In this document: positions 1-35,944 of the stretch, one piece after another | How the letters are laid out: the number at the start of each line of letters is the position of its first letter | How positions within the stretch are numbered: the first letter of the stretch is position 1 | Assembly: GCA_016180435.1 (NCBI GenBank) | Contig: JACPBG010000006.1 | Coordinates: 1-35,944 of the forward strand | DNA length: 35,944 nucleotides | Reading direction: 5' to 3' | Origin: Candidatus Sungiibacteriota bacterium | GTDB taxonomy: Bacteria > Patescibacteriota > Minisyncoccia > Sungbacterales > HO2-52-23 | Made by a program: the position numbers and the translations under genes | Notes under the pieces: generated by a model | Told to the model about the DNA's origin: nothing | The model's database searches: none | What the model saw: the letters and a program-made list of their open reading frames with translations, nothing else

Positions 1-103
1 TTGTTCATACACGCGAATTATCCTGAAAATCATCAAATTTGTCGCATATTTACAAGAATATTTTCAAAGGTCGCCAACCAAATTTTTCCCACTAACCCAC
101 AAA
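1..103. other. No gene seen at left edge
   Basis: AT-rich stretch downstream of the minus-strand permease gene. I see no convincing open frame or strong hairpin here. Confidence 0.5.
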
Positions 104-1240
104 CTATGGATTAAAAATTGCAATAATTATGCCTATGGATATTAAAATAAGCAGAGTTCCTCTCCAAAAATAACCGAGGGCGCCAATCTTTTTCCCGACA
201 GTTAATTTTAGTTTGCGATGCATAGCTATAACCAGCAGAGAATCAATGCCCACCGCAATTGCGCCCACAGCCCCGATAATAGCAATAAAATTATGCAGAC
301 CGGCAAGATATAAAATAAAGGGAAGAAGTGTCGCAATAATCCAGGCCATAATTCGCGGAAATTTAAAATCAAGGTTGAGCAAAAGCTGAAAACTTTTTCC
401 CAAGACGATAAATGAGGTAAACACCGCCAAAAACCCGATCAAACTTCCAAAAAATACCAGATATTTCAAATCCAAAACCCCTAAACTTGAAATCGTATCC
501 TCACCCACTCCCGCGCCCAATGTTCCGACAACAGCCAGCGCAAATAAGAAATAAAGCACGGCCGGAATAAGAGTTCCGGCCACAATGGCGCGCCGTACGC
601 CGGAACGCTCACGCCCCAAAACCATAACCAAATCCGGAATCACCGCGCCGCCGGACAGGGCAAAAAGCAATACGCCGTAAGGAATAAATAAATTAGAAAG
701 AGTGAGTCCCGCAAGATGCCCCGCGTCAAAATCGAAAAATAGCAGAAATACCGACAGAAATACGACAAATACAATCAAAACCGAGGTAAGAATGCCGTTT
801 ATCGCCGCCTCGCGGCGCAAAGGAAAAAAAGTGATAAGCGCCGCAGCTAAAGTGACTGCCAGCGCCCAGAAAACATTTGAGCCGCCGATATCAAATGATA
901 AAAATATATATTGCAAAAATTTGGAACCGAGTAAAATATAGGCAAGCAGCACGCCGGTAATTCCAAAAAGCGCGGAAAAGCGCGCTAAAAAAACCGCCAA
1001 ACGCCCCAGGTATAACGCGGCATATCCGGGAAGCCGATGAAATTCGGGTGTTTGCAAAACCACCTCGCCATAAAGCAGATGAAAAAGCAAAATAATCCCC
1101 GAAAGAACAATAAGCTCAAGCGTACCGAGCCAAAACCCGACTTGCGCAAAAGAATACGGAATCGCAAACATCCCGACCCCGATAATCATACCGGAGAGCA
1201 CCAATACCGCCTCAATAAATTTGAAATTAAATAGCTTCAT
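104..1240 (-). CDS. Amino acid permease, aromatic amino acid/SLC38-like
   Basis: Integral membrane protein of 378 aa with about eleven hydrophobic segments, predicted to carry amino acids across the cytoplasmic membrane. The first helix contains GMIIGVGMFAIPYSF, the glycine-rich unwound helix typical of the APC superfamily, and is closest in feel to the tryptophan/tyrosine permease branch. The frame stays open upstream, but the ATG at 1240 (MKLFNFKF) fits best: transport helices start right after it and a TAAGAT -10-like box ends 7 nt before it, suggesting a leaderless mRNA. Scavenging of amino acids suits a reduced genome. The substrate cannot be read from the sequence. Confidence 0.8.
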   Translation of the reverse strand: MKLFNFKFIEAVLVLSGMIIGVGMFAIPYSFAQVGFWLGTLELIVLSGIILLFHLLYGEVVLQTPEFHRLPGYAALYLGRLAVFLARFSALFGITGVLLAYILLGSKFLQYIFLSFDIGGSNVFWALAVTLAAALITFFPLRREAAINGILTSVLIVFVVFLSVFLLFFDFDAGHLAGLTLSNLFIPYGVLLFALSGGAVIPDLVMVLGRERSGVRRAIVAGTLIPAVLYFLFALAVVGTLGAGVGEDTISSLGVLDLKYLVFFGSLIGFLAVFTSFIVLGKSFQLLLNLDFKFPRIMAWIIATLLPFILYLAGLHNFIAIIGAVGAIAVGIDSLLVIAMHRKLKLTVGKKIGALGYFWRGTLLILISIGIIIAIFNP

Positions 1241-1291
1241 TATTTTTATCTTACCATTTTCGCACGACCAATGCGAAAGGACTACACACAA

Positions 1292-1316
1292 AAAATCCGC
1301 ACAAAATGCGGATTTT
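1292..1316 (-). terminator. Intrinsic terminator after the EF-Tu-D2-like gene
   Basis: Ten-base-pair stem (AAAATCCGCA/TGCGGATTTT) with a 5-nt loop, followed on the minus strand by a T-run. It lies 25 nt after the stop of the gene ending at 1342. Confidence 0.8.
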
Positions 1317-1341
1317 ATTATCCAGTGCACCAGATGAGGAA

Positions 1342-1587
1342 TTATTTTTTAAATACTCCGTCTCCTTCTTTCGCCGGTTGATCAAGTTTTACCGCCACCT
1401 CATCGCCCTTTTTGCCGGATGTGACGTCTTTCTTATCCACCTGCATGGATACGACGGATTGTTCAAAGTCGGATACTTTGCCTTTCACATGAATTGTGTC
1501 GCCGGATTTCAGGGCGGTGTCTAATTTTATTACGCCAACCCCGATTTTATCGAAATAATGGATGATTTTGCCGAGTTTTTCTTCCAT
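1342..1587 (-). CDS. Small EF-Tu domain-2-like beta-barrel protein
   Basis: An 81-aa protein made of one beta-barrel of the translation-factor domain 2 type. Visible landmarks are KIGVGVIKLDTALKSGDTI and then VSMQVDKKDV, a pattern shared with EF-Tu domain 2 and with the C-terminal barrel of U32 peptidases. There is no GTPase domain. Such stand-alone barrels are often annotated as translation elongation factor-like protein in candidate-phyla genomes; the function is unknown, and RNA or ribosome binding is only a guess. It is followed by its own terminator and preceded by a repeat element with 12-bp inverted ends. Confidence 0.7.
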   Translation of the reverse strand: MEEKLGKIIHYFDKIGVGVIKLDTALKSGDTIHVKGKVSDFEQSVVSMQVDKKDVTSGKKGDEVAVKLDQPAKEGDGVFKK

Positions 1588-1590
1588 ATT

Positions 1591-1675
1591 CTTTACGAAA
1601 TACTAATTTTTACGAATTTACGAATTTTGACGTCATAGTTATTCGTATATTCGTATTTATTCGTATTTCGTAAAA
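1591..1675. repeat. Palindromic repeat with 12-bp inverted ends, copy 1
   Basis: TTTACGAAATAC at 1592-1603 is matched by GTATTTCGTAAA at 1663-1674. Between them lie irregular ATTCGTA/TTACGAA units. The element fills almost the whole gap between two minus-strand genes. A second copy with identical ends is at 13971-14036. Confidence 0.75.
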
Positions 1676-2251
1676 CTATGTTTCTATAACTTTCTCTTTT
1701 TTAATCAACGGTAATAATCTTTCGACCAATTTTTTAGGGTCTGAATCATAGACAATGCCGTCATGCACGCGGTGCGATTTTTCCACGATTTCCCGCATTT
1801 CATCCGCCATTCCTCCGGTGCCGATTAAAACTCCTATGGGTTTTTGATCTTCAAACGCAATGGTGAATTCGTTCAGCGTCCCCATGCGCCCGCAAGAAAC
1901 AATCACGGCGTCTGCCGCGCGGGTTAAAAGCAAATTCCTGCCCGCATAACCAAAACCGGTGTAGATAATGATGTCATGGTTATCCAGCGGCAATTCGTAT
2001 TTTTCCACATGCTCTTTTTCGGATCCGGCCGGAGAAACACCCACCACAAAGCCACCCGCGTCTTTAGCGCCAATCGCGGCCCAATACGGCGTGCCGGTAG
2101 TGGCGCCGGTAACCAAAACCGCGCCGTGTTTTACAATCTGGCGTCCAAGTTCTTTGGTTTTTTCCATAGCATCCAACGCGCAATGTCCGGTTTCGGCCGC
2201 GCCGGATACGCAGATTTTAATTTTTAGATGAGTGTGGGGGGTTGGCTTCAT
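1676..2251 (-). CDS. SLOG/LOG-family Rossmann protein
   Basis: Protein of 191 aa with a Rossmann-like nucleotide-binding fold of the LOG/TIGR00725 type. Near the N-terminus is a strand followed by SGAAETG; then VLVTGATTGTPYWAA occupies the position of the second glycine loop, and SCGRMGTLNEFTIAF is the GGxGTxxE-like motif with the threonine and glutamate. Relatives include cytokinin-activating phosphoribohydrolases and nucleotide-sensor proteins; the substrate here is unknown. The start at 2251 (MKPTP) is chosen over an in-frame upstream start at 2311. A TATAAT box ends 9 nt upstream of 2251, and the upstream start would overlap the divergent promoter of the toxin-antitoxin pair. Confidence 0.7.
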   Translation of the reverse strand: MKPTPHTHLKIKICVSGAAETGHCALDAMEKTKELGRQIVKHGAVLVTGATTGTPYWAAIGAKDAGGFVVGVSPAGSEKEHVEKYELPLDNHDIIIYTGFGYAGRNLLLTRAADAVIVSCGRMGTLNEFTIAFEDQKPIGVLIGTGGMADEMREIVEKSHRVHDGIVYDSDPKKLVERLLPLIKKEKVIET

Positions 2252-2298
2252 TTCTATTAAATTATATAATAATTTAATCCTACAAACAAGTTTATGTT

Positions 2299-2326
2299 TT
2301 GACATCCGCATGTCTTATGCTACACT
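2299..2326 (+). promoter_or_regulatory. Promoter of the RelE-type TA operon, leaderless
   Basis: TTGACA (2299-2304), a 16-nt spacer ending in an extended TGC, then TACACT (2321-2326). The ATG of the antitoxin is 6 nt later, about where transcription should begin, so the mRNA should have no leader. Confidence 0.7.
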
Positions 2327-2332
2327 AGTAAT

Positions 2333-2614
2333 ATGCCTACCATAACTATACCCACGAAAACAATAAAAAACGCCGATCTCATACTTGTACCGCGCCAAGA
2401 ATATGAGGAACTGATACGCGCCAGAGAAATACTCACTAAAACAGCATTAATTAAACGTTCACCGTCTTTCCATGCGCCCAAAGAACACAAGAAATACTAC
2501 GACAAACTCGATAAAGAGTTAACAGAATCCATGCGTGATTATTATTCTGGAAATTATTATGGCCCGTTTGAAACCGCCGAAGAAACAATCCATTTTCTGC
2601 GCCGAAAACAATGA
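2333..2614 (+). CDS. Antitoxin of a RelE/ParE-type toxin-antitoxin pair
   Basis: Protein of 93 aa. The N-terminus (MPTITIPTKTIKNADLILV) reads as a short beta-strand DNA-binding start of the AbrB/Phd type, followed by VPRQEYEELIRAREI, a helix seen in many Phd-like antitoxins. The C-terminal half is charged and tyrosine-rich, as expected for a toxin-neutralising tail. The stop codon overlaps the toxin start (ATGA), the classic sign of a translationally coupled antitoxin-toxin operon. It should bind and block the next gene's product and repress the operon. The family is inferred mainly from gene order. Confidence 0.7.
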   Translation: MPTITIPTKTIKNADLILVPRQEYEELIRAREILTKTALIKRSPSFHAPKEHKKYYDKLDKELTESMRDYYSGNYYGPFETAEETIHFLRRKQ

Positions 2615-2856
2615 GAACCATGGCCCTAAAAAAGTTTGATGAACAGTACGCTGCCCTGCCGGAAAATCTAAAAAGAAAAATTGATAAACAAATACGCTAT
2701 CTTATACTGAATTTGCGGCATCCCTCCTTGCATTCCAAAAAATATAGCGAGACCGAGAACCTGTGGCAAGCCCGGATAGACGACAACTATCGTTTTTATT
2801 TCAAGATTGACTACGAAACATATATACTGGTTCTAATTAAAAAGCACGGTGACTAA
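2611..2856 (+). CDS. RelE/ParE superfamily toxin
   Basis: An 81-aa protein of typical RelE/ParE size and layout: two N-terminal helices (KKFDEQYAALPENLKRKIDKQ), then a beta-sheet with LWQARIDDNYRFYFKID and a final VLIKKHGD strand. RelE-type members cleave mRNA on the ribosome and ParE-type members poison gyrase. The R-x-D-x-x-Y-R-F core and C-terminal lysine/histidine fit an RNase role, but I cannot separate the two. It overlaps the antitoxin by 4 nt and is followed directly by a perfect palindrome that should end transcription. Confidence 0.8.
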   Translation: MRTMALKKFDEQYAALPENLKRKIDKQIRYLILNLRHPSLHSKKYSETENLWQARIDDNYRFYFKIDYETYILVLIKKHGD

Positions 2857-2895
2857 ATTCAAATGTTCCGATTCGAATCGGAACATTTGAATTTA
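2854..2895. terminator. 42-nt perfect palindrome between convergent genes
   Basis: The sequence from the toxin stop codon to just before the facing RNase stop is one uninterrupted inverted repeat (arms 2854-2874 and 2875-2895, centre TTCGAA). It can form a hairpin on either strand, so it probably acts as a bidirectional terminator, although T-runs are short. Confidence 0.7.
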
Positions 2896-2898
2896 GTG

Positions 2899-4230
2899 CT
2901 AAACCTCAAACTCGTCACCCAACAACGGCGCATCGGATTGAATCCCAAGGCGATCACGGATCTCCTGCATGAAATGAAGGGCTTGGGACGATTCGCCCTG
3001 TACCACAAAAACGCGCTTTAGGGTGTCGCGCATGGGCGAGACAAATGAAAAAAGCTGGGAACTGTCCGCGTGCGCGGAAAATCCGTTTATTTTCCGGATC
3101 TCCGCAGAGACCGCAACATCTTCCTTGAAAATTTTTACATTCCTGGCGCCGTCCAGCAACCGCCTGCCCAAAGACCCGGAGGCCTGATAGCCAACCACCA
3201 TCAAAATACTGTTTTTATCACGCAGATAGCGGCGCGCATGGTGCAAAATCCTGCCCCCCTGCATCATGCCGGATCCGGCAATCACAACTTTAGGCGGGGA
3301 TACATCGTTAATTGCTTTTGATTCCTCCACGCTTTCGGTGAATTTTAATTTCTTGAATTTAAAAAGGTTGGGGTGCTTTAAATAAAGATCTTGAATTCCC
3401 TGGCCGTAGTACGCCGGATACTCTTCATACACCGAAGTTACACGGCTGGCCAAAGGGGAATCCACAAAAACCGGCATTTCCGGAACGCGCTTAAAATTCA
3501 CCATTTCGTTGATTAGAAACAGCAGATCCTGGGTGCGCTCGGTAGCAAAAGCCGGAATCAGAAGAGTTCCGCGCCTGGACGCCACATCTTCCATGGCGCG
3601 TTCAAGCTGGAGTGTTCTTTCGGCCGGGGCCTCGTGTTCGCGGTTGCCGTAAGCCGACTCCACAACCAGATATTCCACGCCGCCGACTTTAGCAGGAGGG
3701 GGCAGAAGCACTGACGGAACATTACCAAGGTCTCCGGAAAAAAGAAATTTCTTGCCCTCGGCATTTATTTCAATAAGAGACGAACCCAAAATATGCCCGG
3801 CATCATGAAAAATTATTTCCGCGCCATTCAATGCAATTTTTTCTCCATAAGACACGGTTCTCCAAATGCGAAACGCCTTCTCCAGATCTTCTTCCGCATA
3901 GAGCCGGTTGTTTTGCCGCTCGGAAAGCGACAGCGCATCCTCCAAGAGATGGCGCGCCAAATCCTTGGTGGGCGGCGTGGAATAAATAACTCCGGAAAAC
4001 CCGTGCTTAACAAGCTTAGGAATCCTGCCCACATGATCCACATGGGCATGCGTCACAAACACCGCATTGATTGATTTTGAATCAAACTTAAAGGGCCGCT
4101 CGTTCATGTCCGAACAAACGTCGCACCCCTGAAACAAGCCGCAATCTATTAGAAATTTTTGCTCGGCAGCCTCAAGAAGATAACACGCTCCGGTCACCTC
4201 CCTGGCCCCGCCGTGGAATGACAATTTCAT
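2899..4230 (-). CDS. Beta-CASP metallo-beta-lactamase RNase, CPSF-like
   Basis: Protein of 443 aa with the zinc motif THAHVDH near residue 65, downstream metal-ligand motifs (FSGDLGN), a central beta-CASP region (LLIPAFATERTQ), and the C-terminal GFSAHAD. This architecture belongs to RNA-processing nucleases related to CPSF-73 and bacterial homologues, so it should cut or degrade RNA in the cytoplasm. The start at 4230 (MKLSFHGG) fits the family; a TATGAT box (4237-4242) ends 6 nt upstream, suggesting a leaderless transcript. Two tandem ATG codons make 4245 an alternative start. Confidence 0.85.
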   Translation of the reverse strand: MKLSFHGGAREVTGACYLLEAAEQKFLIDCGLFQGCDVCSDMNERPFKFDSKSINAVFVTHAHVDHVGRIPKLVKHGFSGVIYSTPPTKDLARHLLEDALSLSERQNNRLYAEEDLEKAFRIWRTVSYGEKIALNGAEIIFHDAGHILGSSLIEINAEGKKFLFSGDLGNVPSVLLPPPAKVGGVEYLVVESAYGNREHEAPAERTLQLERAMEDVASRRGTLLIPAFATERTQDLLFLINEMVNFKRVPEMPVFVDSPLASRVTSVYEEYPAYYGQGIQDLYLKHPNLFKFKKLKFTESVEESKAINDVSPPKVVIAGSGMMQGGRILHHARRYLRDKNSILMVVGYQASGSLGRRLLDGARNVKIFKEDVAVSAEIRKINGFSAHADSSQLFSFVSPMRDTLKRVFVVQGESSQALHFMQEIRDRLGIQSDAPLLGDEFEV

Positions 4231-4236
4231 ATCTAT

Positions 4237-4242
4237 ATCATA
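4237..4242 (-). promoter_or_regulatory. -10 box of the beta-CASP RNase gene
   Basis: TATGAT on the minus strand ends 6 nt before the chosen ATG. I see no clear -35 element. Confidence 0.45.
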
Positions 4243-4268
4243 CACTTTTTAGCCCGCGAAGCGGAAAC

Positions 4269-4288
4269 CGCGGGGGCTTGCCCCCGCG
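4269..4288. repeat. GC-rich hairpin downstream of tRNA-Arg
   Basis: Eight-base-pair stem CGCGGGGG/CCCCCGCG with loop CTTG, between the tRNA 3' end and the RNase promoter. A T-rich run lies between tRNA and hairpin rather than after it, so it may be a processing or stop signal rather than a classic terminator. Confidence 0.6.
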
Positions 4289-4308
4289 TAGTTCAGTCAA
4301 AATAAAAA

Positions 4309-4380
4309 TGCCCTCGGGCAGATTCGAACTGCCATTTCAGGCTTCGGAGGCCTGCGCCCTATCCATTGGACGACGAGGAC
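4309..4380 (-). tRNA. tRNA-Arg, anticodon CCG
   Basis: On the minus strand a cloverleaf can be drawn. The acceptor stem is GUCCUCG/CGAGGGC with discriminator A. The anticodon stem CAGGC/GCCUG encloses loop CUCCGAA, giving anticodon CCG, which reads CGG. The T-arm is GGCAG-UUCGAAU-CUGCC. The 3' CCA is not encoded; after the discriminator comes a T-rich run. Confidence 0.93.
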
Positions 4381-4413
4381 AAAACAAAATAGGCGCATAA
4401 AATATCTGGACGC

Positions 4414-4644
4414 TTATTTTTTCAGGAATTTTATAAAATCATCTACCGTCATTTCCAAATCACTTATAATCCCGCGCAATATTTTCTTTTTTATATCCTT
4501 ACCGGCGTGAATTGGAACTGTAATCCTGCGGCCCCTTAAATCTTTATATTGGGCATGGCTGCCGACTTGATGGTGTTTGAAAAATCCGAGTTTCTCCAAA
4601 ACTCGGATTAATTCCTTTGTTTTTATAATGGGCAATTTGGACAT
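4414..4644 (-). CDS. hicA: HicA-type mRNA interferase toxin
   Basis: Protein of 76 aa with the HicA/YcfA double-stranded RNA-binding fold: TKELIRVLEKLGFF, then GSHAQYKD with the catalytic histidine (G-S-H), then ITVPIHAGKDIKKKILRGII, the conserved P-x-H-x-x-x-D/E-I segment. HicA cuts translated mRNAs when not bound by HicB. The start at 4644 (MSKLPI) leaves a 7-nt gap to the hicB stop; an upstream in-frame ATG at 4662 would overlap hicB by 11 nt. The order here is hicB first, the reverse of the E. coli operon but common elsewhere. Confidence 0.88.
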   Translation of the reverse strand: MSKLPIIKTKELIRVLEKLGFFKHHQVGSHAQYKDLRGRRITVPIHAGKDIKKKILRGIISDLEMTVDDFIKFLKK

Positions 4645-4651
4645 ACTGAAA

Positions 4652-4900
4652 TTAGCGTACAACGGCTAACTCCCGATCGGAAAAAGATTGAATAAACTCA
4701 AAAGCATCCGTTTCTCGCGGAACAGATTCCTTATCTTTCAAAAGTCCTTGCACATGGCATCGAATAGCTTCTTTAAGATTTTTTCTTACTTCCGGGATGG
4801 TATCGCCATATGTATGAACGCCCCTTAAAATCGGAACAAATCCATGAAATCCTTTGGGTTTTTCCGGTTCAATAATTACCCTGAAACTGTATAATTTCAT
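4652..4900 (-). CDS. hicB: HicB-type antitoxin
   Basis: Protein of 82 aa matching the HicB partial RNase H-like fold: opening strand MKLYSFRVIIEPE, then GFHGFVPILRGVHTYGDTIPE, and the helix VRKNLKEAIRCHVQG. It should neutralise the HicA encoded next. The C-terminus is short, with no clear added DNA-binding domain. The start at 4900 is supported by two overlapping TATGAT boxes, the nearer one (4907-4912) ending 6 nt before the ATG, which predicts a leaderless message. Confidence 0.85.
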   Translation of the reverse strand: MKLYSFRVIIEPEKPKGFHGFVPILRGVHTYGDTIPEVRKNLKEAIRCHVQGLLKDKESVPRETDAFEFIQSFSDRELAVVR

Positions 4901-4906
4901 ATAGGT

Positions 4907-4912
4907 ATCATA
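4907..4912 (-). promoter_or_regulatory. -10 box of hicBA
   Basis: TATGAT on the minus strand ends 6 nt before the hicB ATG; a second TATGAT overlaps it on the upstream side. Confidence 0.5.
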
Positions 4913-4957
4913 TCATAACCCGAATCCCTTAAGCAAGGCGCGTATAAAAAATTCAAA

Positions 4958-4987
4958 GACCCCGGGCTCGTTGAAAAGCGCGGGGTC
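4958..4987 (-). terminator. Terminator of the zinc-ribbon/small-ORF operon
   Basis: GACCCCG (4958-4964) pairs with CGGGGTC (4981-4987), with further pairs inside; on the minus strand it is followed by TTTGAATTTTTTATA. A second hairpin (TGCCGAT/ATCGGCA, 4993-5014) precedes it. Apart from these, 5015-5178 holds no gene that I can support. Confidence 0.75.
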
Positions 4988-5178
4988 CTTTATGCCGATT
5001 GACCTCCATCGGCAAGGAGCCTTCTAATTTTTTCGGAGTTTTTCAGGAACCCCATGCGGCAAAGGCACAATATTCCGCAAACCCCCCAACGAAGACAACC
5101 AGTTGGCGTACTTACAACACCGCAATCACCCCCTCTCTGCCAAGCACGCGCCTATAACAAAGTGCGTGCCGAACGGGA

Positions 5179-5343
5179 CTACTTTAACTGGCTCCAGTCC
5201 CGTTCAAAAAGATCTTTGCGTTCTCTATCAAGGACCATGCTGTCAGTTCTTGATAGAGAAAATTTTCTCACCGGGCGGCGGATTTCTTGCGGTTTCTTTT
5301 CGGACCGCTCGTCCTCCGTCGCCGGTTTTTTCGGCTCCTCCAT
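5179..5343 (-). CDS. 54-residue charged small protein
   Basis: Unrecognised small ORF. It begins MEEPKKPATEDERSEKK and ends ERDWSQLK, is rich in K, E and R, and has no hydrophobic segment, so it is probably soluble and partly disordered. The case for it being real is its ribosome-binding site: AAGGAGGTG lies 4-8 nt before the ATG, one of the best in the window, and it starts 9 nt after the zinc-ribbon stop, giving a two-gene operon closed by the terminator at 4958-4987. Two inverted repeats (around 5171-5210 and 5220-5259) overlap its 3' half, which could mean that part of the frame derives from a repeat. Confidence 0.55.
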   Translation of the reverse strand: MEEPKKPATEDERSEKKPQEIRRPVRKFSLSRTDSMVLDRERKDLFERDWSQLK

Positions 5344-5352
5344 CACACCTCC

Positions 5353-5550
5353 TTACTCGGTTATAAACTTGGTGAGATCCACACTACCCTCCACGACCTG
5401 CTCAATCAGGCCGTGTGCGCCGCGGACTTGAATCCACTCACCTCCGCACTCCGGGCAGTTATATCGGGCAACTACCCCAAGCTCGGACGACGCTTCTCGA
5501 TCCATTGCCACCCCGCAATCCGGGCATGGCTTTTCTTTCGGACTTGGCAT
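5353..5550 (-). CDS. Small zinc-ribbon protein
   Basis: Protein of 65 aa with CPDCG near residue 9 and CPECG near residue 34, a two-knuckle zinc ribbon, followed by EWIQVRGAHGLIEQVV. Zinc ribbons of this size bind nucleic acid or partner proteins; nothing here says which. The start has a good ribosome-binding site (AAAGGAG, about 7 nt upstream). It leads a two-gene operon with the 54-residue ORF. Confidence 0.7.
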   Translation of the reverse strand: MPSPKEKPCPDCGVAMDREASSELGVVARYNCPECGGEWIQVRGAHGLIEQVVEGSVDLTKFITE

Positions 5551-5584
5551 ACATTACTCCTTTCCTGATTTTTAAAAATATTTT

Positions 5585-5683
5585 AGCGCAAAGCGCTACA
5601 ATAAGCAAACTGTCTAAGCGGCCAAAAAATATCGGGGGGCGCTCGTCGCGTCAGACGCGACAAGAGCGCTACAATAAGCAAAC
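5585..5683. repeat. 19-nt direct repeats flanking a hairpin
   Basis: AGCGCTACAATAAGCAAAC occurs at 5592-5610 and again at 5665-5683. The first copy is the right half of a small hairpin (5585-5597) whose minus-strand side runs into AAAATATTTTT. Between the copies is a strong hairpin at 5639-5669 (TCGCGTC/GACGCGA inside GCGCTC/GAGCGC). Similar hairpin-TACAWTA junctions occur at the terminators near 7186, 9386 and 10191. Confidence 0.6.
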
Positions 5684-5750
5684 CCACCAAAGCGAGCACT
5701 GGTAGCAAAAATTTTCCATTAACGTAGGTTCGGTATGATTACGCATGAGC

Positions 5751-5890
5751 GAGTACCACACATTTTTTAACGATGGGAGGCGAAACGGCTTGGTCCGAGC
5801 ACTCAAGTTTGTCCGAATAGGAGTTCTGGAAAATTTTGGCTGCAGTGTGAGCGCCCGGGTCGGAGGACAAAATGTGAGAATGCACTCCAT
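5751..5890. repeat. Structured intergenic element, copy A1
   Basis: Contains the conserved core at 5776-5806 (GGAGGCG, then TGGTCCGAGCACTCAA), enclosed by CACATTTT (5759-5766) and AAAATGTG (5869-5876). The core matches copy B at 7264-7294 in about 27 of 31 positions. It has no coding potential that I can support. Confidence 0.6.
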
Positions 5891-5931
5891 TTGTGACTTC
5901 TGAGTGTCTCGTCTTTGCCCTCCTACCTGGA

Positions 5932-5957
5932 TCCCCCACCAAAATTTTGGTGAGGGA
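5932..5957. repeat. Long hairpin
   Basis: Stem CACCAAAA/TTTTGGTG extended outward by TCCC/GGGA past one mismatch. The mismatch is C-A on the plus strand and so G-U on the minus strand, hinting that the minus-strand RNA is the one that folds. Confidence 0.6.
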
Positions 5958-5965
5958 CAAACAAC

Positions 5966-6064
5966 CATTTCCCAGATTCGAGGCTCTCAAGTCCCGCTTT
6001 ACAGCTGGACTGCCTGCCGAGGAGGGTCGGAAGCTTTGGTCGGAGCCTCGAATCTGGAAAATGG
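5966..6064. repeat. 99-nt hairpin with 21-bp stem
   Basis: CCATTT plus CCAGATTCGAGGCTC pairs with GAGCCTCGAATCTGG plus AAATGG. The single mismatch becomes G-U on the minus strand. The loop holds smaller hairpins (AGTCC/GGACT) and GGAGGGTCGGAAGCTTTGG, which weakly resembles the conserved core of elements A1 and B. Confidence 0.6.
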
Positions 6065-6085
6065 CGTTTATGAATTTTAAAAATC

Positions 6086-6154
6086 CTACTCTGAATTTAC
6101 GATTAATAAATCATAAACTCGGCGTAGGAGGGAAAACCTTTTGGGTTTTCCCTC
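6086..6154. repeat. Two hairpins 3' of the 172-aa gene
   Basis: First, TCCTAC/GTAGGA encloses GATT-aata-AATC and TTTA/TAAA with regular single mismatches that become G-U on the minus strand. Second, AGGGAAAACC (6129-6138) pairs with GGTTTTCCCT (6144-6153). Neither has a clear T-run, so they are probably part of the 3' structured region rather than a simple terminator. Confidence 0.55.
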
Positions 6155-6179
6155 GAACTTAAATCCGGCAGCGGTCCGG

Positions 6180-6698
6180 TCAGACGTCGACTTCCATGGG
6201 ACAAGGTGGGGTTTTTTTCTCCCACCAATACATCCCCGCGTCGTCGTCTAGGTACTTCAGAAACATCCGCCCAATCCCTTCGGCTGAAATCGGAACAGAT
6301 GTTACCGCGACCGTACACTGATCCCAATCTGCGGTTGGGATATTATCCGTAATCCGTGGGGCATGCTGTCCGTCAAAAACAGCATCTATGGCCCGCTGGA
6401 TTGGCTCAAACTCGGGCCTATCTTGCCAATCCCAATGATAAAAAAGAACTTTTGCCTTTACCGGTAGCACTTCGATCTTGCGCCGCCAGTCACACCCGGT
6501 AATGGGTTCGCCGGAAACCGAGTTCTCGGTCACCACTTCCGGAAAAAATCCGAACCTGCGGCCATCCTCCAAAACAAGATCAAAATTGCCTTTGTATTCG
6601 TGAATCATTGCACATACACCCTCGAAGGACCTCGTTCCGTTGGAGTCTGTGATACGAACTGGTTTCCCCAAAAAAAGATCAATTAATTTTTGTAGCAT
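6180..6698 (-). CDS. Hypothetical protein, 172 aa
   Basis: I do not recognise a family. The protein is soluble, with an N-terminal beta-rich half (GTRSFEGVCAMIHEYKGNFD, then VLEDGRRFGFFPE) that could be a small barrel. A second half carries many tryptophans and aspartates (FYHWDWQDRPEFEPIQRAIDAVF) and a C-terminus with MYWWEKKTPPCPMEVDV. The start at 6698 has an excellent ribosome-binding site (AAGGAGGTG, about 8 nt upstream) and a promoter upstream. It lies in the accessory stretch just before the large structured region 5751-6154. Confidence 0.7.
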   Translation of the reverse strand: MLQKLIDLFLGKPVRITDSNGTRSFEGVCAMIHEYKGNFDLVLEDGRRFGFFPEVVTENSVSGEPITGCDWRRKIEVLPVKAKVLFYHWDWQDRPEFEPIQRAIDAVFDGQHAPRITDNIPTADWDQCTVAVTSVPISAEGIGRMFLKYLDDDAGMYWWEKKTPPCPMEVDV

Positions 6699-6730
6699 GT
6701 TTGCTACACCTCCTTATTAAAGATATCTAT

Positions 6731-6759
6731 ATTATACATCAAAACGATAAAAAAATCAA
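6731..6759 (-). promoter_or_regulatory. Promoter of the 172-aa gene
   Basis: On the minus strand: TTGATT (6754-6759), a 17-nt spacer and TATAAT (6731-6736), giving a leader of about 25 nt that contains the Shine-Dalgarno sequence. The -35 overlaps the terminator of the gene upstream. Confidence 0.65.
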
Positions 6760-6776
6760 GCCATAAAATATGGCTT
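6749..6776 (-). terminator. Terminator of the 94-aa gene
   Basis: AAGCCATA (6758-6765) pairs with TATGGCTT (6769-6776); on the minus strand it is followed by GATTTTTTTATC. Confidence 0.8.
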
Positions 6777-6805
6777 AGATATAATGCTTTTCCCCTGAAC
6801 ACGGG

Positions 6806-7090
6806 TCAAAGTGAAGACGAAAAATCAATACTCATCTTGAATACGATGAGTGTTGACACACTCAACTCATCCGATATATGGATAATTCTCTTCTTCAGCT
6901 GATCTCCAATCCTGCGGGCCCATTTCTCATAGGCCCAAAGTTGTTTGGCAGAAAGAAGGAGATTGCCGTGCATAAAAATTATCGTTGTCTCCGGGCCATA
7001 ATCAGGATGAACCTGCGAAGCAAGATTTACGTGAATCTCAAGTGACCTCCTTTTTGTTTTGTTCCCCGGCCCGATGCCAAAAGCCGGCAT
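6806..7090 (-). CDS. Hypothetical protein, 94 aa
   Basis: Unrecognised. From the ATG at 7090 it reads MPAFGIGPGNKTKRRSLE, then a mixed alpha/beta body (TTIIFMHGNLLLSAKQLWAYEKWARRIGDQL) and an IVFKMSIDF ending. The frame is open to 7168, but GGAG sits 7 nt before the 7090 ATG. It is bounded by terminators on both sides, so it is probably a single-gene transcript. Whether it is truly expressed is uncertain. Confidence 0.5.
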   Translation of the reverse strand: MPAFGIGPGNKTKRRSLEIHVNLASQVHPDYGPETTIIFMHGNLLLSAKQLWAYEKWARRIGDQLKKRIIHISDELSVSTLIVFKMSIDFSSSL

Positions 7091-7174
7091 AGCCGAACTC
7101 CGATCCGCATACTTATTTATACTTCTCAAGGAACAACAAAAGCGTAACATCACCCAAATAAAAGTCAAACGAAC

Positions 7175-7199
7175 AAAAAATAAAAGGCGCGAGTGCGCC
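7175..7199 (-). terminator. Terminator downstream of element B
   Basis: GGCGC (7186-7190) pairs with GCGCC (7195-7199); on the minus strand a TTTTATTTTTT tract follows. It belongs to the same hairpin series as those at 9386 and 10191. Confidence 0.75.
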
Positions 7200-7231
7200 T
7201 ATGATAAGAAACTACTATAACAAGCATGTGT

Positions 7232-7450
7232 GCGGTTGAGGCAATATGATTTTGAAACAATCAGGAGGCGCGGCGGCATGGTCCGAGCACTCAACCCATT
7301 GGCGCGGCGCTTACTTTCTCTAAAGGTAGTCCCTCGACAAGCTCGGGAACTATTTTTAGAGATATCGGGTGCTCGGCGCCGCGCCGGATGCTTAGTGAGT
7401 CCCGCGCTGGCGGGACGAACGTGTTTCAAAATCGTATTGCCGAAAACCGC
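7232..7450. repeat. Structured intergenic element, copy B
   Basis: Closing stem of about 25 bp: GCGGTT, a GA/GA internal loop, GGCAATA and GATTTTGAAACA pair with 7422-7450. Inside are the conserved core at 7264-7294 (GGAGGCG ... TGGTCCGAGCACTCAA), interleaved complementary segments (CCGAGCAC with GTGCTCGG; GGCGCGGCGC with GCGCCGCGCC), TCTCTAAA/TTTAGAGA, and GTCCCGC/GCGGGAC. It starts 13 nt past the yukK-like gene's stop and ends before the terminator at 7175-7199. No coding frame is convincing. Confidence 0.7.
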
Positions 7451-7463
7451 CATAGCGAGTAAA

Positions 7464-7955
7464 TCAGGTATGCCTGTCGGCAACGACCGACGCCCCGAAA
7501 GCGAACGGTTTTATCACCGGCGTAAAATTATATCCTTTGATCATCCCCACCACCCCGTCAATCATTTCCTTGGTGGGTCCGTGTTCCCCCACATCCACAT
7601 GGATTTCGTTTCCGTCCCAGAAAAATTCATCACCCAGAATCTCCTTCAGATATGAGCGAATTTCCTGCGCCAAAGTAATTGAACGGATTGCTTCCTGCCA
7701 GATCCTCTCACGCAAGGTTTTGAATTCGCGCGGCTCGGATTTGGTCCAGAAGTGTATCGCTCCATTTCCCACCCGCCAGACGGTAATCGCGGTTACAAGC
7801 GACACGGGATTATGAGAGTCCGAATCAGTGCCAATGATGACTTTATAAAACCTCCCGGGCTCTTTCTGAATAAATTTCATGATTTCTGCCGCAACGCCGT
7901 CCCAATCAATTTTTCCGAGTGTCTGGCTATAAAATAAAGTGTCATTAATCGACAT
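7464..7955 (-). CDS. YkuK/DUF458 RNase H-like protein
   Basis: Protein of 163 aa of the YkuK family, predicted to have an RNase H-like fold. Landmarks are FYKVIIGTDSDSH near residue 40 (strand plus acidic residues), VDVGEHGPTKEMIDGVVGMI, and the invariant C-terminus KPFAFGASVVADRHT. Family members are proposed nucleases without a firmly known substrate. It lies 46 nt downstream of the exonuclease-WYL gene on the same strand, so the two nuclease-like genes may share a transcript. I see no strong ribosome-binding site. Confidence 0.85.
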   Translation of the reverse strand: MSINDTLFYSQTLGKIDWDGVAAEIMKFIQKEPGRFYKVIIGTDSDSHNPVSLVTAITVWRVGNGAIHFWTKSEPREFKTLRERIWQEAIRSITLAQEIRSYLKEILGDEFFWDGNEIHVDVGEHGPTKEMIDGVVGMIKGYNFTPVIKPFAFGASVVADRHT

Positions 7956-8001
7956 GTGAAAATACTTTCTGTTAAAACATCTGTCTTTAGATTACCATAA
8001 A

Positions 8002-8826
8002 TCACCGTGTAAATAAACTTCCCTGTACATCGGACGGAATAGCGTATGTGCCGGCAGTTAATTCCGCGCGCGCGATGCGGTTCATGCGAAAAATACGTAC
8101 GCCGTTTCGCAGATGGCAAAACGCCTCAATTTCACCGTTGGGCTTGATGCGATAAACATCAATCAGCCGCGATTTGCGAAATCCGAGTCCATCACTATCG
8201 GAAGATGAGATATATTCAATGGCCAGACGCCGCCTGCCGGATAAAGCTTCCTCCAAAATTCCCGCCACCGGCTGTTTGATTTCTTTGCCCCATGAGACCG
8301 GAACCGAACGGATTGATCCATCGCGATTTGACTCAAAAAGCACATGCCCGTTCTTTTTCCCGTATTCATACAAATCGCGCGTCAATCTCACGTCATCCAA
8401 ACAATATTTCTTAACCTCCTCGACCCGGCCTTCCCGAAACCATTTAAGCGCCTCCAGTCCATGCCCGGACTTGGATGCTTTGAGAGTCACTTTTACCAGC
8501 GCCTGCAAACTTACCCGGTGTCCCAAAAATCTGGTAACTTCCTCAAAAAGATCGGTGACGGATATTTTAGCAAATGACCCGTCGCCAAGATACGGCTCCA
8601 TAACCGGGATATCAAAGTGATTTATGTTAAAACCTATGACGTGCCCGGCATTTTTTACCATTTCAGCAAGTTTACCTAATTCGTGCTCCTCAAACGCAGA
8701 AAAAGCGTCGGCGCCATACGAATAGACGCCGGCAACGGAAATCCCGAGTTCGCGGATATTTTTCTCTCCGCCAACCTCATCAAATATTTTTTTGGTTTCT
8801 ACATCTATAACCAATGTATCCGACAT
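8002..8826 (-). CDS. DEDD-type exonuclease fused to a WYL domain
   Basis: Protein of 274 aa with two parts. Residues 1-160 look like an RNase H-fold 3'-5' exonuclease: LVIDVET carries the first acidic pair, GFNINHFDIPV the second site, and YCLDDVRLTRDLYEYG the final acidic residues. Residues about 180-270 match a WYL domain (LAIEYISS, then IEAFCHLRNGVRIFRMNRI). WYL domains bind ligands, probably nucleic acid or nucleotides, and commonly regulate defence and DNA-damage genes. The fusion suggests a ligand-gated nuclease; that is inference. Start at 8826: a TTGCAT-16-TATACT promoter ends 9 nt before this ATG. Confidence 0.75.
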   Translation of the reverse strand: MSDTLVIDVETKKIFDEVGGEKNIRELGISVAGVYSYGADAFSAFEEHELGKLAEMVKNAGHVIGFNINHFDIPVMEPYLGDGSFAKISVTDLFEEVTRFLGHRVSLQALVKVTLKASKSGHGLEALKWFREGRVEEVKKYCLDDVRLTRDLYEYGKKNGHVLFESNRDGSIRSVPVSWGKEIKQPVAGILEEALSGRRRLAIEYISSSDSDGLGFRKSRLIDVYRIKPNGEIEAFCHLRNGVRIFRMNRIARAELTAGTYAIPSDVQGSLFTR

Positions 8827-8928
8827 ATACAAATCAGTATACAGGAATCGCTTAAAAATGCAAGAAAATATTGACTTTACAAAAATAAAATGCGCGGAAA
8901 TAAATTCTGCGCCTGCGTTTTCTTTTCG

Positions 8929-9294
8929 CTATTTTGGCTTCAAATCATCGGGGTAAGAATAAGTTGGGACAGAAATCCCAATTGCCCGTTTTCCGAATTT
9001 ATCCATTATCAACGCCGCAGTGTGCGGTAACAACCTTTGTAGCCTTTTGGCGTCAATATCGCCAACGTACTCTTGTGCGGCTAGGGATTCCGGGTCGCTA
9101 TTGTCCCACTCCACATATACACTGTCCGTACTGTGGGATACCATGCCGTATGCGCCGTGATTTATGACCACCTGATACCGGCTACCGTGCCGTTGAACTT
9201 TAATTTCTTTCCCATCAGGCAACTTTATGACGAGCATATCCTGTAACCGCATAGTTTTGCCGCGCCTTGCCCTGGTTTTGCCATGTTTTACCAT
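8929..9294 (-). CDS. Hypothetical protein, 121 aa
   Basis: Unrecognised. It begins with a basic stretch (MVKHGKTRARRGKTMRL) that could bind nucleic acid, then a beta-rich domain with LPDGKEIKVQRHGSRYQVVINHGAYGMV and a C-terminal IMDKFGKRAIGISVPTYSYPDDLKPK. A clear ribosome-binding site (GGGAGGT, 7 nt upstream) supports the ATG at 9294. It follows the terminator of the deoxyribosyltransferase-like gene, so it has its own promoter or is read through. Confidence 0.65.
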   Translation of the reverse strand: MVKHGKTRARRGKTMRLQDMLVIKLPDGKEIKVQRHGSRYQVVINHGAYGMVSHSTDSVYVEWDNSDPESLAAQEYVGDIDAKRLQRLLPHTAALIMDKFGKRAIGISVPTYSYPDDLKPK

Positions 9295-9380
9295 TATTTA
9301 TACCTCCCACAAGAACTATGTGGAGTATAACAAGTGGTTTAAAAAAGTCAAATGTAAACACACACGGGCGGGTAAAATTA

Positions 9381-9400
9381 TAAAAGGCGCGAAACGCGCC
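9381..9400 (-). terminator. Terminator fused to the stop codon of the 236-aa gene
   Basis: GGCGCG (9386-9391) pairs with CGCGCC (9395-9400); TTTTA follows on the minus strand. The TAG stop (9400-9402) shares its last base with the stem. Confidence 0.8.
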
Positions 9401-10110
9401 TACATTAAGAATTTGCCGTACGGACTTAAACGAACAATCACGGCCCAGATATTCCGGGCGAGTTCTTCCACATTTTCATTAAAAGACGGAAAATAAACCA
9501 CGGCATCACAAAGACGAATTTTAGTGCCACGATGCAGCATAAGATTCAGGCCACCGGCCTCGCCCTCGCGAAAATCAGTACGCACCCCAACTGTAATCAG
9601 AGATGCGTTATATCCTTTACGATATCCCATTTCCGCACATGTCCCCGAATCGGCATCGGAACCGTCCAAAATCGCCACGGCAACATCATGTGACTCGGCG
9701 TTTTCAAAACACTTATCGGCAATGCCGTCAAAATCAATCGTTTTACCCCGGATGAATTGCCGCGCCTCATCCTGCGGAAGAGTTACCATCACTCTTCCCT
9801 CACTCACTTTTTCTAGAAATTCCTTCAGTGCGCGGTTCCAATTTCTCTCGGCTTGTTTAAATGGCGGACCGAAAAGAATAACTTTAATCAGGCCCCTCTT
9901 TTTCTTAGTGCCCCGAGGGTCTCGCCGCCTGATCTTACTTAATTTATCTCCGCAATTCCAACAGCGGTTGTCATCGCTCGTCCAATAATCATGATCGCAG
10001 GCCCACTTGCCAATATCCTCAACAGGAATTCTTCTCTTTAAACCGCTCTTGCGAATACGCAAAACAAGATATCGGAAAGTTGCATCGCACTCATATTCAG
10101 TTTTCATCAT
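9400..10110 (-). CDS. Nucleoside 2-deoxyribosyltransferase-like protein with zinc-binding N-terminus
   Basis: Protein of 236 aa. The N-terminal third holds Cys/His residues (WACDHDYW and CWNCGD) suggestive of a small metal site. The rest resembles the nucleoside 2-deoxyribosyltransferase fold: VILFGPPFKQAERNWN at the first strand, VAVAILDGSDADSGTCAEMGYRKG with the typical D-G-x-x-x-D-x-G-T-x-x-E-x-G signature including the catalytic-type glutamate, then a DAVVYFPSF strand. Members exchange or hydrolyse nucleoside bases; related domains also act in nucleotide signalling and defence. The substrate is unknown. Tandem ATGs at 10110 and 10107 follow GGGG; the frame is open to a TTG at 10125. Confidence 0.7.
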   Translation of the reverse strand: MMKTEYECDATFRYLVLRIRKSGLKRRIPVEDIGKWACDHDYWTSDDNRCWNCGDKLSKIRRRDPRGTKKKRGLIKVILFGPPFKQAERNWNRALKEFLEKVSEGRVMVTLPQDEARQFIRGKTIDFDGIADKCFENAESHDVAVAILDGSDADSGTCAEMGYRKGYNASLITVGVRTDFREGEAGGLNLMLHRGTKIRLCDAVVYFPSFNENVEELARNIWAVIVRLSPYGKFLM

Positions 10111-10184
10111 ATCCCCTATTGTCAATGATGCTTAGCGCCTATAATACAGAAATAATCTGCCGCGTCAAGTATATGTATAAAATC

Positions 10185-10205
10185 AAAAAAGGCGCGAAAC
10201 GCGCC
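10185..10205 (-). terminator. Terminator downstream of element C
   Basis: GGCGCG (10191-10196) pairs with CGCGCC (10200-10205), followed on the minus strand by TTTTTT. It is identical in stem and loop to the terminator at 9386-9400. Confidence 0.8.
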
Positions 10206-10296
10206 TACATTATGAAAACACCGTATAAGTGAACTTGTGTTTTTTGAAACAAACTTTTAATACTCGTACGGGGCCGCCTTATAATTTTAAATGCGC

Positions 10297-10426
10297 GGTA
10301 ATACAATTTCGAGACAATGGGAGGACAAATTTGCATGGTTCTTCGCCGATAGCGAAGAAAATTTGTCCGACCCTTAGGCGATTTCGCCGCTGGGCGAAAT
10401 CGTCCGTGTCGAGAAATCGTATTACC
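10297..10426. repeat. Structured intergenic element, copy C
   Basis: The closing stem is 10297-10316 with 10407-10426 (GGTAATAC, ATTTC, tandem GA/GA mismatch, GACA). Inside are GGGAGG, a ten-base stem GGACAAATTT/AAATTTGTCC around GCATGGTT and the hairpin TCTTCGC/GCGAAGA, then a further stem at 10377-10405. Layout and motifs (GGGAGG, GCATGGT, TTTGTCCGA) parallel elements A1 and B. It lies 20 nt beyond the stop of the DUF192-hydrolase gene. Confidence 0.7.
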
Positions 10427-10446
10427 AAGCAAATCCTAATTCTATA

Positions 10447-11874
10447 TCACCGCGCATTCTTAACGTATTTATCAAAAAACTGGAGCGATCGTTCGGCCGC
10501 CAATTCCCACACATCCCCGAATTCATGCCCCTCCCCGGGATAGGAATAAAACTCCGTGGTTTTGCCGAGCCGCTTTAATTCTTCATACGTTTTTTCGGAA
10601 AACCGGATCGGAACGTTTTTATCAGCCGTTCCGTGATGCAGCTGAATCGGCGCCGCAACATCCGCAAAATAGGTAATGGGTGAAATTTTGCGGTATGCCC
10701 CTGCCCCCTCCGGACCATAAATTCTATGCAGCCAATCCACCTCCTCTTTCGGTAACTCATAAAAATTATCTTCCGCGTCCGCGCTGATCGGCGCAAACAA
10801 CACATAGGCGCGCACCTCGGGTACGCGAACCATAACCCGCGTCGCAATGCCTCCGCCCATAGAGTGTCCCCACATGCCGATGCGATTCATATCAAAAAGA
10901 TCGGAATTCAATTTTTGCAAAGCGCTGATAAGATTCATCACATCCTCGGCATATCCCTCATAAAAATCGTGATGCGCGGCCGGATTTGGACCGGATGACG
11001 CCAGCCCCCGATAATCCGGATGAAGTACGATATAACCCTGACGCGCAAAAAAATCCTGCTCTCTTTTGGATCCTCTGCCGGAAAAATATATTTCAGGGGG
11101 GATAAGTCCGTGATTTAAAATAAGCACCGGAAACCCGCCGCGCGGCACCGGACCCGCCGGCACATTCATAATTCCGCTTATTTTCAAATCTCCGGAATTG
11201 TAAGATATTGAATATTTCTGGTATGCGCTATTTCTTTCAAGAGAGCGCTCTATCTTAAAATTACTGCCGTCGGGCTTTTTTTCGCGAAGCGTTTCAATAA
11301 AATATTCGTATCCGGGTAGCGCTGGATTATTACTAACAGGGCCGGAAGGCGCCCCCCCGACAAACTCGGGAACTAATTTTGTCGGGTCATCCGAGCGAAA
11401 AAACATTTCGCCTTTCCCGAAAATCCGCGCGCGGCTTCCTATAACAATGCGGTTTTTAGCGGCAAACCCGGCTGGAATTTCAAGCACCATGTCGGCTTGC
11501 GTGTCCGGCTTATAAACCGGAAGCAAAACGTCCGCCGCGCCGCTTATCGGCGGGGGGACATTTTCTTCAACATCAACCACGGAGTTTTTCCTCAGCCACA
11601 CTATATCTATGGGAAATTTCATATCTTTCATCCAGATGGCCGGAAATCCCGGGGCCTCAAAAAGAAAAAGCATGCCGCTATATTCTGACAACGAATCGCG
11701 CCCGGAAAGACCCTGAGAGCGCGTTGCCGGATCACGAGCAACTTCCGCAAGCACCGCCGCATCTCCTATCTCCACCCGAGTATATTCTTTTTCAAACTGG
11801 TAACGCGGCAGCATAAAAATCGCGCCCAGAATCAGCGCCAAAATGGCAAATAGTATGACTATGAAAATACGCAT
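10447..11874 (-). CDS. Membrane-anchored DUF192 domain fused to an alpha/beta hydrolase
   Basis: Protein of 475 aa. Residues 1-22 are a signal anchor (VILFAILALILGAIFMLP), so the rest should be outside the cytoplasm. Residues about 35-145 match DUF192 (RSQGLSGRDSL, then GMLFLF and IWMKDMKFPIDIVWL). After a linker, residues about 200-475 form a prolyl-oligopeptidase/dienelactone hydrolase-like domain: nucleophile GHSMGGG, acid in HGTADKNVP, histidine in GEGHEFGD. It probably hydrolyses an ester or peptide at the cell surface. The linker (11356-11386) contains a palindromic repeat in frame that also occurs in intergenic element B. I do not know this domain pairing as standard. Confidence 0.82.
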   Translation of the reverse strand: MRIFIVILFAILALILGAIFMLPRYQFEKEYTRVEIGDAAVLAEVARDPATRSQGLSGRDSLSEYSGMLFLFEAPGFPAIWMKDMKFPIDIVWLRKNSVVDVEENVPPPISGAADVLLPVYKPDTQADMVLEIPAGFAAKNRIVIGSRARIFGKGEMFFRSDDPTKLVPEFVGGAPSGPVSNNPALPGYEYFIETLREKKPDGSNFKIERSLERNSAYQKYSISYNSGDLKISGIMNVPAGPVPRGGFPVLILNHGLIPPEIYFSGRGSKREQDFFARQGYIVLHPDYRGLASSGPNPAAHHDFYEGYAEDVMNLISALQKLNSDLFDMNRIGMWGHSMGGGIATRVMVRVPEVRAYVLFAPISADAEDNFYELPKEEVDWLHRIYGPEGAGAYRKISPITYFADVAAPIQLHHGTADKNVPIRFSEKTYEELKRLGKTTEFYSYPGEGHEFGDVWELAAERSLQFFDKYVKNAR

Positions 11875-11951
11875 GAATTTGCTTTGAAAATAATTTGCGG
11901 CAGAAACAGTATTTTAGCAACAACCCCATTATATCATACCGTAATATCAAT

Positions 11952-11981
11952 AAAAAAGAGCCGCGAGATGCGGCATTTTTT
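11952..11981. terminator. Bidirectional terminator
   Basis: GCCGC (11960-11964) pairs with GCGGC (11970-11974) between an A-run (11952-11957) and a T-run. It closes the PIN-like gene on the minus strand. The interval 11875-11950 shows nothing else. Confidence 0.75.
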
Positions 11982-11983
11982 AC

Positions 11984-12382
11984 TTATGATTTATAGCTGA
12001 TTTCGGCCAGCTTCACACGGATTTTTGCGGCGATTTCCTCCATTTTGCGCAAACCATTTTCATAGGAAACATGGGATACGTTTTTCCCCACAATGAGATG
12101 AACAGTGACACCGTATGCCGGATGGTTCTCCACTGCCGCTTGAAAATCGCGGTTATCGCAGGTGACCAAAAAACACGCATACTTCTGGTATTCCCGGCTC
12201 CTCAATTCCTCAACTGACTCGAAAATTCTACGGTCGTTGCGCTGAATCTCTTCGCAAAATAAATCACTGATGTATAAATGCATAGCCCCCGGAAACTCCG
12301 GAAAGATTGCGGCCGACGAATGAGTCCGTGATACGCACCGATCATAAAAAATCACCACTGGCCTCTGAAGTATATTCCCCAA
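11984..12382 (-). CDS. PIN-like domain protein, possible toxin
   Basis: Protein of 132 aa. VVIFYDRCVSRTH near the start and CFLVTCDNRDFQAAV near the middle resemble the first and third acidic sites of PIN-like (DUF5615/VapC-related) RNases, with EEIQRND between them as a possible second site. Such proteins usually cut RNA. The frame starts at a TTG at 12382 with GGAG 7 nt upstream; GTG codons about 24 nt further in are alternatives. It follows a 51-residue basic/acidic ORF by 66 nt, an arrangement like an antitoxin-toxin pair. The match is loose. Confidence 0.5.
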   Translation of the reverse strand: MGNILQRPVVIFYDRCVSRTHSSAAIFPEFPGAMHLYISDLFCEEIQRNDRRIFESVEELRSREYQKYACFLVTCDNRDFQAAVENHPAYGVTVHLIVGKNVSHVSYENGLRKMEEIAAKIRVKLAEISYKS

Positions 12383-12448
12383 AAATCTTCTCCGTTAAAA
12401 ATCTGATTTTAGATTAGCATATCCTTTTTAAAAATACCAGCATGCATT

Positions 12449-12604
12449 TTATAATTTTTCCGCGTTATGCTTTTTAAAAATTTCTGCAACTAGTTCCGTG
12501 ATTTTTCGTTCCGCTTCCGCGGAATCCAAAATTTCCCGCCTTAAGCGGGCCTTTTCTTTGCGTAGAAACTTACGGATGGAATTCGGCAAACCGGATTTAG
12601 ACAT
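12449..12604 (-). CDS. 51-residue charged protein, possible antitoxin
   Basis: Small, almost wholly helical and highly charged protein (MSKSGLPNSIRKFLRKEKARL, AEAERKITELVAEIFKKHN read in segments). The family is not recognised. It precedes a PIN-like gene on the same strand, so an antitoxin role is plausible but unproven. The ATG at 12604 lies 7 nt after TAGCGT, itself 17 nt after TTGACA, predicting a leaderless mRNA starting at or next to the ATG. Confidence 0.5.
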   Translation of the reverse strand: MSKSGLPNSIRKFLRKEKARLRREILDSAEAERKITELVAEIFKKHNAEKL

Positions 12605-12610
12605 GATACC

Positions 12611-12639
12611 CACGCTACAGCGCAACCGCACACATGTCA
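12611..12639 (-). promoter_or_regulatory. Promoter of the 51-residue ORF, leaderless
   Basis: On the minus strand: TTGACA, a 17-nt spacer and TAGCGT, ending 7 nt before the ATG at 12604. The -10 is a weak match; the -35 is perfect. Confidence 0.5.
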
Positions 12640-12703
12640 ACGGCCATTGACTCATTTAATATGAAGTGCTACTGATTCAATACCGCTCTTTGGAGAAATT
12701 ATA

Positions 12704-12880
12704 ATGAGAAAAGGTTATTGCTCAAACTGGCGCACGAATAAAGACCTAAATAAAAAATACGGTGAATTCCTTAAACACGCGCGCCGATGCAATCGGTGCC
12801 GAGAAGCGCGCGCCAATGCCGACCACAAATGGATGATGCGGCTGATCGACGAGGTGCAAAAACCGCATACCCGGGCATAA
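12704..12880 (+). CDS. 58-residue protein with a CxxC pair
   Basis: Small ORF on the plus strand with GGAG 8 nt before its ATG. It begins MRKGYCSNWRTNKDLNKKYG and contains RRCNRCREARANADHKW, so Cys6, the CNRC pair and a nearby histidine could bind zinc. It is basic and tryptophan-containing, which suggests a small nucleic-acid-binding protein, but I do not recognise a family. Its TAA abuts directly the inverted repeat at 12881-12984 and then a terminator, the same gene-structure-terminator order seen for elements A to C. Confidence 0.6.
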   Translation: MRKGYCSNWRTNKDLNKKYGEFLKHARRCNRCREARANADHKWMMRLIDEVQKPHTRA

Positions 12881-12984
12881 ATCCCGTTACATTTCAGCGG
12901 GATATCAAGCCCCGCAGAAATTATCTTAAATTTACTGCGGTGTCCCCGCGGCAAAACCGCATGGTTTTAAAAATGTAACGGGAT
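12881..12984. repeat. Long inverted repeat (element D)
   Basis: ATCCCGTTACATTT (12881-12894) pairs perfectly with 12971-12984. Inside, CCGCAG/CTGCGG and GCGG/CCGC hairpins are visible. On the minus strand it reads AACCATGCGGTTTTGCC, close to the minus-strand core of element A1 (ACCAAGCCGTTTCGCC), so it may be a distant member of the same family. Confidence 0.6.
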
Positions 12985-12991
12985 AAATAAC

Positions 12992-13023
12992 AAAATTCCG
13001 CATGGCTTTATACGGAATTTTTT
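12992..13023. terminator. Bidirectional terminator between convergent genes
   Basis: AAATTCCG (12993-13000) pairs with CGGAATTT (13013-13020); a T-run follows on the plus strand. It overlaps the stop of the minus-strand PHP gene. Confidence 0.75.
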
Positions 13024-13966
13024 ATATCTCGCTTTTTTTACGCATGGCTTCATCCAATTTTAGAATAATGTCATCCGTCGTAAATCCGTATGTTTCATAA
13101 TCCCCCAGCGTACGCGCGGAGTGAAGACCGGATACTGGATCTGCCGGATGATCGCCTTTTTCATGGAAATCCGAACCGGCGGTGCGCAACAAATTGTATT
13201 TTGCGGCAAGCCCCTGTAAAAATTCGGCATCATCTTCGGTATGAGATGGATTAAACACCTCAATCCCCGAAAGACCCCATGCTATAAGATCATTTAAAAA
13301 TTTTTCAAGCGCGTCATAATCTGTAGGCGAAACACGGTTCCCGCCACGCGATTCTTTGCCCCTGAAATGAATCGCTGGATGCGACCAAACCGCAACGCCT
13401 CCGGCCCCGATAATTAAAGTAATTGCGTCTTTCGCGGAAATATGGGTTCTCCTGACATAATTCGGGTTGTCGTCGGTAAGATATTTCTCAAAAAAATCAT
13501 GCATGTTTGAAATACTGCCTAATTTTTCTTTATTTTCCGGACGATTCATTATGGCGCGCACCAGATGCGGACGCGCCACCACGCTACCGGTTGCCTCACG
13601 CAGCACGTCTTCCCATTCCACGATAAATCCCTCATTTTTTTTCAGATTTTCCAGCATGGAGCGCGCCCCGCTAATTCGTCCTTGTTTAAATTTTTCGAGC
13701 TCTTCCAACAACTCTTGATTCTTATAATCAATTCCGTATCCCAAAATATGGGCGTTATGCTCCTCCACTGACATCTCAATCCCTGGAATTACGCGAACTC
13801 CCAACTCCCCCCCCGCCATAAGCGCCTCGGAAACACCGCCAATCGTATCATGATCCGTAAGGGCAATGGTTTGAAGTCCCAGATCTTTGGCCATTCGAAC
13901 AATTTCGCGCGGCGAATGCTTGCCGTCGGATGCAGTTGATTGAATTTGTAAATCAAATGTATTCAT
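13022..13966 (-). CDS. PHP-domain phosphoesterase with altered first metal motif
   Basis: Protein of 314 aa of the PHP family (TrpH/RNase AM-like), whose members hydrolyse RNA ends or nucleotide phosphates with a multi-metal centre. Visible metal-site motifs are ALTDHDT, VIPGIEMSV, ARPHLV, SHPAIH and TAGSDFHEKGDH. The first motif, normally D-L-H-x-H-S, reads DLQIQSTASDG: both histidines are glutamines (codons CAA). The rest of the site is intact, so it may use fewer metals or have changed activity. It lies after a repeat element with 12-bp inverted ends and beside archease, an RNA-ligase cofactor. Confidence 0.83.
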   Translation of the reverse strand: MNTFDLQIQSTASDGKHSPREIVRMAKDLGLQTIALTDHDTIGGVSEALMAGGELGVRVIPGIEMSVEEHNAHILGYGIDYKNQELLEELEKFKQGRISGARSMLENLKKNEGFIVEWEDVLREATGSVVARPHLVRAIMNRPENKEKLGSISNMHDFFEKYLTDDNPNYVRRTHISAKDAITLIIGAGGVAVWSHPAIHFRGKESRGGNRVSPTDYDALEKFLNDLIAWGLSGIEVFNPSHTEDDAEFLQGLAAKYNLLRTAGSDFHEKGDHPADPVSGLHSARTLGDYETYGFTTDDIILKLDEAMRKKSEI

Positions 13967-13970
13967 TGTC

Positions 13971-14036
13971 TTTACGAAATACGAATATCCGCGAATTTAC
14001 GAATTCGTACATTCGTACTGATTAGTATTTCGTAAA
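13971..14036. repeat. Palindromic repeat with 12-bp inverted ends, copy 2
   Basis: TTTACGAAATAC (13971-13982) pairs with GTATTTCGTAAA (14025-14036); identical ends to the element at 1591-1675. It fills the gap between the archease stop and the PHP start. Confidence 0.75.
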
Positions 14037-14037
14037 G

Positions 14038-14463
14038 TCAGACGTCAAATACAAGTATCGTCTCATACATTCCCGTCTCGAGGTTTTTCTTTATGTCCAC
14101 CTCGCTGTCGGAAATTGCCTTTATATCATTCGCAAATTCTCCGGTTTTAAATCCGGATAAAGTGCCTTTCAAAAAATTATCTCCAAAGTCCTTAAACGAT
14201 GCTGTATGAAAAAGCGCCCCATGAATATCGGATTGGGTAAGCGATTCGGATAAAAATTCAACCAACAACGAATTCAGGTCTACCGCCTTAACTTCAATTT
14301 TTTGACGTATGGGCTTTTCTTTTTTTTCATTCTCCAAGATCTCCGGTTTTACAAAAACAGCGACACCGGAAAGCGCGTTCAAAAAAAGGTCCTTAATGCT
14401 GTTTCCCCAAACCCGCATTTTTGGTCCGGAAACATCCTCTAATATTTCGAATCCGTGTTCCAT
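14038..14463 (-). CDS. Archease-like protein
   Basis: Protein of 141 aa, the usual archease length. It opens EHGFEILEDVSGPKMRVWG, then SIKDLFLNALSGVAVF, LNSLLVEFLSESL and a C-terminal ETILVFDV, following the archease order of strands and helices. Archease activates the tRNA/RNA ligase RtcB by helping its guanylylation; rtcB is not in this window. The family's H-T-A-D start is here L-E-D-V, keeping the aspartate. Start choice between 14463 and 14472 is open. It is divergent from lipB. Confidence 0.7.
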   Translation of the reverse strand: MEHGFEILEDVSGPKMRVWGNSIKDLFLNALSGVAVFVKPEILENEKKEKPIRQKIEVKAVDLNSLLVEFLSESLTQSDIHGALFHTASFKDFGDNFLKGTLSGFKTGEFANDIKAISDSEVDIKKNLETGMYETILVFDV

Positions 14464-14696
14464 CCCGCACATAACTTGCGCAATTTAATGAGCCGCTAGC
14501 GATCTCAAAATTCAACTGTGCAAGTTTGATTAATTTATCCCGCACTTCAATAGTTATGTGCGGAACCCATATATTCATTATACACTACGAACCGGGAGTA
14601 AACATGCCCTTGAAATTACTTCTATTTCCATTATATAACTTTAACAGTCAATGCTATGGGCCCTTTACAATAAAGATGGCTTATTCTGGAAGAAAT
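14464..14696. other. Intergenic region with long-range inverted repeat
   Basis: CCGCACATAACT (about 14466-14477) and AGTTATGTGCGG (about 14548-14559) are complementary and flank the divergent start region of archease and lipB. Frames extend into it from both sides, but conserved protein sequence begins only near 14463 and 14697. Confidence 0.45.
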
Positions 14697-15383
14697 ATGA
14701 CGAATGTAGCCGCAAAACATCTTGGACTCATTGAATTTATCAAATTCTTAAAATTGCAGGATTGGATGTGGAATAAAAGGGTACTGGGAGAAATTGGGGA
14801 TATAATTCTTTTTGCTGAACATCCACCGGTCATATCTCTGGGCAGTAGACGCCGGGAAGAACAAAACCGACACATCCTTGTCGCACCAGAATTTTTGCGT
14901 ACGCGTGGAATACCAGTTATACAAACCGAGCGCGGCGGGTCAGTAACAATTCACTGCCCCGGAATCCTCGGTTGCTACATAATTGCTGATATAAGCGGCC
15001 TTGAATTTTCTACCGAATTTATCTACCGTCTAGAATACTGGGTGCAAAAATCATTAGAGATGCTTGGTATTGACACAAAACGCCTACCGCCAGAATTTCG
15101 CAAAGTTGAGACCGCCAAATATGAAGGACTCTGGATCGGATGCAAAAAAATTGCCTCAGTCGGTATAAAAATAAGCCGCCACATTACACGCTTCGGCATC
15201 AATATAAACATTAGTCCCAAAGAGTACATGCTACGCATGGTAAACCCGTGCGGTATTGAAGAGTATGAATTTAGCTCGCTTGCCCAAGAGGGCTTTATGA
15301 TCAATACCAGAGACGTTATATCCGGCCTTGAAAATAACATGGACATTCTCTTTCGTAATATAAAGAAAAACCTCGCTCAATGA
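14697..15383 (+). CDS. lipB: Octanoyl-[acyl carrier protein]:protein transferase LipB
   Basis: Protein of about 228 aa that should attach octanoate to the lipoyl lysine of E2, the first step of lipoylation. The LipB order is clear: HLGLIEFIKFLKLQDWMWNK, LFAEHPPVISLGSRRRE, ERGGSVTIHCPGILGCYII, the catalytic-lysine segment CKKIASVGIKISR, and the catalytic cysteine in VNPCGI. In-frame ATGs at 14676 and 14526 exist, but homology begins at 14697. It faces the E2/E1 genes, whose product it would modify. No LipA is in the window, and many such reduced genomes lack fatty acid synthesis, so the octanoyl donor is unclear. Confidence 0.85.
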   Translation: MTNVAAKHLGLIEFIKFLKLQDWMWNKRVLGEIGDIILFAEHPPVISLGSRRREEQNRHILVAPEFLRTRGIPVIQTERGGSVTIHCPGILGCYIIADISGLEFSTEFIYRLEYWVQKSLEMLGIDTKRLPPEFRKVETAKYEGLWIGCKKIASVGIKISRHITRFGININISPKEYMLRMVNPCGIEEYEFSSLAQEGFMINTRDVISGLENNMDILFRNIKKNLAQ

Positions 15384-15397
15384 ACGAGGTATTTTTT
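15370..15397 (+). terminator. Terminator enclosing the lipB stop codon
   Basis: ACCTCG (15370-15375) pairs with CGAGGT (15385-15390), then ATTTTTT. The lipB TGA sits in the loop, so gene and terminator overlap; the E2 gene ends just beyond on the other strand. Confidence 0.8.
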
Positions 15398-16712
15398 AAG
15401 TAAGAAACGGGGTTGATTCGCGAATCTTAGTTTCGTAATTTACTCCCTCCACAAATTCTCTTACATTTGTGAGAAAACGCAGGGCTTGTGCGCCGTCATA
15501 AATCCTATGATCAAACCGTAGACCAAGATTGGCAAATCCATAAAATGGAGATCCAGCTTCTTCTTCAATCCGGCAAAATGTGCAAATAGCGCTCTGGCCA
15601 TGGACAATGATTGACTCTCCACCGTCGGCCCCCAAAACACCCGCATTATTGAAAGTAAATGTTCCTCCCTTCAAATCAGACGGCCTTAGCCCGCCACTCA
15701 GGGCCCTTGTGTATAAATCATGGAGGCGATAACAAATTTCGCGATATGTAATGCCATCCACATCCTGCAACACCGGAACCACCAGGCCCGACGGATGCTG
15801 ATATGCAATCCCGAGATTCACACCATCATACATCCTGACGCCCTCAAACCCAAGATGCTCGCATCCAAAACACGAATTGAGAATGCGTCCGTCTCCCTGC
15901 AAAGACAACAGTATTCCGTTAATTACAACCGCCTCAAGACGCAAAAATTTTTGTAGGCCGGCGAAATCCGAGTGATCCGCCAAATGTCGCTTAAGTTTTG
16001 CACGGACATGTAATATGTTGCGAAAATCGATTCTCACCGAACAACCAGCGTGCGGAATACAATCCCAGGACTGTTGCAAATTTTCGGCGATTCTACGACG
16101 AGTCATATCAAGCGGCTGATCTTTATAACATGATGATATTTCGGGCTGTACAGGCTCGCTTTTCTCCATAAAATCCGGGGCGTTTGTTTTTCCGACAGCT
16201 TTACGAACCTGCTCTATGGTAATAGTTCCACGCGGTCCGGACCCCGTAATTTTTGCCAGATCCGCGCCAAGCTCCCGAGCAATGCGTCTCACATAAGGAC
16301 CCGCTTTTACTGCGGAAGATTTTGGAGACACAACATGTGGCACCGGAATAATATTAATGTTTTCTTTACGAAAATCTTCTATTTGTCCCGGCGATGCCGC
16401 GATCATGGGTTCTTTTTCTATCCTATCCCGAACTTCCGACTGATCCTTTAATTCTGCTTCAATCCACCCGAAAATCGCATCCCACGAACCAACTTTATGA
16501 TCAGCAGGACGCATGATTTCTTCATTATCCTGGACATTGATTTCCGCAAGCACACCGGCATGCGGCGCATCAAGGTCTTCATCGCCTTTTAGCGATTCCA
16601 CATGAAGAATCCGTTCACCTTTCTCGAGCGTATCCCCAACTTTCTTATGCCATTTTATGACACATACGACATCAATATCCTTTTCTATCTGTCTCTTGAT
16701 CGAAAATCTCAT
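15396..16712 (-). CDS. Dihydrolipoamide acyltransferase, E2 of a 2-oxoacid dehydrogenase
   Basis: Protein of 438 aa with the full E2 layout. A lipoyl domain occupies residues 1-80, with the lipoyl lysine at K42 in the unusual setting ESLKGDED. A peripheral subunit-binding domain lies at about 137-173 (YVRRIARELGADLAKITGSG). The catalytic acyltransferase domain from about 198 has DHRIYDG (His402, Asp406) near the end. It transfers the acyl group from the E1-bound intermediate to CoA. It starts 9 nt after the E1 stop behind a strong GGAGGAG site, so the two are one operon. E3 is not in the window. Confidence 0.92.
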   Translation of the reverse strand: MRFSIKRQIEKDIDVVCVIKWHKKVGDTLEKGERILHVESLKGDEDLDAPHAGVLAEINVQDNEEIMRPADHKVGSWDAIFGWIEAELKDQSEVRDRIEKEPMIAASPGQIEDFRKENINIIPVPHVVSPKSSAVKAGPYVRRIARELGADLAKITGSGPRGTITIEQVRKAVGKTNAPDFMEKSEPVQPEISSCYKDQPLDMTRRRIAENLQQSWDCIPHAGCSVRIDFRNILHVRAKLKRHLADHSDFAGLQKFLRLEAVVINGILLSLQGDGRILNSCFGCEHLGFEGVRMYDGVNLGIAYQHPSGLVVPVLQDVDGITYREICYRLHDLYTRALSGGLRPSDLKGGTFTFNNAGVLGADGGESIIVHGQSAICTFCRIEEEAGSPFYGFANLGLRFDHRIYDGAQALRFLTNVREFVEGVNYETKIRESTPFLT

Positions 16713-16721
16713 ATCTCCTCC

Positions 16722-18932
16722 TTACCGATACGCCAAAAGTTCGCGGGCAACAGCCAGAATATCACCGTCCGACGGCAATATCCATTCTTCAAGCTTCGGA
16801 TGCTGGGCGAGCATACAGCGTTTGGCGCCCACGACGCCTATATACGGAGCCAGAAGATTTTCACCCGCCGCCTCCTGAATCATCTGGGCAATACTTCCGC
16901 CGACACCTCCGTACTTGGGCGCCTCATGCGCAATCAATACGCGCCGGGTTTTCACGGCGGATTCAACCAACAAATCCAGGTCAAGCGGACACAAAGACCT
17001 CAAATCAATCAATTCAAGACTGATTCCTTCCTGCGCCAAAATATCAACCGCAGGAAGTACCACCTGAAACCACATACGGGCGCCCCAAGAAATAATCGTA
17101 AGATCACTTCCTTCCTGGCGCAAAGCTGCGGATCCTATCGCGACTTCTCCATCTCCGACTTTACCGAATACGCTTGAGTATGCCCACAAATCTTCAAAAA
17201 AAAGAATGGGGGCGTCATCAAGGACGGATGCACGCAAAAGCGCTGCCGCATCATGCGGGGTTGAGGGATGTACCATTTTTAAACCGGGGGTATGGAAAAA
17301 TGCCGCCTCCAAACGCAACGAAGAATGATATTCACCCATTGATTTTCCGCCACCCGAAGGAAGCCGGAATAAGACATGCGGAGATACTCCGGTGGTCCAA
17401 AAAAACGAAGCAAGATAATCAATAATCTGCTGCATTGCACATGACGCAAATGGCAAATACTGAATCTCAGCAATCGGAATTAATCCTGCTATAGCGTGAC
17501 CGGTCGCAGCGCCCACAATGGCGATTTCCGCCAAAGGAGTGTTAAAGCACTGATCAACCTCAAGTTCAAGATCAGCTACGATGTCATGGGTAATGCCATA
17601 TACTCCGCCCCCGCGCGGTTCGCCTTCAATCAGGCATCCGCCTACATCTTCTCCAAAAATCCTTACTCGGCGATTATTTTTCAAAATATCGTGCAGGGTT
17701 TTACGAATAGCAACGCCATAAGAAAGCATATTTTTATGCTCTTCCGGAGATAGCTTTGTCCGCAGAGCATACTTGGCATCAAACGGCTCAACGCTCCGCT
17801 TAACTTTATTTATGGCTACATGAGGAAATATACGTAGCAGAGATTCGTCTGGTTCCGGATCTGGTCCGGTCCTCACCGCTTCATACGCCGCATCAACTGC
17901 CTGCTTTTCCTCCTCGGCAATAATGTTAAGTTCCGCTTCGGAAATTTCCATCACATCACAGGCAAACATCTTACCCGGCTCACGATCATGAATGGCGCGA
18001 ACCGCGTCAACGCTCCGCAATCCCAATAATTCTTCACGAAATAACCGCACTGGGTCCAAAGCGCCCCATTCAATAAAGTCAAAAATGTCTACACAATTTG
18101 CCTTACGCGATTCGTTATGCTCGGCCATACGGAACGTGTCACACTCCAAAATAAAAGGCGCTCGTGCCAGATTATAAGCAGAAAGATACTTGGTGTTATT
18201 AGCAAGCGTACGCGCTCGTTCTATAAGGCGCACGGAGTAATTATATACAGTAACGATGTCATTACCGTTGGCGATGTAAGCTCCCTCAATATTATATCCG
18301 CGCGCGATATCGACAAGGTTTTGCGCGGCGGATTGTTCTATAAACGGCGTATCGGTGGCAATCCGGTTATTGTCAATAATAAACCCCATGGGTAAATTTC
18401 TTACGGCCGCATAATTGAGAACCTCATGAAATGTTCCTTGCCGACTAGCCCCGTCTCCGCAGAAACAAAGCACAACCGGCAATTTGCCTTCCTGCTTCTC
18501 CAGCTTAAAAATATATGTCAGAGCATCAGCAATTCCGGCACCCGTTGGCCAATTCGAGATCATGTGGCTTTTGAATTTCAAAATATGCTTTTTAATCAGG
18601 CCGTAGTGAATGTTACCGTCTCGTCCACGCGATGGAGAATCAGCCTTACACAAATGGTTTGCCAGATCTTCTTCGGGCGTTACTCCGAAATGTACCAGTG
18701 CCCCCTTCGACCGATGCCCGGGGACGAGCCAGTCCCGCGAAGGATTACAGGCAAATGACGCGCCCAACGAAACCGCTTCCTCACCCAAACTAAGCAAAGC
18801 GACTGTGGGAATATGCGAATCGCCGCTATCCTTAATATCATAGCGAATTTTCAGTTCAATAAACCTTGATCGGCACATTTCGCGCCACATAAGAAGTTTT
18901 TCTTCCTTGGAAAGATGTGCGAAATAACTCAT
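16722..18932 (-). CDS. 2-oxoacid dehydrogenase E1, fused alpha and beta subunits
   Basis: Protein of 736 aa that joins both E1 chains. The alpha part (about 1-370) carries GEEAVSLGASFAC, GHRSKGAL and the thiamine diphosphate motif from GDGASRQG (159-166) to the DNN at about 187-189. The beta part (about 400-736) has VRIFGEDVGG, FNTPLAEIAIVGAATGHA and IAHEAPKYGGVGG. It decarboxylates a 2-oxoacid and reductively acylates the E2 lipoyl group. The fused form is best known for branched-chain or pyruvate-type enzymes; the substrate cannot be told from sequence. Start at 18932 is supported by GAGGG 7 nt upstream; the frame is open further upstream. Confidence 0.92.
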   Translation of the reverse strand: MSYFAHLSKEEKLLMWREMCRSRFIELKIRYDIKDSGDSHIPTVALLSLGEEAVSLGASFACNPSRDWLVPGHRSKGALVHFGVTPEEDLANHLCKADSPSRGRDGNIHYGLIKKHILKFKSHMISNWPTGAGIADALTYIFKLEKQEGKLPVVLCFCGDGASRQGTFHEVLNYAAVRNLPMGFIIDNNRIATDTPFIEQSAAQNLVDIARGYNIEGAYIANGNDIVTVYNYSVRLIERARTLANNTKYLSAYNLARAPFILECDTFRMAEHNESRKANCVDIFDFIEWGALDPVRLFREELLGLRSVDAVRAIHDREPGKMFACDVMEISEAELNIIAEEEKQAVDAAYEAVRTGPDPEPDESLLRIFPHVAINKVKRSVEPFDAKYALRTKLSPEEHKNMLSYGVAIRKTLHDILKNNRRVRIFGEDVGGCLIEGEPRGGGVYGITHDIVADLELEVDQCFNTPLAEIAIVGAATGHAIAGLIPIAEIQYLPFASCAMQQIIDYLASFFWTTGVSPHVLFRLPSGGGKSMGEYHSSLRLEAAFFHTPGLKMVHPSTPHDAAALLRASVLDDAPILFFEDLWAYSSVFGKVGDGEVAIGSAALRQEGSDLTIISWGARMWFQVVLPAVDILAQEGISLELIDLRSLCPLDLDLLVESAVKTRRVLIAHEAPKYGGVGGSIAQMIQEAAGENLLAPYIGVVGAKRCMLAQHPKLEEWILPSDGDILAVARELLAYR

Positions 18933-19013
18933 AAAACGACCCTCGTTTCTCTGAAATGTAAAGGTACCTTTCTGCCTTAGTAATAATCCCCCAGCCACAC
19001 AAGGTCAAGTACT

Positions 19014-19039
19014 AAAAAATCCGCGGAGAATCGCGGATT
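19014..19039 (-). terminator. Terminator of the thioesterase gene
   Basis: AATCCGCG (19018-19025) pairs with CGCGGATT (19032-19039), followed on the minus strand by TTTTTT. Confidence 0.8.
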
Positions 19040-19042
19040 AAA

Positions 19043-19597
19043 TTACGGATACGCGAGGCCGAAAAAATGCAAAACTTTTATAACCAGCCATTCGTTGGTC
19101 GGATATATCAAGTCCTCGAGTCCTCTTCGGGTTAACGGAACGGCAATGGAAAACGTGGTGCCGGTTACTAACTCCTTTTCACCTAAAAGGATTTTGGATT
19201 CGGTAAATGTTTTTCTGCCAGAAACCTCGATGAGCCGAGTATAGACCGCAAGCGGACCTTGGTCGGTCGGTACCGGATGCTTCAATTCCACATGGAAATT
19301 GCGCGACACATACCACCAATCAATCGGCAAGTCCCCGAAACGTCTTCCTCCTCTCCGATAACGATCGGCTATGGCAAGCCACACGCCGTTGCAATCAATC
19401 AAAGACCCCGATGTTCCTCCGTGTAAAACGTTCTCCGAGGCCGCGGAAAATCCGCGCCGAGGATGCCACATACATATCGTTTCCTCCATTTTCTCGTCGC
19501 GCCAAAAACTTTTCATGCGCATTCCCTTTAAATTGGAGGGTCCGCAACCGTGGCAAAGATTTCCCGGGAAATAATCCTGAAACGCTTTTCCCTGCAT
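19043..19597 (-). CDS. PaaI-like hotdog-fold acyl-CoA thioesterase
   Basis: Protein of 184 aa. NLCHGCGPSNLKGMRMKSFW is the typical opening of PaaI-type thioesterases, followed by VLHGGTSGSLIDCNGVWLA, the hotdog helix with its H-G-G active-site region, then FHVELKHPVPTDQGPL and ESKILLGEKELVTGTTFSI strands. It should hydrolyse acyl-CoA thioesters and could free CoA or control acyl-CoA levels made by neighbouring enzymes. It lies upstream of E1 on the same strand but ends at a terminator, so it is probably transcribed separately. No clear ribosome-binding site is seen at 19597. Confidence 0.8.
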   Translation of the reverse strand: MQGKAFQDYFPGNLCHGCGPSNLKGMRMKSFWRDEKMEETICMWHPRRGFSAASENVLHGGTSGSLIDCNGVWLAIADRYRRGGRRFGDLPIDWWYVSRNFHVELKHPVPTDQGPLAVYTRLIEVSGRKTFTESKILLGEKELVTGTTFSIAVPLTRRGLEDLIYPTNEWLVIKVLHFFGLAYP

Positions 19598-19674
19598 TTT
19601 AAAACCAGCTTAAAATTCGGTACTGATGAAAGTGTAAACTATGCAGCACCCGGATGTCAAAAAAGTACAGCGGA

Positions 19675-19703
19675 TTGCAAAAATATTTTTTGCATGGTAC
19701 TAA
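19675..19703 (+). promoter_or_regulatory. Promoter of the acyl-CoA synthetase gene
   Basis: TTGCAA (19675-19680), 17-nt spacer, TACTAA (19698-19703), giving a leader of about 28 nt with AAAGGGG before the ATG. Confidence 0.6.
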
Positions 19704-19737
19704 ATAAACAAGATCTGATCTTTGAAAGGGGTTTAAA

Positions 19738-21714
19738 ATGGAAAAATTCACATGGGAACCGTACGGCGATTACCTTAACAATTCCCGTGTCCGCCAATTC
19801 ATGAACAAATACCATATCCAAACCTGGCAAGAACTTATTGCACGCTCAACGCAAGAGATCGAATGGTTCTGGCCCGCGGCCATGGATTTTTTAGGGGTTG
19901 AATGGATGAAAACCCCAGATGCGGTTTATGACGACACCGAAGGATTCCCCTGGACCAAATGGTTCATCGGCGGAAAAACAAATATCACACTGAACTGTCT
20001 TGACCGCCATATCAGATTCTGGTGGCACGCCGAGAAAAAAATCGCAGTCGCTTTTGAACATGACGACGGCGCGGTCGAGCGAATCAGCTACACAGAATTA
20101 TGTCGATTGGTGGTCCGCATCGCGCGGGCCATGCGAAGAAGCGGGGTGGGAAAAGGCGACCGGATCGCAATGTGCATGTCAATCTCGATTGAGGCCGTGG
20201 CCATAATGCTGGCCGCATTTAAAATCGGCGCAGTATGCATGCAGCCGGCATCGCGCATATCTCCGGATGAGATGGTTGAATCCTTGCTTCCCGGATCACC
20301 CAAGCTTCTTTTCATGCACGACGGATACCAACGCGGAGGAAAAACAATCAAGCTGGACAACATATATCATGCCATCCGGAGCCGGGTTCCTTCGCTCCAA
20401 GACATCATTGTGGTTGAAAATTATCTGAAAAGTTTTGAATTTGAAAATTCAAGGGGATACACTCCGTGGGAATTTTTCTTGAAGGAAACTTCTAAGGGGC
20501 GTTTCCCCAAAACCGAGGCGTGCGCTGCCGAAGATCCTGCGCTTATTCTTTATTCTTCCGGCACCACCGGCAAATCAAAAATAATCGTGCACACGCACGG
20601 CGGAATCCTGGCACAAGTTCCGAAAGAAGTAGGGTTTGCTTTTGACTGCCAAGAGAATGATATATTTTTCTGGTTCACGAACATCGGTTGGATGATGGCT
20701 CCCTGGGAAATTATCGGCGCGCTGTTTTTCGGCGCAACCATTGTACTTTATGAAGGCACCCATCTTTATCCGAATCCGCACCGGATGTTTGAACTTATTG
20801 AAAAGCATAAAATCTCAATTTTCGGATTCACTCCGTCAGCCATGACCGATCTTGCCGCATCCGGCGAAGACTTCAGCCGATATGATCTTTCTTCTTTACG
20901 TATTCTAGGTTCTACCGGCAAAGTGCTTCATCCCAAAACTTGGGAATGGTATTCCCAGACATTTGGAAGATCACGGCTCCCGATCATGAATATATCCGGA
21001 GGCACTGAAATCATCGGATGTTTGGTATCACCCTTGCCGATTATGCCGCAAAATCCCGGAACCGTAGGCGGACCCGGACTTGGCATGGATGTTGACATAG
21101 TGGATGAAGAAAGCAATCCGGTTCGCGGATCTCCGGGACAATTGGTCTGTAGAAAACCCGCGCCATCTATGACGCGAGGATTTCTGCGGGATAACGGCCT
21201 CTATCTTAAAACCTACTTTCCGCGGGGACAAAACTTTTGGGTCCACGGCGACATGGCGGAAATCGGAGAAGACGGGCTTTGGTACATGCGCGGTCGCGCG
21301 GATGATTTGATTGTCAAAGGCGGCATAAAATTTGACCCCTCCAAAATTGAATCAGCTCTTCTTAAATTCCCCGGACCGCCGCATATCCGTGAAGCCACGG
21401 TTATCGGCGTACCGAATGAGCGTGGCGACCAAAAAATTGTCTGTTTCGCAGTAGTTGCGGAACATGACGCACTGGATCAAACCGCAACCGGAGCATTGAA
21501 ACAGTGGGTAAAGAGAGCTTACGAACCATTTGCCCAACCGGATGAAATCCATGCGATTTCCGGACTTCCTACCAACTTGGCGGCTAAAATTCCGCTAGAA
21601 ATCCTGCGTCTGGCATACACCGGAGAAAACATTCCGGATCTTTCAAAAATCGCTAACCCGCAATATCTGGAAGAAATTCGAGCCATCGGTGAGCGGATGC
21701 GACAGAAAAACTAA
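19738..21714 (+). CDS. AMP-forming acyl-CoA synthetase, acetyl/acetoacetyl-CoA synthetase-like
   Basis: Protein of 658 aa of the adenylate-forming family. It activates a carboxylic acid with ATP and joins it to CoA. Motifs in order are LYSSGTTGKSKIIVHTHGG (phosphate loop), NIGWMMAPWEIIG, MNISGGTEIIG, VHGDMAEIGEDGLWYMRGRADD (the hinge aspartate) and, near the end, NLAAKIPLEILR with the catalytic lysine. The long N-terminus and overall size fit the acetyl-CoA or acetoacetyl-CoA synthetase branch. AAAGGGG lies 7 nt before the ATG. The acid is unknown; acetate, propionate or acetoacetate would all feed the adjacent citrate synthase. Confidence 0.9.
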   Translation: MEKFTWEPYGDYLNNSRVRQFMNKYHIQTWQELIARSTQEIEWFWPAAMDFLGVEWMKTPDAVYDDTEGFPWTKWFIGGKTNITLNCLDRHIRFWWHAEKKIAVAFEHDDGAVERISYTELCRLVVRIARAMRRSGVGKGDRIAMCMSISIEAVAIMLAAFKIGAVCMQPASRISPDEMVESLLPGSPKLLFMHDGYQRGGKTIKLDNIYHAIRSRVPSLQDIIVVENYLKSFEFENSRGYTPWEFFLKETSKGRFPKTEACAAEDPALILYSSGTTGKSKIIVHTHGGILAQVPKEVGFAFDCQENDIFFWFTNIGWMMAPWEIIGALFFGATIVLYEGTHLYPNPHRMFELIEKHKISIFGFTPSAMTDLAASGEDFSRYDLSSLRILGSTGKVLHPKTWEWYSQTFGRSRLPIMNISGGTEIIGCLVSPLPIMPQNPGTVGGPGLGMDVDIVDEESNPVRGSPGQLVCRKPAPSMTRGFLRDNGLYLKTYFPRGQNFWVHGDMAEIGEDGLWYMRGRADDLIVKGGIKFDPSKIESALLKFPGPPHIREATVIGVPNERGDQKIVCFAVVAEHDALDQTATGALKQWVKRAYEPFAQPDEIHAISGLPTNLAAKIPLEILRLAYTGENIPDLSKIANPQYLEEIRAIGERMRQKN

Positions 21715-21739
21715 CCGCAGAAATTCTGCGGTTTTTTAA
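21713..21739 (+). terminator. Terminator of the acyl-CoA synthetase gene
   Basis: AACCGCAG (21713-21720) pairs with CTGCGGTT (21726-21733), then TTTT. The stem begins in the stop codon. Confidence 0.85.
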
Positions 21740-21751
21740 TGTTTTATGCCC

Positions 21752-21780
21752 TTGTAAAATCACCGATCTTATATTATGAT
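21752..21780 (+). promoter_or_regulatory. Promoter of the citrate synthase gene
   Basis: TTGTAA (21752-21757), 17-nt spacer, TATGAT (21775-21780). Transcription should begin near 21787, so ATGs at 21776 and 21779 cannot be starts. Confidence 0.65.
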
Positions 21781-21799
21781 GCTGTTGGGTCTTTTGAAA

Positions 21800-23041
21800 A
21801 TGGAACGAGTTATGAATATCATTCATCCGGCCGAAAACGACAAAGTCATTGATCCGGGCCTCCGGCATACGGGATATGCGCCAACCGGAAAATGCCTTAT
21901 GCGGGACGGGAAACTTTACTATTGCGGATATGACGTGGCGGATCTTACGGCCCATTCTTCATTTGAGGAGTGCGCTTATCTTTTGTTGCACGGCGAACTT
22001 CCCAACGAAAAGGAGCTATGCGGATTTCTTGCGCAACTCCGGGGACTTACTATTACGCGTCTTAACGGATTTATTCCGCCCCGCAGAAACTGCGGTGAAT
22101 TCCGCCGCCTCTTAACACTCTTCGGACCTTCCTGGATGCATACCAACACAATGGACACACTCCGCACCATGGTGTCATTCCTCGGAACGGATGCGTTTAA
22201 AGAGCCGGCAACGGATAATTTGATCTTGCATAACGCCCTGACACTTATGGCAACCATGCCGCTTTTTGTCGCGGCCATTGCCCACCATAAAAAATACGGA
22301 AATCTTAGAAAATTTCCGTGGCACATAACTCCGCCCAAACCCTATTCCGTTGCCAAAATGTTTCTTACGCTTCTTCACGGCCAAGAACCCCCCGAAGAAG
22401 AATGGAAAGCGCTGGACGCCTCGCTTATCCTTTACCTTGAACACGAGGATAACGCGAGCACCCATACGGCGCATGTGGTTACCGGCACAAACTCCGATAT
22501 TTTTTCGGCAAATATTGCCGGGCTTTGCGCACTCAAAGGCAATCTCCACGGCGGGGCGAATGAATACGCCATGGAACTTTTGGAAGAAATCGGGGACGCG
22601 TCCCGCGCGCGGGAAGTGCTTGAAAAAAAACTTGCCGCCGGAGAACTAATCATGGGATTCGGGCATGCGGTGTATAAAAACATTCCGGATCCGCGCTGCA
22701 CTGTAATGAAACCGATAGTAGAGCGCCTGGCGCAAACCCATGCCCAAAAAAATCTATACGAGCTTGCTTTAGGCGTTGAAGAACAGGTATTCAAACTTCT
22801 GGGCAAATCGCCCAATATTGATTTCTGGACCGCGCCTTTATATAAATTTCTCGGCATTCCGGCAAAACTTGCCACCCCGGTATTTACCATGTCGCGTACT
22901 GTGGGATGGTCCGCACATCATATGGAATACCGTAAACTTACGGCAGACAAACGGGGCATGCCCGAACTTATCCGGCCGCGATCTTCCGAATACGTCGGAC
23001 CCGAACCGCGCTCCTATATTCCAATCAGCCAGCGGAGTTAA
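21800..23041 (+). CDS. Citrate synthase family protein (citrate or 2-methylcitrate synthase)
   Basis: Protein of about 413 aa that condenses acetyl-CoA or propionyl-CoA with oxaloacetate. Active-site blocks are all present: LEHEDNASTHTAHVV, GNLHGGANEYAME (first histidine), IMGFGHAVYKNIPDPR (second histidine), NIDFWTAPLYKFLGIP (catalytic aspartate) and RTVGWSAHHMEY. It is of the short bacterial/methylcitrate-like type rather than the long E. coli type. The start is 21800 or 21812, both after the predicted transcription start. No other tricarboxylic-acid-cycle gene is in the window, so what becomes of the product is open. Confidence 0.92.
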   Translation: MERVMNIIHPAENDKVIDPGLRHTGYAPTGKCLMRDGKLYYCGYDVADLTAHSSFEECAYLLLHGELPNEKELCGFLAQLRGLTITRLNGFIPPRRNCGEFRRLLTLFGPSWMHTNTMDTLRTMVSFLGTDAFKEPATDNLILHNALTLMATMPLFVAAIAHHKKYGNLRKFPWHITPPKPYSVAKMFLTLLHGQEPPEEEWKALDASLILYLEHEDNASTHTAHVVTGTNSDIFSANIAGLCALKGNLHGGANEYAMELLEEIGDASRAREVLEKKLAAGELIMGFGHAVYKNIPDPRCTVMKPIVERLAQTHAQKNLYELALGVEEQVFKLLGKSPNIDFWTAPLYKFLGIPAKLATPVFTMSRTVGWSAHHMEYRKLTADKRGMPELIRPRSSEYVGPEPRSYIPISQRS

Positions 23042-23051
23042 TTACAAAAAT

Positions 23052-23076
23052 ATCCACGATTTTTCGTGGATTTTAA
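23052..23076. terminator. Terminator of the citrate synthase gene
   Basis: ATCCACGA (23052-23059) pairs with TCGTGGAT (23064-23071), followed by TTT on the plus strand and flanked by an A-run that would serve the facing minus-strand gene. Confidence 0.75.
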
Positions 23077-23099
23077 ATTAGAATAGATGGCCAGAAACA

Positions 23100-24269
23100 T
23101 TACACGCGTACATGCTTAATAAATTCTAAAACTTGTTTAGCGATAATAAGACGCTGGATTTCAGACGGGCCTTCATAAATAGGAATGGCCAATGCGTCCA
23201 GCAAAAGACGGGAAGATTGGGAATGCAGCAAATAGCTCAAGGCTCCGCATTTTTGGAAATAAAAAAGCGTGGATGCCAGAGCGGCTTCTGCGCCAGCAAG
23301 TTTTGCCAAAGATGATGCCTCGACAAACCGAGGATTAGCATGAACTTCAAAATCCGCAGCCGTGTAACAAAGCAGTCGCGCGGCCTGTATCTGAAGATGC
23401 AAATTGGCAATTTCCGGCCGGCTTTGATCGAATACGGATTTGCCGAAGGCCTTATGGTCGGAAGTGTGAAAAACCATTTCGTTGAACGCCCGCTGGGCAA
23501 GTTCCACAGCCTGCATTCCGATAAACACGCGGGAGCGCTGAAAGGTCTCGTCAAAAACCTTCCATCCGCCGTGTAATTTACCCAAAATATTTTCATCCCG
23601 CGTCTCATAGTCCGTAAGCGTAAACTGGCATAAAGGCGCTCCGTGCTGTCCGATCTTTTCCTCAACGCGGTCAAGCGTATATCCCGGCATCCCATCCCCG
23701 ACATCAATCAAAAACGCGGTTGTCCCGGGATGCCCGGAGCGGCGTTTGGCGGTACGAGTCGAAACAACCGCGGCTTTGGCAACAGATGCGCTGGTAATAA
23801 AACATTTCGTGCCGTTCAAAATCCATTTATCGCCGCGCCTTTCCGCTTTTAACCTGATATTTTTGGCGTCGGATCCTACGCCCGGCTCGGTATTTGCCAC
23901 GCATCCAAAAAGTTCTCCTTTGACCGATCGCGGAAGATATTTTTCTTTCTGATCCTCGCTACCAAATCGTCTTACAGCGCTATTAAAAAGTGTTTCCTGC
24001 GCCAGGACGCAAAGAGAGAGGGCACTGGAGGCAAAAGCAATCGGACCAAACGCAATAAGCGCATCCAAAAAATTGAGTCCGGCGCCGCCATAACGCTCAC
24101 GCACCATCATCCCCAAATACCCCTGATGTGCCGCGGCGCGCATAAAATCATAAGGGAATTCCTTGGTTTGATACGCATGCTCGATCCATGCCGCAACTTT
24201 TGCATCCTTAATGAAATCAACGGAGTTATTGCGCAGCATTTCTTGCTCATCAGACAGGACGAAATCCAT
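23100..24269 (-). CDS. Acyl-CoA dehydrogenase
   Basis: Protein of 389 aa, the usual length. FAD-dependent enzymes of this family introduce the alpha-beta double bond into acyl-CoA. Visible blocks are FVLSDEQEMLRN at the start, GCVANTEPGVGSDAKNI (a variant of the C-x-x-T-E-P-x-x-G-S-D signature), WILNGTKCFITSASVA, and YEGPSEIQRLIIAKQ, whose glutamate after tyrosine fits the catalytic base position. It needs an electron acceptor such as electron-transfer flavoprotein, which is not encoded here. It is followed by a terminator shared with, and then the gene for, a short-chain dehydrogenase on the far side. Confidence 0.92.
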   Translation of the reverse strand: MDFVLSDEQEMLRNNSVDFIKDAKVAAWIEHAYQTKEFPYDFMRAAAHQGYLGMMVRERYGGAGLNFLDALIAFGPIAFASSALSLCVLAQETLFNSAVRRFGSEDQKEKYLPRSVKGELFGCVANTEPGVGSDAKNIRLKAERRGDKWILNGTKCFITSASVAKAAVVSTRTAKRRSGHPGTTAFLIDVGDGMPGYTLDRVEEKIGQHGAPLCQFTLTDYETRDENILGKLHGGWKVFDETFQRSRVFIGMQAVELAQRAFNEMVFHTSDHKAFGKSVFDQSRPEIANLHLQIQAARLLCYTAADFEVHANPRFVEASSLAKLAGAEAALASTLFYFQKCGALSYLLHSQSSRLLLDALAIPIYEGPSEIQRLIIAKQVLEFIKHVRV

Positions 24270-24349
24270 GGCTTATACCCAATGTAAAAATAGCTGCCTT
24301 CATGGTTGCACAGTGATAAAAAAAGTCAAGGGCATAATTATACAAAAAT

Positions 24350-24376
24350 AATCCACGGAATTCCGTGGATTTTTTC
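24350..24376. terminator. Bidirectional terminator, perfect palindrome
   Basis: ATCCACGGAA/TTCCGTGGAT at 24351-24370 has no loop bases in DNA; a T-run follows on the plus strand and TTATTTTTG on the minus. It lies between the dehydrogenase starts and the SDR stop. Confidence 0.75.
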
Positions 24377-24393
24377 TTACAATTAACATGAGG

Positions 24394-25173
24394 TTACGAT
24401 GCGCTCCATCCGCCGTCAACCGGAATTATAGCGCCGTTCAGATATTGCGGAGCGTCGCAAGCCAGCCATTTTATGGCAGCCGCAATCTCTTCCGGTCGGC
24501 CGTAACGCTTAAACGGAACGCGCGCCTTAACCTTTTCAAAAAACGCGGGCGGAATTGCCTTGATCATGGGTGTATTGGTTGCCCCGGGAGCTATTGCGTT
24601 AACAGTGATATCAAGCGACAATTCGTCTTTATTGTATGGTATCTCAAGCGCCAAAGTTTTAGTGATGCTCTCTACCCCGGCTTTGGATGCGGCGTACGCA
24701 AGATTTCCCGCGTCCCCGCGATGCCCGGCAATTGACGAAGTATTTATGACTCTGCCATATCCTTGCGCGCGCATATGCGGCAATACGGCATAACACCAGT
24801 TAAGCGTCCCGCCCAAATTCACCCTAATTACTTCCCACATCTGATCAAGGGGAGTTTTTACGAACGGCCCGAATTTCTGCGGCGGTATCCCGGCAAGATT
24901 CACCAAAATATCAATCCGGCCGTGAATATCAATAATATATTCGACCTTTTTCAGAACTTCAGCAGCATCTGCAACATTGTTTAACGAATACCCGTGGGTA
25001 GCCCCCAATCGCGAGAGCGACCTCGTAAATTCAAGCAATTCATGTCCCTTTTCAGGACGATCCACAAGCACCAAATCAATGCCGGGCACTTCTGCAAACA
25101 ACCTGGCGGTTTCCCGTCCTATGCCCCCGTTGGCTCCGGTAATTACTGCAACATATCCTGGGCCGGTCTTCAT
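24394..25173 (-). CDS. Short-chain dehydrogenase/reductase, FabG/3-hydroxyacyl type
   Basis: Protein of 259 aa. TGANGGIG near residue 12 is the NAD(P)-binding loop, NLAGI the structural motif, NTSSIAGH carries the catalytic serine, YAASKAG the tyrosine and lysine, and the C-terminus is PVDGGWSAS. It probably interconverts a 3-oxoacyl and 3-hydroxyacyl thioester, or a related alcohol and ketone, which fits beside acyl-CoA dehydrogenase. D-x-R-P after the second strand (LVLVDRP) hints at NAD rather than NADP. GGAG 5 nt before the ATG at 25173 sets the start; the frame runs on to 25215. Confidence 0.88.
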   Translation of the reverse strand: MKTGPGYVAVITGANGGIGRETARLFAEVPGIDLVLVDRPEKGHELLEFTRSLSRLGATHGYSLNNVADAAEVLKKVEYIIDIHGRIDILVNLAGIPPQKFGPFVKTPLDQMWEVIRVNLGGTLNWCYAVLPHMRAQGYGRVINTSSIAGHRGDAGNLAYAASKAGVESITKTLALEIPYNKDELSLDITVNAIAPGATNTPMIKAIPPAFFEKVKARVPFKRYGRPEEIAAAIKWLACDAPQYLNGAIIPVDGGWSAS

Positions 25174-25230
25174 CTTCACTCCGAATTTCTCAAATATCCA
25201 AAATGAGCATAACAAACCGAGAAAAATACG

Positions 25231-26574
25231 TCAACCTATCGAATTTTTTAGTTCTTCGCGCACAACTTCCCTATCATCCCATGCAGTTTTAGTCCCGTTT
25301 GGACCCATGATCCAAGGTTCGGCGCCTTTTCCGGTTATAACCACGGTATCTCCGGATTTTGCTAATTTTAGTGCTTCGCGTATCGCCTCTCTGCGGTCAA
25401 GAATTTTTTTATTGTTTGCCGTTTGAGGTCTGTTTGGAATTTCGGATTTAGAATTTTGAATTTGCGGAAATCCGGAAGCGATTTCGTCCAAAATTGCTTC
25501 TGGATTTTCGTCATATGGATCTTCGTTGGTCAAAATAATGCAATCGCAAAATTCCGCAGCAATTCTGCCGAATTCCGGCCTTTTCCATTTATCCCGCCCG
25601 CCTCCGGCCGCGCCCAATACACATATCAGTTTAGTTACTGATAACTGGTTACTGGTTCCGCAATCTTTAAGAAATGTATATACGTTTCTCAAAGATTGCG
25701 GCGTATGCGCATAATCCACCACAACCGCAAACGGCTCTTTTTGAACGAACTCCATACGCCCCGGAACTCCGGAAAAATTCTCAAGCGCAACGGATATCTT
25801 TTCTAAAGAAATATGCTCCAGAATCCCGACCGTGACGGCGACAAGAATATTATACAGGTTAAACTCACCCGGCAATTTTACAGCAAAATCTTGTCCGTTA
25901 ATTTCCATAAAAACCCCGCCCTTTCCGGTTTTGACGTCCCGAATGGCATAAATTTTGTCAGAAAACTTGATTTCATTTCTCCCGTAAAATATTTTCTTGG
26001 CTCCGGTCGAGGCAGAAAATCTGCCAGCGAACGGATCGCCGCGATTTATAATGGCGGCCGCGTCTTTGGGAAGACGCCAGAATAAATCCAATTTTGCCCG
26101 AAGGTACCGTTCAAAACTTCCGTGCGACTCAATATGTTCGCGCTCAATATTGGTCATAACCGCCGCAGAAAAATTAATAAAGCGGTGCCGGAATTGCTTG
26201 ATCCCCTCGGACGTAACCTCCAGCACCGCGTAACGGCATCCGGATTTTACGGCCTGGCGCAAAAATTTCTGCACAAAAAAACGCCCGGGCATGGTCATTT
26301 TTTTATCGTTTGGCATAACAACGTCTCCGGTTTTAAAGCGGAGCGATGAAATAGAGGCGGTTTTACCGCCGCCCGATTGCAGGATCTCGTGGATCAATTC
26401 CACAACCGTGGTTTTGCCTTTGGTGCCGGTAACTCCGATAACAATAAAATCCCGCGACGGGAATCGGAACCAAAGCGCGGCCAAAAACGCGAGGATGAAA
26501 TGATATGGGGGTTGTAGACGAATAAAAATCGGGTGTGGAATTAGCTTTTTTACAAGATAAATGGCAAACGACAA
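25231..26574 (-). CDS. murE: MurE-like Mur ligase with in-frame repeat insertions
   Basis: Protein of about 447 aa. Mur ligases add an amino acid to UDP-MurNAc-peptide with ATP. VTGTKGKTTVVE is the ATP loop, VLEVTSEGI and MTNIEREHIESHG are central Mur motifs, VVVDYAHTPQSLR and TNEDPYDENP mark the MurE/C-terminal domain and ITGKGAEPWI its end. The usual DNPR residue set for diaminopimelate is absent, so the added amino acid is uncertain. It starts at TTG (26574) after a hydrophobic N-terminus. Two stretches of 7-bp repeats are read in frame: 25628-25655 (residues TSNQLSVTK) and 25436-25463 (residues QIQNSKSEIP). Confidence 0.83.
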   Translation of the reverse strand: MSFAIYLVKKLIPHPIFIRLQPPYHFILAFLAALWFRFPSRDFIVIGVTGTKGKTTVVELIHEILQSGGGKTASISSLRFKTGDVVMPNDKKMTMPGRFFVQKFLRQAVKSGCRYAVLEVTSEGIKQFRHRFINFSAAVMTNIEREHIESHGSFERYLRAKLDLFWRLPKDAAAIINRGDPFAGRFSASTGAKKIFYGRNEIKFSDKIYAIRDVKTGKGGVFMEINGQDFAVKLPGEFNLYNILVAVTVGILEHISLEKISVALENFSGVPGRMEFVQKEPFAVVVDYAHTPQSLRNVYTFLKDCGTSNQLSVTKLICVLGAAGGGRDKWKRPEFGRIAAEFCDCIILTNEDPYDENPEAILDEIASGFPQIQNSKSEIPNRPQTANNKKILDRREAIREALKLAKSGDTVVITGKGAEPWIMGPNGTKTAWDDREVVREELKNSIG

Positions 26575-26589
26575 AAGTGGACTTAAATT

Positions 26590-26695
26590 TCTAATTGTCT
26601 AATTCACCTAATTTCTAATCAAATTCCGAATAAAGAAATTAAGAATTTGAACATTAGAAATTTTATTAGGTGAATTGGAGATTAGATGAATTTAA
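26590..26695. repeat. AT-rich imperfect palindrome of TAATT/CTAAT units
   Basis: TAATTCACCTAAT near 26600 is mirrored by ATTAGGTGAATT near 26668, around short repeats of TTTCTAAT and ATTAGAAAT. A similar AT-rich unit array fills 28138-28283. It lies between the MurE start and the stop of the next minus-strand gene. Confidence 0.6.
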
Positions 26696-26700
26696 TTTTA

Positions 26701-27180
26701 CTATGGTTTATTAATCAAACTTCCAATAAGAATAATAACCGCGGCAACGCTGTTGATGAATATAATCCTATACGTTTCTCCGAAATGAAAGTTGTCCGAA
26801 ACAAGTATGGCCAGCGTGGCAAAAAAGAGAATCGCAACCCAGAGCACGACGAACAATTCGCCGAAATACCGCGACGGATACGCGCGGCGCCGCTTGCGAA
26901 CCTCTTTCAAAAGAACATATACGCCAAGCGCCCCGAGATACGGCTCTTGCAGAGCGTCCAGAAAAATAAACACGACCGGATATAGACCGTCGAGGTTTAG
27001 GAAAAAAAACACAGAAAGTATGGCAAGATAACAATAGGTGAAAATGCCGAGACCATAATATAGCCAGTCAACTGCTTCACGCCGCAGCATTTCTTCACAA
27101 ATAACCTCATCAAATTCAGCTCCTCTTCTAGAGGAAAAAACAATAAGACGGCAGAGGATTTTCTTGGGGTAATAAAACAT
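26701..27180 (-). CDS. Hypothetical membrane protein, 159 aa
   Basis: Four hydrophobic segments are visible (IFTYCYLAILSVFFFL, VVFIFLDALQ region, LFVVLWVAILFFATLAIL, FINSVAAVIILIGSL), with a charged loop VRKRRRAYPSRY between the second and third. I do not recognise a family. The ATG at 27180 is preferred; the frame is open to 27207. It sits between MurE and FemAB, both cell-wall enzymes, but no link is shown. Confidence 0.65.
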   Translation of the reverse strand: MFYYPKKILCRLIVFSSRRGAEFDEVICEEMLRREAVDWLYYGLGIFTYCYLAILSVFFFLNLDGLYPVVFIFLDALQEPYLGALGVYVLLKEVRKRRRAYPSRYFGELFVVLWVAILFFATLAILVSDNFHFGETYRIIFINSVAAVIILIGSLINKP

Positions 27181-27258
27181 TATATCAACGAATGGCGAAT
27201 TACGCACGAATAAACGAATCGGATTCGTAAATTCGCGATTGATTCGTTATTCGCTGAT
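27181..27258. repeat. ATTCGTTATTCG-type intergenic repeat
   Basis: Contains GATTCGTTATTCGCTGAT at 27241-27258. The inverse occurs near ruvA (28871-28890) and a near copy lies in frame inside mutM (35265-35284). Confidence 0.6.
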
Positions 27259-28134
27259 TTATATGCGCAGATTACGAAGGAATTGGTATAATTTATATAT
27301 TGTCGGCCTATAGATTAGATCAAAGGATTTAAGATACTCTATCTGCGCGCCCCCGAAGCCGAGTTTAAACCGCGTAAGACCGGGCCAGCGTTTTTCGTCA
27401 ATGCCCCAAAAATCATAATGTTTAAATCCGCGCGCTTTGGCTTCCTTTATAACATGCCAATGCAGGAGATGCGGCGCCATTACTTCGCGATATTCGCGTC
27501 CGGATGCGCCGTGCAAATAGGTTGCAGTGTCAGACGGCTTATAAAAATTTACAAGGACCGCCGCAATTATTTTTCCGTTGTACTCGGCAAAAAAAATCTC
27601 GTTAGAAAACTCCTCGTCGCGCACCGCCAGCAATTTCTCATAATGCTCGCGCGGGTGGGTTTTAAATTTATCGCGCCCAGCGGTTTCTTGCAATAAATTC
27701 CAAAAAGCGCCGAGCTCGCCATTCTTGATTCTTGATTCTTGCTTCGTGATTCTTACGCCTCTCCGCTCCGCTAGGCGAATGTTATAGCGTGTTTTTTCGT
27801 GCATTGCGGAAAGTAATTCGTCTTCGGACTTGGCCAAATCAAGAACCGTGGTTTCTCTGGGCTGAATAGATTTTGTAGTTTGTAGTTTGTAGTTTGTAGT
27901 TTGTAGTTTTTCTGCGGGGTCTATTTTCAAAAAAATCGCACCCTCTTCCTTGGCAAATTTTTCTACGCTCAACAACCAATTATTAGTCACTGACTTGGGC
28001 CGGGGCGAGTATAAATAATTAAACCCCAACGGGAGGTTATGCCGAATAATGAGATTCTCGCCAACGCGCCGCGTTCTTCTGCCAACGCTTTGCTGAAATC
28101 TTTCCCAAGCGGAAGATTGAAGAAACGATATCAC
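27259..28134 (-). CDS. FemA/FemB-family aminoacyltransferase with heptamer tracts
   Basis: Protein of 291 aa of the FemABX group, GNAT-fold enzymes that add amino acids from aminoacyl-tRNA to peptidoglycan precursors. Markers include MHEKTRYNIRLAERRGV, WNLLQETAGRDKF, FFAEYNGKIIAAVLVNFY, YLHGASGREYREVMAPHLL and FWGIDEKRWPGLTRFKLGFGG. The start is a GTG 6 nt after TAGAAT, suggesting a leaderless mRNA. Two perfect or near-perfect 7-bp arrays are inside the gene: TTTGTAG five times (27872-27906), read as KLQTTNYKLQTTK, and TTGATTC about four times (27725-27752). Loss or gain of a single unit would shift the frame. Confidence 0.87.
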   Translation of the reverse strand: MISFLQSSAWERFQQSVGRRTRRVGENLIIRHNLPLGFNYLYSPRPKSVTNNWLLSVEKFAKEEGAIFLKIDPAEKLQTTNYKLQTTKSIQPRETTVLDLAKSEDELLSAMHEKTRYNIRLAERRGVRITKQESRIKNGELGAFWNLLQETAGRDKFKTHPREHYEKLLAVRDEEFSNEIFFAEYNGKIIAAVLVNFYKPSDTATYLHGASGREYREVMAPHLLHWHVIKEAKARGFKHYDFWGIDEKRWPGLTRFKLGFGGAQIEYLKSFDLIYRPTIYKLYQFLRNLRI

Positions 28135-28137
28135 TAA

Positions 28138-28283
28138 ATTATTCTAATTTCTAATTACTCTAATTATTCTAATCAAATCCCAATATCTAATGATGAAATG
28201 CCCGAATACTTTTTAGTCAGTGGGCGTTTAATTATTAGGGATTCTTTAGGTTAATTAGGTTAATTAGAATAATTAGGTTAATT
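28138..28283. repeat. AT-rich repeat block between femAB and ruvA
   Basis: Tandem TTCTAAT-like units at the left and GGTTAATTA-like 9-mers at the right, around a short non-repetitive middle. No gene is seen. Confidence 0.6.
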
Positions 28284-28868
28284 TTATTTTCTCCTCCCTA
28301 ACTTCTTTAACGCCTCCTTCACCCGTTTCTCCGCACTGGCAATTTCGCGCGGCAACGCCTGCAGCGCCTCGCGCGCCTCGCGCTGGGAATAACCAAGCGA
28401 AATCAGCGCTTCCAGCGCGTCGGCCTCCTCTTTTAATTCCGGCGCCTCAACCCCGATTCCTTTACCCGCCATTTTATCGCGCAATTCTAAGACGATTTTT
28501 TCCGCGGTTTTTTTGCCAATACCGGAGACCCGCGTCAAATATGAAGTATCGCCCGCGGCAATGGCTTTTTTAATTGTATCCACCGGCGCGATATTCAAAA
28601 CCCCCAGGGCGCTTTTGGGACCAATGCCGGAAATGCTATTAAGTGTTTGAAAAAGATCAAGCTCGGCAAAATTCAAAAAACCATAAAGTTCTAGCGCATC
28701 TTCGCGAACCTGAAGATGAGTCCAGAGTTTGATTTTTTCATTTTTTTCTGGTATTTTATGCATTGTCTCTTCGGATAAAAAAACTTTATATCCCACCCCG
28801 CCGTCGGTTTTTACAATCACGAATTTTGCGCCTTTAAATTCAATTGTGCCCTCAAGAAAAGAAATCAT
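28284..28868 (-). CDS. ruvA: Holliday junction DNA helicase subunit RuvA
   Basis: Protein of 194 aa, the usual size. The N-terminal OB domain reads MISFLEGTIEFKGAKFVIV; the middle has tandem helix-hairpin-helix motifs (LNSISGIGPKSALGVL and LTRVSGIGKKTAEKIVLELRDK); the C-terminal domain III ends ALQALPREIASAEKRVKEALKKL. RuvA binds four-way junctions and loads RuvB. Neither ruvB nor ruvC is in the window. A repeat that includes AATAACGAAT lies just upstream of the start. Confidence 0.95.
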   Translation of the reverse strand: MISFLEGTIEFKGAKFVIVKTDGGVGYKVFLSEETMHKIPEKNEKIKLWTHLQVREDALELYGFLNFAELDLFQTLNSISGIGPKSALGVLNIAPVDTIKKAIAAGDTSYLTRVSGIGKKTAEKIVLELRDKMAGKGIGVEAPELKEEADALEALISLGYSQREAREALQALPREIASAEKRVKEALKKLGRRK

Positions 28869-28870
28869 AT

Positions 28871-29063
28871 ATCATCAGCGAATAACGAATTATGCACGAA
28901 TAAACGAATCGAATTCACAAAGGATTTGCTGTTCGTTGATGTATCCAGATTACCATTTTTCCGCCAAATAAAAAAGCGCGCAAGGCGCACTGACAATAAT
29001 AAATCTCGCACTTTTTCTTAACACCTTCTGGGGGTGTCTGGCATAAAATTCTTATATATGCCA
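28871..29063. repeat. Repeats and hairpins between ruvA and the CPBP gene
   Basis: ATCATCAGCGAATAACGAAT (28871-28890) belongs to the same family as 27241-27258 and the mutM insertion. A GCGC/GCGC hairpin at 28976-28988 with TTTTTT on the minus strand may terminate the CPBP transcript. TGGCATA/TATGCCA is a further hairpin next to that gene's stop. Confidence 0.55.
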
Positions 29064-29777
29064 TCAGTAAATGAGCAAAACGCTAAAAGCAGTCAAATTA
29101 CATAACACATGGGCTATAATCGGGGTATAAATTTCACGAGTCCTTAAATAAAGAAAAGTCAATATAATGCTTATGGGAAGACGAAGTAATACGCCAACGA
29201 TTCCGGCGGAATTTTCCCAAAAATGCATGGCTGCGAACAAGCTTCCCGAAACAAAAATGGCAAACCCACTGCGCCCCACAAAATTATAAATAGCAGATGT
29301 TACTATTCCCCGCCAAAACAGTTCTTCACATATAGGTATAAACGCCACTGAAAATGTCACGGATAAAAGTGTATAAAAATTCATAGTCAGGGGCGGGTGA
29401 ACTATCGTAAACTCGCTAAAAATATAGGGCCAAGCATTAATTATCCAGACATATCCAATGATTACGCCCGCTAAAGTTATAAATAACTTATCTGAGAATG
29501 AATTTCTGAGTGCCCCCACAGAAACTATACCCAGAGCTGCAAACGACAAATTCTTCGCACACAGAAATAAGGCAAATACAACAGAATATGCGATTACCAT
29601 GGTAGAAGAAATAAGAATCTGCTCGGGTATCAGCTGCGATTCCGGCACAAATTGTTGCGATGAGACTAAAACACTCCCCAACCCGATATAACTAATAAGT
29701 AACAACAAAAACGCGTATATAGCATCACGCATGCGCCAATAACAGAACGGCTCAGGGATCTCATGTATTTGCCCCAC
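29064..29777 (-). CDS. CPBP-family intramembrane metalloprotease
   Basis: Protein of 237 aa with about seven membrane segments. ICEELFWRGIV is the E-E-x-x-x-R motif, LFAAMHFW the F-x-x-x-H motif and IAHVLCN the third histidine motif, all metal or active-site residues of the CPBP (CAAX prenyl-protease/bacteriocin-processing) family. Bacterial members often process or protect against peptides; the substrate is unknown. The start is GTG at 29777 with AGAGGT 5 nt upstream. Confidence 0.85.
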   Translation of the reverse strand: MGQIHEIPEPFCYWRMRDAIYAFLLLLISYIGLGSVLVSSQQFVPESQLIPEQILISSTMVIAYSVVFALFLCAKNLSFAALGIVSVGALRNSFSDKLFITLAGVIIGYVWIINAWPYIFSEFTIVHPPLTMNFYTLLSVTFSVAFIPICEELFWRGIVTSAIYNFVGRSGFAIFVSGSLFAAMHFWENSAGIVGVLLRLPISIILTFLYLRTREIYTPIIAHVLCNLTAFSVLLIY

Positions 29778-29859
29778 CGAATACCTCTAAGTTTTAAAGA
29801 ACATAACCGAATGGTAACCGCAAATCGGCGTGGCGTCAAACTTAAACCGAATAAAAAAA

Positions 29860-29878
29860 GCCGGAAGGTTATTTCGGC
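29860..29878 (-). terminator. Terminator of the 102-aa gene
   Basis: GCCG/CGGC with inner AA/TT pairs; on the minus strand a TTTTTTTATTC tract follows. Confidence 0.7.
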
Positions 29879-29881
29879 CCA

Positions 29882-30190
29882 TTAACTAGTCTGAAAATCA
29901 CTTTCTATGTCTGACGCGGCGAAAGCCAAAGATGCATCATCCGACGATTCCATAAATCCAATCGAATACATGGGAAGATGCGTTTCTTTCGCGTAGTAAC
30001 TACGCACAACAGTACGAAGAAACATGCCGCTAGAGTTTTTAATCTGCTCGCCGGGTTTAAACAGAAAAGGGTAATTCCCGCCCTTATCTTCACATTCTTT
30101 TGTCTTTCTCTGAACCTCCATGACGTCGGGTGAAGAAAACCGATACTCGCAAATCTCACAGGTTCCCACGATAATTATTTCCAATTTCAT
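29882..30190 (-). CDS. Hypothetical protein with a CxxC motif, 102 aa
   Basis: Unrecognised. It begins MKLEIIIVGTCEICEYRF: strand, then CEIC, with a later CEDKGG that may complete a metal site. The remainder is a beta-rich domain with KPGEQIKNSSGMFLRTVVRSYY and an acidic end. AAAGG 7 nt before the ATG at 30190 sets the start. It is divergent from uvrB, with about 50 nt between start codons. Confidence 0.6.
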   Translation of the reverse strand: MKLEIIIVGTCEICEYRFSSPDVMEVQRKTKECEDKGGNYPFLFKPGEQIKNSSGMFLRTVVRSYYAKETHLPMYSIGFMESSDDASLAFAASDIESDFQTS

Positions 30191-30243
30191 GTTTTTGCCT
30201 TTCCCTAAAAGTGCTTGCTCAAGCATGGCAAACTACCACAAAA

Positions 30244-32289
30244 ATGTCAAGCTTCAAACTATTTTCAAAATTTAAACCAACTGGTGACCAACCAAATGCA
30301 ATTGAAAAACTTGCGGCGAATTTAAATATGGGAGTACAGCATCAAACACTTCTGGGAGTTACCGGCTCCGGAAAAACATTCACTATGGCCAATGTGGTTG
30401 AACGCGTGCAAAAACCAACGCTGGTGATATCACACAATAAAACCCTGGCCATGCAGCTTTACCAGGAATTTCGCGAATTTTTTCCGGAAAACGCGGTGCA
30501 TTATTTCGTTTCCTATTACGACTACTACCAACCCGAGGCATATATTCCCCAAACCGACACCTATATTGAAAAAGATGCAAAAATCAATGAGATGATTGAT
30601 GCCCTGCGCCACGCCTCCACCGCCTCGCTCCTTTCACGCAACGACGTCATAATAGTCGCCTCGGTTTCATGCATTTACGGCATCGGAGACCCGAAAGAAT
30701 ATAAAAAAGCGTCCATTGAATTTAAAGTCGGCGATAAAATCTCCCGCCAAGAATTATTAAAACGCCTTGTCATGCTGCAATACGCGCGAAATCCTATTGA
30801 CCCTCGCCAAGGACACTTTCGCACCCGTGAGAATATTATAGAGATTTATCTCCCGTCCGGCGAAGAAATAATATACATAGAATTGGACAAATCAAAAATA
30901 ATAACCATAAAAAAACGCTCCTTGAATCTAAGTTCTAAGTTCTATGTTCTAAGTTCTTGCCGGGTGTTCCCAGCAAAACATTTTGTAACCCCTACTAATA
31001 CTCTAAATCTTGCAATCGCAAACATAAGGCAAGAATTAAAAGAACGCCTGACGGAATTGAAAAAACAGGGGAAAATACTGGAGGCCGCGCGCCTGAAACA
31101 GCGCACGGAATTTGACTTGGAAATGCTGGAAAAAACCGGGTACGTGAACGGCATTGAAAATTATTCCCGACAACTTGATTTCCGCAAACCCGGCACTCCG
31201 CCCCACACCTTAATCGACTATTTTAATTACGCATACGGCCTGACGAGGCTTAGCCTCGCAGATTACGAGGCTAAGCCTCGTAGTAACTGGCTTTGCTTCA
31301 TTGACGAATCGCATGCAAGCATCCCCCAAATCCGCGGAATGTATGCCGGAGACCGCTCGCGCAAAGAAACGCTTATAGCATACGGATTCCGTCTGCCTTC
31401 GGCGCTTGATAACCGCCCGCTTCAATTTCCGGAGTTTTCAAAGAAAATGCGACAAATTATATATGCCTCCGCAACTCCAACTAAATATGAGTTGCAGATA
31501 AGTAAGCAATCATACAGGGATCCGATCCCTGTAATACAGGGATCGGATCCCTGTATCGTAGAACAGTTAATAAGACCCACTGGCATTCTTGACCCCCAAA
31601 TTGAGGTTCGGCCAACCAAAAATCAAATCCGAGATGTGATTGCAGAAATTAAAAAGCGAATTACAAAAAACGAACGCTCGCTTGTTATGGCATTAACCAA
31701 ACGCCTGGCCGAAGACATCGCCGAATATCTGACCGAGGCCGGAATTAAAGCCGAATATCTTCATTCGGAAGTAAAAACCCTGGAACGTCCGGAGACACTA
31801 AAAAAACTGCGAACCGGAGAGCATGATGTAATAGTGGGTATAAACCTGCTACGGGAAGGGCTGGATCTTCCCGAAGTATCGTTTATCGCAATTCTGGATG
31901 CGGATAAAGAGGGATTTTTACGCAACGTCACCACTCTTTTACAAATCATGGGCCGCGCAGCGCGGCATATAGACGGGAAAGTGATTCTTTATGCCGATGC
32001 GATGACCGGTTCCATGCGTGCGGCAATCAACGAGACAAACCGCCGCCGTAAAATTCAGGAAGATTATAACCGCGAACATGGAATTACGCCCGTACAAATC
32101 AAAAAGGAAATCAGAAAATCTCTTCTGGAAGAAGCAAAAAAAGAGGACGAATTTCCTTTACCCGAGGGCCCGGCCAAAGAAATCATAAAATCCCTGGAGC
32201 GCGAAATGAAAAAGGCGTCGCGAGAAATGAACTTTGAACTTGCGGCAAAAATCCGAGATCACATAAAAATCTTGACCACACGGAGATAA
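30244..32289 (+). CDS. uvrB: Excinuclease ABC subunit UvrB with three in-frame repeat insertions
   Basis: Protein of 681 aa. UvrB verifies DNA damage with UvrA and recruits Uvr[15 protein letters not shown] is the ATP loop; [12 protein letters not shown] is in the beta-hairpin that clamps DNA; then [30 protein letters not shown] and, in the helicase half, [13 protein letters not shown] and QIMGRAARH. The C-terminal UVR motif is [14 protein letters not shown]. Three stretches have no counterpart that I know in UvrB: TCTAAGT units at 30927-30954, paired CGAGGCTWAGCCTCG palindromes at 31243-31281, and paired TACAGGGATC palindromes at 31513-31556. All keep the frame. Confidence 0.95.
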
Positions 32290-32329
32290 TTTGCTATAGT
32301 CCGGAAAGTTCACTTAATTCGGGGTATTT

Positions 32330-32734
32330 ATGGTATTTGTCTTAATTCGAGTTTCACGATTATGGGACTTAAATGAACACTCCATAAAAGAAATAGAACG
32401 CAAATGTAAAGAAGCGTGGGTTTCGATGAATCAATGCCCAGACAGAATCGCAAGTGGACCATTCTCTGATATGGATGTCGGCGGAATTGCGATAGAACAA
32501 CATACCGGAGCAAAACTTCATATCACATTTATTTACAACGACCGAGGGGAAGAATTTTATCACCAGTTGCGTTACCGTCTGTATCAACAATTGGAGTCGT
32601 TCAGAATAAAATTGGACGTGGAGGTGATTCCCACAAAACCAAACATGTGGTTTGCCGACCCATCCTGGGCGACCTCGCCTTGTGAAAGACCACACATAGA
32701 ACCTCACGAATTAGAAGATGATATTCCTTGGTAG
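32330..32734 (+). CDS. Hypothetical protein, 134 aa
   Basis: Unrecognised soluble protein. It begins VFVLIRVSRLWDLNEHSIKE, with a central GGIAIEQHTGAKLHITFIYND and a helix FYHQLRYRLYQQLESF, and ends in an acidic EPHELEDDIPW tail. The alternation of strands and helices suggests a small alpha/beta fold. GGGG 5 nt before the ATG supports the start. A GC-rich hairpin (GCGC/GCGC near 32742-32757) with TTTTGTTTT follows as a likely terminator. Confidence 0.6.
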   Translation: MVFVLIRVSRLWDLNEHSIKEIERKCKEAWVSMNQCPDRIASGPFSDMDVGGIAIEQHTGAKLHITFIYNDRGEEFYHQLRYRLYQQLESFRIKLDVEVIPTKPNMWFADPSWATSPCERPHIEPHELEDDIPW

Positions 32735-32771
32735 TTTTAACCGCGCCCCCAAACGGCGCAATTTTGTTTTA

Positions 32772-32800
32772 TTGACAAAATTTTTACCGTGCGCTAATAT
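32772..32800 (+). promoter_or_regulatory. Promoter of the RelBE-like pair and probably rpsT
   Basis: TTGACA (32772-32777), 17-nt spacer, TAATAT (32795-32800). The antitoxin ATG is 8 nt later, so the mRNA is leaderless or nearly so. Confidence 0.75.
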
Positions 32801-32808
32801 TTAGGCAT

Positions 32809-33012
32809 ATGACTACCGTACAAATCCCCAAGCAACTTTTTCAGGATTTAATAGAAACCGGACGCAGATTTAGCGCCATTGAGGATGCGTTGGAAAATTT
32901 TCTTTATAGCACCGATGCCCGTTTTATAAAAAAAATGCGGCGTATCCGCGCATCCCATAAAGGCGGGAACTTCAGTGACTGGCAGAAATTAAAAGCAAAA
33001 CATGGCATATAA
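32809..33012 (+). CDS. Antitoxin of a RelBE-like pair
   Basis: Protein of 67 aa. MTTVQIPKQLFQDLIETGRRF fits a short strand-helix start of a ribbon-helix-helix or RelB-like antitoxin; the C-terminal half is basic (FIKKMRRIRASHKGG) and ends KLKAKHGI. It overlaps the toxin start by 11 nt, so the two are translationally coupled. It should bind the toxin and its own promoter. Confidence 0.7.
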   Translation: MTTVQIPKQLFQDLIETGRRFSAIEDALENFLYSTDARFIKKMRRIRASHKGGNFSDWQKLKAKHGI

Positions 33013-33286
33013 TATACAGCCGCACTACATTTTTGAGCGATCATTTGCTAAACTCCCGAAAGGCGACAAACAGCGCATAGCCGGAACACTGGAACGCTTA
33101 GCTGATAATCCCGAACTTATTGGCGCACCCATGGGAAATTTGCCGCCAGATCTCCGCGGCTTACATAAAATCCGCATAGGCGATTGGAGAATATTTTTCT
33201 GGGTTGACCATACTAAACGGGAAATATCGCCATATGATATTGATACGCGCGATAAAGCCTACAAAAATCTTTATCGAAGAAAATAA
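33002..33286 (+). CDS. RelE-type toxin
   Basis: Protein of 94 aa with the RelE/ParE layout: IFERSFAKLPKGDKQRIAGTLERLADNP, then GAPMGNLPPDLRGLHKIRIGDWRIFFWVDHTKREI. The G-L-H-K-I-R-I-G-D-W-R-I-F core is very typical of RelE mRNA interferases. The C-terminus (DIDTRDKAYKNLYRR) places a conserved aromatic and arginines at the end. It overlaps the antitoxin and ends 2 nt before the ribosomal protein S20 start, which is unusual. Confidence 0.88.
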   Translation: MAYNIQPHYIFERSFAKLPKGDKQRIAGTLERLADNPELIGAPMGNLPPDLRGLHKIRIGDWRIFFWVDHTKREISPYDIDTRDKAYKNLYRRK

Positions 33287-33288
33287 CC

Positions 33289-33570
33289 ATGCCGATTACA
33301 AAATCAGCTAAAAAAGCCCTGCGCCAATCCGTAAGGCGCCATACTCAAAACCTCCGAAAAAAAGAGGCGTATAAACGAGCGGTAAACAACATTAAAAAGG
33401 CCTTAACATCCGGCAAAATTGATGATGCCCAAAAACTCCTCCCCTTGCTTTACAAGGCGCTGGATAAAGCCGCCAAAACCCATGCCATCAAAAAAAATAA
33501 ATCCAGCCGCTTAAAGTCGCGGCTGGCTAAATTGGTTTCCCGTGCCGTAAAACCAAAATTACGAGAATAA
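33289..33570 (+). CDS. rpsT: 30S ribosomal protein S20
   Basis: Protein of 93 aa, lysine-rich and helical, with the S20 landmarks SAKKALRQSVRRHTQNLRKK, the central helix and KNKSSRLKSRLAKLV near the end. It is an early-assembly 16S rRNA-binding protein. It starts 2 nt after the toxin stop with no ribosome-binding site of its own, so its expression seems tied to the toxin-antitoxin operon. Its 3' end overlaps the facing holA by 12 nt. Confidence 0.95.
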   Translation: MPITKSAKKALRQSVRRHTQNLRKKEAYKRAVNNIKKALTSGKIDDAQKLLPLLYKALDKAAKTHAIKKNKSSRLKSRLAKLVSRAVKPKLRE

Positions 33571-34467
33571 CATATGCACCAATGATTCTTTCGGCCTGGA
33601 CAGGCCGATTTTTATTTTAAAATCCTCCTCAAAAAATCTTCGCAATCCGTTTTGTAGTCCCGGAATGGATATGGTGCGCGCAATTCCTGATGCCTTTTCT
33701 ACAACATACGGATGCGGGGCGATGGATTTGGGCGGAGATTTCCGCTGTTCCTCACACGCTTTTACCAAAAGCACATTACGGGCCTGATTTGATAAATACG
33801 AGAAAGTATTAAATTCATCTTCCCCGCGATCATACAAATTGAAAAGTGCGGCGACTGCTTTCGTACGGGATGTGAAAAAATAATCTCCGAGATCAAAAAT
33901 CGTTAACGGCCCCGCCGACGACGGCTGATCCGCCAATGTGCCGCGGCCGTTCCGAAGCGCCATTTTATCAAGCTCATTTGCGATTCTCCACAAATCCGCT
34001 CCATACTGCGCAAATCGCAAAAAATCTTCCTGTATCAATGTAACCCCCCGCATCCGTGCCTCTTCCTCCATCCATTTTCTAAACTCGCGCGAAGCCAAAG
34101 TACGAAATTCCTGCGATTTTGCATCCGTAGCTTGAATTTCTTTTAAACGCCCGCGCGCATCGTTATCCAGCGCGCCATCCCATAAAATCAAAATCATGTC
34201 GGAGGCATGTTTTACGGCTTCTACCGCGGACTTAACGTGCTGAAACGATTCGGCGGCGGAAACCGCGTATTCAATCACCACAAGTTTTTTTGATTCAAAA
34301 AGCGAGCCGGACTCGCACACGAGCTTTATATTCTCCATCTTATCATCCTTGGCATCCAACCGATGCAAATTAAAATCGTTCCCGGTTTTTCCCCGGTATT
34401 CGGCAATAATTTCATTCAATTTTTTCCGGCTCCGGTAAGTGTCCGGACCGTATAATACTATGATCAT
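33559..34467 (-). CDS. holA: DNA polymerase III subunit delta
   Basis: Protein of 302 aa. The start IIVLYGPDTYRSRKKLNEI is the delta-subunit form of the AAA+ loader fold without a working ATP loop; KLVVIEYAVSAAE, ILILWDGALDNDARGRL and the C-terminal helical collar (IFDLGDYFFTSRTKAVAALFNLY, SFSYLS-like FNTFSYLSNQARNVLLVKA) follow. It opens the sliding clamp. The ATG at 34467 fits the family; the frame extends to 34554 into a palindromic spacer. It overlaps the rpsT end tail to tail. Confidence 0.87.
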   Translation of the reverse strand: MIIVLYGPDTYRSRKKLNEIIAEYRGKTGNDFNLHRLDAKDDKMENIKLVCESGSLFESKKLVVIEYAVSAAESFQHVKSAVEAVKHASDMILILWDGALDNDARGRLKEIQATDAKSQEFRTLASREFRKWMEEEARMRGVTLIQEDFLRFAQYGADLWRIANELDKMALRNGRGTLADQPSSAGPLTIFDLGDYFFTSRTKAVAALFNLYDRGEDEFNTFSYLSNQARNVLLVKACEEQRKSPPKSIAPHPYVVEKASGIARTISIPGLQNGLRRFFEEDFKIKIGLSRPKESLVHMLFS

Positions 34468-34472
34468 GAAAT

Positions 34473-34577
34473 GTGATGCCAATCTACAAATCTTATGCCA
34501 ATTTAGCGAATTGCGAATAAACTTTATCCCTATTCGCAATTTGTAGATTAGCATTAAATTCGCATCGGATTGGCATC
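34473..34577. repeat. Palindromic spacer between mutM and holA
   Basis: GATGCCAATC (about 34474) and GATTGGCATC (about 34568) form the outer arms; ATTGCGAATA and TATTCGCAAT form an inner hairpin around AACTTTATCCC. TCTACAAATC and TTTGTAGATTA add further pairs. Confidence 0.6.
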
Positions 34578-35397
34578 ATACCTGATGTTTCGGGCAATAA
34601 TGCGTTGCTCTCTGTCCTATGACGATCCGTTTAATAATTGCGCCGTCGCGGGAACATCTCTCTCCGGTTCTCTGATAAACTTTGCGAATCGCATAATATC
34701 CCCCCTCCGAATCATCCGGTTTGCGATAATCGCGAAACGTTGTCCCCTCTTTCTTTATAGCTGTATTCAGTACGCTACGGCAAGCGCGGTAAAGTCCTTT
34801 AAGTTCTGTCGCGCTCAAATCCGATGCCTTACGCAAGGGATGAATTCCTGCGCTCCATAACGCCTCGTCTGCATAGATATTGCCGATCCCGGACAGAACT
34901 TGTTGGTTTAGTAAAACACTTTTTAGGGCGCCGGTTCGCGAACTCACCAGCTTATTAAAATCATTGAACCGAATTCGCAAAGGATCTGACCCGACTAAAC
35001 TTTGCGGATTTTTAACCAAACGCACTCTGCCAAACTTTCTTGTATCATTAAATATCAAGCGTGTTCCTCCGGAAAGCCGCATTTCCATCCGATCATGCGG
35101 TTTTTTATCTTTAGGATTCAATAAAATCTGCCCGGTCATCATCAAATGGATTAAAAGATTGTCGCCGGAAGAAAGCACGAGCGCAATGTTTTTCCCAAAG
35201 CGTTTAACATTCTTAATTTCTTTCCCAATAACGGTGCGTTTTGTGTGTTTGTAAATTCGTTTCGGATTCGTTATTCGTTGATGATGGCTCCCTCGAAAAA
35301 GCCGCATGGTGCCGGACTCCATACTTAAAATCCTCCGCCCGCAAATCCGCGGCCGGAGGTAACGAACAATGGTTTCTACTTCAGGAAGTTCCGGCAT
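34576..35397 (-). CDS. mutM: Formamidopyrimidine-DNA glycosylase with altered zinc finger
   Basis: Protein of 273 aa that removes 8-oxoguanine and formamidopyrimidines. The mature N-terminus PELPEVETIVRYL carries the catalytic proline and glutamate, and the lysine in LIHLMMTGQIL and the helix-two-turn-helix (SGIGNIYADEALW) are present. The C-terminal zinc finger reads CSRD and CPKH where the family usually has C-x-x-C twice. Residues near 40-60 (HHQRITNPKRIYKHT) are encoded by a copy of the intergenic ATTCGTTATTCG repeat (35265-35284). The start is fixed by the family at 35397; an upstream frame is ignored. Confidence 0.93.
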   Translation of the reverse strand: MPELPEVETIVRYLRPRICGRRILSMESGTMRLFRGSHHQRITNPKRIYKHTKRTVIGKEIKNVKRFGKNIALVLSSGDNLLIHLMMTGQILLNPKDKKPHDRMEMRLSGGTRLIFNDTRKFGRVRLVKNPQSLVGSDPLRIRFNDFNKLVSSRTGALKSVLLNQQVLSGIGNIYADEALWSAGIHPLRKASDLSATELKGLYRACRSVLNTAIKKEGTTFRDYRKPDDSEGGYYAIRKVYQRTGERCSRDGAIIKRIVIGQRATHYCPKHQV

Positions 35398-35416
35398 ACT
35401 GCAAAATTGTCGCAAA

Positions 35417-35454
35417 CATCTATTCTCTAATTCGCGCGAATTAGAGAATAGATG
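35417..35454. promoter_or_regulatory. 38-nt perfect palindrome between mutM and the ArsR-type gene
   Basis: Arms 35417-35435 and 35436-35454 are exact complements, centred on TTCGCGCGAA. Part of it (ATTCGCGCGAATTAGAGAA) recurs at 35787-35805 upstream of the regulator gene, so it may be an operator as well as, or instead of, a terminator. Confidence 0.5.
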
Positions 35455-35473
35455 CCCATAAACTTTTTACCAA

Positions 35474-35746
35474 TTAAAGAAGGCGGGTAAGCGCACGTAT
35501 GGCTGCTTTCTGTACGGATGCAATCCTATACCACATTTCCAAACTTCGCTGTTCTTTCTCCAAAATATCGGCAGCCAAAAGGATGCCTAAATGTTTCGAG
35601 GTTGCCTTGAACGAAAGATTTATTTCTTCAGCAATTTTTCCTACCGTTGCCTCTTTGGTCCGGATCAAATAACGGACGATCGCCAGGCGCCTCCGGTTGG
35701 CAAACGCTTTTATTATCCGTTCCAATTCTTTTATATCTTGGTCCAT
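35474..35746 (-). CDS. ArsR-family winged-helix transcription regulator
   Basis: Protein of about 90 aa. FANRRRLAIVRYLI, then TVGKIAEEINLSFKATSKHLGIL, is the ArsR helix-turn-helix, followed by the wing region DILEKEQRSLEMWYRI. No cysteine metal site is visible, so it is not a standard metal sensor. The start at 35746 lies 9 nt after TAGTAT; the ATG at 35755 abuts that box. A shared palindromic sequence upstream of it and upstream of mutM is a candidate operator. Confidence 0.85.
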   Translation of the reverse strand: MDQDIKELERIIKAFANRRRLAIVRYLIRTKEATVGKIAEEINLSFKATSKHLGILLAADILEKEQRSLEMWYRIASVQKAAIRALTRLL

Positions 35747-35786
35747 ATTTACCATATACTATCACGGGTTTCCCAACTATTCAACC

Positions 35787-35805
35787 ATTCGCGCGAATTA
35801 GAGAA
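35787..35805. promoter_or_regulatory. Candidate operator, second copy of the 19-nt motif
   Basis: ATTCGCGCGAATTAGAGAA, identical to 35430-35448 in the mutM-side palindrome. It lies about 40 nt upstream of the ArsR-type gene's start. Beyond it, to 35845, I see no gene. Confidence 0.45.
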
Positions 35806-35845
35806 GATAAGAAACTATTATACCACTTCTGCATTGTAGCAACTC

Positions 35846-35944
35846 TCGTCCGCCTTCGCTAAAGCTTCGGCGAGACATCGTCCGCCTTCGCTAAAGCTTC
35901 GGCGAGACATCGTCCGCCTTCGCTAAAGCTTCGGCGAGACATCG
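35846..35944. repeat. 32-bp tandem repeat at the window end
   Basis: Three exact units (35846-35877, 35878-35909, 35910-35941) and the first 3 nt of a fourth. Each unit contains TTCGCTAAAGCTTCGGCGA and can fold into a small hairpin. There are no spacers. The array runs out of the window. Confidence 0.9.

Follow-up and report, generated by a model that had tools for sequence, protein, structure and literature searches.

A resident E1–E2–LipB locus beside murE in Parcubacteria with a possible role in 2-oxoacid catabolism

Parcubacteria fall within a group of bacteria commonly portrayed as living by sugar fermentation. Among the known systems that oxidise 2-oxoacids to acyl-CoA are the dehydrogenase complexes of the OADHC family, including the branched-chain 2-oxoacid dehydrogenase, and the 2-oxoacid:ferredoxin oxidoreductases (POR/VOR), of equivalent chemistry. 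Within the Parcubacteria, 'Ca. Parcunitrobacter nitroensis' has been described with beta-oxidation, methylcitrate enzymes, an AMP-forming synthetase, a ferredoxin-linked oxidoreductase, ETF and a respiratory chain (PMC5220378), and a freshwater survey reported beta-oxidation in no CPR group (PMC9166423). In the part of the literature that was covered, we found no description of a lipoate-dependent E1–E2–LipB module in Parcubacteria, nor one under lipoylation or PDH in CPR.

The window analysed here is contig C10 in its entirety, 35,944 bp long. It belongs to the Parcubacteria genome G000, which comprises 11 contigs and 1,054,955 bp (1.05 Mb), with a completeness of 97.5% and a contamination of 1.3%. 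Judged by its genes, the module in the window would work like a branched-chain 2-oxoacid dehydrogenase, though no E3 was detected: it shares with the OADHC family E1alpha and E1beta, an E2 built from lipoyl, subunit-binding and acyltransferase domains and an adjoining lipoylation enzyme, but its E1 chains are fused, neither E3 nor lipoyl synthase was found in about 93% of the genome, and a thioesterase (TE), an acyl-CoA dehydrogenase (ACD) and a short-chain dehydrogenase/reductase (SDR) accompany it beside murE. It is lipoate-linked, whereas POR/VOR enzymes are ferredoxin-linked. 'Ca. Parcunitrobacter nitroensis' is alike in beta-oxidation, methylcitrate-type synthase and AMP-forming acyl-CoA synthetase, but its 2-oxoacid:ferredoxin oxidoreductase, co-located ETF and PrpB/PrpD have no counterpart found in about 93% of G000. 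The ORFs of G000 were called with a simple script of our own, and absences in this genome refer to HMM or E. coli-query searches covering about 93% of it, that is, all but contigs C2, C3 and C5 and 72 kb of C4 (about 75 kb in total). All absence counts given below are to be read for metagenome-assembled genomes that may be incomplete, and the sampled relatives may likewise be partly covered.

The eight genes that an earlier note described as lying together with their catalytic motifs are all intact ORFs; seven of them exceed the Pfam cut-offs by a wide margin, and for each of the eight there is a solved homologue. A lipB-like octanoyl/lipoyl transferase (14697..15383, plus strand; ATG start in a frame open from 14526) scores 96.7 bits with TIGR00214, above the cut-off, and 92 bits with PF21948 in the Pfam profile search; it has the RGG..H motif, the Lys and the Cys of PCG, and its Lys/Cys dyad aligns with that of E. 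coli LipB. The E2 dihydrolipoyl acyltransferase (15396..16712, minus strand) comprises a lipoyl domain, an E3/E1-binding domain and a catalytic core (PF00364, PF02817, PF00198), with the lipoyl Lys (ESLKGD) and the HxxxDG motif (DHRIYDG) both kept. The fused E1alpha–E1beta 2-oxoacid dehydrogenase (16722..18998, minus strand; an ATG at 18932 is a possible start) matches PF00676, PF02779 and PF02780, has an intact GDG..NN TPP-binding motif, and its solved homologues are 2-oxo acid, BCKDH and PDH E1 structures. A PaaI-like hotdog thioesterase (19043..19597, minus strand) keeps the HGG motif; it had no Pfam or NCBIfam match and was recognised solely via the solved thioesterase-superfamily protein 2prx (E 2e-14).

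An AMP-forming acyl-CoA synthetase of the acetyl/acetoacetyl-CoA synthetase type (ACS; 19738..21714, plus strand) scores 227 bits with PF00501 and 442 bits with NF002937, under that model's cut-off of 639. Its substrate is likely to be larger than acetate, because in the alignment a Gly replaces Trp414 of the acetate-specific Acs, a change in the pocket that presumably admits larger acids, as in Acs mutants. The adjacent citrate/2-methylcitrate synthase (CS; 21776..23041, plus strand; PF00285, 316 bits) lies on the PrpC side of its family, with 204 bits to PrpC versus 128 to GltA; its His/His/Asp residues align with those of PrpC and GltA, and in the tree it groups with prpD-linked synthases (support 87/92). 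The ACD (23100..24269, minus strand) is of the short-chain type, has a Pfam match and the catalytic Glu (YEG), scores about 150-184 bits against SCAD, SBCAD and IVD structures and is 72% identical to its homologue in the same-genus genome G001 and 49% to that in G084. The SDR (24394..25215, minus strand; PF13561/PF00106; an ATG at 25173 is possible) is 67% identical to its G001 homologue and 47% to that of a Kaiserbacteria leucine cluster (L249).

This set of genes is native to the genome and occupies an old resident spot beside the cell-wall gene murE. The right-flank murE (25231..26574, minus strand; above the TIGR01085 cut-off) and a beta-CASP metallo-hydrolase gene to the left (2899..4245, minus strand) have their best matches in G001, at 74% and 79% identity, on one contig and in the order and orientation of the window. 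The G001 order is TrpTyr permease, SLOG, MBL, RNaseH-like, WYL, DUF192-S9, PHP and Archease, followed by a bracketed block of E1-like, POR gamma-delta, POR alpha and POR beta genes and then by TE, ACD, SDR, MurE, FemAB, RuvA and UvrB; the window has the same order, with LipB, E2 and E1 in the bracketed block and an added ACS–CS pair. Since both flanks match a same-genus genome at 74-79% in conserved order, with TE–ACD–SDR syntenic inside as well, the chimeric junction that the earlier note had named as its refutation is ruled out. C10 is a single 36 kb contig whose ends are repeats common to C6, C9 and C4, but its GC and tetranucleotide content match the rest of the genome and RuvA, UvrB, rpsT and Fpg have no second copy elsewhere in the 93% or so of G000 searched, so that an assembly chimera or a contaminant contig is extremely improbable.

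Nor is the locus a recently arrived island, and the view of it as exceptional and transferred was not supported. The base composition of the locus is ordinary, and in the E1 tree G000 groups with Parcubacteria homologues from records labelled Liptonbacteria, Sungbacteria, Kaiserbacteria and Azambacteria, its nearest named relatives (support 100/100), which agrees with the Patescibacteria-like character first suggested for the genome; neither result supports a recent transfer. E1, with or without E2 and LipB, recurs beside murE across several families: the two genes adjoin in G018, G079 and G009, where E2 is present, and in G005 and G019, which have none. Moreover, among 93 sampled genomes of the class, E2 occurs in 14 and citrate synthase in 15 (nine of them full-length), and a Parcubacterium with beta-oxidation had been described before (PMC5220378).

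Where the window has E1–E2–LipB, the G001 locus carries a divergent E1 unaccompanied by E2 and a three-subunit 2-oxoacid:ferredoxin oxidoreductase identified by Pfam; since this genome is only 72% complete, the absence of E2 from it is on weaker ground than the layout of its locus. No POR-type enzyme was found in the searched 93% or so of G000, and the E1s of G001, G005 and G019 form a clade separate from that of G000. By sequence resemblance, POR-type triplets also stand beside murE in G015 and G017. Lipoate-dependent and ferredoxin-dependent oxidisers therefore replace each other, in place, within one genus. TE, ACD and SDR, whose G001 homologues adjoin one another, are kept around two unrelated 2-oxoacid oxidisers, and this conservation between G000 and G001 is the best evidence that the three work together with 2-oxoacid oxidation. 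Because lipoylation in archaea tracks aerobiosis (PMC3904984), the swap may follow oxygen exposure.

E3, LipA and ETF are indeed missing from the window, as first noticed, and the suggested genome search for lpd, lipA, etfAB and aconitase returned none of them in about 93% of G000: no match to PF02852 (E3), TIGR00510 (LipA) or PF01012 (ETF) was obtained there. An E3 hidden among other flavoproteins was looked for among the Pyr_redox_2 matches, which are of reductase, TrxR and NDH-2 types; four such proteins lack the dimerisation domain, and a redox-active disulfide (CxxC) is visible in just one of the Pyr_redox_2 proteins, a TrxR-like ORF (C8:112963-113934). Neither did a substitute for LipA of the LipS1/LipS2 kind emerge, there being just two CxxxCxxC proteins longer than 200 aa and no BioB match in about 93% of the genome, and clustering of the neighbourhoods of 16 E1 loci gave no recurrent candidate for a replacement E3. 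The pattern extends to relatives, including genomes rated 98-100% complete: PF02852 is found in two of 14 E2-bearing and two of 13 other sampled class genomes, leaving 12 of the 14 without a recognisable E3, LipA is above the cut-off in none of 27, and ETF occurs in two of 33. LipB homologues stand beside E1 in 11 of the 16 loci. Thus, with no E3, ETF, LipA or LipS-like radical SAM protein in about 93% of G000, no partner for the reoxidation of dihydrolipoamide and of the reduced ACD was recognised, and the donor of the lipoyl group has to be either scavenged or of an unusual kind. Octanoyl-CoA (C8-CoA) can serve E. coli LipB as a donor (PMC9307952), and its use would suit a genome in about 93% of which AcpP, FabD and FabF were not found.

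As to substrates, we infer from gene neighbourhoods that the E1–E2 most likely acts on branched-chain 2-oxoacids. The L249 E1 belongs to the same 100/100 clade and is 45% identical to the window E1, and it lies in a cluster with E2, a 2-hydroxyacid dehydrogenase, ACD, SDR, HMG-CoA lyase (351 bits, cut-off 246), carboxyltransferase, enoyl-CoA hydratase (ECH) and thiolase that appears, by content, to be a leucine-degradation set of the liu (leucine/isovalerate) type. In G084, E1–E2–LipB accompanies methylmalonyl-CoA mutase, ACD, TE and thiolases, and G062 has the order PrpC-PrpD-PrpB-E1-E2-LipB-MeaB/B12-ACD. G000 itself encodes an IlvE-like aminotransferase, two ELFV (Glu/Leu-type) dehydrogenases, LivKHMG homologues, an aromatic-amino-acid lyase and, for proline catabolism, PRODH and P5CDH. 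Unlike in L249, neither an HMG-CoA lyase nor a carboxyltransferase match turned up in about 93% of this genome; isoleucine or short acids would fit G000 better than leucine, and its gene set fits isoleucine best, with acetyl-CoA and propionyl-CoA as products.

Taken as a whole, the locus is best explained as a resident catabolic module that oxidises 2-oxoacids, most likely branched-chain ones, a reading that we hold with a little more than even confidence. An IlvE-type aminotransferase would supply the 2-oxoacids, which the fused E1 and E2 would oxidatively decarboxylate to acyl-CoA, LipB charging the lipoyl lysine of E2 from octanoyl- or scavenged lipoyl-CoA. The ACD would then desaturate the acyl-CoA, and two fused proteins encoded on contig C9, ECH–ACD and thiolase–3-hydroxyacyl-CoA dehydrogenase (HCDH), would complete the oxidation together with the SDR. 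From isoleucine this would give acetyl-CoA and propionyl-CoA, the latter condensing with oxaloacetate through the PrpC-like synthase, while the synthetase would activate the matching free acids and the thioesterase would free CoA. Of the genes that the earlier note proposed to search for, enoyl-CoA hydratase was located elsewhere in the genome; it, 3-hydroxyacyl-CoA dehydrogenase and thiolase occur on C9 and C7, and the C10 ACD and the C9 fusions make up a beta-oxidation set. The proposed logic from 2-oxoacid or free acid through acyl-CoA to its oxidation stands, but use in a citrate cycle is unlikely: E. coli queries found no aconitase, ICD, OGDH, SDH, Suc, Mdh or fumarase in about 93% of G000, only the synthase. 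PrpB and PrpD were likewise not found with E. coli queries in that 93%, leaving the methylcitrate cycle with its PrpC-side synthase alone, and neither were AckA or an ADP-forming acyl-CoA synthetase; without these, no energy yield or 2-methylcitrate outlet is visible. Such a module would place amino-acid oxidation, probably of branched-chain type, in a group usually portrayed as sugar fermenters lacking beta-oxidation.

It is unlikely that the E1–E2 is instead an ordinary pyruvate dehydrogenase type complex giving acetyl-CoA amid unrelated acyl-CoA genes. E1beta and E2 do score best against PDH-named models, E2 also against PDH structures, and no POR that could serve pyruvate was found in about 93% of G000; yet no PDH-named model reaches its own cut-off, BCKDH E1alpha structures outscore those of PDH, and the clusters of relatives carry leucine or propionyl-CoA genes. 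The acyl-CoA genes could also run in a reductive or anabolic direction, by reverse beta-oxidation or as a supply of acyl-CoA for lipids; fatty acids would then be freed by the thioesterase, and a FabH-like condensing enzyme would use branched primers. A thioesterase within the locus, a FabH-like ORF at C7:183772 and the absence of a visible catabolic ATP step are in keeping with this, but AcpP, FabD, FabF and an ETF for the reduction are all missing from the searched 93% or so, G000 has several amino-acid-catabolic genes, and a 2-oxoacid-oxidising step is retained through the G000/G001 swap, which makes such a direction improbable.

Partial decay or host dependence, in which a host would give lipoate and reoxidation or the complex would be a mere 2-oxoacid decarboxylase/acyltransferase, would account for the lack of E3 in 12 of 14 E2-bearing genomes and of LipA in all 27 sampled, and for the fused E1s that occur with no E2 at all in G001, G005, G019, G029 and G058. 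E3 action across cells is not easy. Across families, moreover, the lipoyl Lys, the HxxxDG motif and the dyad of LipB are for the most part retained (exceptions include the G074 LipB), and this argues for selection; we regard decay or host dependence as rather unlikely. Returning to a working catabolic module, we suggest only tentatively, and with considerable doubt, that this recurrent Parcubacteria system dispenses with E3 and lipoyl synthase, LipB loading scavenged lipoate from a CoA thioester and a different partner, for example a TrxR-type protein, reoxidising dihydrolipoamide and the ACD flavin. In any case, the recurring lack of E3, lipoyl synthase and ETF presents a testable gap, pointing either to unknown partner proteins or to a measurable host dependence. 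On the acyl-CoA side, the ECH–ACD fusion of C9 has a full-length match, at 68% identity, in G001 alone among the 93 genomes.

Fused E1-type 2-oxoacid dehydrogenase proteins were found in five other genomes of the class (G005, G019, G029, G058 and the same-genus G001) in which no E2 was found, one of them being a single-contig genome, and these proteins are possibly stand-alone TPP enzymes. The genus mate G001 is also the only one of 93 genomes sharing with the window's own genome a full-length fusion of enoyl-CoA hydratase and acyl-CoA dehydrogenase, which in the latter is encoded on contig C9 together with a thiolase-3-hydroxyacyl-CoA dehydrogenase fusion (25598-30488, L052); a Liv-type transporter and a patatin-like gene are their neighbours.

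Other probably catabolic genes of this genome lie on contig C7, where an aromatic amino acid lyase (MIO family), an acyl-CoA ligase and a thiolase are encoded consecutively (221806-226321), a possible cinnamate/urocanate-type route in a Parcubacterium. On the same contig, proline dehydrogenase is immediately followed by P5C (aldehyde) dehydrogenase (186010-188907), adjoined by a DDAH-like hydrolase and a FabH-like condensing enzyme.

The genome carries ATP synthase alpha/beta genes in two sets (C1:137462-143722 and C7:124968-129724), the C1 set being divergent and close to an NDH-2-like gene. A single predicted c-type cytochrome (CxxCH; C8:168355-168696), a possible electron carrier, adjoins a geranylgeranyl-reductase-like flavoprotein.

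Within the window, two small two-gene pairs (4414-4900 and 2333-2856), both with paralogues elsewhere in the genome, may be toxin-antitoxin pairs, as their sequences look like HicAB and RelBE types. Because one short repeat starts or finishes the window contig (C10), C9 and C6, and C10 shares a 42 bp end with C4, the contig ends seem to be assembly breaks at interspersed repeats.
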